From contig PNKZ01000003.1 in assembly GCA_013822735.1 (NCBI GenBank), forward strand, positions 186,001 through 250,000: a stretch of 64,000 nt of DNA, written 5' to 3'. Position numbers and translations under genes: made by a program. Shown here piece after piece: positions 1 to 64,000 of the stretch. Under the pieces are notes generated by a model, which did no database searches, had not been told where the DNA came from, and was given only the letters and a program-made list of their open reading frames with translations. Positions within the stretch are counted from its first letter, which is position 1. The number at the start of each line of letters is the position of its first letter. This DNA is from Pirellula sp. GTDB lineage: Bacteria > Planctomycetota > Planctomycetia > Pirellulales > PNKZ01.

Positions 1-30
1 GCGCGAACATTTTTTGAGGAGAGCAGGACC

Positions 31-1059
<1,029 letters not shown>

Positions 1060-1071
1060 GATGAGCAAACA

Positions 1072-1105
1072 CAGCTAGTCGCGACACAAGCGTCGCGACT
1101 AGCTG
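1072..1105. terminator. Bidirectional hairpin terminator between convergent genes
   Basis: A perfect 14-base inverted repeat (arms 1072-1085 and 1092-1105, CAGCTAGTCGCGAC and its complement) encloses a 6-base loop. It lies in the 58-base gap between the two convergent stop codons at 1059 and 1118, the expected place for a shared terminator. No long U tract follows on either side. Confidence 0.7.
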
Positions 1106-1117
1106 CACTATTTGTCG

Positions 1118-2251
1118 CTACACGTTCGTCCAAGCTCCGCTCTTCGCGCTCGCCAGCACCGCGTCGCAGACGCGTTGCGTTTCCAGCGCTTCGCGGAACG
1201 TCGGGCTCACCGGCTTCCCCGCGGCCATGCCGGTGAGGAAGTCGGCCACTTGGTGGACGAACCCTGATTCGTAGCCGATCGCGAGACCCGGCACCCACCA
1301 GTTTTTCATGTACGGATGGTCGCCGTCGGTCACGTGGATCGAGCGCCAGCCGCGCAGCGGGCCCGCATCGCGGTAATCGAAGTATTGCAGCCGGTGCAGG
1401 TCGTGCAGGTCCCACTTGATCGAGGCGTTCTCGCCGTTGATCTCAAACGTGTAGAGCGCCTTGTGGCCGCGGGCATAGCGCGTGCTTTCGAAGAGCGCCA
1501 GCGATCCGTTTTCGAAGTGCCCCATGAAGGTGCACGCGTCGTCGATCGTCACCTTCTCCACCTTGCCGGTGAGGTTGTGCTTGCGCTCCTTCACGAACGT
1601 TTCGGTCATCGCCGTGACGTTCTTGATCGAGCCGTTGAGCCAGATCGCGGTGTCGATGCAGTGCGCGAGCAAGTCTCCCGTCACGCCGCTGCCCGCCGCG
1701 GCGGCGTCGAGGCGCCAGAGGGCCGCGCCTCCTTGCGGCAGGTCGGCCGAGATGGTCCAGTCTTGCAGGAAGTTGGCACGGTAGTGGAAGATCCGGCCGA
1801 GCTTCCCTTCGTCGATGAGTTGCTTGGCGAACGACACGGCCGGAATGCGGCGGTAGTTGTACCAAACGGTGTTGGCGACCCCGGCCTTTTCGACCGCGTC
1901 GCACATCTCTTCCCCCTCGGCGACGTTCATCGCCAGCGGCTTCTCGCACAAAATCGCTTTGCCGGCCTTAGCCGCGGCGATCGAGATTTCATGGTGCAAG
2001 TTGTTCGGCGTGCAGATATCGACGGCGTCGATGTCTTTCCGAGCGAGCAGCGCTTTCCAATCGGTCTCGATGCTTTCGTAGCCCCACTGCGACGCGAACG
2101 CTTGGGCTTTCGTTTTGTCGCGAGCGCAAACGGCTTTGAGCACCGGCTTGTACGGCAGATCGAAAAAGTGCGAAACGTTGGCGTAGGCGTTCGAGTGGGC
2201 ACGGCCCATGAAGCCGTAGCCGATCATGCCGATGTTCAGTGGCTTAGACAT
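1118..2251 (-). CDS. Gfo/Idh/MocA family oxidoreductase
   Basis: A 377-residue cytoplasmic NAD(P)-dependent sugar or inositol dehydrogenase-type protein. The N-terminal Rossmann motif ([15 protein letters not shown]) is at about residues 8-22, and the family signature CEKPLAMN, with the catalytic EKP lysine, is near residue 100. The C-terminal alpha/beta substrate domain is full length. Planctomycetes carry many paralogues, so a specific sugar substrate cannot be assigned. It has no Tat or Sec signal, unlike many planctomycete relatives. The neighbouring aldo/keto reductase and amidohydrolase suggest a small catabolic cluster, but nothing ties them to one pathway. Confidence 0.92.
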
Positions 2252-2371
2252 TGCGAGACAAACTCCGAAAGGAAGGCGTCGATGACTTAGAAAGTCGTGT
2301 GATGCGGTCTGAAGGAACGGGCAGTTTACCCGAAGCCGGCGGGCGACTGAAGTAGGCCGAAAACGCGCAGG

Positions 2372-3937
2372 CTACGCCTTAAACCGCAGCCACCGGCCGG
2401 GCCAGGCGTCGAGTTTTTCCACCGGCGTGCCGTCGACGACGATCGGCCTGCCGTTGACGAGCACCTGCCGAATGCCGACCGACGTTTGCCGCGGGTCGTC
2501 GAACGTGGCACGGTCTTCCACGGTGTGCGGATCGAACACGACGACATCCGCAAACGCTCCATTGCGCAAGACGCCGCGATCGGTCAGGCCGAATCGCGCG
2601 GCCGGTACGCTCGTCATTTTGCGTACCGCTTCTTCGAGCGTGAACCAGCGGCGCTCGCGCACCAGCCGGCCGAGCATCCTCGTTACGCTGCCGAATTGCC
2701 GCGGGTGCACGGGCCCGTCGGGCTGGAAGATGCCGTCGCTGCCGAGCATGAATTTGTCGTGCTTCACGAACGGCCCGATCAAGGCGTCGTCGCCGATGTG
2801 GAAGACGCAGAGCACCGCGAGGTTTTCTTCCAGCAGCAAGTCGCACAGCGCGTCGGCCGGCGAGCGCCCCACGGCGGCGATGTACTCCGCGAGCGAACGT
2901 CCTTGAAACCGGGCGTTCGCCTTGCTCGGCAGCCAGGCGATGCGAATCTGGTCGAGCTTGTCGGGCGCGTAGCTCTGGAGGAATTCATCGAACCTGCGCC
3001 GCAGGTCGGGGTCGGTCAGCTTTCCTGCCACGGCCAACGGCCCGTCGTCCCACACGTCGTTCGGCAGCAGGAAGTGCAACATCGTCGAGCCGGGCAGATA
3101 CGGATAGACGTCGAACGAGAAGTCGACCTCGTGCACGGCCGTGCGATCGACATATCCGAGCAGCTCTTCGGCCTGCTGCGCATCGGCCTTCAGGTGCGAC
3201 ACATGCAGCCGTACGCCGGCCCGACGAGCGATCTCGACCGCTTCCTTCACGGCGGGGACGAGCCCCTTCTTGTAGCGCACGTGCGTCACGTAGAGCCCGT
3301 CGTAAGGGCGCATCGCCGCGAGAGTCTCGGCGAGTTCGTCGGTCGAGGCGTAAAATTCGTTGACGTAGTCGAGCCCGGTGGAAACGCCGACGGCGCCGGC
3401 TTCCATACCGCGCACGATGCCGTGCTGCACGAGCCGAAGCTGCACGTCGTCGAGGCGACGTTGGCCCCAGCCCGAGGCGAGCACCCGCAGGTTGGCGTAC
3501 GGGATCTGCGCGACGACGTTCTGCGCCGCGCGACCGTCGAGGAGCGAGTAGTAGTCGGCGAGCGATTCCCAGCCGGAGTAGTCGGGGATCTCGAGCCCGT
3601 TGAGCGAGCGGAGGTAATGGATCCATTGCGGGGCGAGGGCCGGCGTGGTCGGCGCGTAGCTGATGCCGTCGCTGCCGAGCACTTCGGTCGTCACGCCTTG
3701 CAGCGTCTTGCTCGCGAAGTTGGGATGCTTGAGGAGCCAGCCGTCGCTGTGGTTATGCACATCGATGAAACCGGGGGCGACGACGAGGCCGCGCGCATCG
3801 ATGACGCGCCGAGCCGAGTCGGCCGCGAACTTGCCGAGGCCGGCGATGCGGTCCCCTTGCACGGCGACGTCGAGCGGACGGCGCGCGCTGCCGGTGCCGT
3901 CGACGACGTCTCCGCCCTGGATCAGTAGATCAAACAT
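2372..3937 (-). CDS. N-acyl-D-amino-acid deacylase-like amidohydrolase
   Basis: A 521-residue member of the D-aminoacylase/dihydroorotase branch of the metal-dependent amidohydrolases. It would hydrolyse an N-acyl-D-amino acid or related amide. Visible family features are the N-terminal beta-sandwich start (LIQGGDVVDGTGS), the first metal motif GFIDVHNHSD, the segment THVRYKKG, the metal His in LHVSHLKA and the late Asp in MLGSDG. At the position of the bridging Cys (GNCG-type motif in D-aminoacylases) this protein reads LGSDGIS, so Asp replaces Cys. The ATG at 3937 is preferred; the frame also has a TTG one codon earlier. Exact substrate is unknown. Confidence 0.85.
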   Translation of the reverse strand: MFDLLIQGGDVVDGTGSARRPLDVAVQGDRIAGLGKFAADSARRVIDARGLVVAPGFIDVHNHSDGWLLKHPNFASKTLQGVTTEVLGSDGISYAPTTPALAPQWIHYLRSLNGLEIPDYSGWESLADYYSLLDGRAAQNVVAQIPYANLRVLASGWGQRRLDDVQLRLVQHGIVRGMEAGAVGVSTGLDYVNEFYASTDELAETLAAMRPYDGLYVTHVRYKKGLVPAVKEAVEIARRAGVRLHVSHLKADAQQAEELLGYVDRTAVHEVDFSFDVYPYLPGSTMLHFLLPNDVWDDGPLAVAGKLTDPDLRRRFDEFLQSYAPDKLDQIRIAWLPSKANARFQGRSLAEYIAAVGRSPADALCDLLLEENLAVLCVFHIGDDALIGPFVKHDKFMLGSDGIFQPDGPVHPRQFGSVTRMLGRLVRERRWFTLEEAVRKMTSVPAARFGLTDRGVLRNGAFADVVVFDPHTVEDRATFDDPRQTSVGIRQVLVNGRPIVVDGTPVEKLDAWPGRWLRFKA

Positions 3938-4004
3938 CAAGCGGCTCGCGTGGTCGAACAGGCGCCGCGTGGCCGCGGCGGCTAAGCACGTAGAGCGTCG
4001 TATT

Positions 4005-4033
4005 CTAGCTACTAGCTACCGGCAACTAGCTAC
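4005..4033. repeat. Short CTAGCTAC direct repeats
   Basis: Three copies of CTAGCTAC lie at 4005-4012, 4012-4019 and 4026-4033, in the 100-base gap between the sthA stop codon and the amidohydrolase start. The function is unknown. Confidence 0.4.
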
Positions 4034-4038
4034 TGCTC

Positions 4039-5436
4039 TTAGAACAGCCGATTATATCCGTTCAGCGCAGCCACGCGATATGCTTCCGCCATCGTCGGGT
4101 AGTTGAACGTGGTGTTGATGAAGTACATCAACGAGTTCCCCGTGCCCGGCTGCGCCATGATCGCCTGGCCGATGTGGATGATTTCGGCGGCGTTCTGCCC
4201 GAAGCAATGGATGCCGAGAATTTCCAACGTTTCGCGATGGAACAAGAGCTTCAGCATGCCGACCGTTTGGCCGGTGATTTGCGCGCGGGCCAGGCTCTTA
4301 AATTGCGAATGGCCCACTTCGTACGGCACCTTCGCTTCGGTCAGCTCGCGCTCGGTTTTGCCGAGCGAGCTGATTTCGGGGCTCGTATAGATACCGGTCG
4401 GAATCGAATTGGTCGGCGCGTGGTCGAGTTTGCCTTCGACAAAGTGCGTGGTGGCGCTGCGCCCTTGGCTATAGGCGGCGCTGGCCAGCGAGGGGAAGCC
4501 GATCACGTCGCCGACGGCGTAAATGTGCGGCACCTGGGTTTGGAAGTTCTCATTCACGACCAATTGGCCGCGGCTATTGGGCGTGAGGCCGACTTTCTCC
4601 AAGTCGAGGTCTTCGACGTTGCCCGAGCGACCGTTGGCCCAGAGCAGAATGTCGGTCTTGAGCGCTTTGCCGCTCTTGAGATGAAGCACCACGCCGTCGT
4701 CCAGCCCTTCGATCCGTTCGTATTCTTCCGCATGGCGGAGCAACACGCCCCGATCGCGCATGTGGTAGGCGAGCGCGTCGATAATTTCGTCGTCGAGAAA
4801 CTCCAGCAGCTTCTCGCGCGTGTTGACGAGGTTGACCTTCACGCCGAGGTTACGGAACATCGACGTGTATTCGCAGCCGACGACGCCGGCGCCGTAGATC
4901 GTGATGGTCTGCGGCGTGTCTTTCAGATCGAGAATCGTATCGCTATCGAAGATGCAGGGATGCGAAAAATCGACTCCCGGCGGGCGATAGGGCCGCGAGC
5001 CGACGGCGATCACGAAAGCGTCGCCGTGCATGATGGTGCGAGCGCCGTTTTCCTGCACCGCTTCGATGGTGTTCTGATCGATGAACCGCGCCATGCCCGG
5101 CGTGACTTGAATCCGGTTGCGCTCGTAGAACGTTTGCCGCATGTCGACTTGCCGCGCAATAACGCTGGCGGCCGAACGTCGCAACTGGGCGAAGCTGAAA
5201 CTGGCGGAGAAACCCGTCTCGCGGTAGAGCGGATTGTGATTCGTGTCGGTCATCCGGTAGATGGCGTACCGGAGGGCCTTGCTGGGGATGGTTCCCTTGT
5301 GCGTGCAGCTGCCGCCGATCTTGTGGTATTTCTCGACCACGGCCACGTTCTTGCCGAGCTTGCAAGCCTGCATCGCGGCCCCTTCGCCGCCGGGACCGGT
5401 GCCGATGACCACGACGTCGTAGTGCTGTGCGTTCAT
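4039..5436 (-). CDS. sthA: Soluble pyridine nucleotide transhydrogenase (Si-specific)
   Basis: A 465-residue FAD flavoprotein that transfers hydride between NADPH and NAD+, balancing the cytoplasmic pyridine pools. The N-terminal FAD Rossmann motif ([15 protein letters not shown]) is followed by [16 protein letters not shown]. This keeps a single Cys rather than the CxxxxC redox pair of lipoamide dehydrogenases and glutathione reductases, which is diagnostic of SthA. A second Rossmann motif ([11 protein letters not shown]) binds the pyridine nucleotide, IYAVGDVIG is the FAD ribityl motif, and the C-terminal dimerisation domain is complete. Length matches the family. The gene is preceded by about 400 bases with no gene. 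Confidence 0.93.
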
Positions 5437-5832
5437 AGATTGCGAGGGCTAGCGGGAGTGCGTGCAAAATCCGACTTGGAACGAATCATCGAACGGGAAA
5501 TTGTAACAGTAGCCGACCGGGTCGCGGGAGGCGTCGAAACGCCGCACGGCCGCACGCTGTCAGACGGTTTTACCGACTTTGCGCCGCAGATATTCGGGAA
5601 CGGCGCGCAGTCGAAAGCCGGTAGAGAAAGATACCCGATAATTAGCGTTCTGCCGGACGCGACGGCACTGTCGCTACAAGCGCTCTAAGCCGCGCCGGAA
5701 GTTTTTGCGGCTTCAGGTCGCTGACGCTGGAGCCGCAGGCGAAGCCCCCGGTTATGGTCCAACTTCGTCACTGGGGCATCACTGCGTTTTGCCCCAGGCC
5801 ACCCTGCGGTATCGGATCCAGCAAGCGTGCAG
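5437..5832. other. Intergenic region upstream of sthA
   Basis: This 396-base stretch separates the sthA start from the stop of the minus-strand DUF1501 gene. I see no convincing gene. It should contain the sthA promoter; on the minus strand TACAAT at about 5500 could be a -10 element, but no good -35 partner is visible. The part near 5833 contains the hairpin listed separately. Confidence 0.5.
5771..5797 (-). terminator. Possible terminator of the DUF1800-DUF1501 operon
   Basis: A perfect 7-base inverted repeat (CTGGGGC at 5771-5777, GCCCCAG at 5791-5797) with a 13-base loop begins 36 bases downstream of the DUF1501 stop codon. The GC stem and position fit a terminator, but no U tract follows. 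Confidence 0.4.
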
Positions 5833-7062
5833 CTAAGCGAAAAGCGGCGTCGGCGCGTACTCGGCCCCCAAAACATCGCGGGCCGATGCGCCGAGACGCT
5901 CATTAAGGATGGCCGCATAGACGGAGCGGAAATCTGTATGAAACTTAAGATCTCCCTCGCGATCGAGGTCCGAAAGCGACGGGTGCTTGCCGACGATGCC
6001 CGGTTTGCGGAGCCCGCCGCCGGCGAGAAAGAGCGGGGCCGCAGCGCCGTGGTCGGTGCCGAGACTGGCGTTTTCCTTCACGCGCCGCCCAAACTCGGAA
6101 AACATCAGCACGGTCGTGCGGTCGACGTGGCCGCGCGTCGTGAGATCGGCGACGAACGCCGACACCGATTCGGAAAGCTCCGTCATCAGGTTGGCGTGCG
6201 TTTGCCGCTGGTTGGCATGCGTATCGAAGCCGTCGAGCGAGACGTAGTAGATGCGCGTTTCGAGGCCCGAGTCGATGAGCCGGGCGACGTTCTTAAGTTT
6301 CTCCGCGAGGCGATGGCCCGGGTATTCCGCGCCGGAGGTTTCGGCTTCGAGCGCGCCGCGGACGCGTTCGCTCGACGCGTAAGCGCCGAGCGTCGTGCGT
6401 TGGAGGAAGGCGAGCATGTCGGAACCTTCGTCGCGGCGGGCCGACGCCAAGGTTTCGAGTTGCGCGAGTTTCACGGTCCGCTCGTCGCGCAGCCGGAAGC
6501 CGTCGAGCGATTCGATGCTCGGAATCGCCGAAGTGCGACTCGACAAGGCCAGCGGCAACGGGCCGGCGCCAAGATGCAACGCCGCGGCGCTTGCCCCTTC
6601 GCCGCGGGTCGAAAAATCCACCGTGCGCCCGAGCCAGCCGTCGCGCCGATTTTCCAACTTGCGCTCGGCCGTGTGCCAAATATCCATCGAGGAGAAGTGC
6701 GAGCGATCGGGGTTGGGATAGCCGACCCCTTGCACGACCGAGAAGACCCCCTGCTCCGCCAGCTTCGCGAAGCCCTGGAGGTTCGGATGCAAGCCGACCG
6801 CGTCGTCGAGCTTCAGCACGGTGCTCTTGTCGATGCGCAGCGCGATACGGTTTTGCTCGTAGAGTTCGTCAGCGTAGGGAACGACGGTATTCAAGCCGTC
6901 GTTGCCGCCTGAGAGTTGCACGACGACGAGAATGCGCTCGCCGGGCTTTTTGGCAGCGGCCAGGGCCGTACGGGTGAACAGGTGCGGCACGGCGGCGGCC
7001 GTGGAAAGGAGCGTGGAAGCGCCGAGCGTCGATTGGAGAAAGCGGCGACGATTCGTTTGCAT
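5833..7062 (-). CDS. DUF1501 family secreted protein (first copy)
   Basis: A 409-residue DUF1501 protein, a family distantly related to sulfatases and alkaline phosphatases and common in planctomycetes. The start at 7062 is chosen because it begins with a Tat-type signal (NRRRFLQS followed by a hydrophobic stretch and ALAAAKK); the longer frame upstream encodes only junk-like residues. Family motifs include VVVQLSGGNDGLNTVVPY near the mature N-terminus, TDHGAAAPLFLAGGG, and FSEFGRRVKEN. It lies 85 bases downstream of a DUF1800 gene on the same strand, a pairing seen throughout bacteria, so the two proteins probably act together outside the cytoplasmic membrane. The reaction is not known. Confidence 0.9.
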   Translation of the reverse strand: MQTNRRRFLQSTLGASTLLSTAAAVPHLFTRTALAAAKKPGERILVVVQLSGGNDGLNTVVPYADELYEQNRIALRIDKSTVLKLDDAVGLHPNLQGFAKLAEQGVFSVVQGVGYPNPDRSHFSSMDIWHTAERKLENRRDGWLGRTVDFSTRGEGASAAALHLGAGPLPLALSSRTSAIPSIESLDGFRLRDERTVKLAQLETLASARRDEGSDMLAFLQRTTLGAYASSERVRGALEAETSGAEYPGHRLAEKLKNVARLIDSGLETRIYYVSLDGFDTHANQRQTHANLMTELSESVSAFVADLTTRGHVDRTTVLMFSEFGRRVKENASLGTDHGAAAPLFLAGGGLRKPGIVGKHPSLSDLDREGDLKFHTDFRSVYAAILNERLGASARDVLGAEYAPTPLFA

Positions 7063-7072
7063 AGCTTGCGAA

Positions 7073-7134
7073 GGGGTGAGGGGTGAGGGGACAGGGGGCA
7101 GTAGCCCATCGAGCCGCGGAGAAGCGTCTCCGCG
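7073..7134. repeat. G-quadruplex motif and hairpin between DUF1800 and DUF1501
   Basis: Four runs of four or five G (7073-7076, 7080-7083, 7087-7090, 7094-7098) are separated by exactly three bases (TGA, TGA, ACA) on the plus strand, the template strand for the flanking genes. It sits 11 bases from the DUF1501 start codon. Next to it is a perfect 8-base hairpin (7115-7122 and 7127-7134, loop AGCG). The two elements fill most of the 85-base spacer inside the operon. Confidence 0.55.
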
Positions 7135-7147
7135 CGCACCTACATTC

Positions 7148-8620
7148 CTACAGCAACTGAAACTCCGGCAACGTCGCAATCGCGTACAGCGTCCGCCCGC
7201 GGCGGGCGAACTCGTCTTCACCGTTGCGACGTGCGTCAAGCTTTGTCAGGTCGTCGACCACGTCGGCCGGCGGCTCAACGGCTAGAAGCAAATCCAGCAG
7301 TCGTCGGACCAGAAGCTCACCGTCGCGCGATTTGTCCCCCAAGTCGGCGAGTGCCGGGCATTGGTCGAGCCCGAGCTTGCGCTCGTAGCGGCCGTTGCCG
7401 GAGGCCAACTTACCGACGAGGTTCGTCCGCGAGAGGAGCGTATACGCGTTGATCCACTCGCGACCGCCGTTCCAACCTTTGACGTTGGGCGGATAGAACA
7501 CTTGCTGCCCAAGCGCGGCGAGGTCTTCGGCCAACGCGTAGTGGTCGGTATGCCCGTCGAGCGAACGAATGAGACCGACGGCGAATTCGACGGGGCCTTT
7601 GATGCGCACGCCCATGGCGCCGCGACTATAAAAATAGTTGGAGGCGAGCATCGTGCGGACGACGCCGGCAATGTCGTAATCGCTCTCGCGCAATTTCTTG
7701 GCCAGCGGTTCGATGAAATCATCCGAGGGGCGCAGGCTCGTGGCATTCGGCGTGCCGACGACTTCCGCACTCGCCGAAGCATCGACCGGCGGTTCGTCGG
7801 CGATGAAATAGCGGAATAGTTTGCGAACGACGAACCGTGCGGCGGCCGGCTGCCGGAGCAAGAGCGCGACCAGCTCGTCGCCGTCGAAGTTGCCGCACTC
7901 GCCGAGCACTTGCTTCGTTCCCTCGTCGTGTTGCGGAGCGTTGAACCAGAAGCGGTTGTTGTGCACTTCCCAGCCGGTGAAACAGCGGGCCGCTTCCTTA
8001 ATGTCGCGCTCCGTGTAGTTGCCGGTCCCCAACGAGAAGAGCTCCATCACTTCGCGAGCGAAGTTTTCGTTCGGTCGGGTTTTGCGATTCACGGCCGAGT
8101 CGAGCCAGAGGAGCATCGCCGTGTCGCGCATCATCGCGCGGAGCAGATCGCCGAATTTGCCGAGCGCGTGTTTGCGGAGCAGTTCGTTTTGCGCGAACAT
8201 TAAGTTTTGGTCGGTGACCTTCGCCGCCGAGGTGGCGAAGTGGCCGTGCCAGAAGAGCGTGAGCCGCTCTTGGAGCGGATGCGGCGATTGCAGCATCACG
8301 TAGAGCCACCAGGCGGGCAAGTCTTTGGCGTTGCCGAAGCCGAGGAGCGACGTGATCGTCGAGCGCGCTTCGCTGTAGAAAGACTCTTGCTCCGGCGCGC
8401 CGGTGAGCAAGCGATGGAGCGTCGCTTCCGGACCGGCGACGACCGCGAGTTGGAGCTCGCTCCAGGTGCCGCCAAAGCCGGCGCGGCGATAAAGATGCGC
8501 GGCCCGGGCCGTGTTCCAAGGGCGAGCCGCGTCGGGGACATACGGTTGCCAGGCCCAAGCGGGATCGTGGATCGGGAGATATTCGCCGGCAGCTTTGTTG
8601 TTTTTGACGGAAGGCTTCAT
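7148..8620 (-). CDS. DUF1800 family protein
   Basis: A 490-residue DUF1800 protein of unknown biochemical role, nearly always encoded next to DUF1501. Recognisable segments are AAHLYRRAGFGGT near residue 40, LTLFWHGHFATS, NENFAREVMELFSLGTGNYTE (the most conserved block) and the late VKGWNGGREWI. The frame is open back to 8779, but that would overlap the divergent gene at 8778, so the ATG at 8620 is preferred. No clear signal peptide follows this start. It is the first gene of an operon with the DUF1501 gene downstream. The promoter must lie in the 157 bases shared with the divergent gene. Confidence 0.88.
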   Translation of the reverse strand: MKPSVKNNKAAGEYLPIHDPAWAWQPYVPDAARPWNTARAAHLYRRAGFGGTWSELQLAVVAGPEATLHRLLTGAPEQESFYSEARSTITSLLGFGNAKDLPAWWLYVMLQSPHPLQERLTLFWHGHFATSAAKVTDQNLMFAQNELLRKHALGKFGDLLRAMMRDTAMLLWLDSAVNRKTRPNENFAREVMELFSLGTGNYTERDIKEAARCFTGWEVHNNRFWFNAPQHDEGTKQVLGECGNFDGDELVALLLRQPAAARFVVRKLFRYFIADEPPVDASASAEVVGTPNATSLRPSDDFIEPLAKKLRESDYDIAGVVRTMLASNYFYSRGAMGVRIKGPVEFAVGLIRSLDGHTDHYALAEDLAALGQQVFYPPNVKGWNGGREWINAYTLLSRTNLVGKLASGNGRYERKLGLDQCPALADLGDKSRDGELLVRRLLDLLLAVEPPADVVDDLTKLDARRNGEDEFARRGRTLYAIATLPEFQLL

Positions 8621-8777
8621 GGCATCGGCTCGACAAGCGCGTGGCGAAAGCGGCTCAACGACCAATATACCCCCGCCTGCCGGAGCGGGTTTCGTTGAAA
8701 CTCTGGCCGCTGTGCGCGAGTAGTATGGTGCGACGGTAGACGCGATTACGAATTTCTCCCAGCTCGGGGTTTCAGCC

Positions 8778-10607
8778 ATGTTGCGACTCGCGATTCAACG
8801 CCTGATTTCACGCATCTTCGTTTCGATGGCCGTCGCTTGTCTTGCCGCAAGTGGGTCGGCCGCCGCATTTGCCGCGGGAGAAAACGGTGCGGAGTCGCTC
8901 ACGCCCGCGGAGTTGCTCACACCGTCCACGGCGGCGTATGTTGAAATTTCCGATCCGAAAGCATTGCTCGAGTTGGCCTGGAGCGAGCGGACCACGGCGC
9001 TGCTTGAAAAATTGCCGCAGGCGCAGAAGGCATACGAATCGAAACAGTTCCGCGATCTGACGACCGTCGTCGGCGTGCTGGAAGCGAAACTCGGCACCGC
9101 TTGGAAAGCGGCCGTCGCGACGTTGACCGGGGGCGGCGTTACGCTGGCTTTCGACGCCTCGGACCAGGCGGTGTTTCTCTTCATCGAAAGCAACGACGAG
9201 GATCTGCTGATCTCGGCACACGACGAAGTCATCTCGCTCATCGAAGCCGATGCGGAGCGCAAGGGCGCGCCATCGCCGGTGAAATCGACCGAATATGGGG
9301 GCGAAACCGGCTATTCGTTCGGTAAGAACGAAGCGCACGTGCGCCTCGGCAAGTTGCTCGTCGTGAGCAACAAGGCGGAATCGCTGAAGTCGTTGATCGA
9401 TCGTCGCAACGCGCGACTCGAAAAGTCGGACAAGCCGGCCAAGAAGCGCTCGCTGGCCGAGGACGAAACGTTTCAAACGGCCCGCAAGCACGCCGCGCAG
9501 GGAGACGCCGGCTTTGCGTTTGTGCGCCTCGCGCCGCTACGGCTCATGGCCGGCATGGCGCGCGCGTTTGGGCCGGAGAAAAAGGCAGACAATCTTATTG
9601 CGGAACTTTTGGCCGGGGGCGTCCTCGATGCCGTCGGCCATGCCGACTACGCGGCGGCGACGTTGCGCCTCGACGACGCCGGTCTGCGGCTGGCCGCGCA
9701 TTTGCCGCACGAACACGGCCAGACCGCGAAGACGCGCACTTGGTTCTTTGCGCCGAAGCCGGGCCAATCGGCGGCCCCCGCGCTGGAAGTGCCCGGCACC
9801 ATCGCCACGTTTACGGCCTACCGCGACGTGTCCGGCATGTGGATGGCGCGCAACGAACTTTTCGACGAGAAGACGAACGTCGGTCTGACGCAAGCCGACA
9901 CGAATCTCGGGCTCTACTTCTCCGGCCGCGATTTCGGCAGCCAAGTGCTCGGCGAATTGGAGCCGCAATGGCGCTTCATCGCGGCGCAGCGGGAGTTCGG
10001 CGTCGATGGCGAACCGGTGCCGGCCTTGAAGCTGCCCGCCTTCGCGCTGGTGTGGGAACTCAAGCATCCGGAGAAATTCGGACCGCACTTGCAGCTGGCG
10101 TTTCAAAACATCATCGGCATCACGAATATCGACGGCGCCCAAAAGGGCCGGCCGCAGCTTTTGATGAAAACCGAAACTCTCGGCGACGCCGAGATTCAGG
10201 CGGCGACCTATCTCGCCGTGGAAGAAACCGTGAACGACGCCGGGCCGATCCACTTCAACTTCCGACCGGCCTGCGCGCGAGTAGGCAAGTACTTTGTGAT
10301 CGGTACGCATGTCGGCGTGGTGCGCGAGCTGGCTAAGCAGCTAGGTAAGGAAACGTCGGTACCCACGACATCGGACAGCCTCGTCTTCGACGTGCGCTTG
10401 CCGGAGCTGGCAAGGATTCTCGAGGCGAACCGGCCGCTGATCGTCGGGCGGACGCTTCTGGCGGCCGGGGGAGATCGCGAGAAGGCGGAAGAGCAACTCG
10501 ACCTGGGCTTGGAGACTCTGCGCCTTCTCGAATCGGCCGGCATCCGGCTGGTCGACGGCGAGCAGGCTCTGATGCTCGAAACGACGCTGCGTACGCTGGC
10601 GAAATAG
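8778..10607 (+). CDS. Secreted planctomycete protein of unknown function
   Basis: A 609-residue exported protein. Residues 1-33 form a signal peptide: Arg in the n-region, a hydrophobic run around VSMAVACLAASG and the cleavage-like sequence AAFAAGE. The mature part begins with LLTPSTAAYVEISDP, an opening reminiscent of DUF3352-type planctomycete proteins, and continues with alternating beta-rich and helical segments but no catalytic motif I can name. It has no transmembrane segment other than the signal. It diverges from the DUF1800 operon and lies 129 bases upstream of the giant kinase gene on the same strand, so the two could be co-expressed. Function is unknown. Confidence 0.8.
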   Translation: MLRLAIQRLISRIFVSMAVACLAASGSAAAFAAGENGAESLTPAELLTPSTAAYVEISDPKALLELAWSERTTALLEKLPQAQKAYESKQFRDLTTVVGVLEAKLGTAWKAAVATLTGGGVTLAFDASDQAVFLFIESNDEDLLISAHDEVISLIEADAERKGAPSPVKSTEYGGETGYSFGKNEAHVRLGKLLVVSNKAESLKSLIDRRNARLEKSDKPAKKRSLAEDETFQTARKHAAQGDAGFAFVRLAPLRLMAGMARAFGPEKKADNLIAELLAGGVLDAVGHADYAAATLRLDDAGLRLAAHLPHEHGQTAKTRTWFFAPKPGQSAAPALEVPGTIATFTAYRDVSGMWMARNELFDEKTNVGLTQADTNLGLYFSGRDFGSQVLGELEPQWRFIAAQREFGVDGEPVPALKLPAFALVWELKHPEKFGPHLQLAFQNIIGITNIDGAQKGRPQLLMKTETLGDAEIQAATYLAVEETVNDAGPIHFNFRPACARVGKYFVIGTHVGVVRELAKQLGKETSVPTTSDSLVFDVRLPELARILEANRPLIVGRTLLAAGGDREKAEEQLDLGLETLRLLESAGIRLVDGEQALMLETTLRTLAK

Positions 10608-10699
10608 AGCCTGTCGTCGCGCCGCCTTCCCATTATCCCTTTCCGGCAAAAAACGGCCGGGACGCGGTGTCAGACTGTTTCGCGACGCTCGCGGGCCAT

Positions 10700-10705
10700 G
10701 ATATG
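10700..10705 (+). promoter_or_regulatory. Candidate -10 box of the giant kinase gene
   Basis: TATGAT at 10700-10705 lies 31 bases upstream of the ATG at 10737. A weak -35 candidate (TTTCGC) stands about 18 bases further upstream. The assignment is tentative. Confidence 0.25.
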
Positions 10706-10736
10706 ATGCTTCCTCCGCTATTTTGAGGGGGCAGGA

Positions 10737-13700
10737 ATGGCTCTGACCATAGAGCAGTTTGGCAAAGCTTTAGCCGCATCCGGACTCATGACTCCGGAAG
10801 ACGTGCGCGCATTTTGGAATGCCATTCCCGCCGCCGAGCGTCCCAAAGATGCCGACGGCTTCGCGCAGCGTCTGCGCGCGCAGAAACTGCTTACGGAATT
10901 TCAAGCAAAGCAATTGCTCGAGGGAAAAGGCGCCTCGCTCGTGATGGGCGACTACGCGGTGCTCGCCGAGATCGGCGCCGGCGGCATGGGGCAAGTCTAC
11001 AAAGCGCGCCATCGGCGAATGGAGCGCATCGTGGCGCTCAAGGTGATGTCGAGCGCCGCGATGAAAGACGAAGCGGCCGTCAAGCGCTTTCAGCGCGAAG
11101 TGCGGGCCGCCGCACGGCTGGAGCATCCGAACATCGTCACGGCGTACGACTCCGGCGAGGCCGGCAGCGTCAAGTATCTCGTGATGCAGTTCGTCGACGG
11201 CGGCGATCTCTCCGACCTCGTCAAGAAGAACGGCCCGCTGCCGATTGAGAAAGCCGTCGACTACGTTCTCCAAGCCGCGCGCGGCCTCGCCTTCGCGCAT
11301 GCCGAAGGAGTCATTCATCGCGACATCAAACCGGCCAACTTGCTGCTTGATAAGAAGGGGGTCGTCAAGATTCTCGATATGGGTCTGGCCCGGATTGAGA
11401 GCAGCGACGACGGCCTAACGGCGACCGAGCAGGTGATGGGCACCGTCGACTACATGAGCCCCGAGCAGGCGGCGAACACCAAGGGGGCCGACGGTCGGGC
11501 CGACATCTATTCGCTCGGCTGCACGCTGTGGTATTTGCTTACGGGCAAGAAGGCGTACGAAGCCGACACGATGATCGCGCGGCTGATGGCACATCGTGAG
11601 GCGCCGTTGCCTTCGCTGGTGAAAACGCGCGACGACGCACCGTGGGCCCTGGAGCAAGTGCTCCACAAGATGTTGGCGAAGCGGCCGCAAGATCGTTTCC
11701 AATCGATGGACGAGGTCGTGACGGCGCTGGAGCCGTTCTCGGGCGGTTCGTCGAAAACGGGCATGGGTTCCTCCATCGGCATGGGAACGCAGACGAACGC
11801 CGAACTCGCGGCGTTTTTCCAGAACGTGGGGCCGAAAACGTCGGGTCCTTCGACGAAAACCGGCGGCCCGAAAACCGAGATGGAGCCGAAGAGCGCCACA
11901 TCGGCCGGCATCGACGCGACCGCAGCGTTTCTGAAGCCCGAAGCGGATACCGATCCGAAGAGCCAACTTCTTGCCGGTACGCCGCTCGTAAATCGCGCCG
12001 CGCCGGTTAGTCGCGATGCAAAACAGAGCGCGCCCGTCCGCAAGAAGAATCCGCCGGTCAAGCTCATCGCCGGCGGCGTGCTCGGCGTCGTGTTGCTCGT
12101 CGTGGCGGGCGTCATCATTAAAGTGCGCGACAAAGACGGCAACGTCGTCGCGGAACTCGAAGTTCCCAACGGCGCGACCGTCGAAGTTACGCCGACCGAC
12201 CCTGCTGCGACGGCGCCCGCTTCCATCGCCGCGGCTCCGACCATTTCGCCCAGCAAAATGCTCGAATCGCGCGAGTACGTTTGGGCAGCGCCGGAGAATC
12301 TCGGCCTGCCGGTGAATACCGTGCGTTCGCAAAGCCATCCGACGCTCACAGCCGACGAGCTTTGCTTGATCTGTGTCAGTCAGCCGGAGGGAAACTTCAG
12401 CGAGCTGGTCGAGTGCGTGCGGCCGAGCATCGACGCACCTTTCGGCCCGCCGAAACGTCTGACCGGCGCTACGAAGGAAAGGGAACCGTGCCTCAGCGCC
12501 GACGGTCTGACTCTGATTTATGCTTCGGAAGAGGACTCGTTCGGCAAACACGATCTCTGGATTCGCCGGCGCGCATCGATCGCCGACGACTGGGGGAAGC
12601 CCCTGCACTTGCTGCAGGAAGTCAACAGTGCCGACGAAGAGCGCTCGCCGCGACTGACGCTTGACGGTCTCGCGCTGATGTTCTCTTCAGATCGGCCGGG
12701 GGGCATGGGCAAGCTCGACATTTGGATCGCTCGAAGAAAAACGCCGACCGGGTCTTTTGAGAGGGCGGTCAACCTCGATCCGCGGCTCAACTCGCCCGAC
12801 GACGAGACGGAGCCGATGCCTTTGGGCGACGGGCAATTGCTCTTCCAGCGTAACGACGCCGCGTATTATTTATCGTTCAAAGCTGCTTCGGGCATTTCGT
12901 CGGCGCTGCCCGTGGAAGACATGCGGGGCAACGACGGCTGGCTCTCGCCCGATGCGCGTCGCTGGTACTTCTCGGGCATGAGTCCGACATCAGGTCGGGA
13001 CATCTGGATGGTGCGACGCGTACCGACGAATTCGACGGTACAGCCGACCGTTCCCTCGTCATTTATGTCGTCGAGAGACGCATCGCCGCCGCCGGGCGAT
13101 TATGCGCTGTTATTCGACGGTTCCAGCAACGTGGTGGTCTCCGATGAGGTCCCGTACTCCACCGAAGCATGCACGATAGAAGCCTACGTGCGACCGGATG
13201 TCTATGCCAAGAATTCCGTCGTGTGCGCCATTTCCGCTAACGCGAGGCTCGGGCTCGATTTCACGGACGGCAAGAAATGGCTACTCAATCATGATCTCGA
13301 TCCCAACGGGCATTTTGCGCTCGAATCCATGGATCAAATTACGTTAGGACACCGCGTTCACATTGCCGGCGTCTACGATAAGTCGCAATTCCGACTCTAC
13401 GTCGATGGGAAAGTCGCTCAGACAAGACCGACGAGTGGAGCCGTGTTTCAAGCGGCTCGCGGATCTCCGCATTTCGGCGACTACTTCCGCGGCCTCGTTG
13501 ACGAGGTGCGATTCTCGAATCGAGTTCGTTACACCGCCGACTTCACGCCGCCGGCGCGGCACGAAGCCGACGCCGACACGCTGGCTTTGTATCACTTCGA
13601 CGAAGGGGGAGGCCACGAACTTCGCGATACCTCCGGCAACAACCGTCACGGCTTTGTAAATGGTTCGAAATGGGTGAAAGCCGACGGCTCGCCGATTCCA

Positions 13701-16700
13701 TCGCCCGGCGGTTGGACCTACGGCCCTGTGAAGCCGCTCTTCGACGGCACGTCGCTCGCCGGCTGGAGCGGCGATACGGCGCTCGTTTCGATCGAGAACG
13801 GCGTACTGGTCAACGACGGCAAACGGGGCGTCGTCATGGCGCCCGGCGAGTATCGGAACTTCGAGGTCGAACTCGATTTTCGTCTGGCCGCCGTCGGCAA
13901 CAGCGGCTTGGGCATCTTTTATCCCGGCGATGGCGATCCCGCCGCTGCGGGCCTGGAGGTGCAATTACTCGACGACGCCGGCTACCCGAACGTCCATCCT
14001 AAGCAACGCTGCGGCTCGCTCTATCAAGTATCCTCGGCGACCACGGGCCAGTATCGAGCTTGGCCGGAGTGGAATCACATGGTCGTGCGCGCCTTAGGCG
14101 ACCAGATTGAAGTCGTATTGAACGACACATCGATTCTCAAGGTGAGCAAGGCGGAGCTTCAGAGCTCGAACCCCGGGCACGCCGGCCTGAAGCGCGAGTC
14201 CGGCAAGATCGCCTTGTTCCCGCATACGGGCCGAAGCGAGTATCGCAACTTTCGCGTGCGCGAAGCGACGCTCGATGCGCCGGTCGCCGCGCAATCACCG
14301 CCGCCGCCGGGCGACTACGCGTTGGATTTTTCCAAGAGCTTGGGCGGAATCATTCCGTCTCTGAACGTGAATCTCGACGAACCGTTTACCATCGAGGTCA
14401 CCGCCACTCCGCTAGACAGGCCTAACACGCCGACGGCGAACAGTCCGTTGGTCAATCTTGGTTGGTTGCAACTGAAACAGTATTGCCAATCGCAAAACTC
14501 GACTTTTTGCTGGTCGTGCGTCTCTCCGGATGTGAATAACGTGCAGACCACGATGCGTGCCGGCGACTGCGTCGTAGGGAAACCTGGTCGCATTGCGGTC
14601 GTATCCACCGGCAAGGAACTTCGCACGTTTCTCGACGGCAAGCTCGTGGCGACGGCGAAAACCGATCAGCCGAAACGGCGCGATCGCTTAAGCTCGGGGA
14701 TCGGTAGATACGCGCAGATGGGAGATTGGCGCGCCTTTCACGGGCTCATGGACGAGGTTCGTATCTCCAAGGTAGCTCGGTACGACAAAGACTATACGCC
14801 GCAAGCTCGACTGGACGCCGACCCGAACACGTTGGCGCTTTACCATTTCGACGAAGGCTCGGGCAGTACGATCAAGGATTCATCCGGCAACGGGTACGAC
14901 GCAACAATTCCCGATGCAAAATGGGTCCGGGCCGACGGCGGTCCGATCACCGCTTCGCCCGCGAATGTCGTCTACCTCGACGACCTGACGGAAAAGTCGT
15001 GGCACGGCTACAACGATCTCGGCAAGCACGGCAAAGGGGTCGGCGGCGCCATACTGAGTCGCGCCGGCGAACGCATCAAGCATTCGCTCATGACGCCGCC
15101 GACAAAGCCCGGCGATCTGTCGTTTGTCGAGTACGAACTCGGCGGTCGGTACGAAAAGTTTGAGGCGCTCACCTATCTCACGCGCGAGCCGACCAGCGGA
15201 CCGCAAACATTTCGCGTGCTCGCCGACGGCAAGAAGCTCTGGGAATCGCCGCCGCAAACGTTGCCGAACGTCGAAGCGGACTTCTCCCTGAGCATTCAGG
15301 GGGTGAACCTGCTTCGACTGGAAGTGGCGGGCATTCCGAGCAATTCGCACCCGCTCTGGCTGGAGCCGCGCCTGACGCCGAGCGCCGCTGCGGGAGCCGT
15401 TGCCGCCGCAGCGGCCGATCATGCCCTGCAGTTCGACGGCAAATCGGCGCACGTCGTGTTGCCCCTCACACATGACGTCGACTCGCCGCTCACGATCGAA
15501 GCGACGCTTCTGCCGGGACCGTGGAAGTCGGCCGTCGTTTCCAATAGCGAAGGGCGCGGCATCGGCATCGACCTCGACAAGGGAGCGGCGAACTCTTTAA
15601 TCTCCCGAGAACTGAACGGTGTGGAAGGCTACGTGCGCGCCACGGCGCCGCAACCGCTTGATACGAGCCTACCCCATCGGTTGGCCGCCGTGTACGACGG
15701 CACAAAACTCCGGCTCTTCGTCGACGGCAAGCTCCAAGCGACGACCGAGCTGAAAGGAAAATACCTTCCTTCGCCGCTGCCGTTTATCATCGGCGCGAGC
15801 CCGGAAGTGACGGGTATCGATTATCCGTTCACCGGCACGATCGATGAGGTACGTATCTCCAAGTCGGCGCGCTATACGCAAGACTACGTGCCGAAGTCGC
15901 GTTTGGATGCCGACGCCGACACGTTGGCTCTATACCACTTCGACGACGGCTCCGGCGACGTGTTGCGCGACGCTTCGGGGAACGGCCGCGACGGGAAAAT
16001 CGTCGGTGCGACATGGGTGCCGGGCGAAGCGAAGACGTCCGCGGTCGCTTCGAGCGCCGGGGGCGGATTGGATCTTTCGGCGAAGCTTAATCCCGGGGCG
16101 GCCCGAGTCGGGCTGCCGCAATTCCTCGACCGTGAGAAGCCGATCACCGTGGAATTGATCGTCACGCCGCGCTCGCTGCCCGGGGCAACCGCCAAGAACC
16201 GCAAGTTATGGCAATTTGAATTCTTCGACCTCAAGCAGTACGGCGACCAGTGGGAATGGCTGGTAAACATCTATGGCGACGACGGCAAGCGACTTCCGGC
16301 GCTCGCGGCGCGCGGAGCCGTGCAACCAGGTATACGCGCGAATTTGGCCGGCGTGTGGACGGGGAAGGAGCTAAGGTTTTTCGTCGACGGGAAATTGATC
16401 GGCAGCACGACTGTGGCGAAACTCCCCGCACCGCTCACCTACAACTCGCACTCGCTCGGCGGCAAACACGAGGATTCGGTCGACTACGGCCCGTTCGACG
16501 GAATACTCCACGAGGCGCGAATCTCCCAGACCGCGCGCTACGATCGAGATTACATCCCCGCGGATCGACTTGAAGCCGACGCGAACACGGCGGCCCTCTA
16601 CCGTTGCGACGAAGGAACCGGCGACGTGCTGCGCGATTCGTCCGGCCACGGCCGCGACGGCAAAATCATTGGTGCCACGTGGATACAGGGCGGTAGATCG

Positions 16701-19700
16701 GCGTCTGCCGGCGCAACTCGCAATGCGCTGCAACTGAACGGCGCCGGCTACGTCGACTTGGCTAGCGACTGGAACTACGACGGAAGCGATTTGACGTTTG
16801 AAGCGTGGCTCATCAGCGATACGCCTCACTCGACGAGTACGTTCTTGGCCGTGGATCACGACGCCGGCGGCCGACGCCACGCAGTCCGATTGAGTAGGCG
16901 CGTGGATGGCATCATCGAGGTTGCTCGCCCGTCGGAACAACTCATCCTGAGGTTCGACGACACGCTTCCCAGCGGCCGGCCGACGCATTTTGCCGCCGTC
17001 TGGCAAGGTCCGGAAATCCGCGTTTATGTCGACGGCAAACGACTTACGTCGCGGCCCCACCACTATCCGTTTCTTCCTCGTCCGAGCAAACCTTACGCGT
17101 GGTTAGGGGGATTGCCGGCGGATGAATCGCTGGTCAAAGCTCAGCAAGCGTGTGTCGCGACGTTGCTGGAAACCCGAATCACTTCCCGAGCCCGCTACCA
17201 AGACGACTTTACCCCGCCTGCCCGACTCACGGCCGACGCCGACACGGTCTCGCGCTTTCAATGTGACGAAGGGGCGGGCGACGTGCTGCGCGACTCTTCC
17301 GGCCACGGCCGGAACGGTAAGGTCTTCGGCGCTAAATGGGTGCACAACGGTAGCGGCGTTCCGGGGGGGCCGCTGCGCCCGGCGCTTGTCGCCGGTCAAT
17401 CTGTCGACCTACTGGCGCAAGTCGATCCGGCTCGCGACGCGCGCGTAGGCGCCTGGAAAATGGCCGATGGCGTGCTTAACGTTCCTTCCGGCGGGTTTGT
17501 GTCGCTCGAACTTCCGGTCGACGTTGCGCCGTCGTTTCGGCTTGACCTGACGGCGACGCGCCTATCGGGCGGCAAGGGCTTGACGGTGGGATTCCCCGTC
17601 GACGGCCACGATACGCGAGTGTTTTTCGATAGCGACGTCACCGGCATGGGGCGCGTTAGCTCCCTCGATATTGTCGACGGTCTGGGATTCAACTCCCCGC
17701 AATTCTCCGCGCAGCGTTATCTGGGTGAAGTTCTCAACGTCGGCAAGCCGATTTCGCTGACGGTCGAAGTGACGCCGAACTCCGTCACCTTGTCCGCCGA
17801 CGGGAAGCAGATCCTGCAATGGCAGGGACGCGGTTCGTCGCTCTCGATAAACATGCGCGAGCAGTACCAAGTTCCTCCACGCGCGCTTTGGCTCGGTTCG
17901 ATGAGTTCCGAATTCACGATCAGCAAATTGACCTACACGCCCGAGCCGCGCGGCGCGGCGGGAGGCTCCCGATCCTTATCATTACGCCGTTTCGCAAGCG
18001 ACGAATGGGTCGACGTGTTGCCGCTCATCGATCCGGCGCAAGACAAAGTCGATCTGCCGAACCTGACCAAGAAGAACGATTGGAGCATCAAGAACGGCGA
18101 GCTGACCTACACCGACGACGGCTTCAGCGGCAAGCTGCTGTTTCCCATTCGCTACTCCGGACTCGATACGGAATGGGAAATCGAATTCACGCGCACGGCA
18201 GGCGGTCGCAACTTTAATCTTGATCCGTTAACCCCCGGCGGAACGGGCGTGATCCCGATCATGACGGATGAAAACGGCGGCGGCGCGGTCCTATTGGGCG
18301 GAAAGAATATCCGAATCGGCGCAGCCAAAATCGAAACCGGCAAGCGATCGAAAATTCGCTGCATCTCAACGGTCGATCCTGCCGGCAGACGTATCCAGGT
18401 ATTCATGGACGAACGGCAAGTCGGCGATTGGAAAGGAGACCCTTCGACGTTGATCAAGCCGACCAAAGAGCCGTTCGACCCGAGCAAGCAGCACGGCATT
18501 TGGGTACATCGCGGCAGCACCTACGTGTTTCATAGCATTCGCGCTCGCGGTCTTCTGGGAACGACGATCGAGACGGTGCGTCCGGCAACGGATGCGGAAG
18601 GTGCGGCGACGCCGCTCTTTAACGGCGCCGATTTCGCCGGCTGGAAGGGCGACCCCAAGGTTTGGTCCTGGGAGAACAATCAACTCGTCGGCAAGCTTTC
18701 CGGCAACGGTTATACGTTTCTCGCCGGCACAAAGCCGTACCAAGACTTCGAACTTGTCTACGAAGTAAAGCTGCAGGGAGATCAGGCCAACTCGGGCATA
18801 CAGTTTCGCAGCGAGATGTTGCCTCCGTCGCCTTACGACATGACCGGTCCGCAATGCGAGATCGGCGGCACCGGCAAGACCGGCTACGGCGGCTTGTGGT
18901 GGGAAAAAGGGCCCGCGAACGGCGTGAAGTCGGCGGTGCCGCCTGAGAAGTATGGGCCGCTCGTAAAGCCCGACGATTACAACCGCATGACGGTCCGCTG
19001 TGTCGGCAAACACGTGACCATCACGCTCAACGGCACGACCACGGTCGACGGCGATTTCGAGATTCCCGCTCAAGGTCAGCTCGGCTTTCAGATCGTCTCC
19101 CGCGGCCCGCCGGTGGAAATGCGCGTCCGTAACATCACGTTCCGTGATCTCTCGGCGGTCGCCGAAGTCCGATCCGTCGGCGATTCGCAATTCGCCCTGC
19201 AGTTCAACGGCGTCGATTCCGATGTTTCCGTTCCTTCCTGGAAATATCGGGGAGACCATCCGCTCACGGCCGAAGTTTGGTTCGTTTCCCTGCGATCGGA
19301 ACGAGAGCGGTCTATGGAAACCATTCTCGGCGATCCTCAACTGGCCGGCTTTTCCCTCTCCAGCAATGTAAGCAACAATCGCTCCAGCCCGGATCTGCGC
19401 TGGGGCTTCATGTTCAATACCGGGCAATATCAGTCGGTCGCGGCGCTCGCGACGCCGACGCCCGAGAAGTTGACGCACTATGCAGGCGTGTACGACGGCA
19501 AATCGGAGATTCGCTTCTATGTTGACGGCAAGTTGCAAGGCCGCACCGCCCTGACCGGCGCGTATCGGCCTTCTACCGTGCCGTTTGCCATCGGCGCCAA
19601 CTACGACAATGCCGACGTCGCCAATGAAAACTTTCTCGGCCGCGTTTACGAAGTGCGCCTCTCGAAGACCGCCCGGTATTCCGAAGATTTTGCGCCGCAA

Positions 19701-22154
19701 GCCCGCTTCGCGCCGGATCCCGAAACCATCGCCCTCTATCACTTCGACGCCGGCGCCGGCAACGTTCTTACGGACTATTCCGGCAACGGTCATCACGGCA
19801 AAATTCTCGGCGCGCGTTGGGTCCGCGCCGACGGTTCGCCGCTCCCCGGCGTCGTCGAAGCGATCACGCCGCCGCCGCCGGCCGCCGTGCCGGGGGGCAA
19901 CAACGCCCTCGCTCTCGATGAGACCACGACCGGCACCTACGTGCCTCGCCTGCGTTACGACGGTTCGCATCCGCTAACGATCGAAGCTTGGACCGAGCCT
20001 CGTCAAGCCCCTGCGGCCCTCCGACGCCGCATTCGTCATCTCGTCATGCATCCCCTCTTGCAACTCAATTACGAACGATTTCACCAGCAGTGGACGCTCC
20101 AATCGCAAACCGAGACGACGAAGTACTATCAAAGCGAAGCCGTCGGCGATCCGCTCGCGCCGGGTTTGGTTCACGTCGCCGCCGTCTTGGCGGACGGCAC
20201 GCTCAAGTGTTTCGTCGACGGCAAGCTGCGACTCTCCGAGCCGCTCAACGGTCGGCTCCTGATTCCGCCGCTGGTTCCGAAGATCGACAATGATTCGTTT
20301 CAGATCGGCCAAGGGCCCGAGGGATCGCCGACGGACTTCGAAGGAATAATCGACGAATTGCGGATTTCGCGCACGGCGCGCTACAGCGACGACTTCACGC
20401 CCGCGCCGAGGTTTGAGCCCGACGCCGATACCTTGGCGCTTTACCACTTCGACGAAGGGACCGGCACGGCCGCGGCCGACGCTTCGGGCAACGGCTACCA
20501 TTTGCATTTGAAGGATCATTCGATCAACGGGCGCGCCCCCGGCTGGTGCGCGGCCCCGGCTCCCCGCGCTTCCGATCCGAAGGCTGTGCCTGAGCGGTTA
20601 GTCTTCGGCGACGCAGTCGAAGGCACCTTCGGCGGTCACCGCTATTTGCTGGTCCGCAGCAAGGCGGTCTGGAAGGTCGCCAAGGCGGAAGCGGAAGCGC
20701 GCGGCGGCCATCTGGTGAGCATCACGAGCGCCGAAGAGAACAATTGGCTCAAGGAAGTGTTGCTGCAAACGCAGCCGCAAGAGCGCATCGTTTGGATCGG
20801 CGCGACGCGCCCGGACCGCTCGCAACCGTGGAGTTGGCAGGGCGGAGAGCCCTGGGGCTTTGCTGATTGGCGTGAGAAGGAAGGCAGCGACGGCGAAGCG
20901 GGAGCGATGGCCTACTCCCGACCACTTGACGGGTCGGAAGCTCGCCGCGGCTGGGGAGATTGGAGCCCCAACAACCCGCCGATGGCCCTTTCCGGCGAGA
21001 TCCAAGGACGGACGCGCGCCTGGGGTTACGTCATCGAGTGGGACAACCTTGAACCGCGCAAGACGGACATCTCCGTCAGTCGCCCCGCGGCAAGCGTCGT
21101 CGGCGTCGAACCTGCGAGCAAGCTTTTCCTCCAAGACCCCGGCTTTGAGCCGTGGTTAAGAGAAGTACAGGGGCTCCCCATCGACCGAAAAATGGAGGCC
21201 GTGAGCAAGAAGCTCAGGGAATTGAATCCGGGCTTCGACGGAGTGCTCCTCAACGCGGAGATGAACCAGAACGCCGCCGCTGCGGACGGCGTCTTGCGCT
21301 CGCTGGGGGTGAACGTGCATCAAGTACGCGACGTCTCACCTCTGCGCGCCCTCTCCGACGTCAGGTACCTTACATTCGGCTCCCCCGGCTACAGACTGGG
21401 AAAGTTGTCGGACCTGTCGCCGCTTCGAGGCCTGGCGCTCGCCAACTTGAACATCCAACAAACGATCGTCTCGGAACTCAGTCCTCTGGCGGAGTGCAAG
21501 TCGCTGGCGACACTGACGATTAAAAGCGCCAACGTCACGGCCGCCGGCATCGACGCCTTGCGGCAAGCGTTGCCGAATTGCTCAATTCAATGGGACGGAA
21601 CTACGGACAAAGCGGGCGAAGTTCGACGGACTGCCGAATGGATTCTGAGCAACAGTTCGAAAGGCTGGGCGCTGGGAATACTCTTTGATCAGCGGCCGCT
21701 AAGCGTCGTCAACGCGGCGCAACTTCCCGCCGAACCGTTTATCGTGAATACGATTCATATGCAAACGGCGACGGATGACGACTTAGCCCGTCTCCGTTCT
21801 TGCGACGCGATAACATCGCTGTTTCTTAGCGGCGCTCCGATCACGGATGCGGGCACAGCGCACCTGAAGGGGATGAAACGGATGAAAATCCTCGATCTCG
21901 CGCGCACGGCCGTGAGCGACGCTTCCATGCCGCACGTTGCCGGCCTCACGAACCTCGATACACTTCGCTTAGCGGACATCAGCATCGGTGATCAAGGACT
22001 GAGTTCCTTGCACCCATTGACGATGCTCAAGACGCTCAACGTGAAGGGGACGCGCGTCACCGCCGAAGGGGTCGCGAAGTTGCAAAAGGCTCTGCCCGAT
22101 TGCAAGATCGAGTGGGACGGCGCAGTTGCCCCTGCCGCATCGAGTACGAAATAG
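10737..22154 (+). CDS. Giant transmembrane Ser/Thr protein kinase with LamG, DUF1080, lectin and LRR domains
   Basis: A 3805-residue single frame with a GGGGGCAGGA ribosome site. Residues about 72-334 form a complete Hanks-type kinase: glycine loop GAGGMGQVYKA, VALKVM lysine, HRDIKPANLLL catalytic loop, DMGLA in place of DFG, and GTVDYMSPEQ. A transmembrane helix lies at about 441-462. The part beyond it should be outside the cytoplasm. In order it holds a PD40/TolB-like propeller (about 510-770), LamG 1 (788-984), a DUF1080-type domain (998-1181), LamG 2 (1188-1404), an NPCBM-like domain (1411-1545), LamG 3-5 (1560-2204), two further concanavalin-like domains (about 2218-2607), a second DUF1080 domain (2625-2806), LamG 6-7 (2817-3268), a C-type lectin domain (3289-3438) and C-terminal leucine-rich repeats (about 3474-3795). 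The outer part looks like a carbohydrate-sensing array and the kinase like its output. The DMG change keeps the metal-binding Asp, so activity is plausible. Confidence 0.93.
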   Translation: MALTIEQFGKALAASGLMTPEDVRAFWNAIPAAERPKDADGFAQRLRAQKLLTEFQAKQLLEGKGASLVMGDYAVLAEIGAGGMGQVYKARHRRMERIVALKVMSSAAMKDEAAVKRFQREVRAAARLEHPNIVTAYDSGEAGSVKYLVMQFVDGGDLSDLVKKNGPLPIEKAVDYVLQAARGLAFAHAEGVIHRDIKPANLLLDKKGVVKILDMGLARIESSDDGLTATEQVMGTVDYMSPEQAANTKGADGRADIYSLGCTLWYLLTGKKAYEADTMIARLMAHREAPLPSLVKTRDDAPWALEQVLHKMLAKRPQDRFQSMDEVVTALEPFSGGSSKTGMGSSIGMGTQTNAELAAFFQNVGPKTSGPSTKTGGPKTEMEPKSATSAGIDATAAFLKPEADTDPKSQLLAGTPLVNRAAPVSRDAKQSAPVRKKNPPVKLIAGGVLGVVLLVVAGVIIKVRDKDGNVVAELEVPNGATVEVTPTDPAATAPASIAAAPTISPSKMLESREYVWAAPENLGLPVNTVRSQSHPTLTADELCLICVSQPEGNFSELVECVRPSIDAPFGPPKRLTGATKEREPCLSADGLTLIYASEEDSFGKHDLWIRRRASIADDWGKPLHLLQEVNSADEERSPRLTLDGLALMFSSDRPGGMGKLDIWIARRKTPTGSFERAVNLDPRLNSPDDETEPMPLGDGQLLFQRNDAAYYLSFKAASGISSALPVEDMRGNDGWLSPDARRWYFSGMSPTSGRDIWMVRRVPTNSTVQPTVPSSFMSSRDASPPPGDYALLFDGSSNVVVSDEVPYSTEACTIEAYVRPDVYAKNSVVCAISANARLGLDFTDGKKWLLNHDLDPNGHFALESMDQITLGHRVHIAGVYDKSQFRLYVDGKVAQTRPTSGAVFQAARGSPHFGDYFRGLVDEVRFSNRVRYTADFTPPARHEADADTLALYHFDEGGGHELRDTSGNNRHGFVNGSKWVKADGSPIPSPGGWTYGPVKPLFDGTSLAGWSGDTALVSIENGVLVNDGKRGVVMAPGEYRNFEVELDFRLAAVGNSGLGIFYPGDGDPAAAGLEVQLLDDAGYPNVHPKQRCGSLYQVSSATTGQYRAWPEWNHMVVRALGDQIEVVLNDTSILKVSKAELQSSNPGHAGLKRESGKIALFPHTGRSEYRNFRVREATLDAPVAAQSPPPPGDYALDFSKSLGGIIPSLNVNLDEPFTIEVTATPLDRPNTPTANSPLVNLGWLQLKQYCQSQNSTFCWSCVSPDVNNVQTTMRAGDCVVGKPGRIAVVSTGKELRTFLDGKLVATAKTDQPKRRDRLSSGIGRYAQMGDWRAFHGLMDEVRISKVARYDKDYTPQARLDADPNTLALYHFDEGSGSTIKDSSGNGYDATIPDAKWVRADGGPITASPANVVYLDDLTEKSWHGYNDLGKHGKGVGGAILSRAGERIKHSLMTPPTKPGDLSFVEYELGGRYEKFEALTYLTREPTSGPQTFRVLADGKKLWESPPQTLPNVEADFSLSIQGVNLLRLEVAGIPSNSHPLWLEPRLTPSAAAGAVAAAAADHALQFDGKSAHVVLPLTHDVDSPLTIEATLLPGPWKSAVVSNSEGRGIGIDLDKGAANSLISRELNGVEGYVRATAPQPLDTSLPHRLAAVYDGTKLRLFVDGKLQATTELKGKYLPSPLPFIIGASPEVTGIDYPFTGTIDEVRISKSARYTQDYVPKSRLDADADTLALYHFDDGSGDVLRDASGNGRDGKIVGATWVPGEAKTSAVASSAGGGLDLSAKLNPGAARVGLPQFLDREKPITVELIVTPRSLPGATAKNRKLWQFEFFDLKQYGDQWEWLVNIYGDDGKRLPALAARGAVQPGIRANLAGVWTGKELRFFVDGKLIGSTTVAKLPAPLTYNSHSLGGKHEDSVDYGPFDGILHEARISQTARYDRDYIPADRLEADANTAALYRCDEGTGDVLRDSSGHGRDGKIIGATWIQGGRSASAGATRNALQLNGAGYVDLASDWNYDGSDLTFEAWLISDTPHSTSTFLAVDHDAGGRRHAVRLSRRVDGIIEVARPSEQLILRFDDTLPSGRPTHFAAVWQGPEIRVYVDGKRLTSRPHHYPFLPRPSKPYAWLGGLPADESLVKAQQACVATLLETRITSRARYQDDFTPPARLTADADTVSRFQCDEGAGDVLRDSSGHGRNGKVFGAKWVHNGSGVPGGPLRPALVAGQSVDLLAQVDPARDARVGAWKMADGVLNVPSGGFVSLELPVDVAPSFRLDLTATRLSGGKGLTVGFPVDGHDTRVFFDSDVTGMGRVSSLDIVDGLGFNSPQFSAQRYLGEVLNVGKPISLTVEVTPNSVTLSADGKQILQWQGRGSSLSINMREQYQVPPRALWLGSMSSEFTISKLTYTPEPRGAAGGSRSLSLRRFASDEWVDVLPLIDPAQDKVDLPNLTKKNDWSIKNGELTYTDDGFSGKLLFPIRYSGLDTEWEIEFTRTAGGRNFNLDPLTPGGTGVIPIMTDENGGGAVLLGGKNIRIGAAKIETGKRSKIRCISTVDPAGRRIQVFMDERQVGDWKGDPSTLIKPTKEPFDPSKQHGIWVHRGSTYVFHSIRARGLLGTTIETVRPATDAEGAATPLFNGADFAGWKGDPKVWSWENNQLVGKLSGNGYTFLAGTKPYQDFELVYEVKLQGDQANSGIQFRSEMLPPSPYDMTGPQCEIGGTGKTGYGGLWWEKGPANGVKSAVPPEKYGPLVKPDDYNRMTVRCVGKHVTITLNGTTTVDGDFEIPAQGQLGFQIVSRGPPVEMRVRNITFRDLSAVAEVRSVGDSQFALQFNGVDSDVSVPSWKYRGDHPLTAEVWFVSLRSERERSMETILGDPQLAGFSLSSNVSNNRSSPDLRWGFMFNTGQYQSVAALATPTPEKLTHYAGVYDGKSEIRFYVDGKLQGRTALTGAYRPSTVPFAIGANYDNADVANENFLGRVYEVRLSKTARYSEDFAPQARFAPDPETIALYHFDAGAGNVLTDYSGNGHHGKILGARWVRADGSPLPGVVEAITPPPPAAVPGGNNALALDETTTGTYVPRLRYDGSHPLTIEAWTEPRQAPAALRRRIRHLVMHPLLQLNYERFHQQWTLQSQTETTKYYQSEAVGDPLAPGLVHVAAVLADGTLKCFVDGKLRLSEPLNGRLLIPPLVPKIDNDSFQIGQGPEGSPTDFEGIIDELRISRTARYSDDFTPAPRFEPDADTLALYHFDEGTGTAAADASGNGYHLHLKDHSINGRAPGWCAAPAPRASDPKAVPERLVFGDAVEGTFGGHRYLLVRSKAVWKVAKAEAEARGGHLVSITSAEENNWLKEVLLQTQPQERIVWIGATRPDRSQPWSWQGGEPWGFADWREKEGSDGEAGAMAYSRPLDGSEARRGWGDWSPNNPPMALSGEIQGRTRAWGYVIEWDNLEPRKTDISVSRPAASVVGVEPASKLFLQDPGFEPWLREVQGLPIDRKMEAVSKKLRELNPGFDGVLLNAEMNQNAAAADGVLRSLGVNVHQVRDVSPLRALSDVRYLTFGSPGYRLGKLSDLSPLRGLALANLNIQQTIVSELSPLAECKSLATLTIKSANVTAAGIDALRQALPNCSIQWDGTTDKAGEVRRTAEWILSNSSKGWALGILFDQRPLSVVNAAQLPAEPFIVNTIHMQTATDDDLARLRSCDAITSLFLSGAPITDAGTAHLKGMKRMKILDLARTAVSDASMPHVAGLTNLDTLRLADISIGDQGLSSLHPLTMLKTLNVKGTRVTAEGVAKLQKALPDCKIEWDGAVAPAASSTK

Positions 22155-22163
22155 TCGCCCGCC

Positions 22164-23246
22164 TTATTGCGGCGGGGGCGGCAAGGCGATTGCCGGGCGG
22201 GGAGTCGCCGCGATCATTTGCTGCAGCAGTTGCAGCGTTTCCGTAAACTCCGGCCGCGACGCCAGCGCCGAGTATTGCGGATTGCCCGCCACGGTCTGGA
22301 ACTTCATGAGCGCTTGCTCGAGGCCCTCCAGTGCCGGCATGTTCGGGCCGCCGTAGGTTTCGGCCGGCAAGGCGAGATAGTTGCGCCACGGCACGTCGAC
22401 CATCGCGCCCAACCGTTGCGAGGCCGCGGCCAGTTGTTCCCGCGCCACCTGTTGATTGGGCGCGGCTTGCAAGGTCGTCGCAGCGGCCGGAGCAGCGGCG
22501 ACGGTCATCGGCTCGGCGGCCGCAACCGTCGGCGTCGAATACTTGGCGATCTCTTGCATCAGCCGCATCGCCGAGGCCGGCACCGGCGCCGCTTGACCTG
22601 CGGGAAGTTCCGTTTGCGGGCGATAGTAAACCGCGGTCGCGTTGGCATCGATGTCGATCTTCGAACCGTCGACCGACAAGCCGGCGAATAATCCCCGGCT
22701 GCGCGAGTAGGAATAGATTTCCGCCTGGAGTTTCCCGTCGGTCGAAGCGGAAGCTTCGCGTCCGACCGGTCCCGCGGCGGCCGAGGCATCCGCGCCGATC
22801 GTGAACTTGCCGGTCAGCAGTCCTTGCACGCTTTTTCTGGTCATGAACACGAGCACCAGGTCGGTCGCTTGAATGCCCGCTTGCCAACCGATGCTGCCGC
22901 CGTTGACGGTGACGAATTGCGGCATCTGCCACGCTCGGTTTTGATCGCGCACGACGACCACGCCCCGTCCGTGCTTCGCGCCGATCACGAAGCCTCCCTT
23001 GAGCATGCCCGGCACGATGACGATGCCTTCCGATTTCGCCAACAGCGAGGCCGGAATTCCCTTGCCGGGCATCGTCATGATTTCGCGCAGCACCTGGGCC
23101 GACGAATCGACGATGGCCGCCTCGTGCGTATTGAATTCAAACGGCGGCAAGCCTTGCGAGACGAACTGCGCCGAGGCGCGCGACCCGCCGTCGCAAAAAA
23201 GTGCGCAACCCGCTGCGAATAAGACGATCCATTTGATGACTTGCAT
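22164..23246 (-). CDS. SYLF domain lipid-binding protein
   Basis: A 360-residue protein with an N-terminal Sec signal (KWIVLFAAGCALF, cleavage near ASAQF) followed by a SYLF (Ysc84-type) domain, known in eukaryotes for phosphoinositide binding and widespread but uncharacterised in bacteria. Typical segments are AKSEGIVIVPGMLKGGFVIGA, GGSIGWQAGIQATDLVLVFM and the Ser/Tyr-rich YSYSRSRGLFAGLSVDGSKI. The last 130 residues are Ala/Pro/Gln-rich with no recognised fold. The ATG at 23246 is chosen because AAAGGA lies 5 bases upstream and the signal peptide begins there. The stop is only 9 bases from the stop of the convergent giant kinase gene. Confidence 0.88.
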   Translation of the reverse strand: MQVIKWIVLFAAGCALFCDGGSRASAQFVSQGLPPFEFNTHEAAIVDSSAQVLREIMTMPGKGIPASLLAKSEGIVIVPGMLKGGFVIGAKHGRGVVVVRDQNRAWQMPQFVTVNGGSIGWQAGIQATDLVLVFMTRKSVQGLLTGKFTIGADASAAAGPVGREASASTDGKLQAEIYSYSRSRGLFAGLSVDGSKIDIDANATAVYYRPQTELPAGQAAPVPASAMRLMQEIAKYSTPTVAAAEPMTVAAAPAAATTLQAAPNQQVAREQLAAASQRLGAMVDVPWRNYLALPAETYGGPNMPALEGLEQALMKFQTVAGNPQYSALASRPEFTETLQLLQQMIAATPRPAIALPPPPQ

Positions 23247-23438
23247 GGCATTCCTTTCGGCCGGCGTCGCCGCGGTTCGGCGCACAACCGTTCTTCCGTG
23301 ATCGGTTCTGAAAAGTCTCCGTGGCAAAATCTTAAGCCGCGGGCTACGGACCTCCAATATCAGCTTGCCGGCGGCGTATACTAGCGAGGCCGCCCCCACT
23401 GCATGCATTCCCCAAATCCGGCGAAAGCAAGGTTTTCG

Positions 23439-24302
23439 ATGCCGACACGCATTTATGCCGTTCTCCCCGCGATCTCCCTGCTAATTTTCTCCCTCGGCGC
23501 GGCGTCTGCAATCGCGGCGAAAGACGAACCGGCCGCCCCGCCCCGGGCGGCGCGCTCGGTGCATCTCGCTTACGAGGGACGCGACGAAGCGGCGTTCTAC
23601 AACGAGATGCGCGTCGAAGAGTCCGTGCCCGGCAGCTACTTCATGGCGGCCGGATTCCGGCACGGCTACTTCGGCATTCAGGAACAAAATCAAGGGCGCA
23701 AAGTCGTCATCTTCTCAATCTGGGATCCGACCAAGGGGGACGATGCCGCCGCCGTGCCGCTGGAGCAGCGCGTGGAAGTTCTCCATCAAGGAGAGGGCGT
23801 CGAAGTGAAACGCTTCGGCGGCGAGGGAACCGGCGGCCAGAGCTTCTTTCCGTACGATTGGAAACTCGGCGACACGTATCGCTTTCTCGTGAAGGTCGCC
23901 GTCAAGGGAGAGAAGACGGCCTACTCCGGCTACTTCTACTTGCCGGAGTCGAAGTCGTGGAAGCATCTCGTGACGTTTCGCACGCGCACCGGCGGCGAGA
24001 ATCTGCAAGGCCTCTACTCGTTCGTCGAAGACTTCCGCCGCGACGGCAAGAGTCCGAACGAAGCACGCCGCGCCTCCTTCGGCAACGGCTGGACGCAAAG
24101 CGCGTCGGGCGAGTGGAAGCAACTCACCCGCGCGAGGTTCACCGCTTCGGGCGCCTCGTGGGAGGCGAAGGAAACGATCGACGCCGGCCTCGTCGAAAAC
24201 CGCTTCTACTTGCAAACCGGCGGCGATACGAAAACAAGCACGCCGCTCAATTCGTTCCTCGAACGAAAACCGGTAGCAACCAAGCCGCCGCAGGTTCCGT
24301 AG
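23439..24302 (+). CDS. DUF3472 domain secreted protein
   Basis: A 287-residue exported protein. The start at 23439 places a standard signal peptide at the N-terminus (RIYAVLPAISLLIFSLGAASAIAA), with AAGG about 8 bases upstream; an in-frame ATG at 23403 is also possible. The mature protein matches the DUF3472 layout: SVHLAYEGRDEAAFYNEM, then FRHGYFGIQEQNQGRKVVIF and SIWDP, then a beta-sandwich with repeated aromatic residues. The family often accompanies carbohydrate-binding modules in planctomycetes and Bacteroidota, but no activity is known. It is divergent from the SYLF gene. Confidence 0.82.
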   Translation: MPTRIYAVLPAISLLIFSLGAASAIAAKDEPAAPPRAARSVHLAYEGRDEAAFYNEMRVEESVPGSYFMAAGFRHGYFGIQEQNQGRKVVIFSIWDPTKGDDAAAVPLEQRVEVLHQGEGVEVKRFGGEGTGGQSFFPYDWKLGDTYRFLVKVAVKGEKTAYSGYFYLPESKSWKHLVTFRTRTGGENLQGLYSFVEDFRRDGKSPNEARRASFGNGWTQSASGEWKQLTRARFTASGASWEAKETIDAGLVENRFYLQTGGDTKTSTPLNSFLERKPVATKPPQVP

Positions 24303-24325
24303 CGGTTCTGTGACGTCGATTCAGC

Positions 24326-24350
24326 GTGGGCCTCACTTCGTTCGACCCAC
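24326..24350. terminator. GTGGG...CCCAC intergenic repeat, possible bidirectional terminator
   Basis: In the 54-base gap between convergent stop codons, GTGGG (24326-24330) and CCCAC (24346-24350) flank a 15-base loop CCTCACTTCGTTCGA. The sequence resembles a short intergenic repeat I have seen in many bacterial genomes. It may end transcription from both sides, but the stem is only 5 bases. Confidence 0.35.
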
Positions 24351-24356
24351 CCTACC

Positions 24357-25808
24357 TTACGCCAGCACTTCGCGTATCACGCGCCCGTGCACGTCGGTCA
24401 GCCGGCGCTCGATGCCGTTGTGATAGAAGCTCAAACGCTCGTGATCCAGGCCGAGCAAATGCAGCACCGTGGCGTGCAGATCATAAAGCGTCAGCACGTT
24501 TTCAACCGCGCGATGGCCGAACTCGTCGGTCGCTCCGTAGCTCATGCCGGGCTTCACCCCTGCCCCGCTGAGCCAAGCCGTGAAGCCCGCCGGGTTATGG
24601 TCGCGACCGTTGGCCCCCTTCTGAAACGTCGGCATCCGGCCGAACTCGGTGACCCAGACCACCAGCGTTTCTTCCATCATGCCGCGCCGCTTCAGGTCGG
24701 TGAGCAGCGCCGCCAGCGGTTGGTCGAGCACTTCCGCATGGCCCGGGTACTGGTCGACGATCTTCTTATGGCCGTCCCAGTTCCCCACCCCTTCTCCCAT
24801 GGCGTACGACCCGTTGAAGAGTTGCACGAAGCGTACGCCCCGCTCTAAGAGCCGGCGTGCGAGCAAGCAATTCCGCGCGAAACCGGCCTTCGTTTTGTTC
24901 GCGTCGTCGAGACCGTAAAGCGTGCGCGTCGCCATCGTCTCGTCGGCAAAGTCCGATACTTCCGCCGCGCGCAACTGCATCCGCCCCGCTAATTCATACG
25001 CCGCGATGCGGGCCGCCAGATCCGTATCTTGCGGACGCGTCGCGAGCTGCCGACGATTGAGCGCTTGTAAGAAATCACGCGTCGCGCGATCCGTGTCGGC
25101 CGAAAGCGACGCCGGCCGCGTAAGGTTGGCAATCGGCTTGTCGGCGTTGAAGGCTGTTCCTTGAAACACGGCCGGCAAGAACGCCGAGTTCCAATGGTTC
25201 GGGCCCACTTGCGGTACGCCGCGCGGGTCGGGCACTGCCACAAACGCCGGCAGGTCGGAGCATTCCGTACCGAGCGCGTACGTCACCCAGGCGCCCATGC
25301 CCGGAAATCCGTCGAGCGTGAACCCGGTGCTCATCTGGTTCTCGGCAGGCCCGTGCGTATTGCTCTTTGCCGTAAGGCTGTGCAAGAAGCAAATGTCGTC
25401 GGCATGTTCGCCGATCATCGGGAGCAGATCGCTCGTCATCTTGCCGCTCTTGCCGCGCGGGCGAAACTTCCAGAGCGGCGCAGTCAGATTTCCGTTCTCA
25501 CCTTGGAACGTCACAAGCTTGTCGACGCCCGGCAGCGGTTGCCCGTCGCGCTTCACCAGCTCCGGCTTGTAGTCGAACGTGTCGACATGGCTCACCGCGC
25601 CGGAGCAGAAGACCACGAGCACCTGCTTGGCCCGCGGCGCGAAATGCGGCGGCCGCGCGGCCAGCGGCGCCTCGGGCTGAATCGTCGGTCGCAGCGGAGC
25701 ATGCTTCGCCGCGTGGGCCTCCTCGGCCAAGAGCGAAGCCAGCGCGATGCCGGAAAGTCCGGTAGCCGCTTGCCCAAAAAATCCGCGGCGAGTGGTGAAA
25801 TCGTTCAT
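24357..25808 (-). CDS. DUF1501 family secreted protein (second copy)
   Basis: A 483-residue DUF1501 protein with a Tat-like N-terminus (TTRRGFFGQAATGLSGIALASLL). Motifs typical of the planctomycete subgroup include VLVVFCSGAVSHVDTFDYKPEL, FLHSLTAKSNTHGPAENQMSTG and WVTEFGRMPTFQKG near the C-terminus. These subgroup proteins are classically encoded next to DUF1549/DUF1553 cytochrome-type proteins. That is the case here: the upstream gene ends 15 bases before this start, so the two form an operon. Distant sulfatase or phosphatase homology is known for the family but the reaction is not. Confidence 0.92.
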   Translation of the reverse strand: MNDFTTRRGFFGQAATGLSGIALASLLAEEAHAAKHAPLRPTIQPEAPLAARPPHFAPRAKQVLVVFCSGAVSHVDTFDYKPELVKRDGQPLPGVDKLVTFQGENGNLTAPLWKFRPRGKSGKMTSDLLPMIGEHADDICFLHSLTAKSNTHGPAENQMSTGFTLDGFPGMGAWVTYALGTECSDLPAFVAVPDPRGVPQVGPNHWNSAFLPAVFQGTAFNADKPIANLTRPASLSADTDRATRDFLQALNRRQLATRPQDTDLAARIAAYELAGRMQLRAAEVSDFADETMATRTLYGLDDANKTKAGFARNCLLARRLLERGVRFVQLFNGSYAMGEGVGNWDGHKKIVDQYPGHAEVLDQPLAALLTDLKRRGMMEETLVVWVTEFGRMPTFQKGANGRDHNPAGFTAWLSGAGVKPGMSYGATDEFGHRAVENVLTLYDLHATVLHLLGLDHERLSFYHNGIERRLTDVHGRVIREVLA

Positions 25809-25823
25809 CGTGAGCTCGGTCTA

Positions 25824-28800
25824 TTAAAAGACGTACAAGAATTCGTTGGCGTTAAATAGCGCTCGGCAGAGGGCCCCGAGCCCGTGCAATTTCACGAGCT
25901 GCACGGCGTCCGCGGTTTCTTCCTCGTCGGCCTCCCGCCCGAACGCCAAGCGAAACGCTTGCCGCACTTGCGGTTCCGCATCCGAGCCCGCTTCTTTGAC
26001 GACGCGGGCGGCAAACACCTCCGCTTCCGCGAGCAGGAACGGACTGTTCAACAGGTTCAAGGCCTGCAGCGGCGTCGTCGAGCGCGTGCGCTTCGGCGCG
26101 GCTTGCCCGGCGTCGGGACAATCGAACGCGCCGAACACGTCGTCGAGTTGCATGCGCGGCTTGGCTTGATAAACCATCCGCCGCAATTCGTCGGGGCCGA
26201 AATCATGCCGCGGCTCGTAGACCTTCACGTAGTTGTCGTTGGGCTCGAACAAATCGAAGCCCGGCCCGCCGCGCTTGGGATTCAAGTTTCCCGCGACGGC
26301 CAAAATCGCATCGCGCAGCGGTTCCGCTTCGAGCCGCCGCGGCGCAAAACGCCAGAGATAGAGATTGTCGGCATCCAGCGAGACCGGAGAGGGGAGACTG
26401 GAGACTGGAGCGAAAGAAGCTTTTCCGCTGCTTGTCTCTCGTCTCCGGTCTCCGGTCTCCAGTCTCGAGTCTTGCCTGTACGTTCCGCTTGTCACGATCA
26501 AGCGATGAATATGCTTCAGGCTCCAGCCGTGCTCCATTAACTCGACCGCCAGCCAATCGAGCAGCTCCGGATGCGTCGGCCGTGCGCCGTTGAGGCCGAA
26601 GTCGCTCGGCGTGTCGACCAGTCCGCGGCCGAAATGTCCTTGCCAGAGCCGATTGACGATCACGCGAGCCGTCAGCGGATTCTTCCGATCGACGATCCAC
26701 TTCGCCAGCGCGAGCCGACGTTCCTGCTCGGGCGTCTCCGGCGAAAGGCTCAGCGGCGCGCCGAATTTCGCCAGCGCCGCCGGAGCGATCGGTTCGCGCT
26801 TCTGCATCGGATCGCCCCGATGAAAGCGATACACGGCTTCGGGCTGAACAAACCTGCCGCCGTACACCATCGGGTTCTTCGTCAGGTTGGCGAGCTCCGC
26901 TTTGAGTTCCCGGCTCTCGCGTGCCAGTTCGGCCAAGCGCGAGCGATCGCCGTCGGAGAGCGCCGTGCGCTCGCGAATCGGCGATAGGTCCGGCTTCGCG
27001 CCATACGGCAGCCGATCATCGCCGGTCGCCACCGTCGTCCACTTGCCGGGGGTCGTGCCGACCTCGATCGTGTAATGCGTCGGCAAGCGATCGGTGTATT
27101 TTCCATCGGCCGCACGGTCGCGGCTCCAAACCACGCGATCGATTCGCACCTTCTCGGGGAAGCGGAGCGTCATCACGCCGGTCCCCTTCTCGCGCGAGAT
27201 CCAGCTCCGATCGTTACCGTACTGCCCGTCGTTGATATGCTCGAGCTTATGCCGTTCCGAGCGAGGAAATACGCTTGAAGCTCGGGCCGTCGTCTTGAGA
27301 GAAGCGAGCGCGATGTTGCGCGGCTTCGCTTCGGCCGTGAAGACTTCGAGTTCGTCGAGGCAGGGCTCGGAGCCGTTGTTCGTCGCGAGAATCGTGAACC
27401 GCAGCGTGTTGGTTTCAATGGGCTCGAATCGCTCTTCATTCGCGAAGCGACTCACGGCCGGCCGAAGCAATTCGCCGTACTGCAGCATTTGCTTCTCGAC
27501 CTCGGCGAGACGAACGCGAATCGATGCAATCCGTGCCGTTTCCGCAGGTTCGACGTCTCGACGCCAGGCTCGTTCGCCATGTTGCACGCCTGCGAAGACC
27601 GCCTTCATGGCGTAATAATCGACTTGGCTGACGGGATCAAACTTATGGTTGTGGCAACGTGCGCATCCGACGGTGAGTCCGAGAAAGACGCCGCCGGTGG
27701 TGCCGACCATGTCGTGCAATTCGTCGGCCCGCTGTTGCGCGGTCAGCACCGGATCGGGGCTTTTCACTTTGTCCCACGCTCCGGCCACGAGGAACCCGGT
27801 GGCGGGATCAACGCCCAGCTGATCGCCGGCGAGCTGCTCCAGCACAAACTGATCGTACGGCTTGTCCGAGTTGAAGGCGTCGATCACGTAGTCGCGATAC
27901 GGCCAAGCATTCGGCCGCACGATGTTGGTTTCAAAGCCGTTGCTCTCGGCAAAACGCACGACGTCGAGCCAATGTCGGGCCCAACGTTCGCCGAAGTCGG
28001 GCGACGCGAGATATTGGTCGACCAGCGTTTCGTACTTCGTCGACGGTGCGGCTTGCGCTTCCTCCACGGTCGGCGGCAGTCCGAGCAAATCGAACTTCAG
28101 CCTGCGTTGCAAGGTCGCGGCCGGCGCTTCGGTCGAAGGTTGCAAACCTTTCTCGGCCAGCTTGGCGACGACGAAATGGTCGATCGGATTACGCAACCTT
28201 TTCGTCGAGGAAGCGGGTTGCGGAACGGCGGGACGCCGGAGCGGTTGGTACGCCCAATGTTCACGTTGCTCTTCTTCGGCAACGCCGTCGATCGGCACGT
28301 CGACCCCTTCCGGCCACTGCGCACCTTGATCGATCCAGGTCTTAAAGAGCGCGATCTCGTTCGAGGCGAGACGTTCCCCTTCGGGCGGCATCGCCGAACC
28401 GGAATCGCTTGCGGCAATCAACTGAATCGCCAAACTCTTGTCGCTGTGGCCGGCGACAATGGCCGGTCCGCTCGCGCCCCCTTTCAGCGCATCGGCACGA
28501 CGATCCCAGCGCAACTCGCCGGCTTGTTCTTCCGGCCCGTGGCAGGCGACGCACTTGGCCGAAAGGATCGGGCGAATCTCTTTGACAAAGTCGACCGGCT
28601 GCGCGGCGTGCAAAGTACTCGAAGCAAACGTCGTGGCGACGGCGCAGAGCAGCAAGGCCACGGCGTTGGAAACGCCGCGCCTCTTTTTCACAGGCTTGGC
28701 TTCCTGCGGCGAGGTTTCCAAGGCGTGCCGCAGCGCAACTTCGAGAGCATGGCGAATGTGCGACGTCATGGCGGCCCGAGCTTCGGCGGGGCGGCGGCGT

Positions 28801-29360
28801 TCCAGCGCCGTGAGGATCGCGCGATGTTCGGCCAGCGCTTGGTCGAGCGCTCCGGAGACGTCGTCGACCCGTTCGCGGACGAGCTGTACGAGATCGTGGA
28901 AGCGGCGGATCTCTTGCGCGAGCACGGGATTGCCCGAGCGCGCGGCGATGAGGCGATGCAGCTCTTGATCGACTGTTCGGCAGGCTGCGGCGAAGTTGGC
29001 ATCGCGCGCACCGGCCGCATCGAACAACTTGCGCAACCGCGCGAGGTCGTCGGCCGTGCAATGCTCGCAGGCCAGCTCCGCGGCGAGTCCTTCCAGGGCT
29101 TCGCGCAGTTGATAGATGTGGCGTAGTTCGTCGGCGCCGAGTTGCCGGACGATCGCGCCGCGATTCGGCAACAGTTCGACGAGACCGTCGCGCGCGAGCC
29201 GTGCCAGCGCCTCACGGACCGGCGTTCGACTTACTCCCAACCGCGCGGCAAGTTCTACTTCGCGCAAGCGGCTGCCGGGGGCGATGCGGCCGGAGAGCAA
29301 ATGGTCGAGCAATTGATGAACGACGCGGTCGCCGAGCGACTGCACTTCGAGCTTGATCAT
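25824..29360 (-). CDS. GntR/FCD regulator fused to a DUF1549/DUF1553 cytochrome-type protein
   Basis: One unbroken frame of 1178 residues from the ATG at 29360. Residues 1-223 are a complete FadR/FCD-type GntR repressor: a winged helix containing [21 protein letters not shown] and an all-helical FCD domain with metal-site-like Asp and His residues. Residues 224-252 then form a textbook signal peptide (VKKRRG, hydrophobic core, LHAAQP). After it come a planctomycete cytochrome c-type domain with CVACH, a DUF1549 domain with a second CARCH motif, an F5/8-type lectin-like segment with CLDELEVF, and a DUF1553 domain ending in NANEFLYVF. The signal-peptide valine is a GTG at 28691, preceded by AGGA at a rather long spacing, so a normal secreted protein could also start there. 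The C-terminal half pairs with the DUF1501 gene downstream. The frame is also open upstream to 29492, but that would run through the probable operator. Confidence 0.8.
26381..26471. repeat. GAGACTGGA/TCCGGTCTC repeat inserted in the DUF1553 coding region
   Basis: Tandem GGAGACTGGAGACTGGAG (26393-26410) faces an imperfect inverted copy, GTCTCCGGTCTCCGGTCTCC and flanks (26433-26466), so the RNA could fold into a long hairpin. It stays in frame and codes for about 25-30 residues rich in Arg, Glu, Thr and Ser. These lie between the conserved TYRQDS and [10 protein letters not shown] segments, where relatives have a much shorter link. It looks like a mobile intergenic-type repeat tolerated in a surface loop. 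Confidence 0.6.
28689..28691 (-). promoter_or_regulatory. Possible internal GTG start for the secreted cytochrome-type protein
   Basis: The GTG at 28691 begins [19 protein letters not shown], a complete signal peptide. AGGA lies about 10 bases upstream. Starting here would give a 955-residue protein of ordinary DUF1549/DUF1553 length. Confidence 0.45.
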
Positions 29361-29410
29361 GGTTTGCCGAGGGAGGAGGGCGGCAAGGAGGCGGGAGGGT
29401 CGATAATCGA

Positions 29411-29425
29411 ATACTGTATACAATC
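29411..29425. promoter_or_regulatory. Probable GntR-family operator (TGTATACA)
   Basis: A perfect 8-base palindrome TGTATACA (29416-29423) within AATACTGTATACAAT lies about 55 bases upstream of the GntR start codon. FCD-type GntR repressors commonly bind GTATAC-centred palindromes, so this is a likely self-regulation site. It supports the ATG at 29360 over the longer frame. Confidence 0.5.
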
Positions 29426-29488
29426 CGACGGTCGATGCAATCAGTAAATCGCCGTGTCGACCGGAGACTTCGCCGCATAGCTTTTCTA

Positions 29489-32400
29489 TCAAAGGACTTG
29501 CGGCGGAGGAGTTGCTGCAGGCAGGAGGATGCTCACGATCGTGCCGTGGCCGACCGAGCTGACGACCTTCACGAAACCGCCGCTCTGCCGCACGATGCCG
29601 TCGACGGTCGAGAGTCCCAGGCCGGTCCCGCGGCCGACTTCCTTAGTCGTAAAGAACGGCTCGAAGATCTTCGCACGCACCGATTCCGTCATGCCGTGTC
29701 CGTCGTCGACGACGGTGAGTTGCATATATCGACCTGGTTTCACTTCACCGACGGCCGCCGGACTCGGCTCGCCGACCTGCACGTCCGAAGTCCGAATGAT
29801 CAAGCGCCCTCCGCGCGGCATCGCATCGCGGGCGTTCGTGACCAAATTCATAATCGCCTGTTCCAACTGCGTGCGATCGACGCGGACGAGTTCGATGCGC
29901 GGATCGAGTTCAAGCAGCAGTTCGACGTCGGTCTCGACGAGCCCGCGCACCAAGGGTTGCATGTCGGTGACGACGTCGTTGATGTCGAGATACTCGGGTC
30001 GTAAGACCTGCTCTCGACTGAAGGCGAGCAATTGTCGAACGAGATTGGCGGCCCGACGTCCGGCGTCGCGCACGGCGGTGAGCGGCGGGAGCATGGCGTC
30101 CGTCGGCGCGAGCTTTTTGAGCATCAGTTCGCTATAGCCGTTGATGATCGTCAATAGATTGTTGAAGTCGTGCGCGATGCCTCCCGCTAGTCGCCCGACG
30201 GCTTCCAGCTTTTGCAACTTGCGCATCTGTTCTTCAATCCGCTTGGGCTCCGTGACGTCGCGGACGACGGCGATGACTTCGTTGTCGCCGGCGGGAACCA
30301 TGCGCGCTTCGTACGAGTTATGGAACTCCGGCGACATCGCCAGTTGGTATTCAAAGGTGCGGATTTCGCGTGTTGCGAGCGTCTGTTCTAGATTGTAGGC
30401 AATGAGCCTGGCGACGTCCGGCGGCAGTATCTCGTGTACTTGCCGGCCGAGAAAGTCGTCGGGCGAGTGCAGGAGATCCGCGCGATGGGGAGCGTGGTAA
30501 TCGATGATTCGCCCTTCCGCGTCCATGCGGAACATAAGATCCGGCATAGCGTCCACGATGGCGCGATTGCGTAATTCGCTCTTCAACATGGCGCTTTCAA
30601 TACGCTTTTGCTCGGTGACTTCGTTGACAATGACGCCGATGCCGAGCATTTCATCATCAACGGAAACAGGATAGAAGCTGCCGAGAAAATGGCGAGTGAC
30701 GCCGGGAGCGGCGACGATCTCGTTGACGAACACCATATTGGTTACCGGGCCGCCGCCGGCGAGAATTCCCTGATACATGGCCTTCGCTTGCGGCCAAATG
30801 TCGGGCAGAAGTTCCTCCAGTGATTTGCCGATGTGTTGCTCGGCGGGAAACCCGTTGATGTCCGCCAACGCTTGGTTGCAGCGTAGGTATCGCACATCGG
30901 GACTCAAAAGTCCCAATCCGACGGGCGCTTCGGCGTACAAGGCGTCGAGCAGCGCCAAAGCTTCCGCCTTGCTGCGGACCGCTTCCAAGAGCCGACGCTC
31001 CGTTTCTTTACGCGTCGTGATGTCGAAGATCACGCCGCGGAGGACGGAATATTGCGGTTCGCTCACGATCGTCACGACGTCTTCCACCCAAACGGTCCGG
31101 CCGTCGGCGTGGATCATGCGGTATTCCAAGCGATGATCGCGGCCGAGTTTCGTCTCACTCATGCAAAATTTGACGGATCGATCACGATCTTCGTCGTGGA
31201 TGTGACGCGGCCAGAAGCCTTCCTCGTACCATTGCTCGCGCGGATAGCCGAGCAATTCCGCGGCGAACTCGCTCACATAGGTAAAGCGATACGTGACGGG
31301 GTCCGCTTCCCAGAGCACGACTTGCGCATGCTCCGCCAGGAGACGATAGCGCTGTTCGCGTTCGCGAACGGTGCGCTCCGCGCGGCGTCGATCGGTTACG
31401 TCTTGCGACGTGCCGCTCAACTTGATCGGGAGGTTCGAAATCGGATCCGATACGATTTCGGCGCGCTCGTTGATGACGCGTTCCATGCCGTCGGTCGAGG
31501 TCAGACGATACTCGAGTTCATAGACGCCATGCTCGCGCAGCGCGTCGGTGATCGCTTCCGCGAGCTTTAGGCGGTCTTCGGGATGCAACCAAGAGCGGAA
31601 TTCCTGATTGCTCGGCTCCTGATCGCCGGGAGCCCGGCCGAAGATGCGAAAGCATTCGGCCGACCAATCGGCGCGTCCGTCGGGCCGGAGCGCGTCCTCG
31701 ATCTTGATTTCCCAGCTGCCGACGCGAGCGATTCGCTGGGATGCGAGCAAGTGTTGTTGGCTTGCCTTAAGACGCGCTTCCGACTGTCTGCGATCGGTGA
31801 CGTCGCGCGCCACGGCGAGCGCCATCAGTTTGCCTTCGATCTCGCAAGCCGCGACGCGTACCTCGACGGGAAATACGCGCCCCTCTTTCCGACGGTGCGC
31901 CGAGTCGAAGGTTACCTTCGGCGTGCGGCGCAGCTCTTGGAACAAATCGCGAATGATCTCCGGCGTGGCGCGCGCGGAGAACATCGCGGGCGTTCGACCG
32001 ATAATTTCCTCGCGAGTGTATCCTAGACTCTCGCAAGCCTCGCCGTTGATGTCGACGATTTCTCCGCCGTCGCGCATCAGAAAGAATGCGTCCGAGGCAT
32101 GGTCGACCAGCGTGCGGAAGCGGGCTTCGTCGGCGATGATCGCCTTTTCGAAGCGATCGCGCTCGATGGCGATGCCGGCGAGTTGCGCTGCGCGATGCAA
32201 GATACCGAGTTCTCCCTTGCGCGGCGCTTGGGGATGGCGGAAATAGAGAGCGAACGTGCCGTACACCTTCGTCGATGAGGAAGGGGCGCGATGATTGTCG
32301 CACCCGATGATCGGCACGGACCAGCAGGCGCGCAGATTGTGGCCGATGGCACATGCGGCGTAATCTTGCCAGAGGGCGTCTTTGGCGATGTCCGCCGAAA

Positions 32401-33478
32401 TCACGGCTTCTCGTCGAACGGCGGCCGTGCCGCAAGAGCCGACCCCCTCGCCGATTTCGATGCCGTCGATAGCCGCCGAATACTCGGGCGGAACGCGTTT
32501 TCCGGCGCCGAACCGCAATCGCCTGCCGCCTTCGTCAAGCAGCAGAATCGAACAGATCGAACCGGGGAGATCTGCTTCGACGAACTCGGTGATCTTGTCG
32601 AGCGTCGTCGTTAGAGACGCTCCCGAGGCGATTTGTTCCAGTACTTGGTTCTGACCAAGCAGCGCGCTCTCGGCGAGCTTGCGGTCGGTAATGTCTTGAA
32701 TCGTGCCCACGACGCGCAGCGGCGCGCCGCAATGGTCGTAGTCGACGGTTCCGTGATTGCAGACCCAGCGTAAGGAACCGTCGTCGCGAACGATGCGAAA
32801 CTCGGCGCGATAGCGTCGATGCTCGCGAATGGCAGCCGTGACCGCGGTCATGACGTAATCGAGGTCTTCGGGATGCACGAGCGCCTTGAAGACGTCGAGC
32901 GTCAGAGGATCCTTGAAAGCACCCAGAATTTCGTAGCTTTCCGGCGACCAGAGTACTTCGTTCGTTACGACGTTCCATTCCCACACTCCCATGCGCGAGG
33001 CGCCGAGCGCAAGGTTGAGTCGTTGCTCGCTCTCGCGCAGCGCCGCTTCCGTTCGCTCCCGTTCGGTGGTGTCGATCATCACGTTGATGGCGCCGAGCAA
33101 TCGGCCCGCATCGTCGTGAATCGGGTTCACGTGCGCGAGCACCTGGCGACGTGAGCCGTCGGAGCGTTCGATAATCGCCTTGCGTTCGATGAACGCCGTA
33201 TCTTCGTTTAGGGCCCGAGCCATCCAACAAGCGTCGTGCGTCAAGGGTTCGCCCGTCGGCGTGTAGAGACGAAACGAACCGCAATAGCGCTCCTCGGCGT
33301 CGTTCAGTCGCGGCGCGCGTCCCCAGAGAAGTTCGGCCGCTGGATTAAACGAGGTGATCTCGCCCGAGGCGTTGCAGGTATACGCGGGGGTCGGAAGCGA
33401 ATCGACCATCCGCTGGAACGGCACGGCGTGCGGCGATCCTTGCGCACCTGGGGCGTAGTCGATACGAAACGACGGCAT
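29489..33478 (-). CDS. Cytoplasmic sensor histidine kinase with seven PAS domains and a GAF domain
   Basis: A 1329-residue sensor kinase with no transmembrane segment. Two PAS domains (about 20-275) are followed by a GAF domain (about 280-445), then five more PAS domains (about 450-1090), each ending in a D-V/I-T-D/E-R/Q-type PAC linker. The HisKA H-box GGIAHDFNNLL has the phosphoacceptor His near residue 1102. The ATPase domain has the N-box NLVTNARDAMP, DDGHGM and the GTGLGLS loop. There is no receiver domain, so a separate response regulator is needed, and none is in the window. AGGAG lies 6 bases upstream of the ATG. The gene is downstream of the exopolysaccharide operon on the same strand, separated by a hairpin. 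Confidence 0.93.
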   Translation of the reverse strand: MPSFRIDYAPGAQGSPHAVPFQRMVDSLPTPAYTCNASGEITSFNPAAELLWGRAPRLNDAEERYCGSFRLYTPTGEPLTHDACWMARALNEDTAFIERKAIIERSDGSRRQVLAHVNPIHDDAGRLLGAINVMIDTTERERTEAALRESEQRLNLALGASRMGVWEWNVVTNEVLWSPESYEILGAFKDPLTLDVFKALVHPEDLDYVMTAVTAAIREHRRYRAEFRIVRDDGSLRWVCNHGTVDYDHCGAPLRVVGTIQDITDRKLAESALLGQNQVLEQIASGASLTTTLDKITEFVEADLPGSICSILLLDEGGRRLRFGAGKRVPPEYSAAIDGIEIGEGVGSCGTAAVRREAVISADIAKDALWQDYAACAIGHNLRACWSVPIIGCDNHRAPSSSTKVYGTFALYFRHPQAPRKGELGILHRAAQLAGIAIERDRFEKAIIADEARFRTLVDHASDAFFLMRDGGEIVDINGEACESLGYTREEIIGRTPAMFSARATPEIIRDLFQELRRTPKVTFDSAHRRKEGRVFPVEVRVAACEIEGKLMALAVARDVTDRRQSEARLKASQQHLLASQRIARVGSWEIKIEDALRPDGRADWSAECFRIFGRAPGDQEPSNQEFRSWLHPEDRLKLAEAITDALREHGVYELEYRLTSTDGMERVINERAEIVSDPISNLPIKLSGTSQDVTDRRRAERTVREREQRYRLLAEHAQVVLWEADPVTYRFTYVSEFAAELLGYPREQWYEEGFWPRHIHDEDRDRSVKFCMSETKLGRDHRLEYRMIHADGRTVWVEDVVTIVSEPQYSVLRGVIFDITTRKETERRLLEAVRSKAEALALLDALYAEAPVGLGLLSPDVRYLRCNQALADINGFPAEQHIGKSLEELLPDIWPQAKAMYQGILAGGGPVTNMVFVNEIVAAPGVTRHFLGSFYPVSVDDEMLGIGVIVNEVTEQKRIESAMLKSELRNRAIVDAMPDLMFRMDAEGRIIDYHAPHRADLLHSPDDFLGRQVHEILPPDVARLIAYNLEQTLATREIRTFEYQLAMSPEFHNSYEARMVPAGDNEVIAVVRDVTEPKRIEEQMRKLQKLEAVGRLAGGIAHDFNNLLTIINGYSELMLKKLAPTDAMLPPLTAVRDAGRRAANLVRQLLAFSREQVLRPEYLDINDVVTDMQPLVRGLVETDVELLLELDPRIELVRVDRTQLEQAIMNLVTNARDAMPRGGRLIIRTSDVQVGEPSPAAVGEVKPGRYMQLTVVDDGHGMTESVRAKIFEPFFTTKEVGRGTGLGLSTVDGIVRQSGGFVKVVSSVGHGTIVSILLPAATPPPQVL

Positions 33479-33601
33479 GCAATAACTCCTGCGCGTTATC
33501 GTGCGACCGCTTCTCGGAACACCGGCGCCGGCCGCGATAAGTCGCGATAGCGTAACTGGCGCCGCCGGGTTCCACCAACCACAGTTGTCGTCTGCGCGGA
33601 G

Positions 33602-33622
33602 GCCGGCGAAGTAAACGCCGGC
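33602..33622 (-). terminator. Hairpin after the flippase gene
   Basis: GCCGGCG (33602-33608) and CGCCGGC (33616-33622) form a perfect 7-base GC stem with a 7-base loop, about 18 bases past the flippase stop codon. It could end the exopolysaccharide operon before the histidine kinase gene. There is no U tract. Confidence 0.45.
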
Positions 33623-33640
33623 ATTGCTAGAAGAGGGCGA

Positions 33641-35242
33641 CTAGGCGTCGCCCAAGCTCGCCAACGCCCGCGATTTGCGCAGGGCCCAGAATCCGAGCGC
33701 GAGCAAGTAACCCCAGGCGACCACTTCGCGCAGGCACGCGTCGGCCGTCGGGGTGCCGCCGAGCGAGTCGCAACTTTGCACGAGCGTCACGCCGAACCAG
33801 GTCGCGAGAGACACGATGGCCGTGAAACGGAGATCGTCGCGCCAAACCGAAACGCCGAACTCGCGCAACATCCAAGCCAGCGCCACATGGCCGACGGCAA
33901 TTCCCGCGGCGTAGCCGAGGAGGAAGCCGTCGAAGCCCGCGAGATGGTAACCGGACAGAGCGCCGCAAGCCGCGGCCGTGAGCTTGATGAAGTTGTACAT
34001 CGCCAGCAAGCGCGTCTCGCCCAGCGCCTGCGGCACGCGTTCGAGCGTCACGCTCAACGACATGATCCAAACGGATACGGCGAGCAGTTTGGCGATGTGC
34101 CCGGCCGAGGCGTATCGCGCGTCGTACAGCAACGAGAAGAACGTTTCCGCTTCGAGCACCACGCCGACGACGAGAAACACGCCGAGCGCCGAAAGCACGC
34201 TGCGCGCGACCGTCAGTTTTTCGCAAAGTTCTTCGCGCGAACGCCGCGCCAGGCGGGCCATCAGCGGATAGATCACCGTGCCGCCGAGCGCTTGCAGCAG
34301 CATGCTCGGCAACATCGCAACGGCGAGCGCCACGCTGTAGACGCCGAGTTCTTCTTTCGTGATGAGCCGGCCCAACAAGAGCCGATCGACTTGCAGGGCG
34401 CAGAACGTAATCATCGTGCTCAGGAGTACCCAGCGTCCGAAGCGGAAGAGTGCGTCGGCCGCCTCGCCGTCCCACGCGAACTGGTTGCGGTAGTTCGCCA
34501 CCAAGCAACGACTGCCGACCAGTTGGACGACGGTCGTCGCGAAGAGTCCGGCGATCATCGCCCACGCGCCTGCGGAGACGAAAGCCGCCCAGAGGCACAT
34601 TGTGGCGACCGCGGCGACCTGCGCCGAGAGTTCCAGCAGCGTGAGACGCCCCAGCATGAGATGTCGCCGCACGGCGAAGAGCGCCGTGGAGTTGAAGCCC
34701 GCGACGACCGCGGCCAACCCGGCCGTCGGCAACAGGATGAGCAAGCGAGGCTCTTCGTATACGAGGGACGCGGGCCACGCGAGCAGGCAGGTTCCCAGCC
34801 AAAGCAAAAAGCCGCGCAGGACCTGCACGGTCCAGGCCGTGTTGTAAAACCTTGGTTCGTCGCCGCGGCGATGTTGCACCAAGGCCGGCTCGATGCCGAC
34901 GTCGGAGAACATCGCGAGCCCCTGAATCATGACGTTCACAAGCGCCATGATGCCGAACGCTTCCGGCAAGACCAGTCGCGAAATCAGGATGTTTCCCGCC
35001 AGCCGGATCACCTGTCCGAGCCCGTAGCCGGCGACGGTGACCAACGAACTCCGCACGACGCGCACGCGGACGGGCGCCGCAACTCCAGTCGGTACCGTTT
35101 CTGACGCGTCGTCGCTCTTCGCCGGCGGGCAGCCGAACGTGCTCACACACTCGGATTGCCGCTGCAATTCGGCCAACGTCGAAGCGGCGTGCGGGACGCC
35201 GTCGATGAGCGGAGCGGAATGGGAAGCGGAAGCCGGCGACAT
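33641..35242 (-). CDS. Oligosaccharide flippase (Wzx/MATE-like)
   Basis: A 533-residue multi-spanning membrane protein of the oligosaccharide flippase family, which moves lipid-linked sugar units across the cytoplasmic membrane. The conserved start of the family is seen at VAGYGLGQVIRLAGNILISRLV and EAFGIMALVNVMIQGLAMFSDVGI, with about 12-14 hydrophobic helices through the rest. A soluble tail of about 60 residues precedes the first helix. The ATG at 35242 is preferred; a TTG at 35302 would overlap the upstream glycosyltransferase stop by a few bases. It is the last gene of an operon with three glycosyltransferases and a chain-length protein, which supports Wzx/Wzy-type export. Confidence 0.88.
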   Translation of the reverse strand: MSPASASHSAPLIDGVPHAASTLAELQRQSECVSTFGCPPAKSDDASETVPTGVAAPVRVRVVRSSLVTVAGYGLGQVIRLAGNILISRLVLPEAFGIMALVNVMIQGLAMFSDVGIEPALVQHRRGDEPRFYNTAWTVQVLRGFLLWLGTCLLAWPASLVYEEPRLLILLPTAGLAAVVAGFNSTALFAVRRHLMLGRLTLLELSAQVAAVATMCLWAAFVSAGAWAMIAGLFATTVVQLVGSRCLVANYRNQFAWDGEAADALFRFGRWVLLSTMITFCALQVDRLLLGRLITKEELGVYSVALAVAMLPSMLLQALGGTVIYPLMARLARRSREELCEKLTVARSVLSALGVFLVVGVVLEAETFFSLLYDARYASAGHIAKLLAVSVWIMSLSVTLERVPQALGETRLLAMYNFIKLTAAACGALSGYHLAGFDGFLLGYAAGIAVGHVALAWMLREFGVSVWRDDLRFTAIVSLATWFGVTLVQSCDSLGGTPTADACLREVVAWGYLLALGFWALRKSRALASLGDA

Positions 35243-35298
35243 GGAGATTACATTCACAGGTATGAAGGTAGAGTCGGCAATAATCTTCGGTACTAAGC

Positions 35299-36585
35299 TC
35301 AATGTCCGGCGGCGGCCGATTCGATCAGCCGTGCCAGGTACGCGGCTTCCGTTGCGGCGTTGTGTTGCTCATGCGTCCGTCGGGCCCCTTCGGCGCCCCA
35401 GGCTGCGAGTTGTTCCGACGAAGCACGCAGCACGGCTTCCATGGCATCGGCCAACGCCGGCACGCTGCCGGCCGGCACGAGCTTGCCGCAAACCCCGTCT
35501 TCCACCAGTTCGGGAATGCCGGCGACATACGTGCTCACGACCGGGCGATGCAATGCCAAGGCTTCCATAATCACCACCGGCAGACCTTCGGCGAAACTCG
35601 GCAGGACCATGGCCCGCGAGGCGAGGAGCGCATCGCGAACTTCCGCGCCGCTTTTCCAGCCGGCGAGTTCTACCGTGTCTTGCAGGCCGAGATCCGCGAT
35701 GCGTGCTTCCACGACCGAGCGCAACGGGCCGTCGCCGATGATCTGCAAGTGAAATTTCAGCCCCCGATCGACGAGCTTTGCCGCGGCGTCGATCAAGATC
35801 GGCAGCCCCTTTTGTTCATGCAAGCGCGCGATGCAAACCAGCCGCGGCTCCGTGACCGGCGGCGTCGGCTCGGCGGCGTGAAACTCCGCATCTACGCCGC
35901 AACGCACGACGCGCACCTTCGACCATTGTTCGTAGGCGCATTGCCGCAAGAGTTGGCTTCGTCCAAATTGGCTGATCGCCGCCGTGAACGCCGCGCAGCC
36001 GATCTTGTCGCCCAAGTGCAGAAACTCCGGCTTATCAAATTCTTCCGGACCGTGCACGGTGAAGCTGAAGGTCGGGCCTCCCAGCAATCGGCACAGCATC
36101 GCGACGGAGGTCGAGTTCGTGCCGAAGTGGGCATGCAGATGTTCGATCCGTTCACGGCGGAGCAAGCGCAGCAGAATGCAGGCCTCGACGAAGTAAACCA
36201 AGTTCAAGAGCCGACCCCGATCGGAGCGGCGTCCCCAATTCCAAGCCTGACGCAAGGCGGCCCAGAACCGACGGGGCGCCGTTGCGGCGGCGGCGACGCT
36301 CCACGCGATCGCCGCCGGACCTTGTTCAAGAAGAGCGATCGTGCGTCGGTTCTCTTCGAGATCGTTCGGGTCGACAAGCTTGCCGTTCCAACGTCGGACG
36401 CTAAAGCGCCGCACGTCGTAGCCGAGCGCTTCCAGCGCGCGAATCTCGCGGCGGATGAAGCTGTGGCTCGGTTGCGGATACTGATTGACGATGTACGCCG
36501 TGCGCGTGCGCGCCCGAGATGCCGAAACGGTTTCGACTCGTTCGTCGCTGCTACGGCCTACGACTGGTTCGTCGACTAACTGCAT
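35299..36585 (-). CDS. Glycosyltransferase family 4
   Basis: A 428-residue GT-B fold glycosyltransferase. The N-terminal half contains YIVNQYPQPSHSFIRREI, resembling colanic-acid WcaL-type enzymes, and HLHAHFGTNSTSVAMLC. The C-terminal half has the nucleotide-sugar motif LVCIARLHEQKGLPILI and the EX7E-type block SFAEGLPVVIMEALALHRPVV. It would add one sugar to the growing lipid-linked repeat unit at the inner face of the membrane. It overlaps the upstream GT2 gene by 10 bases, which argues for translational coupling. Donor and acceptor sugars are unknown. Confidence 0.91.
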   Translation of the reverse strand: MQLVDEPVVGRSSDERVETVSASRARTRTAYIVNQYPQPSHSFIRREIRALEALGYDVRRFSVRRWNGKLVDPNDLEENRRTIALLEQGPAAIAWSVAAAATAPRRFWAALRQAWNWGRRSDRGRLLNLVYFVEACILLRLLRRERIEHLHAHFGTNSTSVAMLCRLLGGPTFSFTVHGPEEFDKPEFLHLGDKIGCAAFTAAISQFGRSQLLRQCAYEQWSKVRVVRCGVDAEFHAAEPTPPVTEPRLVCIARLHEQKGLPILIDAAAKLVDRGLKFHLQIIGDGPLRSVVEARIADLGLQDTVELAGWKSGAEVRDALLASRAMVLPSFAEGLPVVIMEALALHRPVVSTYVAGIPELVEDGVCGKLVPAGSVPALADAMEAVLRASSEQLAAWGAEGARRTHEQHNAATEAAYLARLIESAAAGH

Positions 36586-37595
36586 GCCGCGGCTCCCTTG
36601 TATTCGATGAGCCGTGTGCGTCGGCCGCGCCAGTGATTCGTGTGAAATTGCAGTTGTCCGATGACAGCCGGAAATTTCCCGACGACTGTAAACAAGCTAT
36701 AGAGCAAGGCGTCGCGGAGCGTATAGCCGCGGCGCAGGCAGTAGCGGGCCACGCGCCAGCCGAGCAGTAGATAGCCGGCGAACAAGAGCAGGCTCGCGCC
36801 GTGCGTCGGCCAGGCGAAAGCAATCGCCGCGGTAGGCAACAGAAGCCCCCAGAGCCAATTGCTGCGCGCCTCACGCGTCCAGTGTCGTTCGGGCGGAGCG
36901 CCATGCAGCGCGGCTCCTTCGGCGAAGGCATGGCCGGCGCGCACGGTCCGCCGCCACCATTGGCCGAAGCGCGTCATGGCCGCGTCGTGCCAAGTCATTT
37001 CGGCGGCGAGGCGTCGCACTTTCCAATCGCGGGCCCGCAAGCGCACGCAAAGTTCCGGCTCTTCCCCGGCGATGAGCGATTCGTTGTAGCCGACGACTTC
37101 CGTCAATGCCGCCGCGCGCATTAAAGCGTCGCCGCCGCAAGCTTTGGCTTCGCCGACGGGCGTGTCCCACTCTAAGTCGCACAGTCGATTGTAAATCGAG
37201 GCCTCGGGCCGGCGTTCGCGACGGCGTCCGCACACCACGGCCAAGCGCTCGTCGGAATGCAGCGCGGCTAAAGCGGTCGCCAACCAGCCGTCGCGGATTT
37301 CGCAGTCGCCGTCGACAAACTGCACGTACTCGATCCCCGGCGCGATCGAGCGAAGTGTGGCGAGCCCGGCGTTGCGAGCGCGAGCCGCCGTGAAGGGGCG
37401 CGTGAGATCGAGTCGCACCACTTCCGCACCGAGGCTACGTGCCATGGCGACGCTTTCGTCCGTGGAACCGGAATCGACGTAAACGACCGCGCCGACCTGC
37501 CCGACGACCGATTCGAGGCACGCGCGCAGCCGCTCCCCTTCGTTGCGCCCGATGGCGACGACGCCGATTTGTGGAAAGCGATTGTCCGGTTGCAT
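36576..37595 (-). CDS. Glycosyltransferase family 2
   Basis: A 339-residue GT-A enzyme. The family opening VVAIGRNEGERLRACLESV, the VYVDSGSTDES segment and the metal-binding VDGDCEIRDGW are in the first 120 residues, and AGEEPELCVRLRARDW carries the catalytic-base ED region. Two hydrophobic helices near residues 245-285 probably attach it to the membrane. It ends inside the start of the downstream GT4 gene and begins 24 bases after the membrane GT2 gene stops, so it is an internal operon gene. Specific sugar unknown. Confidence 0.91.
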   Translation of the reverse strand: MQPDNRFPQIGVVAIGRNEGERLRACLESVVGQVGAVVYVDSGSTDESVAMARSLGAEVVRLDLTRPFTAARARNAGLATLRSIAPGIEYVQFVDGDCEIRDGWLATALAALHSDERLAVVCGRRRERRPEASIYNRLCDLEWDTPVGEAKACGGDALMRAAALTEVVGYNESLIAGEEPELCVRLRARDWKVRRLAAEMTWHDAAMTRFGQWWRRTVRAGHAFAEGAALHGAPPERHWTREARSNWLWGLLLPTAAIAFAWPTHGASLLLFAGYLLLGWRVARYCLRRGYTLRDALLYSLFTVVGKFPAVIGQLQFHTNHWRGRRTRLIEYKGAAACS

Positions 37596-37619
37596 GTTGT
37601 TCGGAAGACTGGGAGCGGG

Positions 37620-38855
37620 TCAGTGAGCGGATCGGCCGGCGATCTCAAGATGCGGACGAGCGACCTCGTGCGTCGTGGCGCCGCGATCGGTGCGAACCCA
37701 GACGGTTTGCCGACGAACTAAGAATGATACGTAGATCGGCAGCTTGCCGACGACGTAGCGCGGGACTGCGGTGATTAGTCTCAGCAGAGAAACCTCGCGC
37801 AGAAATACGCGGCAGACAATCGCCATCGCCAAGAGCAGCGCTACGCCGCTTCCGCTTGATACGAAGAAAGGTGCTAGCCCATAGCCGCCCGCAGCAGCGA
37901 CGGCGGTTGCCGCGAAGACGGCGCACCACAGTGCAACCAAGAGCGAGAGCGGCGGCACGGCCAGATCCAGGGCGGCGAACAGCCATTGCGGCCGGGCGTG
38001 ACGCAGGCCGAGCCACGCCAGCCGTGGAACGCGATGCAGCAGCGTCTGCAGATGTCCATGTTCCCAGCGCGTACGCTGGGCCGTCGAAGCCTTCCCTTGC
38101 GACGGCAGCGACGCCGTTACCAAGGCTTCGGCGCAGTAGCGCGGCGCGTGACCGGCCACGACCAAATCGAACGAAAGTTGCATGTCTTCGACGATGTTGC
38201 CGCTGGCCAAACGGGCGCTACGCAAAGTTTCCCACGGGAAGGCCATGCCGGAGCCGGTGAGAATCGCGGGACCGCCCAGCGTCGTCGCGCCGCGCTGTCG
38301 TACGATGTTCTTCACCGTCACGGCGACCCGGCTTACGAGATCACGGGGCGACGGATTCGGCGGGCAGTGCATGACGTAGCCGGCTTGAATCGGCCGGCCC
38401 GTCGCGGCGCAATCGCCGGCCAAGGCATCGAGCGCGCCGGGACCGAGCGTGCAATCGGCGTCGACGATCACGACGACGTCGCCGGCTGCGGCGTTCAATT
38501 GCCGCACGCCGAAGTCGAGCGCGAAGCCTTTGCCGCGGTCCGTTTCGTGTCGTCGTTCGGCGACGCCGGCGCCGCAAGTTCGGGCCACGTCGGCCGTGCC
38601 GTCGGTGCAGTTGTCGGCGACGACGAGAATACGATCGCCCGGCCGGAGTTGCGCTTGAACGCTGCGCAAAGTCGCGGCCAGCACGCGCTCTTCGTTGTGC
38701 GCCGGTACTAATACGTCGACGCGGGGGCGCGCGCCGCGCGCGGCCGAGCGGCGCGGCAGAAGCGCCGCCGCGCATTCCAGCAACACGACGACAATCGGCG
38801 CCGCCGTGAGGCAGGCGATCGAGAGCAGCAGCGGCGATAACCAGGTGCTAATCAA
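37620..38855 (-). CDS. Membrane glycosyltransferase family 2 (BcsA/HAS-like topology)
   Basis: A 411-residue processive-type glycosyltransferase. An N-terminal helix (LLLSIACLTAAPIVVVLLECA) precedes the GT-A domain, with VDVLVPAHNEERVLAATL, VVADNCTDGTADVA, the DXD-type VIVDADCTL and, in place of the QXXRW box, TAQRTRWEHGHLQ. Three or four C-terminal helices follow. No ATG is in frame near the beginning; a TTG at 38855 starts the protein just before the first helix. The longer upstream frame overlaps the preceding gene and is not believable. It sits 32 bases after the chain-length protein gene. Confidence 0.83.
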   Translation of the reverse strand: MISTWLSPLLLSIACLTAAPIVVVLLECAAALLPRRSAARGARPRVDVLVPAHNEERVLAATLRSVQAQLRPGDRILVVADNCTDGTADVARTCGAGVAERRHETDRGKGFALDFGVRQLNAAAGDVVVIVDADCTLGPGALDALAGDCAATGRPIQAGYVMHCPPNPSPRDLVSRVAVTVKNIVRQRGATTLGGPAILTGSGMAFPWETLRSARLASGNIVEDMQLSFDLVVAGHAPRYCAEALVTASLPSQGKASTAQRTRWEHGHLQTLLHRVPRLAWLGLRHARPQWLFAALDLAVPPLSLLVALWCAVFAATAVAAAGGYGLAPFFVSSGSGVALLLAMAIVCRVFLREVSLLRLITAVPRYVVGKLPIYVSFLVRRQTVWVRTDRGATTHEVARPHLEIAGRSAH

Positions 38856-38887
38856 GGGAGTTCGCGGGGTAAGTGACGGCAGGAGTA

Positions 38888-40918
38888 CTAAACGGCGACC
38901 AGGCCGAGAATCGGCGCGGAAACGTTCTTTAAGGCGTCGATCGTTCGGAGCGCGACCGGATGCGGGCGGCCTCCCTGTTCGGCGACGAAGATCATCGAAG
39001 TCGCGCGGGCGGCGAGCATCTCCAAATCGACGGCATGCTCGACGCCGGGGCCGAGCAGGAGAATGGTCGAGTAGCGATGGCGCAACTCGCTCAGCAGTTC
39101 GCTCAAGCGGCGCGACGCAAAGGCTTCCGCCGGGAGCGACGACTCTCCGGCGAGCAGCATGTCGAATTGCGACGCGGGACGAACCACGTCGCTTGCCACG
39201 AGGTCGCCGTTGCGCAACAGGCCCGCCAGCCCGTCGTGCGCTCCGCGCGGAGCGTGCTTCGACGTAATGCTTTGCGTGGGGTCGAATTTGCGATGCGCGC
39301 CGGTCCAATCGTCGAGCACCGCTTGCTCGGGGTCGACCTGCGGCTTCGCGGTGAGTTCCGCGGCCAGAGCGGCATGGGCCCGGGCGTCGCGCTCGGTTTC
39401 GATGACCAACACCGCCTCGCCGCGCATCGCCAAACATTTCGCCGTGTCCACAACGAGCGGGACCGCGGATACGCGGTCGTCGACGGTTGTGAACAGCGCC
39501 ACCGAACCATCGGCATGCGCGCTTTGTTGAATGCGTAGCGCGAGCATGCGCACGAGTTCGTCGTGGTCGTCGGCGCGGCTCCCTTCCGGGGCTTCGATTT
39601 GCGGCAATTGCGCGTACAGGGCGTCGCTCGACGTTCCGTCTTCACCGCGCCGCGATAGGAGATCGAAGAGGAAGACCGGAATTAGGCAGCCGAGGAACAC
39701 GACGGCGCCCGTCCCGACCAGCAGCTTTTTCTTGTTCGAAGTCACGGCATCGAACGCCGGAGCGGCCCGTTGCATGACGACGAGATCGTGATACTCGGAC
39801 GCGACCAGTTCTTGGAACGAGGCGACTTGGGCCGCCGTGCGCTGAACTTCGGCCTGCGCGGCGACGAGCGCATAGTGCAATTCGTCCCCCTGCGGACGAA
39901 GTGCGTTCAAGCGATCCACTTCCGCCCGACGCTGCGTGAGAAAAGCTTGAATGCGGGCCGTGGCCGCGGCGTCGCCTTCGTCGGCCGCCGCATTCGCTTC
40001 GCCGGCCGGGCGATTCAGATGGGCCGAGAGCGCTTCGCCGAGTTGTTTCATCCGTTGCCGGCGATGTTCGAACGCTTCCGTGTTCTGTGCTTGCAACGTC
40101 TTAAATTCGGTTTCGATGCGATTGAATTCCGCGTCGCTGATATATCGCTTGGCGTGCAGTCGTTCCGCGCGCTCGAGTTCGTTCTTCTTGAGCAGCAAGG
40201 CGGATTCTCGTTCTAGTTGGGCGCGCTCCGCTTCTTGCTGCTCCTGAAGGATGGTGCGGCGCCGTTGCAATTGCTCTTCGGGCGACGCGCGGGCCGAGCG
40301 TTGCGTTTCCAGAGCGGTCTCCACGGCGGCGATGTCGTCGCGCACCCGTTCGAGATCGTCGTCGACGCTCAGCACGATTTGATGCGCCGCGTTGAATTTG
40401 CGGAGGTTCTCGGCGGCGGCCTCCACGGCTGCGGCGGCTTTCGCGGCATGCGTCTCTTGCGCGGCGAGGATATTCGCGGCAGTTTGCTTGCGTAGGTCTC
40501 CGGCCTGTTCGATCAGGCTTTGCATGATCGCGTCGAGCGTGAGACGCGTTCCTTCGGCTTCCGGCCCGCGCATCATGAATTGCAACGTGTTGGAGCCCAT
40601 CACGGCTTCGGTTTGCAAGCCGCCGACGAGCGATCCGGCCGGCGGATGATGGGGCAGCTTCCGGGAAGCGGCCTCTAAGACCGGCTGCGACTTCGCGAGG
40701 CCGACGATCGATGGCAGCTCCGGTTGCTGATATTGCGGGCTGCCGACCCCGGAGCGGTTGTAGAGCATCGTGCCGGTGCAGGTGAACGTCTGCACCGCGA
40801 ACTTCTCCGCCACGAAGAACGCCGCCACGGCGGCCAACCCCGCCGAGGCGATGAGCGACGGCCAGCGACGCCGCAAGAATGTCAGGACTTGATTCGAGCT
40901 TTCGGGTGTGGAGCGCAT
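38888..40918 (-). CDS. Wzz/Wzc-like chain-length protein with degenerate BY-kinase domain
   Basis: A 676-residue polysaccharide co-polymerase. The first transmembrane helix is near residues 17-38 and the second near 410-430 (LLVGTGAVVFLGCLIPVFLF), with a long coiled-coil periplasmic region between them. The C-terminal cytoplasmic domain aligns with bacterial tyrosine kinases (Wzc, CapB) but lacks their working parts. Where a GEGKST P-loop is expected it reads DDRVSAVPLVVD, and the Walker A' strand ends in VIETE instead of an acidic DxD. There is no tyrosine cluster at the C-terminus. It therefore probably sets chain length without kinase activity. AAAAGG lies 5 bases before the ATG at 40918. 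It is the first gene of the exopolysaccharide operon. Confidence 0.85.
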   Translation of the reverse strand: MRSTPESSNQVLTFLRRRWPSLIASAGLAAVAAFFVAEKFAVQTFTCTGTMLYNRSGVGSPQYQQPELPSIVGLAKSQPVLEAASRKLPHHPPAGSLVGGLQTEAVMGSNTLQFMMRGPEAEGTRLTLDAIMQSLIEQAGDLRKQTAANILAAQETHAAKAAAAVEAAAENLRKFNAAHQIVLSVDDDLERVRDDIAAVETALETQRSARASPEEQLQRRRTILQEQQEAERAQLERESALLLKKNELERAERLHAKRYISDAEFNRIETEFKTLQAQNTEAFEHRRQRMKQLGEALSAHLNRPAGEANAAADEGDAAATARIQAFLTQRRAEVDRLNALRPQGDELHYALVAAQAEVQRTAAQVASFQELVASEYHDLVVMQRAAPAFDAVTSNKKKLLVGTGAVVFLGCLIPVFLFDLLSRRGEDGTSSDALYAQLPQIEAPEGSRADDHDELVRMLALRIQQSAHADGSVALFTTVDDRVSAVPLVVDTAKCLAMRGEAVLVIETERDARAHAALAAELTAKPQVDPEQAVLDDWTGAHRKFDPTQSITSKHAPRGAHDGLAGLLRNGDLVASDVVRPASQFDMLLAGESSLPAEAFASRRLSELLSELRHRYSTILLLGPGVEHAVDLEMLAARATSMIFVAEQGGRPHPVALRTIDALKNVSAPILGLVAV

Positions 40919-41382
40919 GGCAACCTTTTCAGCGAGCAATCGAGCCCGCTTATCCTTCGAACGTGGTTACAGACCTTCAGCGGCTACGCACGTCGACGAG
41001 CGAACGAATCGCTACCTCCGCCGACCGCGCCCGTTCGCGTCGCACCGCATGGTGCGCGATCGGAGCGTCTGCGGATTTCAGCAATGTGCGTAGTGGGGAA
41101 CCACTTCTACTCTAGGTTAATTGCGCAGAGTCGGCGGACCGCGTCGGTTTGGCTGCCGGCCTCGGGCCGGCGGCGACTATTTATTGATGTGAAGTCCGTA
41201 CGTTCGGACGATCCGGAACAACCCGACTGCGGCCGCAGCGCGGTGCGATGCCGGCGTTGCTCGTTGTGAATGCATGTATCGTTACAATCGCCATAGATTG
41301 CCTAAACGCTGCAAGCCGGAGGGTCGATAAACGAGGCGGACAACTATCCATTCCGGTCTCCTGCTGCGCGCAGAACTTTTTG
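40919..41382. other. Divergent promoter region of the exopolysaccharide operon and TolC-type gene
   Basis: This gap of about 460 bases separates the two divergent genes. It must contain both promoters. I find no gene, no long repeat and no convincing -35/-10 pair. The frame of the TolC-type gene is open back to 41248 but without a plausible signal. Confidence 0.5.
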
Positions 41383-43644
41383 ATGATCGCGGTACCTACA
41401 ACTCGACGAACGCGGCACGTTGCTTGGGCAACGTACGTCGGTCTCACGGTGTTGTCGGTGCTGGCCGTCTATATGCTGTGGATTGCGGAAGAGAAGCCGT
41501 CGAAACAGGAAGCGGCGAAGCGATGGGAGAAGGGCGCACCGATCGGAGAGGCGTTTCGGCCGCCGGATCTCGGCGTCTCGGCAGCCGAGCCGAACGCGGC
41601 ACCGAGCGAAGCCGCGCCTGCGATGAACTTGGCCATGGTTTCGAAGCCCGTGCCCAAGTTCCTGCGATTCCCGTCCACCGATGTTGCGACGATGGCCAAC
41701 GGAGTGATGGCCGTTCAAGCCGAGCAAACGGAAGCGGAACCGGCATTTACATTGCCCGCATTTCCGCAAACTCCGGAAGCGGAAAGTGTCGATCCGCGGG
41801 CAGAATCGCCGGCCGTTGCCGCGCCGGAAGTTGTGACGCCGCCGGCGGAACCGGCGTTCGTCGCCGCAGCCCCTTCAGCAACCTCACCGCAATCGGCAGC
41901 GCCACAACCCTCGGCCATCGAGCCGGCCGCTTCGCCGGCAACGGTCGCCGCGCCCCGAAGTGCGCCGCTCATGATGCCGCCGGCCGCGGCGCCGCCGCCG
42001 TCGTATGCTCCGGCGCACAGTTTCGTTGCCGAAGCGCCGCCGCCTGCGTCACCGTCCGTCGCGCCGCCGTCGATGGTGATGGCCCCTCCGGCCGCGATCG
42101 TTCCGGAAGTGGTGCCGAGCGTGCCGCTTGGCGAAGGAGCGCCGAGTGCGCTGCCGACGCAGATTCCCGATCCGTGGACCGATCTGCTTCCCTCCGCTTC
42201 GCTACCGCCGCCGGAAGCGGCGACGATTTCGATCGACGACGCTCGCTACATGGCCTTGCGTAACAACAAGGACATCGCCGTTCTGGGGTTCATGCCGCAA
42301 GTCGCAAGCGCCGCGATCGGCGTCGAAGAAGCGGTGTTCGACCCGGTGTTCGGCGTCAACACGCAAGGGGGACACTACTTCCGCCAAACGTCGACGTTGA
42401 TCAACGCGCTCGGCACCGGCATCCCGACGCTCAACACCACGTTCTGGAACTCCCCGGCCGGGCTCAATCAGATCTATCTCGAAAAGCTGTTCGTCACCGG
42501 CGGCAAGGCGCAGATCGGCGTGGGGCAAACCATGACGAGTTACTCGCCGACCGGAGATTTCGTGACCGTGAACCCCGCCTGGCAATCGACGCTCAACCTC
42601 ATTCTCGAGCAGCCGCTGTTTCGCGGACGAGGCGCCATCGCCACGGAAGCGCCCCTGCGCATCGCGCGGGCCAATCAGAATCAATCGTGGAACTCGTTTC
42701 AGGCGCTCGTGAATCAAATTCTGCGCGATGCCGAAGCTGCGTACTGGGAAACCAGCGAGGCCTACCGAGAGTTTCAACTGCGCGACCTTTCGCTGGCCCA
42801 GGCCTTGCGCACGCTCGACCGCGAGCAAGAGCGGATGCGCATCGGCGAAGGGGCGATTCCCGACGTCGCACAGGCCCAAGAGCATGTGGAAGAAGTGCGC
42901 ATCGAACGGGCCGACACCGAAAAACGCTACATCATCGCGCAGCGCGAACTACGGCGTATTATGGGGGTGCCGCCCGACGATCCCCGGCCGATCGTTCCCG
43001 CCACCATGGCCGGCGATGCGCCGCTCGTCGTCGATTGGGGAGCCGGCGTCCAGCAAGCGATGGGTCGACCGGAACTGAACGCACAGCGGGCCGTCGTCGA
43101 AGCGGCCGACGTCGAATACCGCCGCCGCATCAACGGCCTGCAGCCCGACCTCGCCGTGCGGGCGATCTACTCCGTCTCCGGCCTCGATAGCCAATACGAC
43201 GGCTCATGGAGCTCGCTCGGCAGCTGGGACTACAACGATTGGACCGCCGGCGTCATTTACAAACGGCCGTTCGGGCGGCGCGCCGATCAGTCGTTTGCGC
43301 AGAGGGCCCAATCGGTGCTGAGCATGGAAACGGCCCGACTTCGGCAATTGGAGCACGAAGTAACGTATCAATTGGCCGGAGCGTTAGACGATCTGCAGGC
43401 GGCCGAACGGCTGCTGGTGCTGCATCGTCGTCGTCGCGACGCGGCAGCCGTGCAGCTCGAGGCGCGGCGTGAGCTGTACTTCGAAGGGCGTGCGTCGCTG
43501 CGCGACCAAGTCGACGCCGAGGACCGCTACACGGACGCGATGATCGAAGAGGCCGCGGCGCGCGTCGACTACCAGCGTGCCATTACCCGCTGGAATTTCG
43601 CCCGCGGGGCGATCAACGATTCCACGCTCGCGGTCGCCGAGTAG
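41383..43644 (+). CDS. TolC-type outer membrane efflux protein with membrane anchor and Ala/Pro linker
   Basis: A 753-residue protein. Residues about 13-36 (VAWATYVGLTVLSVLAVYMLW) form a hydrophobic helix without a clear signal-peptidase site, so it looks like an uncleaved anchor. Roughly 240 residues of Ala/Pro/Glu-rich low-complexity sequence follow. The outer-membrane efflux domain begins near SIDDARYMALRNNKDIAVLGF and shows the two-fold helical repeat of TolC (GEGAIPDVAQAQEHVEEVRI and the later LYFEGRASLRDQVDAEDRYTDA). It would form a trimeric outer-membrane channel. It is divergent from the exopolysaccharide operon and may replace a Wza-type exit pore, or could export the NRPS-PKS product encoded nearby. 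The start at 41383 was chosen because the helix follows it. Confidence 0.85.
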   Translation: MIAVPTTRRTRHVAWATYVGLTVLSVLAVYMLWIAEEKPSKQEAAKRWEKGAPIGEAFRPPDLGVSAAEPNAAPSEAAPAMNLAMVSKPVPKFLRFPSTDVATMANGVMAVQAEQTEAEPAFTLPAFPQTPEAESVDPRAESPAVAAPEVVTPPAEPAFVAAAPSATSPQSAAPQPSAIEPAASPATVAAPRSAPLMMPPAAAPPPSYAPAHSFVAEAPPPASPSVAPPSMVMAPPAAIVPEVVPSVPLGEGAPSALPTQIPDPWTDLLPSASLPPPEAATISIDDARYMALRNNKDIAVLGFMPQVASAAIGVEEAVFDPVFGVNTQGGHYFRQTSTLINALGTGIPTLNTTFWNSPAGLNQIYLEKLFVTGGKAQIGVGQTMTSYSPTGDFVTVNPAWQSTLNLILEQPLFRGRGAIATEAPLRIARANQNQSWNSFQALVNQILRDAEAAYWETSEAYREFQLRDLSLAQALRTLDREQERMRIGEGAIPDVAQAQEHVEEVRIERADTEKRYIIAQRELRRIMGVPPDDPRPIVPATMAGDAPLVVDWGAGVQQAMGRPELNAQRAVVEAADVEYRRRINGLQPDLAVRAIYSVSGLDSQYDGSWSSLGSWDYNDWTAGVIYKRPFGRRADQSFAQRAQSVLSMETARLRQLEHEVTYQLAGALDDLQAAERLLVLHRRRRDAAAVQLEARRELYFEGRASLRDQVDAEDRYTDAMIEEAAARVDYQRAITRWNFARGAINDSTLAVAE

Positions 43645-43666
43645 CACAAGCGGCAACGAGCGCGAC

Positions 43667-44866
43667 TTACGAAACTAGGGCAGGGGTCAGCCCTGCGCAT
43701 TCGCGGAGGTGATCGATCCGTCGGGCGAACGTTCCTTCGAACGTATGCTGCCGGGCAAAGTCCCAAGCCTTCAGAGAGAGCTTGGCGAGCAATTCGCGAT
43801 CTTCGTGCAACCGCGCGACGGCCGAGGCCATCAGGCGGAAGTCGTCCATGGTCACCTTGCGACCGCAGCCGGCGAGTTCCAATAGGCCCGCCCAGGCTTC
43901 ATTGGCGTAGCCGACGATCGGCACGCCGCAGGCCAAGGTTTCGAGATACGTGCAGGACGGGTCTCCCTGTCGATGCGGGCAGATGAAGAGATCGGTTTCT
44001 TCCTGCAAGAGCGGCATCAGCTGCGTCTTGAAATCGAGGTTGCCGTGAAACAGCACTTCTCCGCATAAGTCATACTGCGCGAGTGCGGCCCGCATGCCGT
44101 CTTCCAGGTCGCCCGCTCCGCAGATGCCGAGCGTAAAGGGCACGCCGAGCCGGCGCAATTCCGCGGCAAACGGCGGGAGATGGTCGGCCCCCTTCATCGC
44201 GATGAGGCGTCCGGAGAAGACCAGCCGCAGCGGTTCCCCTTGCAACAAGCGCGCGAGTCGCGTCTCCATCTGATCTTCACAGGGCATCATGTCGCCGGTC
44301 GTGCGCGTATCAAAGTAAAGCAGCGCCCGCGGATTCAGGTCGCGGTAGGCCTGATAGGTCGGGAGGCCGTTGCATTGTACGCCGGCGGCCGCGCGCACGC
44401 TCTTCACGTTCGCGCGCTCCTGGCTCCGTTCCCACCAAGCCCGGCGCCAACGCCGGAGCGGGTTCCATTCTTCCGCGGCGATAATTTGTTCGCGCGTCGC
44501 CAGCGTGTATTCCGTCGTGCACACAAACGGCGTGCCGGCGCGTCGACAAGCCGCGGCCAGATGATTCTGGCGATGCTCGGCTCCCCCGAGCACCACGGCC
44601 GACTCACGGAGCTCCTCCGTCAGGCGACGATCGCGAAACGACATCAGCTCCAAGCCGAACGGCAACGACGCGGGCACCACGCATTTATTGTCGAGGTTGT
44701 TCGACGCCGCTCGGGCCGGTTCCAAGATCGCCTTCACCGGCCCGTCCCAGCACTCGACGTATTGCGTCATGCCGTCGACGAACTTTTGCGTGACGACGAT
44801 GCGCCCGTCGTTCTTGCGAACGCCTTGTAGCGAAGGAAGCACCAGCAACTGTTCTTTCATCGGCAT
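43667..44866 (-). CDS. Glycosyltransferase (GT4-like)
   Basis: A 399-residue GT-B type glycosyltransferase. The N-terminal half is poorly conserved (VVTQKFVDGMTQYVECWDGPV). The C-terminal half contains LRLVFSGRLIAMKGADHL, GICGAGDLEDGM and the donor-binding CPHRQGDPSCTYLETLACGVPIVGY, where the usual EX7E acidic pair is partly altered. AGGTGAG lies 8 bases before the ATG at 44866; a GTG one codon earlier is an alternative. It faces the TolC-type gene tail to tail and the NRPS head to head. It could belong to the exopolysaccharide locus or glycosylate the NRPS-PKS product; the sequence does not decide. Confidence 0.83.
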   Translation of the reverse strand: MPMKEQLLVLPSLQGVRKNDGRIVVTQKFVDGMTQYVECWDGPVKAILEPARAASNNLDNKCVVPASLPFGLELMSFRDRRLTEELRESAVVLGGAEHRQNHLAAACRRAGTPFVCTTEYTLATREQIIAAEEWNPLRRWRRAWWERSQERANVKSVRAAAGVQCNGLPTYQAYRDLNPRALLYFDTRTTGDMMPCEDQMETRLARLLQGEPLRLVFSGRLIAMKGADHLPPFAAELRRLGVPFTLGICGAGDLEDGMRAALAQYDLCGEVLFHGNLDFKTQLMPLLQEETDLFICPHRQGDPSCTYLETLACGVPIVGYANEAWAGLLELAGCGRKVTMDDFRLMASAVARLHEDRELLAKLSLKAWDFARQHTFEGTFARRIDHLRECAGLTPALVS

Positions 44867-44916
44867 CACAACTCACCTGGGAACGTCGAACCGGCACGAC
44901 CGTCACGATCGGAACC

Positions 44917-44935
44917 GCACAGTGAGCGACTGTGC
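44917..44935. promoter_or_regulatory. Palindrome GCACAGT-5-ACTGTGC
   Basis: A perfect 7-base inverted repeat with a 5-base spacer (GAGCG), about 50 bases from the glycosyltransferase start and 250 from the NRPS start. The form suits a dimeric repressor or activator site. Confidence 0.4.
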
Positions 44936-45070
44936 GCAGCACGGCGATACTCCTGAGGAAACATAGCTGTTTTTGGCCGAGGTGAGAAAAAAATAGTAAG
45001 TATCGGTTGGAGGATTCGTGCGCTCTCTCCTCAAGCTGCCTCGGAATGATTCCGGCGCGGTGTGGATTGC

Positions 45071-45106
45071 CGCAACGCCGACATCGGCGCATGCGGCGGC
45101 GTTGCG
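45071..45106 (+). promoter_or_regulatory. Leader hairpin upstream of the first NRPS gene
   Basis: CGCAACGCCG (45071-45080) and CGGCGTTGCG (45097-45106) form a perfect 10-base stem with a 16-base loop, ending 78 bases before the NRPS start. In the transcript it would be a stable leader structure; on DNA it could be a protein site. Confidence 0.45.
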
Positions 45107-45184
45107 ATGCTTCCAGTCGTCGAAGGTTCGAGCCGCGCGTAGGCTCGTGCCGCTGCCGGCTCACTCACATCGAAGAGGCATTAG

Positions 45185-48100
45185 ATGACGTCAGAAATTC
45201 GGCGCTTCCGTTGTTTTCTCATCGGCTCCGAGTCGTTGCTCGCCGAGTGCGCGGAAACTCTGTTGAAGCAAGGTCACGAAATCCTCGGCGTCATCACGTC
45301 GGCGCGCAAGCTCAGCGCCTGGGCGCATGGCCGTAACCTGCGCGTGCTCGATCCGCGCGGCGATTATCGCGCCGTGCTCGCCGAGCAGCCGTTTGAATAT
45401 CTCTTCAGTATCACGCACCTGGCCATCATCCCGGCCGACGTCCTCGCGCTGCCGACTAAGGGCGCCATCAACTTTCACGACGGCCCCCTGCCCCGCTACG
45501 CCGGGCTCAATACGCCGGTCTGGGCGCTGCTCAACCGCGAAACCGAATACGCGATCACTTGGCATTGGATGACCGCGGGCATCGACGACGGCGACGTGCT
45601 CATTCGCAAGCCGGTCGAAATCGCGGCCGACGACACGGCCCTCTCGCTCAACACGAAATGTTTCCAGGCCGGCATCGAGTCGTTCGCCGAACTCGCCGGC
45701 TGGCTTGGCCTCGGCACCCCCGTCGCACGGCCGCAAAATCTTGAAGGCCGGCAATATTTCGGCAAGCACGATCGGCCCGAGGCGGCAGGCCTGCTCGATT
45801 GGTCGCGCTCGGCCGACGAACTGCAAACGCTCGTCCGGGCCCTCGACCACGGCCGCTACCGCAATCCGGTCGCCACGGCCAAGGTCCGCCTCGCCGGCAA
45901 GCTCTACGTCGTCGATGCCGCCGCGGTCGTCGATGCCGACGATGCCGATAACGGCGCGGCGCGCGAGTCGGGCACCGTCGTCGACTGCAACGACAACGAA
46001 ATCCGCGTCGTCGCCGGCAGCGGCACGCTCGCGCTGCGCAGCTTCTCCACCACCTGCGGCCGTACGCTGACGCCGGCCGATCTCATGGCGCGACATGCCC
46101 TCTCCGTCGGCAGTCGCTTCGATCAAGCTTCGCCGGAAGAACGCAAAAGCATCACCGAGCTGCAGGCGAAGGTCGCGCGGCACGAAGACTTTTGGGTCCG
46201 TCGCCTGCAAGAGCTCGACGCCGCGCAGGTTCCCTATGCGGGTGAAAGCTCCGGAGCCGTCGCCGCCGACACTCCGCAATGGGCCTCCGCGCGGCAGCCT
46301 TTGCCGGCCGGCTTCCTCAAGAACATCGGCGGGCAAGAGGTCGCTCAAGCGCTCATCACCGCGCTCGGCGGCTATTTGGCCCGCGTCGGCGAGAAGCAAA
46401 CATTCGACGTCGCATTCTTTGAATCGCCGAAGAATCGCCGCGCGTCCGACGTGCGCGGCTGGACGGCGTCGCATCTGCCGCTCCGTTTGACGATCGACGC
46501 GGCCCGTTCGCTCGCCGACAATTGCGCGGCCCACGCCGCGCAGTTTGCGGAAATCGCAAAGCGCGGCACCTATCTGAACGACGTGTTGCGCCGGTATCCC
46601 GAGTTGCACAATCGGCCGGAGCTTGCCGCGGGTCGGGCACTGCCGATCGCCGTCGCCTTATGCGACGACCTGGAGTCGTACACGCCGGAGCCGGGCATCG
46701 CGCTGGCACTGGTGATCGCGCCGCAAGAGTCGGCGATTCGTTGGGTCTACGATTCGGCCGTCGTGCCGGAGTCGGCCTTTGCCACGATTCGCCGGCAGTT
46801 CGACCAATTCCTCATGAGCGCGGCCGCCGACGCGAGCGCACCGTTGGCAAACGTCGAACTCCTGTCGACCGGCGAGCGCAAGCTCCTGCTCCAAGATTGG
46901 AATGCCACGGCCGTCGACTATCCGCGCCAAGCAACCATCCACGAACTTTTCGAAGCGCAAGCCGCGCGCACGCCCGACGCCGTCGCCGTGTCGTTCGAGA
47001 ATCGCCGACTCACCTACGCCCAACTCAATCGCCGCGCCAATCGGCTGGCCGCACATCTCCGCACGCTCGGCGTCGGGCCCGATGCGATGGTCGGCATCCA
47101 TCTGGAACGGTCGGAGAACTTGGTCACCGCGATGATGGCCGTGCTCAAGGCCGGCGGCGCGTACCTGCCGCTCGATCCGAACTATCCGGCCGAGCGCATT
47201 GCGTTCATGATCGACGACGCGCAAGCGCCGGTGATCATCACCGAGAACGAAACGCTCAGTCGGCTGCCGCCGCATCGCGCGGCCGTGGTGAACCTCGACG
47301 CCGACGCGCCGGCGATCGCCCGCCACGCGGCCGATCATCTTCCGACGCGTTCGCAAGCCGAGAATCTGGCCTACGTCATCTACACCTCCGGCTCTACCGG
47401 CAAGCCGAAAGGGGTGATGATCGAGCATCGCAACGCCGTGAACTTCTTCGTCGGCATGGACGCATGTCTTGATCACCAGGGCCTCGACCACCAGACCCTC
47501 GACCATAACAAGCCCGGCGTGTGGCCGGCGGTTACGAGCCTCTCGTTCGACATTCACGTACTCGAGCTGCTGTGGACCCTGACGCGCGGCTTCGAAGTGG
47601 TCGTGCATCGCGATCGCGAACGGGCCGCCGCCGTCGCCGAGCAGTTGGCGGCGAGCAACCGGCACGCCGGCGTGCCGATGGATTTCAGCCTGTTCTACTT
47701 CTCGGCCGACTCGGAAGAGGAGTCGTCGAACAAATACCGCCTGCTGCTCGAAGGCTCCAAGTGGGGCGACGAGCACGGCTTCTGCGCCGTCTGGACTCCG
47801 GAACGTCACTTCCATTCGTTCGGCGGGCTTTATCCGAACCCGGCGATTACGGGCGCGGCCGTCGCGGCGATTACCAAGAACGTACAGATCCGCGCCGGCA
47901 GCGTCGTGTTGCCGCTGCATCATCCGCTTCGCGTCGCCGAAGGGTGGCAAGTCGTCGACAACCTCTCCAACGGTCGCGTCGGGCTTTCGGTCGCCGCCGG
48001 GTGGCAGCCGAACGACTTCGTGCTCATGCCGCAAAACTTCGCCGATCCTAAAGCGGCCATGTTCCGCGACCTGGAAATCGTCAAGCGGCTCTGGCGCGGC

Positions 48101-50005
48101 GAAGCGATCGAGTTTCCCGGCGCCACGGGCAAGCCGATCGCCGTGCGCACGTTGCCGCGTCCGATTCAGCCGGAGTTGCCGGTTTGGATCACAACCGCCG
48201 GCAACCTCGATACGTACATTCAAGCCGGCAAGATCGGCGCGAACATCCTTACGCACTTGCTCGGCCAATCCGTGGAAGAACTCGCGCCGAAGATCGCCGC
48301 CTATCGCCAAGCGCGGGCCGACGCCGGCTTCGATCCAGCCGCGGGCATCGTCTCGCTGATGCTGCATACGTTCGTCGGCCCTGACGAAGCGGCGGTGCGC
48401 GAAGCGGTGCGCGGCCCGCTCAAGGCATACCTCGGCACGTCGCTCGCCCTGCTCAAGCAATATGCTTGGGCCTTCCCGGCTTTCAAGCGTCCGCAAGGGG
48501 TCGCGGTGGGACAAGGAGACGATTTCGCCGGCCTGACGCCGGAAGAGAACGACGCGCTATTAGATTTTGCCTTCGAGCGCTATTACGAAACGTCCGGCCT
48601 CTTCGGCGACGTGCCGCAATGCCTGGCGATGGTCGACAAGCTGAAGGCGATCGGCGTACAGGAAATCGCCTGCCTCATCGATTTCGGCCTCTCGACCGAT
48701 ACGGTGCTCGAACACTTGCCGCACTTGAACACGGTGCGCGAACAGGCAAACCGCGGCGTCGCGACGACCGTGGTCGCCGCCGAATCGACGGACAATGCTT
48801 TCACCTCGGACGTAACGATCGTCGAAGACGCCGGCGACTATTCACTCGCGGCGTTGCTCGAGCGCAATCAGGCGACCCACTTCCAATGCACGCCGTCGTT
48901 GGCGCGAATGCTCTTGATGAGCGACGAGGGACGTCGGGCCGTGCGCGGCTTAAAGAACTTCCTCATCGGCGGCGAAGCGCTGCCGGTCGATCTGGCTCGC
49001 GACTTGAAGGGCCTGATCTCGGGCCGGCTGATCAACATGTACGGCCCGACGGAAACCACGGTTTGGTCGTCGACGCAAGTCGTCGAAGACGCATCCGGCC
49101 CGATTCCGATCGGTCGGCCGATTGCGAACACGCAGCTCTATATTCTCGACGCGGCCCGCAAGCCGGTGCCCGTCGGCGTGCCGGGCGAACTCTATATCGG
49201 CGGCGACGGCGTCACGCGCGGCTATTTGAATCGGCCGGAACTTTCGGCCGAACGCTTCGTGCATGATCCGTTCGCACCGCAGGCCGGCGCGCGGATGTAT
49301 CGCACGGGCGACTTGGTGCGTTACCGTGCCGACGGCGTCGTCGAGTTCCTGGGCCGGACCGATCATCAGGTGAAGATTCGCGGCCATCGCATCGAGCTCG
49401 GCGAGATCGAAACGCGCTTAGTCGACCATCCGCACGTGCGGCAATGCGTCGTGGTGCCGCGCGAGGCGGGACCCGGCGATGTCCGTTTGGCGGCGTATTA
49501 CGTGGCCGACGGCGCGGCGCCGGCCGATGCCGACTTGCGCGAACATGTGCGTGAGAAGTTGCCGGAATACATGGTGCCGCAGCATTTCGTGGTGCTGGAA
49601 GAACTGCCGCTCACGCCGAACGGCAAGATCGACCGGAAGGCGCTGCCGTCGATCGACTTCGGACCGTCGCACGCCGCCGCGACGTATGTAGCGCCCGACA
49701 ACGAAATCGAACAGAAGATCGCGACCCTCTGGCAAGAACTGCTTGGCCGCTCGCAGGTGGGGATCGACGACAACTTCTTCGACCTCGGCGGCCACTCGCT
49801 GCTCGTGGTCCGCATGCATCGACAACTGACGCAACTGGTCACGCAGCCGGTCGCGCTGACCGATCTCTTCCGCTTCCCGACCGTTCGTTCGCTCGCCGCG
49901 CACTTGTCGGGCGGCACGGCCGACACGGAATCGGCCCAGGACGGAACCGATCGCGCCGCCAAACGGCGCGAATTGCAACAACGCCGCCGCGTCACACGCC
50001 GTTAA
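45185..50005 (+). CDS. NRPS: formyltransferase, half condensation, adenylation with embedded LLM monooxygenase, carrier
   Basis: A 1606-residue assembly-line enzyme with GAGG 6 bases before the ATG. Residues 1-310 are a 10-formyl-THF formyltransferase with its C-terminal domain. Catalytic Asn96, His98 and Asp134 keep the same spacing as Asn106, His108 and Asp144 of E. coli Fmt. Residues about 320-545 resemble only the C-terminal lobe of a condensation domain; no HHxxxDG is present. The adenylation domain starts near 565 (YTSGSTGKPKG, SFDIHVLEL). A luciferase-like flavin monooxygenase of the MupA/Atu3671 type interrupts it at about 831-1190 (FSLFYFSADSEEE, GSVVLPLHHPLRVAEGW). The adenylation fold then resumes with NMYGPTETTVW, YRTGDLVRY and NGKIDRKAL. 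The carrier Ser is 1538 (FFDLGGHSLL). Pocket residues read D-I-L-C-L-G-M-V-W, close to known glycine codes. It looks like a starter module giving a formylated, possibly oxidised aminoacyl unit. Confidence 0.9.
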   Translation: MTSEIRRFRCFLIGSESLLAECAETLLKQGHEILGVITSARKLSAWAHGRNLRVLDPRGDYRAVLAEQPFEYLFSITHLAIIPADVLALPTKGAINFHDGPLPRYAGLNTPVWALLNRETEYAITWHWMTAGIDDGDVLIRKPVEIAADDTALSLNTKCFQAGIESFAELAGWLGLGTPVARPQNLEGRQYFGKHDRPEAAGLLDWSRSADELQTLVRALDHGRYRNPVATAKVRLAGKLYVVDAAAVVDADDADNGAARESGTVVDCNDNEIRVVAGSGTLALRSFSTTCGRTLTPADLMARHALSVGSRFDQASPEERKSITELQAKVARHEDFWVRRLQELDAAQVPYAGESSGAVAADTPQWASARQPLPAGFLKNIGGQEVAQALITALGGYLARVGEKQTFDVAFFESPKNRRASDVRGWTASHLPLRLTIDAARSLADNCAAHAAQFAEIAKRGTYLNDVLRRYPELHNRPELAAGRALPIAVALCDDLESYTPEPGIALALVIAPQESAIRWVYDSAVVPESAFATIRRQFDQFLMSAAADASAPLANVELLSTGERKLLLQDWNATAVDYPRQATIHELFEAQAARTPDAVAVSFENRRLTYAQLNRRANRLAAHLRTLGVGPDAMVGIHLERSENLVTAMMAVLKAGGAYLPLDPNYPAERIAFMIDDAQAPVIITENETLSRLPPHRAAVVNLDADAPAIARHAADHLPTRSQAENLAYVIYTSGSTGKPKGVMIEHRNAVNFFVGMDACLDHQGLDHQTLDHNKPGVWPAVTSLSFDIHVLELLWTLTRGFEVVVHRDRERAAAVAEQLAASNRHAGVPMDFSLFYFSADSEEESSNKYRLLLEGSKWGDEHGFCAVWTPERHFHSFGGLYPNPAITGAAVAAITKNVQIRAGSVVLPLHHPLRVAEGWQVVDNLSNGRVGLSVAAGWQPNDFVLMPQNFADPKAAMFRDLEIVKRLWRGEAIEFPGATGKPIAVRTLPRPIQPELPVWITTAGNLDTYIQAGKIGANILTHLLGQSVEELAPKIAAYRQARADAGFDPAAGIVSLMLHTFVGPDEAAVREAVRGPLKAYLGTSLALLKQYAWAFPAFKRPQGVAVGQGDDFAGLTPEENDALLDFAFERYYETSGLFGDVPQCLAMVDKLKAIGVQEIACLIDFGLSTDTVLEHLPHLNTVREQANRGVATTVVAAESTDNAFTSDVTIVEDAGDYSLAALLERNQATHFQCTPSLARMLLMSDEGRRAVRGLKNFLIGGEALPVDLARDLKGLISGRLINMYGPTETTVWSSTQVVEDASGPIPIGRPIANTQLYILDAARKPVPVGVPGELYIGGDGVTRGYLNRPELSAERFVHDPFAPQAGARMYRTGDLVRYRADGVVEFLGRTDHQVKIRGHRIELGEIETRLVDHPHVRQCVVVPREAGPGDVRLAAYYVADGAAPADADLREHVREKLPEYMVPQHFVVLEELPLTPNGKIDRKALPSIDFGPSHAAATYVAPDNEIEQKIATLWQELLGRSQVGIDDNFFDLGGHSLLVVRMHRQLTQLVTQPVALTDLFRFPTVRSLAAHLSGGTADTESAQDGTDRAAKRRELQQRRRVTRR

Positions 50006-50074
50006 TTCGTCCGCAGATTCATCGCACAGCATTCCCTGACCGCTCTGAACTTCTCGCCACCTCGACGAGCCTCC

Positions 50075-53000
50075 ATGACTTCGACCGAAACGACTCTGAA
50101 TCCGAACGACATCGCCATCGTGGGCCTCGCCTTGCGCGTGCCGGGCGCCGATTCGCCGCAGCGCTTCTGGCACAACCTGCGCGACGGCGTCGAATCGGTG
50201 CGCCCGCTCTCCGACGCCGACCTTGCAGCGGCCGGCGTCCCCGCCGAGCTGCTGGAGAATCCGAACTATGTGAAGTCGGCGGCCGTGCTCGACAATCTGC
50301 CGATGTTCGACGCCGAGTTCTTCGGGCTCAGCCCGAAAGAAGCGGCGATCATGGACCCTCAACATCGCCACTTCTTGGAATGCGCGTGGGAAGCGCTTGA
50401 GAGCGCCGGGCATCCGCCGGAGAAGTTCGACGGGCGGATCGGCGTGTTCGCCGGTTGCGGCATGGGCGCCTACTTTCAGCAGAACCTGCTTTCGAATCCG
50501 GAGCTCATCGATTCGGTCGGCATGTTCTTGCTGCGGCACACCGGCAACGACAAAGACTTTCTCGCGACGCGCGTCTCGTATTGCTTCGACCTGAAGGGTC
50601 CGAGCGTCAACGTGCAGACGGCTTGCTCGACGTCGCTCGTGGCCGTGCACACGGCTTGCCAAAGTTTGCTGAGCGGCGAGTGCGATATGGCGCTGGCCGG
50701 CGGGGTGACGATCGAGCTGCCGCACGGTCAGGGCTACCTCTTTAAGAAGAATGAGATTCTCTCGCCCGACGGGCATTGCCGAGCGTTTGATCAGAACGCA
50801 CGCGGAACGATTTTCGGCAGCGGGGCGGGCGTGGCCGTGTTGCGACGCGTGGAAGACGCGCTCCGCGACGGCGATCGGATTTACGCGGTCGTGAAAGGTT
50901 CGGCGGTGAACAACGACGGCGCGAGCAAGGTGGGCTACTTTGCACCGAGCGTCGACGGGCAGGCCTCGGCCGTGGCCGAAGCGCTGGCCGTGGCGGACGT
51001 GCCGGCCGATACGATCGGCTATGTCGAATGCCACGGCACGGGCACGCCCATCGGCGACCCGATTGAAATCGCCGCGCTGACGCAGGCCTTCCGGCAGTCG
51101 ACCGAACGCAGCGGCTTCTGCGCCATCGGCTCGGTGAAAACGAACATCGGCCACTTGGACACGGCCGCCGGCGTGGTGGGCATGGCCAAGGCCGCGCTCG
51201 CGCTGGAACACAAACAACTGCCGCCGAGCTTGAACTTCACGGCGCCGAATCCGGCGATCGATTTCGTGAACAGCCCCTTCACGGTGAACGCGAAGTTGCG
51301 CGCGTGGCAAGCCGGCGCTGCGCCGCGGCGCGCGGCGGTGAACTCGCTCGGCGTGGGCGGGACCAATGCGCACTTGGTGCTCGAAGAAGCCCCGCAGGTT
51401 GCCGCAAGCGACGAGGCTCGCCGGCCGCAGCAGTTGATCACGCTTTCGGCCCGCAATCGTGCGGCGCTGGATGATGCTTCGCGTCGGCTGGCCGCGCATT
51501 TACGCGAACACCCGGAACAAAACTTGGCCGACGTGGCGTACACGCTGTTTCACGGGCGCGCCAAGTTCGACGTGCGCCGCGTCTTGGCGGCGGGCGACTC
51601 CGCCGAAGCGGCAGCGCTGTTGGAAGCGGGGGATGCGTCGCGCGTATTTACGCATAAGGGGGGCGATGCGAAGCCGTCGGTAGTGTTTATGTTTCCCGGC
51701 GGCGGTGTGCAGTCGCCGCGAATGGGGCGCGACCTGTACGAATCCGAGCCGGTGTTTAAGCAGTGGATTGATCGCGGCTTGACGTGGCTTGCGGGCAAGC
51801 TCGATGTCGATCTCCGCGAAGTGTGGTTCGCCGGGCCGGAGCGCGATGCCGAATTGCAAAGCGTCTGGGAACGGCCGAGCGTGCAGCTGCCGGCGATTTA
51901 CCTGTGCGAGTATGCGCTGGCCAAGCTTTGGCAAGCGTGGGGCGTGCAACCGGCGGCGCTCCTGGGGCATAGCCTTGGTGAGAACACGGCCGCGGCGCTC
52001 GCCGAAGTGTTTTCGTTTGAAGACGGGCTCGGGCTGGTGACGCTGCGCGGCAAGCTCTTCGAGCGTGTGGCGCCCGGCGGCATGCTGAGCGTGCCGCTTG
52101 CTCCGGAGGCGATCATGCCGCTGTTGGGCGACCGGCTCGACTTGGCGACCGTCAACGGCCCGGAGTTTTGCACGGTCTCGGGGCCCGACGATGCGCTCGA
52201 CGAGCTCTTCGCGAAGCTCACGGCCGACGGCATCGACGCGAAACGGGTGCCCATTCGCATTGCGGCGCATTCGCGGTTGCTTGAGCCGATTCTCGCCGAC
52301 TTCGAAGCGTACTTGCGCAGCATCAAGCTGCAGAAGCCCAAGCTGCCGATCGTCTCGAACCGGACCGGCTCTTGGCTCACCGATGCGCAGGCCGTGGATC
52401 CGAAGTATTGGGTGGATCACTTGCGCAACACGGTGCGCTTCGCCGACGGCGTGGGCACGGTGCTGCAAACGCCGGGTCGCGTTTTTCTCGAAGTGGGGCC
52501 GGGCAAGGTCTTGGCCTCGCTCGTGCGTCAACATCGCGACCTCAACGCGGGCCAAGCGGTGCTTTCGTCGTTGCGTCACCCGAAGGAGAACGTCTCCGAT
52601 ACGGTGTTCTTCACGACGGTGCTCGGCCGGCTTTGGGCCTGCGACGTGGCGATCGACGATGCATTGCTGTGGAAGAACGAGCGCCGGCGGCGCGTCGAGC
52701 TGCCGACGTATGCATTTCAACACCAAGCGTACTGGATCGAGCCGGGCAAGGGAGCCGGGCGCGAACAACGGGGAGCCGGAGCGCTCGCGCGCATCGCCGA
52801 CCCGAACGATTGGTACTATCGCCCGATTTGGCGGCTGCGCGAATTGGAGTCGCCCGAGGCGGAGTTGGACCCGACGACGTGGTTGATCTTCTTGGATGAG
52901 GCAGGCCTCGGCCGGCGACTGACCGAGAAGCTGCGCGCGGCGGGGCACGAGGTCGTGACCGTGCGCACGGGGGACGCTTATGTTCAACATAGCCCGCACG

Positions 53001-56000
53001 AGTTCACGCTGTCGCCCGAACACGGCCGCGTGGGGTACGACGCGTTGATTCATGACTTGACGGCAATCGGCAAAGCGCCGAGCCGCATCGTGCACTTATG
53101 GCTCACGACGCTCGACGAAACGTTCCGACCGGGCTCGAGCTTTTTCCATCGCAACCAAGAGCAAGGGTTCTACAGCTTGCTCTTCTTGGCGCAGGCGCTC
53201 GACGCCGAGCGGCTCGCGCAGCCGCTGCATATCACCGTCGTGACGAGCGGCATGCAACAGACGCGCGACGAAGCGTTGCCGTATCCGGACAAGGCGACGG
53301 TGCTCGGGCCGGTCGGCGTGATTCCGCGCGAGCTTGCGGAGACGACCTGCGCGTGCATCGACGTGGCGTTGCCGTCGGCCCGGGGCTTCGGCGGCAAGCG
53401 TCGCCTGGCGACCGGCCTCGACATCTTGGCGGAACAGGTCTTCGTCGAACTGCAACAACCGACGGCCAACGGACAGATCGCCCTGCGCGAAGAGCGCCGC
53501 TATGAGCACGGCTACACCCGCCACAAGCCGAAACCGACCAAAAAGCCCGAAAAGTGCTCGCAGGCTGATGCATATCAGGTTACGGCCGTGCGCGAGCGGG
53601 GCGTGTATCTCATTACCGGCGGCTTCGGCGGCATCGGCCTCGCGACGGCCGAGCACCTGGCGCGAACGGCCAAGGCACGGCTGGTGCTGGTGGGCCGTTC
53701 GGCGTTGCCCCCTGCCGACCAATGGGACGCGTGGCTCCGCAGCCACGCCGACGATAACAGCGTCAGCCGACGAATCCGGAGCGTGCGCGAGCTCGAATCA
53801 TACGGCGCCGAGGTGCTTCCGGCCGAGGTCGACGTGACCGACGTGGAAGCCGTGCGCGGGGTGGTCGCCGAAGCAATCCGCCGGTTTGGGGCGCTGCACG
53901 GAGTCGTGCATGCGGCCGGCGTTCTGCAAGACGGCCTTATTGCTCAGAAGACGCAATCGGACGCGGAAGAAGTGTTCGCGCCGAAGGTGCACGGGGCGAT
54001 GGTGCTCGACGATGCGGTCCAGAGCGTACTCGGCGACCGCTCCCTCGACTTCTTCGTCGCGTACTCCTCGACCAGTACGGCCACGACGCCTGCCGGCCAA
54101 GTGGATTACGTGGCCGCCAACGCCTTCTTGAACGCCTTTGCGCAAAGCAGGAACAAGCAGAACGGTTGCCGCTACTTGGCTTTGAACTGGGGTATTTGGA
54201 ACGAAGTGGGCATGGCGGCGCACGCGGCGGATAAGTCGCGGCAGAAGGGTGAGTTGCCCAAGGAAGAAGCGGTCGAGCACCCATGGTTCGACTACCGGCT
54301 CGGCGGGTTGCACGATACGCGCGTCGCGCTGGTCGGGCGGCATGCGGCGGCCACGCATTGGGTTTACGACGAACATCGCACGTCGGCGGGCCAAGCGCTG
54401 CTGCCCGGCACCGGTTATTTGGAACTGGCCCGCGCGGCCCTGGCGGAACTGCATGAATCGACGAGTATGGAGATTCGGGATCTGTACTTCTTGAGCCCGC
54501 TGGCCGTGGAAGACGACGGCTCGCGCGACGTGACCGTATTACTCCAGCGCGACGAGCGCGGCTATGGGTTCGAAGTGTCGAGCCGTCCGGCGCGCGATAA
54601 GCACGCCGCGCCCCAAGTGCACGCCCAAGCGCACCTAGTGGCCGACGAGAATCGTCCGCCCGCGCGACTGGATCTCATCGCCATTTCCCGGCGGTGTCCG
54701 AATGTGAAGCATGCTTCGGCCGGGGCGACGCTCCATACGCGGCAGGAAGAGCATTTGCGATTCGGCCCACGGTGGCGCGTCGTACAAGAAACGGCCTACG
54801 GCAACGGCGAGGCGCTGGCTTGTCTACGCCTGCCCGACGCCTTCGCCGACGACTTGCAGCAGTATGGTCTACATCCGGCCTTGATGGACCTCGCAACCGG
54901 TTTCGCGATGGACCTGATCGAGGGATATGAGAAGTCGACCAACCTTTGGGTGCCCCTTTCTTACAAACGCGCGGCCAGTTTTGGGCCGTTGCCGGCGGCG
55001 ATTGTCAGTTGGGTTCGCAACCATGGTGTGAATCGAGCAGATGGGGGATTTGCGTCATTCGATATCACCATCGCCGATGAGTCGGGCCGGGTCTTAGTCG
55101 AGATCGAAGAGTTCGTGATTAAGCGGCTCAGCGATTCTGATACGTTCGGCACGGCCGCGCCGCGCGCCGCCGCGAGCGGATTGGATGTCGCCGACGAACA
55201 CGATTCGGAAACCATGTCGCCGGCCGAAGCTCAATTTCGGGCCAACCTGCGCAACGGCATTCGACCTTCGGAGGGGGTCGCCGCGTTGTCCGCCGTGCTC
55301 GCGGAAAAAGGACCCTCGCAAGTCATCGTGTCGTCGCTCGACCTCCCGGGTCTGATCGCGCAAGCACAAACGGTCGTCGCCCCAAGCACGGCCGAGCCGG
55401 GAGCGAAGTTCGCGCGTCCGCAGCTCGACGGCGAGTTCGTCGAACCGCGCGACAATATCGAACGTTCGCTGGTCGCCATCTGGGAAGAGCTGCTCGGTGT
55501 TACGTCCATCGGCGTGCGCGACAGCTTCTTTGATCTCGGCGGCCATTCGCTCATCGCCGTGCGACTGTTTGCCAACATCAAGCGGACGTTTCAGGTTGAA
55601 TTTCCCATTTCCGTATTGTTCGAAGCGCCGACGGTGGAAGGGTGCGCGAACTTGATTCGTCGACAGATCGGCGACGTGACGACGGAAGTTCCCTCCACGC
55701 ACGCGGGCGACAAGCACCCGACGCGCTATACGCATTTGGTGTCGATGCACGAAGGGGCCGGCAGTTCGAAGGCGCCGCTGTTTATCGTTGCCGGCATGTT
55801 CGGCAACGTGCTGAATCTGCGGCACCTGGCGCACCTCGTCGGTCACGAGCGGCCTTGCTATGGTCTGCAAGCGCGCGGGCTCTACGGCGACCACGACCCA
55901 CACCTGACGTTTGAAGAAGCGGCGGCTGACTACATTCGCGAACTGCGGACCGTGCAGCCGCACGGACCTTATCTTTTGGCCGGTTTCTCCGGAGGCGGGC

Positions 56001-56668
56001 TCCACGCCTACGAGATGGCGCACCAACTCCTTCGCGACGGTGAACAAGTCGCGTTCCTCGGCATGCTCGATACGCCGCTGCCGAGGAGCGAGTTGCTCAC
56101 TAGGCTCGACAAGGTGAAGATGCATCTGCAGCGCATCGGCCGTGAGCGGCACCGCTACTTTTGGAACTTCATTTCCGGCCGTTTGGAATGGGAATGGCGT
56201 CAATTGCAACGCCGTTTCGGCGGCGCGGAAGTTCCTGCGCCACAGACGCAATTCCACTCGGAGACGATCGAAGCCGCGTTCCGCGCGGCATGCGACGTGT
56301 ATCAACCCCCCGAGTTCGACGGCAAGCTGTATCTGTTCCGACCGAAGCTGAGCCCCACGCATATCTTCGGTCCGGATCGCATGATCAACCTCGATCGCCG
56401 CTTCATCTACCACGACAACGGCTGGTCGCGCCACGTGCGCGAAGTCGCCGTCGTCGAAGTGCCCGGCGATCACGACAGCATGGTGTTGGAGCCGAACGTC
56501 CGCGTGCTGGGGACTCGCCTTCGGAAGGCGATCGACCAAGCGGAAGCGTTGTATTCGTCGCAAACCGCGACCTCGCGCAAGAAGCGGCCGATTGACGTGA
56601 GCTTGGTTCGCGCGGCGACCGAACGCGCCGAGGCGCTGCATGACGAAGCCGTGGAGATGCGCTCATGA
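50075..56668 (+). CDS. Type I PKS: KS-AT-KR-DH-ACP-TE
   Basis: A 2197-residue polyketide synthase module. The ketosynthase triad is Cys184 (TACSTS), His320 (HGTGT) and His360 (NIGH). The acyltransferase has Ser633 in GHSLGE and IAAHS at the specificity site. A structural half precedes the ketoreductase, whose NADPH loop LITGGFGGIG starts at residue 1179 and whose Ser/Tyr are in AYSSTST and VDYVAANAF. The hotdog dehydratase follows, with His1434 (DEHRTSAGQALLPG) and Asp1605 (HPALMDLAT). The carrier Ser is 1825 (FFDLGGHSLI) and the thioesterase nucleophile Ser1972 (GFSGGG). There is no enoylreductase, so a double bond could be left. The KR-before-DH order is unlike the usual DH-KR. The gene starts 69 bases after the NRPS stop and its stop overlaps the next start (ATGA). 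Confidence 0.93.
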   Translation: MTSTETTLNPNDIAIVGLALRVPGADSPQRFWHNLRDGVESVRPLSDADLAAAGVPAELLENPNYVKSAAVLDNLPMFDAEFFGLSPKEAAIMDPQHRHFLECAWEALESAGHPPEKFDGRIGVFAGCGMGAYFQQNLLSNPELIDSVGMFLLRHTGNDKDFLATRVSYCFDLKGPSVNVQTACSTSLVAVHTACQSLLSGECDMALAGGVTIELPHGQGYLFKKNEILSPDGHCRAFDQNARGTIFGSGAGVAVLRRVEDALRDGDRIYAVVKGSAVNNDGASKVGYFAPSVDGQASAVAEALAVADVPADTIGYVECHGTGTPIGDPIEIAALTQAFRQSTERSGFCAIGSVKTNIGHLDTAAGVVGMAKAALALEHKQLPPSLNFTAPNPAIDFVNSPFTVNAKLRAWQAGAAPRRAAVNSLGVGGTNAHLVLEEAPQVAASDEARRPQQLITLSARNRAALDDASRRLAAHLREHPEQNLADVAYTLFHGRAKFDVRRVLAAGDSAEAAALLEAGDASRVFTHKGGDAKPSVVFMFPGGGVQSPRMGRDLYESEPVFKQWIDRGLTWLAGKLDVDLREVWFAGPERDAELQSVWERPSVQLPAIYLCEYALAKLWQAWGVQPAALLGHSLGENTAAALAEVFSFEDGLGLVTLRGKLFERVAPGGMLSVPLAPEAIMPLLGDRLDLATVNGPEFCTVSGPDDALDELFAKLTADGIDAKRVPIRIAAHSRLLEPILADFEAYLRSIKLQKPKLPIVSNRTGSWLTDAQAVDPKYWVDHLRNTVRFADGVGTVLQTPGRVFLEVGPGKVLASLVRQHRDLNAGQAVLSSLRHPKENVSDTVFFTTVLGRLWACDVAIDDALLWKNERRRRVELPTYAFQHQAYWIEPGKGAGREQRGAGALARIADPNDWYYRPIWRLRELESPEAELDPTTWLIFLDEAGLGRRLTEKLRAAGHEVVTVRTGDAYVQHSPHEFTLSPEHGRVGYDALIHDLTAIGKAPSRIVHLWLTTLDETFRPGSSFFHRNQEQGFYSLLFLAQALDAERLAQPLHITVVTSGMQQTRDEALPYPDKATVLGPVGVIPRELAETTCACIDVALPSARGFGGKRRLATGLDILAEQVFVELQQPTANGQIALREERRYEHGYTRHKPKPTKKPEKCSQADAYQVTAVRERGVYLITGGFGGIGLATAEHLARTAKARLVLVGRSALPPADQWDAWLRSHADDNSVSRRIRSVRELESYGAEVLPAEVDVTDVEAVRGVVAEAIRRFGALHGVVHAAGVLQDGLIAQKTQSDAEEVFAPKVHGAMVLDDAVQSVLGDRSLDFFVAYSSTSTATTPAGQVDYVAANAFLNAFAQSRNKQNGCRYLALNWGIWNEVGMAAHAADKSRQKGELPKEEAVEHPWFDYRLGGLHDTRVALVGRHAAATHWVYDEHRTSAGQALLPGTGYLELARAALAELHESTSMEIRDLYFLSPLAVEDDGSRDVTVLLQRDERGYGFEVSSRPARDKHAAPQVHAQAHLVADENRPPARLDLIAISRRCPNVKHASAGATLHTRQEEHLRFGPRWRVVQETAYGNGEALACLRLPDAFADDLQQYGLHPALMDLATGFAMDLIEGYEKSTNLWVPLSYKRAASFGPLPAAIVSWVRNHGVNRADGGFASFDITIADESGRVLVEIEEFVIKRLSDSDTFGTAAPRAAASGLDVADEHDSETMSPAEAQFRANLRNGIRPSEGVAALSAVLAEKGPSQVIVSSLDLPGLIAQAQTVVAPSTAEPGAKFARPQLDGEFVEPRDNIERSLVAIWEELLGVTSIGVRDSFFDLGGHSLIAVRLFANIKRTFQVEFPISVLFEAPTVEGCANLIRRQIGDVTTEVPSTHAGDKHPTRYTHLVSMHEGAGSSKAPLFIVAGMFGNVLNLRHLAHLVGHERPCYGLQARGLYGDHDPHLTFEEAAADYIRELRTVQPHGPYLLAGFSGGGLHAYEMAHQLLRDGEQVAFLGMLDTPLPRSELLTRLDKVKMHLQRIGRERHRYFWNFISGRLEWEWRQLQRRFGGAEVPAPQTQFHSETIEAAFRAACDVYQPPEFDGKLYLFRPKLSPTHIFGPDRMINLDRRFIYHDNGWSRHVREVAVVEVPGDHDSMVLEPNVRVLGTRLRKAIDQAEALYSSQTATSRKKRPIDVSLVRAATERAEALHDEAVEMRS

Positions 56669-57153
56669 GCGAGAAATCTTCCTATACGCCGAACGAAGTT
56701 CCTGAGTTCTGGCTCCCTGCCGGCGGCTATGACCCCGCCCCTTCGCTTACGAAGCGCCGTCGCATTCTCATCGGCAAGCCGGGGCTCGACGGGCACGATC
56801 GCGGGGCGAAGTACGTCGCTCAGATTCTGCGCGATGCCGGACACGAAGTGATTTACACCGGGATTCGGCGGACGCCGGAGCAGATCGTCGCCGCGGCGGT
56901 GCAGGAGGATGTCGACGCCATCGGCCTGAGTTTGCTTTCCGGCTCGCACAATGTGCTGTTTGCCCGCGTCTTCGAACTCCTGAAGGCCCGGCAGGCCGAC
57001 GACATTCTGCTTTTCGGCGGCGGCGTGATTCCGGCCGACGACGTCGATCGGCTGTTGGCGCTCGGCGTCAAAGCGATATTCACGCCGGGTACGCCGGCCG
57101 CGGAAATCATTAGTCGCGTGGAGCAAATGCTCGGCGAGCGCGCCTGCCCATGA
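56665..57153 (+). CDS. Methylmalonyl-CoA mutase B12-binding small subunit
   Basis: A 162-residue stand-alone cobalamin-binding subunit of an acyl-CoA mutase. The B12 motif DxHxxG reads Asp42-Gly-His44-Asp-Arg-Gly47, with His44 the lower axial cobalt ligand. The SxL motif (LSLLSGSH) and the GG motif (LLFGGGVIP) that bind the nucleotide tail are also present. The first 30 residues are an extra extension. GGAG sits 8 bases before the ATG, and the start overlaps the PKS stop by 4 bases; its own stop overlaps the meaB start in the same way. Together with the large subunit at 57997 it makes a two-chain mutase. Confidence 0.92.
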   Translation: MSEKSSYTPNEVPEFWLPAGGYDPAPSLTKRRRILIGKPGLDGHDRGAKYVAQILRDAGHEVIYTGIRRTPEQIVAAAVQEDVDAIGLSLLSGSHNVLFARVFELLKARQADDILLFGGGVIPADDVDRLLALGVKAIFTPGTPAAEIISRVEQMLGERACP

Positions 57154-58010
57154 CGTACGGCGTGAAAGAACTTGTCGCGGGCCTGGCCGAAGCCGACGGC
57201 GTCGTGCGAACGCGCGCCGCGGGCCGGCTCATGACGGCGCTCGTCGAACGTCCCGACGCACATCGCGAACTGCTGGAAGCGTTGCAGGTTGCGATGCCGC
57301 CGCGTCCGGCGTTGGTGCTCGGCGTCACGGGAGCGCCCGGCGTGGGAAAGTCGACGTTGGTCGATGCACTCGTCGCCAACGTGCTGCGTCGTCTTCCGGA
57401 ACTCAAGATTGCGATCGTCGCGGTCGACCCGACTTCGCCGTTTACCGGCGGGGCCGTGCTCGGCGATCGTGTGCGGATGATGCGGCTAGCTCTCGAAGAG
57501 CGGGTCTTTATTCGCTCTCTGGCCACGCGCGGTGAACTCGGCGGGGTATGCCGAGCCGTGCCGGGCGTGTTGGCCGCCGCAAAGCTTTGGGGAGCCGACC
57601 TGGCGATCGTCGAGACGGTCGGCGTCGGCCAAAGCGAAATCGAAATTGCCCGACATGCCGATCGGACGTGCGTCGTCATGGCGCCCGGCTTGGGCGACGG
57701 CGTGCAATGGCTCAAGGCGGGCCTCATGGAAGTGGCCGACGTGTTCATCGTGAACAAATCGGAGCGGGACGGGGCCGACGCACTCGTCGCACAGTTGACG
57801 AGCGCCGTCGCACTCGCGGCTCGCGGACTTCGGCGGCGTCTGCGTGCGAACACTTCCTCGGCTCCGTTGCCGAAATTGCCGCCGATCATGGCAGTATCCG
57901 CGGAACTTGGTCGAGGGATCGACGCCCTCGCCGAAGTCTTCGGTCTCGGCGGACCGCTTTCCCTGCACACCTCATCGACTACGGAAAACGCCACCCATGC
58001 TCAAAGCTGA
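57150..58010 (+). CDS. meaB: MeaB-type GTPase chaperone of methylmalonyl-CoA mutase
   Basis: A 286-residue G3E-family GTPase that loads and protects adenosylcobalamin on the mutase. The P-loop GAPGVGKST is at residues 61-69, the Mg-binding region is [22 protein letters not shown], the switch residues follow in ETVGVGQSE, and NKSERDGAD is the guanine motif. The last stretch, the dimerisation arm, is shorter than in many family members. It overlaps both neighbours (4 bases upstream, 14 bases downstream), so expression is tightly linked to the mutase subunits that flank it. Confidence 0.93.
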
Positions 58011-59685
58011 TGCATCAGTTAATTCGACGGTGTCGTCGGCCGTCGCCGCGTGGGAGGCCGATGTGTTGGCCGGCACGCTGGCGAAGACGCCGGAACGCGC
58101 GTCGTCGTTCGTCACGGCCGGCGATGCGCCGGTCGAACGGCTCTACACGCCGACGGACGACGCCGCAGGGGACTATCTGGAGAAGCTCGGGTTTCCCGGC
58201 GAGTATCCCTTTACGCGCGGCGTGCAGCCGACGATGTACCGCGGCCGGCTGTGGACGATGCGGCAATATGCGGGCTTCGCGACTGCCGAAGAATCGAATC
58301 GCCGTTACCGCTTCTTACTCGCGCAGGGAGGGACCGGACTCTCCGTGGCGTTCGACCTGCCCACGCAAATCGGCTACGACAGCGATGCGCCGGAAGCGTG
58401 CGGCGAGGTAGGGCGCGTCGGTGTCGCCATCGATTCGCTGGCCGATATGGAGACTTTGTTCGACAGTATTCCGCTCGACAAAGTTTCGACATCGATGACG
58501 ATCAACGCCACAAGCTCGATCTTGTTGGCGATGTACATCGCGGTTGCCGAACGGCAAGGAGTGCCCGCCGCGAAACTGACCGGCACGCTGCAAAACGACA
58601 TTCTGAAGGAATACATCGCGCGCGGAACGTACCGCTTCCCGCCCGGCCCTTCACTGCGACTGACGAGCGACATCTTCGCGTATTGCACGCGGAACGTGCC
58701 GAAGTTCAACACCATCAGCATCAGCGGCTACCACATTCGCGAAGCCGGCAGCACGGCGGCGCAAGAGGTCGGATTCACGTTGGCCGATGCCGTGTGTTAT
58801 GTCGAAACGGCGATCCGCGCCGGCTTGGCGATCGACGACTTTGCCCCGCGGTTGGCATTCTTCTTTGCCGCACATACCGACCTCTTCGAAGAGGCGGCCA
58901 AGTTCCGCGCGGCGCGGCGTTTATATGCCCGCATCATGCGCGAACGCTTCGGTGCAAAAGACCCGCGCAGTTGGATGCTCCGTTTCCATACGCAAACCGG
59001 CGGCGTAACGCTCACGGCCCAACAACCGGAGAACAACGTCGTACGCGTCGCGCTGCAAGCGCTGGCCGCGGTGCTCGGCGGCACGCAATCTTTGCATACC
59101 AACGGCAAAGACGAAGCCCTGGCCTTGCCGACGGAAGCGGCCGCGCAACTCGCGCTCCGTACGCAACAGGTCATCGCGTGCGAAAGCGGCGTCGCGAGCA
59201 CGGTCGACCCGTTGGCGGGGAGCTACTACGTCGAACAACTTACCGACCGCATCCAGCGCGAGGCGGAAGCGTACATCGCCGCGATCGACGGCATGGGCGG
59301 GATGGTGGCCGCCATCGAGCAAGGATACCCACAACGGGAGATCGAACGCTCGGCCTACGCGTTCAACCGTGCGGTGGACGACGGCACGCGGCAGATCGTC
59401 GGCGTGAATTGCTTTCAGTCGTCGGAAGGGGAAAGTATTCCGCTCTTTCGTCACGACGAAGAAACCGGCCGACGCCAAGCGGCGCGACTTACGGACCTGC
59501 GCTCACGACGCGACAACACGGCAGTTGACGCTGCGCTTCACGATATCGCCGCCACGGCACGCACCAGTGAGAACCTCATGCCCGCGATTCTCACGGCGGT
59601 GCGCGCGTATGCGACGGTCGGCGAAATCTGCACGGTGCTCGCCGCGGAGTTCGGCGAGTACGCGGAATCGTTTCATTCGGCATAA
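57997..59685 (+). CDS. Methylmalonyl-CoA mutase large (catalytic) subunit
   Basis: A 562-residue TIM-barrel subunit lacking its own B12 domain, matching the separate small subunit. It interconverts succinyl-CoA and (R)-methylmalonyl-CoA by a radical mechanism. The two residues that separate mutase types are both of the methylmalonyl kind: Tyr91 in MRQYAGF and Arg209 in [11 protein letters not shown] correspond by spacing to Tyr89 and Arg207 of the Propionibacterium enzyme, whereas isobutyryl- and hydroxyisobutyryl-CoA mutases carry Phe or Ile and Gln. His246 in [12 protein letters not shown] matches the catalytic His244. The ATG at 57997 lies inside the end of meaB; the frame is open further upstream but overlaps meaB deeply. 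Confidence 0.94.
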
Positions 59686-59763
59686 CCGGCTAAGAACCAA
59701 CCCCCAAGTCGGACATCCTGACCGGGCAGAAAAAGCTCACCTATTTGTGTGCAATCTTTTCCT

Positions 59764-60210
59764 ATGCTTACAGCTTCCCTAGTCCTTCAAGGCCTCAATC
59801 ATCTCGGCATCGCCGTGCGCGACATTGCGGCTGCGCGTCCGTTCTATGAAGATGTGCTCGGCGCCGTCTACGACGGCGAGGAAGTCGTCGAAGAGCAGAA
59901 GGTGCGCGTCGCCTTCTTTCATCTGCGGGGTGATTCGACGAATGTGCGCTATGAGTTGCTGGAACCGACGTCGCCCGACTCGCCGATCGCGAAGTTTTTA
60001 GAAAAGCGTGGGCCCGGTCTCCATCACACGGCCTATACGGTCGACGACGTTGCCGCAGCGCTGGCGGCGGCGGAAGCGGCCGGATTGCGACTCATCGACC
60101 GCGAGCCGCGACGCGGTGCCCATGGCGCCGAGATCGCGTTTCTCCATCCCGCGAGCACCGGCGGAATGTTGATCGAACTTTGCCGCCCTGCTCCGGAGTC
60201 GCGGAGCTGA
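59764..60210 (+). CDS. mce: Methylmalonyl-CoA epimerase (VOC superfamily)
   Basis: A 148-residue vicinal-oxygen-chelate protein that interconverts (R)- and (S)-methylmalonyl-CoA. Metal ligands can be read in the paired beta-alpha-beta-beta-beta units: His13 (LNHLGIAVRD), the His pair in GLHHTAYTVDDV, and Glu near the end in GMLIELCRP. YELLEPTSPDSPIAKFLEKR is characteristic of the family. A GTG at 59749 is an alternative start. It follows the mutase by 78 bases and precedes the last NRPS by 23. Next to mutase and MeaB it completes the path from succinyl-CoA to the (S) isomer used by polyketide synthases. Confidence 0.92.
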   Translation: MLTASLVLQGLNHLGIAVRDIAAARPFYEDVLGAVYDGEEVVEEQKVRVAFFHLRGDSTNVRYELLEPTSPDSPIAKFLEKRGPGLHHTAYTVDDVAAALAAAEAAGLRLIDREPRRGAHGAEIAFLHPASTGGMLIELCRPAPESRS

Positions 60211-60233
60211 GTTCGCCCGCCTAACCGGATCCT

Positions 60234-63200
60234 ATGTCTATACCGTTCTCGCTAACTCCGCTGCAGCACGCGATGGTCGCCGCCTCGCTCGCCGCGCCGC
60301 GTTCCGGCGTGAACGTTGAGCAGTGGATCATCACACTACGCGAAGACGTCGACGGTGGCGCGCTCGAGGGGGCGTGGCGCGACGTGGTCGCACGCCATTC
60401 GATGCTCCGGACGGTCATTGACGCTCGCGATCCGGGTGCGATGCGGCAGTGCGTACTTACCGATCTCGCTCACCCGTGGATGGAATTGGATTGGTCGAGT
60501 TCGACCGTCGAGGCCGCATCTAATCGGTGGGAAGAGTTCTTGGCGGAGGATCGACGGCGAGACTTCCGCTTCGACGAAGCGGACTCCGTAACCCCGCTCT
60601 GGCGAGTCGTGCTGGTGCGGTGTTCAGATCATACGCGGCTCCTTTGCACCTACCACCATGCGTTGCTCGACGGCCGTTCGCTGGCGCTTCTCGGCCGAGA
60701 ACTCTTTGCGCGCTACGATCATCGACGAAACGGAGCGACCGCATACGTCGATGAAACTCCCGCTCCGCAATTTGCCGAGTTTGTCGCCTGTCTTGCGGCG
60801 CACGATCACGAACCTTCCGCGACGTACTGGCGTAACCTTTTGGCAGATCAGCCGCCGCCGGTTCTTCCGTATCAGCGCGAAGCTCGGTCTGCCGGGAGTC
60901 CGAAGAACCTAGCGACCGCCGAAGTGGTGAGGACGCTCTCGCAAGATGAATGGGAGCTTCTGAGAAACGCGGCACACGCCGCCGGCGTCACGGTGCATAA
61001 CTTCGTTCAAGCCGCTTGGGCTTTGACGTTGGCCATGAACACGGGTGCCGATGACCACACGTTCGGCTCGGTTCGCGCTTGCCGAAAGCAGCCGGTTGCG
61101 GGCAGCGACATGATGCTCGGAATGCTGATCCATACGGTACCGTTTCGCGTGCAGATCGATTGGTCGCAATCGCTCGCCGAGTTCACGCACGGGATTCGTG
61201 ACCAACAGCGGGCCCTCCGCGAACATGAGACCACGCCCCCTGCCCGGATCATGCGAGCCGCGGGGCTAGCCGGAGATCGCACGCTCTTTCCGACGATACT
61301 GATGTTTACGGATCAGCCGGCCGCCGCGATGTTCGAGGTCGACGGACGGCCGCACCCGACGCGGAGCGTCGAACTGCGCGAACAATCGGATGCTCCGTGG
61401 ACTTTGGTTGTCGAAGCGGCGCGCGAGCTTACCCTGCGGCTGGAGTATAACCCGTCGCAATCGGATTCCCGTGCCGCCGAGAAGCTGGTCGGGCAAGTTT
61501 GCCGACTGTTGGCCGCATTTCCGGACCAGCTCTCACGGCCGTTGGCGGAACTCCCCGCCGTCGACGACGCGACTTTAACGCTAGTTTCCGCTTGGAGCAG
61601 CGGCGCAGCCGCCGTGCCGGAGTCGACGACTCTTGTGGAGTTGTTCCAGCGACAGGTCGAGTTCGCACCGAACGCGATCGCCCTGCGTTGCACCGCCGGC
61701 AGCTTCTCATACTTTGAACTATCGCGGCTGGCCGACGCCGCAGCATGTTCGTTGCGAACTCACGGCGTGCGTCCCGGCGACCGCGTATGTCTTTCGTTGG
61801 CTCGCTCGGCGGAGTGGATCGCGCTGATCCTGGGCATTTGGAAGGTGCGCGCGGTTTACGTACCGCTTGATGCGCAGTATCCGGAGGCGCGTCGCGAGTA
61901 CATTCTCCGTGATGCTTCGCCAAAGTTATTCGTCGTCGATGCAATGCCGCAGCAGATTGCCGTTCCCGAGGAGACGAGCGTCGTCGCCGTGGCGGAATTG
62001 TTCGCGCCCGACGGCGGTTCGCCTCGCTGCGATGTGTCTGCCGCGTCGCCGGAAGTTCCGGCGGTGATTCTCTACACCTCCGGATCGACGGGCCAGCCCA
62101 AGGGCGTGGTGCTTACGCACGGCAATCTATCGGCTCAGAATCAAGCCGTTCGCCGCGCGATGGATTACCGGTCGCTTGATCGTACAACGACGCTCTCGTC
62201 CCCTTGCTTCGATGCGTCGCTCGAAGAGATCTTTGCGCCGTTGTGTGCCGGTGCGCTGTTGGTGCTCCCCGCGGTCGACGTGCTGAGTTCGCTCCAACGG
62301 TTGCAAGAGCTGGCGCGTGCCGAGCAACTCACCGTGCTCGACATGCCGACCTCGCTATGGCGAGAGCTGACCAACGGTCTTTACGAAAGCGGTTGCGAGT
62401 TTCCCGGCTCCGTGCGCGCCATTATGACCGGCGGCGAGCGGGCGACGGCTGCCACGTTTGCCCGATTCTTACAAGTCGGCGGCGGTCGTATTCGCTGGTT
62501 TAACGCTTATGGACCCACGGAAGCCACGATCTGCGCAACGCTCTACGAACATGATCCGCGCCAGACCGCAGCCGGCGAAGCGATTGTTACAACGGACGAG
62601 CCGCCGGCTCCCCCCATCGGTCGACCCATCGCCGGTGCAATGGTCGCGGTCGTAGATCGTTGCGGCAGGCCGGTTGCTCCGGGAGTTGCCGGCGAAGTCT
62701 ATATCGGCGGCGCCGGCGTCGGCCTAGGCTATTGGAATCGCGACGAGTTGACGCAAGAGCGATTTGTCTCGCGCCCTTATGCGGCCCTGCCGGAGGGCAA
62801 ATACTATCGCACCGGCGACTTGGCATTGTGGAACGATGCCGGACAACTCGAATACGTCGGTCGCATCGACGGCCAGGTGAAACTGCGCGGGTTTCGCATC
62901 GAACCGGCGGAAATCGAAGCCGTATTATCGCGTCATGAGTCGGTGCGCGATGTTGTCGTGTCGGTGGCGACCTCGCCGTTTGGTACCGAAGTGCTGGCCG
63001 CATTCGTGGTTCCTCAGCCGCAAGCAGTGTTTGATCCGGACGGGTTGCGCGCGTTCGCCGCGCGACAACTGCCGTCGTACATGGTTCCGCAGCGTTTGGT
63101 GGCGCTCGCCGCGTTGCCGCTTACTCCCAACGGAAAAACCGACGTTGCCCGGCTTCCCGATCCGTTCTCCGCCGATCCGGCCAGGGATGATGTTCCGCAG

Positions 63201-64000
63201 CGCGTTCCCACCGAACTCGAAAGCCGCATCATGGAAGTGTGGCAGACGATGCTGCCGACCGATTCTCTGCGCTTGGACGACGACTTCTTCCAGCTGGGAG
63301 GCGATTCTCTCAAGGCCATGACGCTCGCGGCGCGATTGGAATCGAAGCTCGAAACCAAATTGGCCGTCAATCTTGTTTATCGCGCTCGGACTCCGGCGGC
63401 GCTGGCCCGAGAGTTGGCCTGCCGCGACGTGACGTATGAGTTGGCTCCCCTCGTCAACTTGCGCGCGGGAGACGGCGCGCGTCCCCTGTTTCTCATCCAC
63501 TCGCTCGGCGGCGATGCTTGGATCTATCGCGAAGTGGTTGAGGAACTCCCGGGCGGCTTCGCGATCTACGGCTTACAGATTCCCGGACTTGACGGAACCG
63601 GTACGACTCCCGACACGATCGAAGCGTCGGCAGAGTTGTTTATAACGCTCGTGAAGAGCTTGCAACCGGTAGGGCCTTACCGAGTGGCGGGGTACTCCTC
63701 CGGCGGGCTCGTGGCGTTCGAGATGGCCCGACAACTCGCCGGCCGCGGCGAGTCGGTGGAGTTTCTCGGCTTGATCGATTCCGGACTGCCGACCTTGATA
63801 GAAGCCGCGGCCGAACCGGGGAATGTCGAGCGACTCCGCGGAGTGGTTCGCAGCATTCCCGGACTCGTCAAAGAAATTTGGGCGATGCCGCGCGGTCGAC
63901 GAATTCCGCGCATCGGCGGATTTCTCCGCCGTTTGTCGCGTCGCATGATGGGCGGCGACGCGCAATCCGAAGGCGAACTTACCGAACGCGATATGCGCGA
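60234..64000 (+). CDS. NRPS: condensation-adenylation-carrier-thioesterase, cut by the window end
   Basis: The frame runs from the ATG at 60234 without a stop to the window edge (1255 codons). The condensation domain begins at once (FSLTPLQHAM) and has its catalytic HHALLDG at residues 141-147. The adenylation domain follows from about 465, with YTSGSTGQPKG, CFDASLEEIF, FNAYGPTEATIC, YYRTGDLALW and NGKTDVARL. The carrier Ser is 1025 (FFQLGGDSLKAM). The thioesterase (from about 1085) has its nucleophile at Ser1155 in GYSSGG. The pocket residues (about D-A-E-D-M-G-A-I-C) match no amino acid I can name. It is complete up to most of the thioesterase and would add and release the last residue of the product. 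Confidence 0.92.
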   Translation, partial: MSIPFSLTPLQHAMVAASLAAPRSGVNVEQWIITLREDVDGGALEGAWRDVVARHSMLRTVIDARDPGAMRQCVLTDLAHPWMELDWSSSTVEAASNRWEEFLAEDRRRDFRFDEADSVTPLWRVVLVRCSDHTRLLCTYHHALLDGRSLALLGRELFARYDHRRNGATAYVDETPAPQFAEFVACLAAHDHEPSATYWRNLLADQPPPVLPYQREARSAGSPKNLATAEVVRTLSQDEWELLRNAAHAAGVTVHNFVQAAWALTLAMNTGADDHTFGSVRACRKQPVAGSDMMLGMLIHTVPFRVQIDWSQSLAEFTHGIRDQQRALREHETTPPARIMRAAGLAGDRTLFPTILMFTDQPAAAMFEVDGRPHPTRSVELREQSDAPWTLVVEAARELTLRLEYNPSQSDSRAAEKLVGQVCRLLAAFPDQLSRPLAELPAVDDATLTLVSAWSSGAAAVPESTTLVELFQRQVEFAPNAIALRCTAGSFSYFELSRLADAAACSLRTHGVRPGDRVCLSLARSAEWIALILGIWKVRAVYVPLDAQYPEARREYILRDASPKLFVVDAMPQQIAVPEETSVVAVAELFAPDGGSPRCDVSAASPEVPAVILYTSGSTGQPKGVVLTHGNLSAQNQAVRRAMDYRSLDRTTTLSSPCFDASLEEIFAPLCAGALLVLPAVDVLSSLQRLQELARAEQLTVLDMPTSLWRELTNGLYESGCEFPGSVRAIMTGGERATAATFARFLQVGGGRIRWFNAYGPTEATICATLYEHDPRQTAAGEAIVTTDEPPAPPIGRPIAGAMVAVVDRCGRPVAPGVAGEVYIGGAGVGLGYWNRDELTQERFVSRPYAALPEGKYYRTGDLALWNDAGQLEYVGRIDGQVKLRGFRIEPAEIEAVLSRHESVRDVVVSVATSPFGTEVLAAFVVPQPQAVFDPDGLRAFAARQLPSYMVPQRLVALAALPLTPNGKTDVARLPDPFSADPARDDVPQRVPTELESRIMEVWQTMLPTDSLRLDDDFFQLGGDSLKAMTLAARLESKLETKLAVNLVYRARTPAALARELACRDVTYELAPLVNLRAGDGARPLFLIHSLGGDAWIYREVVEELPGGFAIYGLQIPGLDGTGTTPDTIEASAELFITLVKSLQPVGPYRVAGYSSGGLVAFEMARQLAGRGESVEFLGLIDSGLPTLIEAAAEPGNVERLRGVVRSIPGLVKEIWAMPRGRRIPRIGGFLRRLSRRMMGGDAQSEGELTERDMR

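What the first reader, a model, noticed from the sequence alone, without database searches (positions are those of the whole stretch)
45185..50005. NRPS starter with formyltransferase, a condensation half-domain and a flavin monooxygenase lodged inside the adenylation domain
All three formyltransferase catalytic residues are present at canonical spacing, the condensation remnant lacks HHxxxDG, and the luciferase-like domain splits the adenylation fold between the A4 and A5 regions. The pocket residues resemble glycine codes. Together they suggest a formylated and possibly oxidised glycyl starter, an uncommon building block.
Basis: partly seen in the sequence, partly recalled or inferred. Interest (0 to 1): 0.72.

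Follow-up and report, generated by a model that had tools for sequence, protein, structure and literature searches.

The report
Formyl-glycine starter synthetase beside polysaccharide genes
A planctomycete gene encodes an enzyme predicted to load glycine, cap it with a formyl group and probably oxidise it; its relatives in several bacterial phyla mostly come with one partner polyketide synthase and often with surface-polysaccharide genes, which suggests an assembly line that decorates cell-surface sugars.

Summary
ORF 45185-50005 (+) reads formyltransferase, condensation C-lobe, adenylation domain, carrier. A MupA/Atu3671-type flavin monooxygenase (499.8 bits, cut-off 244.45) lies inside the adenylation fold between A4 and A5. 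The pocket code, DILQLGMVWK, is glycine-like. The condensation lobe that carries HHxxxDG is absent.

The interpretation (formylated, possibly oxidised glycyl starter) is supported by sequence and structure prediction; nothing has been assayed. The parts are known: the A4-A5 insertion is published for myxothiazol and melithiazol synthetases, and formyltransferase plus C-lobe starters occur without the monooxygenase. The combination is the unusual part.

All 54 family rows share the DILQ glycine-type code. Of 36 long loci, 33 carry a similar KS-AT-KR-DH-ACP-TE partner (over 1200 bits; 0 of 43 controls) and 22 carry glycosyltransferase or flippase genes like the window's (0 of 43 controls). That link is strongest in Rhodobacterales (19 of 25) and patchy elsewhere (3 of 11, plus 4 of 9 planctomycete genomes). 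I propose a two-step assembly line making a formyl-(hydroxy)glycine-derived acyl unit for a surface polysaccharide. Attachment to sugar is inferred.

The parts
45185..46096 (+). formyltransferase (F) domain, N part plus methionyl-tRNA formyltransferase/ArnA-type C-terminal subdomain (residues 1-304)
   Evidence: Pfam PF00551 and PF02911; model with mean pLDDT 90.1, best match methionyl-tRNA formyltransferase 3tqq TMt 0.88, ArnA also high; triad N96/H98/D134
46184..46912 (+). condensation-domain C-lobe remnant (about residues 334-576); N-lobe with HHxxxDG absent
   Evidence: A2 profile 318-558 aligns to McyB 201-479 and Txo2 197-473 (residue mapping); no HHxxxDG match in this protein
46949..47635 (+). 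adenylation domain, first part through A4 (residues 589-817)
   Evidence: PF00501 stretch; D789, I790, L793 of the pocket code
47684..48739 (+). inserted MupA/Atu3671-type FMN-dependent luciferase-like monooxygenase (residues 834-1185)
   Evidence: TIGR04020 499.8 bits, cut-off 244.45; OX domain 6ket 50% identity, TMt 0.91
48842..49627 (+). adenylation domain, second part with A5 onward (residues 1220-1481)
   Evidence: TIGR01733 stretch 1220-1423; AMP-binding_C 1407-1481
49712..49906 (+). peptidyl carrier domain (residues 1510-1574), GGHS
   Evidence: PF00550
50075..56668 (+). partner polyketide synthase KS-AT-KR-DH-ACP-TE, 2197 aa, starts about 70 nt downstream on the same strand
   Evidence: Pfam; homologue over 1200 bits in 33 of 36 F+ loci of at least 18 kb and 0 of 43 controls; catalytic residues
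60234..64000 (+). second NRPS, C-A-T-TE, runs off the window to about 64352; pocket code DAEDMGAICK
   Evidence: Pfam; extension read from the adjoining contig; role in the same pathway inferred from position only
33641..35302 (-). polysaccharide flippase (Polysacc_synt_3)
   Evidence: homologues near other F+ loci
35299..36585 (-). GT4-family glycosyltransferase (EpsE-like, below that model's cut-off)
36576..37595 (-). GT2-family glycosyltransferase
37620..39437 (-). GT2-family glycosyltransferase (EpsU-like, below that model's cut-off)
43667..44869 (-). group 1 glycosyltransferase, divergent from the synthetase gene
41248..43644 (+). TolC-like outer membrane protein (OEP)

Best explanation
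The protein is the starter module of a two-protein NRPS-PKS assembly line that makes a small acyl unit used by an extracellular or surface polysaccharide pathway. Proposed steps: (1) the A domain activates glycine and loads it on the PCP (inferred from the code); (2) the F domain formylates the glycyl amine with formyl-tetrahydrofolate (inferred from the intact triad and the linear gramicidin precedent); (3) the embedded flavin monooxygenase hydroxylates the glycyl alpha carbon, which has become an N-acyl glycine only because of formylation (inferred from the myxothiazol/melithiazol and MupA precedents); (4) the adjacent KS-AT-KR-DH-ACP-TE protein adds one malonyl or methylmalonyl unit, reduces and dehydrates it, and releases it, giving a roughly four-carbon formamido acid (inferred from the domains); (5) the unit is placed on, or handed to, a polysaccharide made by the neighbouring glycosyltransferases and flippase (inferred from gene neighbourhood only). 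Shown here: domain make-up, insertion site, conserved catalytic residues, a recurrent PKS partner and a recurrent but not universal polysaccharide context. Nothing biochemical is shown.
For: Architecture and insertion. Code begins DILQ in all 54 F+ rows. F triad in 51 of 54. PKS homologue over 1200 bits in 33 of 36 F+ loci of at least 18 kb, 0 of 43 controls (at 1000 bits 35 of 36 against 8 of 43). KS Cys, AT Ser and His, KR Tyr and Asn, DH His and Asp, ACP Ser and TE His invariant in 42 aligned partner rows, TE Ser in 41. At least one ORF like the window's own glycosyltransferases or flippase in 22 of 36 F+ loci of at least 18 kb versus 0 of 43 controls (23 other loci of at least 18 kb plus 20 planctomycete NRPS stretches of 7.5-19.9 kb; Fisher p 1.9e-10, kinship not corrected). 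By lineage: 19 of 25 Rhodobacterales, 3 of 11 others (L060 Agrobacterium, L080 Myxococcota, L090 Sphingobium); planctomycete genomes: G259, G335, G276, G317 of nine F+ genomes read. The reference loci themselves (Ruegeria, Shinella, Aminobacter, Paracoccus) and the window also have it. In 25 of 40 F+ loci, all Rhodobacterales, a GT2 gene lies between PKS and synthetase on the same strand (a stricter distance rule counted 16 of 39). Pfam gave glycosyltransferase, sugar transferase or flippase families for 8 of 10 neighbours scanned in two planctomycete and one Myxococcota locus. MupA is an alpha-hydroxylase of a carrier-bound beta-keto thioester (PMC10952193, passages).
Against: 14 of 36 long F+ loci show no window-like polysaccharide ORF in about 10 kb a side, 8 of them among the 11 outside Rhodobacterales. 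G064, G054 and G125 have F+ synthetases with neither PKS nor such genes in the flanks fetched (up to about 18 kb a side), and G387 and G170 have the PKS without such genes. The context is not unique to F+: two F-minus planctomycete genomes, G240 and G359, also have a PKS homologue (1794 and 1854 bits) and such genes, and F-minus L085 (13.8 kb) has one such ORF. L104 and L116 have only distant PKS matches (1121 and 1059 bits) and L080 none. L012 and L014 lost F catalytic residues yet keep PKS and polysaccharide neighbours, so formylation may be dispensable there. MupA needed a beta-keto substrate, which N-formylglycyl-PCP is not. No acyltransferase common to the loci was identified. Inter-domain confidence of the A(monooxygenase) model is modest (pTM 0.56).
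Confidence: 0.45

Rival explanations
1. Myxothiazol-like outcome: the monooxygenase hydroxylates N-formylglycyl-PCP and the hemiaminal collapses to formamide and a glyoxylyl-PCP, so the real starter is a two-carbon aldehyde-acyl unit and formyl is a sacrificial group.
For: In the myxothiazol and melithiazol clusters the same insertion site and a glycyl residue lead to carbinolamide cleavage and a glyoxyl thioester (PMC10204066, passages). Same A4-A5 insertion and glycine-type code here.
Against: In solanimycin B the hydroxyglycine is retained without cleavage. A sacrificial formyl group on a starter would be costly.
Confidence: 0.2
2. The NRPS-PKS pair makes an independent secondary metabolite that is not attached to sugar; polysaccharide genes lie nearby because both are surface or biofilm functions carried on shared islands or plasmids.
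For: F+ synthetase and PKS occur without window-like polysaccharide ORFs in the flank in Pla163 (L087), Rhodopirellula maiorica (L069), Acanthopleuribacter (L059), Chloroflexi (L063), Salinivenus (L058) and Comamonadaceae (L089, L094). The partner PKS has its own TE.
Against: Association in several phyla with 0 of 43 controls, and a GT2 gene between PKS and synthetase in 25 of 40 loci.
Confidence: 0.28
3. The monooxygenase acts later, on the beta-keto intermediate made by the PKS partner, as MupA does, not on glycyl-PCP.
For: MupA hydroxylated only the beta-keto ACP-bound chain (PMC10952193, passages).
Against: Here the enzyme is embedded in the A domain beside its own PCP, and F-minus relatives carry it in glycine-type modules, most of them with a condensation motif.
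Confidence: 0.15
4. The monooxygenase insert is catalytically silent and the product is a plain N-formylglycine-derived unit, as in conglobatin.
For: A formyltransferase starter with a predicted glycine A domain, proposed to give formylglycine, is published for conglobatin (PMC4504003, passages).
Against: The insert scores 499.8 bits to TIGR04020 and is 50% identical to 6ket; its N-terminal and core motifs are conserved across the aligned members.
Confidence: 0.1

Closest known systems
Myxothiazol and melithiazol glycine modules with A4-A5 monooxygenase (MtaG, MelG; gene names recalled)
   Same: same insertion position; glycyl substrate (PMC10204066, passages)
   Different: there the module extends a chain and the product is cleaved to an amide; here the condensation N-lobe is missing, a formyltransferase sits in front, and no TE is in this protein. 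Those sequences were not fetched.
Linear gramicidin LgrA initiation module (F-A-PCP; layout recalled)
   Same: formyltransferase at the head of a loading module; highest-scoring solved match to the A3 profile, helped by its two A domains
   Different: the F domain here carries the complete methionyl-tRNA formyltransferase/ArnA-type C-terminal subdomain, matches ArnA better than LgrA (E 8e-37 against 1.1e-24) and is followed by a condensation C-lobe; LgrA has no monooxygenase insert (recalled)
Conglobatin CongA N-formylglycine starter
   Same: formyltransferase and predicted glycine A domain feeding a PKS; F domain related to that of oxazolomycin (PMC4504003, passages)
   Different: no monooxygenase is mentioned in the passages read
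F plus C-lobe starters of Mycetohabitans (L170) and Rhizobium (L171)
   Same: F and C-lobe similar to the window protein (F 187 and 171 bits, C-lobe 78 and 54 bits)
   Different: no monooxygenase found in the stretches read
MupA and PuwE (MupA/Atu3671-type monooxygenases)
   Same: TIGR04020-type domain; OX domain structure 6ket TMt 0.91
   Different: MupA is a free-standing enzyme acting on a PKS intermediate (PMC10952193, passages)
Solanimycin SolF glycine module
   Same: predicted glycine A domain with a flavin monooxygenase; alpha-hydroxyglycine product
   Different: insertion is between a8 and a9 there (PMC10204066, passages)

Membership tests
TIGR04020 MupA/Atu3671 family FMN-dependent luciferase-like monooxygenase | score above the curated cut-off over the full profile | tested here: met
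   499.8 bits against 244.45, profile 1-341 of 341
TIGR04020 MupA/Atu3671 family FMN-dependent luciferase-like monooxygenase | flavin-dependent alpha-hydroxylase activity | not testable with these tools
   no assay
Myxothiazol/melithiazol-type interrupted glycine A domain | monooxygenase inserted between A4 and A5 | tested here: met
   alignment; fold alignment
Myxothiazol/melithiazol-type interrupted glycine A domain | glycine pocket code | tested here: met
   DILQLGMVWK; reference code recalled
Myxothiazol/melithiazol-type interrupted glycine A domain | elongating module with a complete condensation domain (HHxxxDG) | tested here: not met
   C-lobe only; no HHxxxDG-like match in the window protein. 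Of 14 F-minus rows 10 hold such a match, in 8 of them ahead of a recognised A3 motif; of 54 F+ rows only L036 holds one, at residue 23 of its reading frame
Myxothiazol/melithiazol-type interrupted glycine A domain | carbinolamide cleavage to amide plus glyoxyl thioester | not testable with these tools
   needs assay
Formylating NRPS initiation module (LgrA type) | formyltransferase with N-H-D triad at the N-terminus | tested here: met
   N96, H98, D134
Formylating NRPS initiation module (LgrA type) | F domain joined directly to the A domain (recalled feature) | tested here: not met
   a C-lobe of about 240 residues lies between
Formylating NRPS initiation module (LgrA type) | formylates the PCP-bound amino acid | not testable with these tools
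   needs assay
Polysaccharide biosynthesis locus | glycosyltransferases and flippase next to the gene, recurrent in relatives | tested here: met
   window; 22 of 36 long F+ loci versus 0 of 43 controls, 19 of 25 in Rhodobacterales and 3 of 11 outside
Polysaccharide biosynthesis locus | the NRPS-PKS product is part of the polysaccharide | not testable with these tools
   needs polysaccharide chemistry

The most novel reading that the evidence does not exclude
A dedicated two-module NRPS-PKS line, found in several phyla, that builds a formyl-(hydroxy)glycine-derived acyl group and installs it on a surface or extracellular polysaccharide. That would couple assembly-line biosynthesis directly to glycan decoration. 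I did not see it described in the listings of the searches (open-licence full text; searches list 25 of 141 and 15 of 103 papers).
Probability: 0.37. Interest if true: 0.78.

Novelty: new variant of a known kind. Interest (0 to 1): 0.6.

Why it matters
If right, a widespread family annotated only as NRPS or monooxygenase genes has a structural job: making an unusual acyl substituent for biofilm or surface polysaccharide. It would also explain the formyl group mechanistically, as the smallest acyl cap that turns a starter glycine into the N-acyl glycine that this monooxygenase type oxidises. Both claims can be tested in culturable Rhodobacterales and planctomycetes.

Tried and rejected
Considered and rejected: that the monooxygenase lies outside the A fold. 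That the C piece is a full, merely degenerate C domain: only the C-lobe aligns to solved C domains. That fabrubactin enzymes are the closest system: the passages of PMC12971057 describe a flavin-dependent monooxygenase FbnE proposed to make alpha-hydroxycarboxylates; no sequence was compared. That the methylmalonyl-CoA mutase set in the window is a conserved part: its small subunit and MeaB match nothing outside the window in the loci searched. Malonyl versus methylmalonyl choice of the AT: I could not settle it from the motif IAAHS.

Led nowhere: the paper search for PuwE (place names); paper searches (no paper; capped listings) showed no paper on this family by title. Pfam of ten neighbours of G064, G054, G125 and G387 showed no common theme. 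Tree of A(monooxygenase) regions: F-plus and F-minus are not cleanly separated (4 label changes needed; one origin not excluded), and one F-minus row (L015) is probably an F-plus gene split over contigs of G133. Origin of the F/C-lobe unit: the window C-lobe matched F-plus synthetases without monooxygenase but no F-minus module; this is weak, because the C-lobe diverges fast and many F-plus rows also gave no hit.

Biases to know: polysaccharide references came from Shinella, Aminobacter, Ruegeria, Paracoccus and the window; the stricter count uses window references only. 25 of the 36 long F-plus loci are Rhodobacterales, so they are not independent. Flanks are limited to 10 kb a side or about 18 kb. 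In one search five of 47 PKS rows were dropped as of other build (L111, L121, L092, and the F-plus loci L104 and L116); L048 and L087 are the same gene. In the wider count, at least two polysaccharide ORFs were seen in 25 of 40 F-plus loci, 0 of 9 F-minus, 0 of 31 other loci and 0 of 20 planctomycete controls; at least one in 29, 2, 0 and 1. On checking, the lineage split made me lower the best explanation from 0.50 to 0.45 and the novel case from 0.40 to 0.37, raise the bystander rival from 0.25 to 0.28, and replace a loose PKS threshold.

Full report
What was checked. The ORF 45185-50005 (+), 1606 aa, is real. The genome looks planctomycete: the window holds PSCyt/PSD1 genes. The assembly is 6.88 Mb in 38 contigs with one TIGR04020 match.

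Domain anatomy. Pfam and NCBIfam give formyltransferase N and C parts, a split AMP-binding domain with a luciferase-like monooxygenase between its halves, AMP-binding C and a carrier. The stretch between formyltransferase and A domain has no Pfam match at 1e-3, but a 23-row profile matches the C-terminal lobe of C domains (McyB 201-479, E 5.7e-19; Txo2 197-473, E 2.4e-18). The lobe with HHxxxDG is therefore missing, not mutated. The F plus C-lobe model is confident (mean pLDDT 90.1, pTM 0.86); its F part matches methionyl-tRNA formyltransferase and ArnA. The A(monooxygenase) model has mean pLDDT 82.7 but pTM 0.56, so the relative placement of insert and A fold is uncertain. Foldseek aligns solved A domains across the insert, with high rmsd, and the insert to OX domain 6ket at 50% identity, TMt 0.91. 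Alignment to A domains lacking the insert puts it between A4 and A5.

Residues. The pocket code is DILQLGMVWK; all 54 F-plus rows begin DILQ and differ only at later positions. I recall the glycine code DILQLGLIWK; no call gave it. The formyltransferase triad is kept in 51 of 54 rows.

Relatives. Full-length relatives occur in planctomycetes, on alphaproteobacterial plasmids and among named genomes of Pseudomonadota, Planctomycetota, Acidobacteriota, Chloroflexota, Myxococcota and Rhodothermota. F-minus relatives carry the same A(monooxygenase) unit; 10 of 14 such rows hold an HHxxxDG-like match, in 8 of them ahead of a recognised A3 motif, while L015 and L085 lie at contig ends and L105 aligns poorly. 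The F plus C-lobe unit occurs without a detectable monooxygenase in L170 and L171 and in L107 and L112; a search with this unit matched 359 plasmid records, of which 60 were listed, mostly rhizobial. The window protein thus looks like a fusion of two existing units; this is inference, and the C-lobe comparison behind it is weak.

Partner PKS. The next gene, 50075-56668, is KS-AT-KR-DH-ACP-TE with the dehydratase-like fold after KR. A homologue over 1200 bits is present in 33 of 36 F-plus loci of at least 18 kb and in 0 of 43 controls; over 1000 bits, 35 of 36 against 8 of 43, so the lower bar also admits other PKSs. In 42 aligned partner rows the KS Cys, AT Ser and His, KR Tyr and Asn, DH His and Asp, ACP Ser and TE His are invariant, and TE Ser is Ser in 41 (five of 47 rows dropped, two of them F-plus loci; two rows are one gene).

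Polysaccharide context. Annotated plasmid loci of Ruegeria, Shinella, Aminobacter and Paracoccus show the pair among polysaccharide genes; the Methylobacterium record is unannotated. In the window, a flippase and three glycosyltransferases lie at 33.6-39.4 kb, a TolC-like protein at 41.2 kb and a glycosyltransferase at 43.7 kb. Using only the window's own flippase and glycosyltransferases as references, 22 of 36 F-plus loci of at least 18 kb have at least one match, against 0 of 23 other loci of that length and 0 of 20 planctomycete NRPS stretches (Fisher p 1.9e-10, not corrected for kinship). Split by lineage this is 19 of 25 Rhodobacterales and 3 of 11 others: Agrobacterium L060, Myxococcota L080, Sphingobium L090. 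Two F-minus planctomycete genomes, G240 and G359, also have a PKS homologue and such genes, so the context is not tied to the F domain alone. Pfam gave polysaccharide-type families for 8 of 10 neighbours scanned in two planctomycete loci and one Myxococcota locus. In 25 of 40 F-plus loci, all Rhodobacterales, a GT2 gene sits between PKS and synthetase on the same strand (16 of 39 under the stricter distance rule).

Mechanism. Precedents: in myxothiazol and melithiazol biosynthesis an FMO inserted at a4-a5 hydroxylates a glycyl residue, and in solanimycin an FMO inserted at a8-a9 accounts for alpha-hydroxyglycine (PMC10204066, passages). MupA is an FMN-dependent alpha-hydroxylase that needed a beta-keto ACP substrate (PMC10952193, passages). 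The F domain of linear gramicidin synthetase acts on the PCP-bound amino acid, and conglobatin is proposed to start from formylglycine (PMC4504003, passages). I therefore propose glycine loading, formylation, alpha-oxidation, one PKS extension, release, and use in a polysaccharide. Every step is inferred from homology, and the last from neighbourhood alone.

Novelty. Each part is known; the combination with the recurrent PKS and polysaccharide context was not seen in the listings of the searches (open-licence full text only, two of them capped). I file it as a new variant of a known kind.

Noticed in passing
window 56665-60210: A complete methylmalonyl-CoA mutase set (B12-binding small subunit, MeaB, large subunit, epimerase-like glyoxalase) lies between the PKS and the second NRPS; the small subunit and MeaB match nothing outside the window in the loci searched, so it may supply this PKS only here.
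   Followed up: partly
window 60234 to about 64352; L035:1-3735: A C-A-T-TE synthetase follows the cluster, and another of the same build sits in the Paracoccus polysaccharide locus; pocket codes DAEDMGAICK and DVENVGAITK look like basic amino acid codes (from recall).
   Followed up: partly
L012, L014 (genomes G276, G317): Family members whose formyltransferase lost the catalytic His and Asp, on a long branch, yet with PKS and polysaccharide neighbours kept: natural test cases for whether formylation matters.
   Followed up: partly
L033:41196-42722 and homologues in 12 other genomes: A recurrent 508 aa protein near the synthetase without Pfam or NCBIfam match (no convincing solved relative); its start looks like an export signal and it looks like a polysaccharide-degrading enzyme, both by eye only.
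   Followed up: partly
window 25824-29492 (-): One open frame joins a GntR/FCD regulator to a planctomycete PSCyt1-PSCyt2-PSD1 protein; either an unusual fusion or two genes in one frame.
   Followed up: no
window 10737-22154 (+): A 3805 aa protein with an N-terminal Ser/Thr kinase domain, seven LamG-like stretches and a C-type lectin domain.
   Followed up: no
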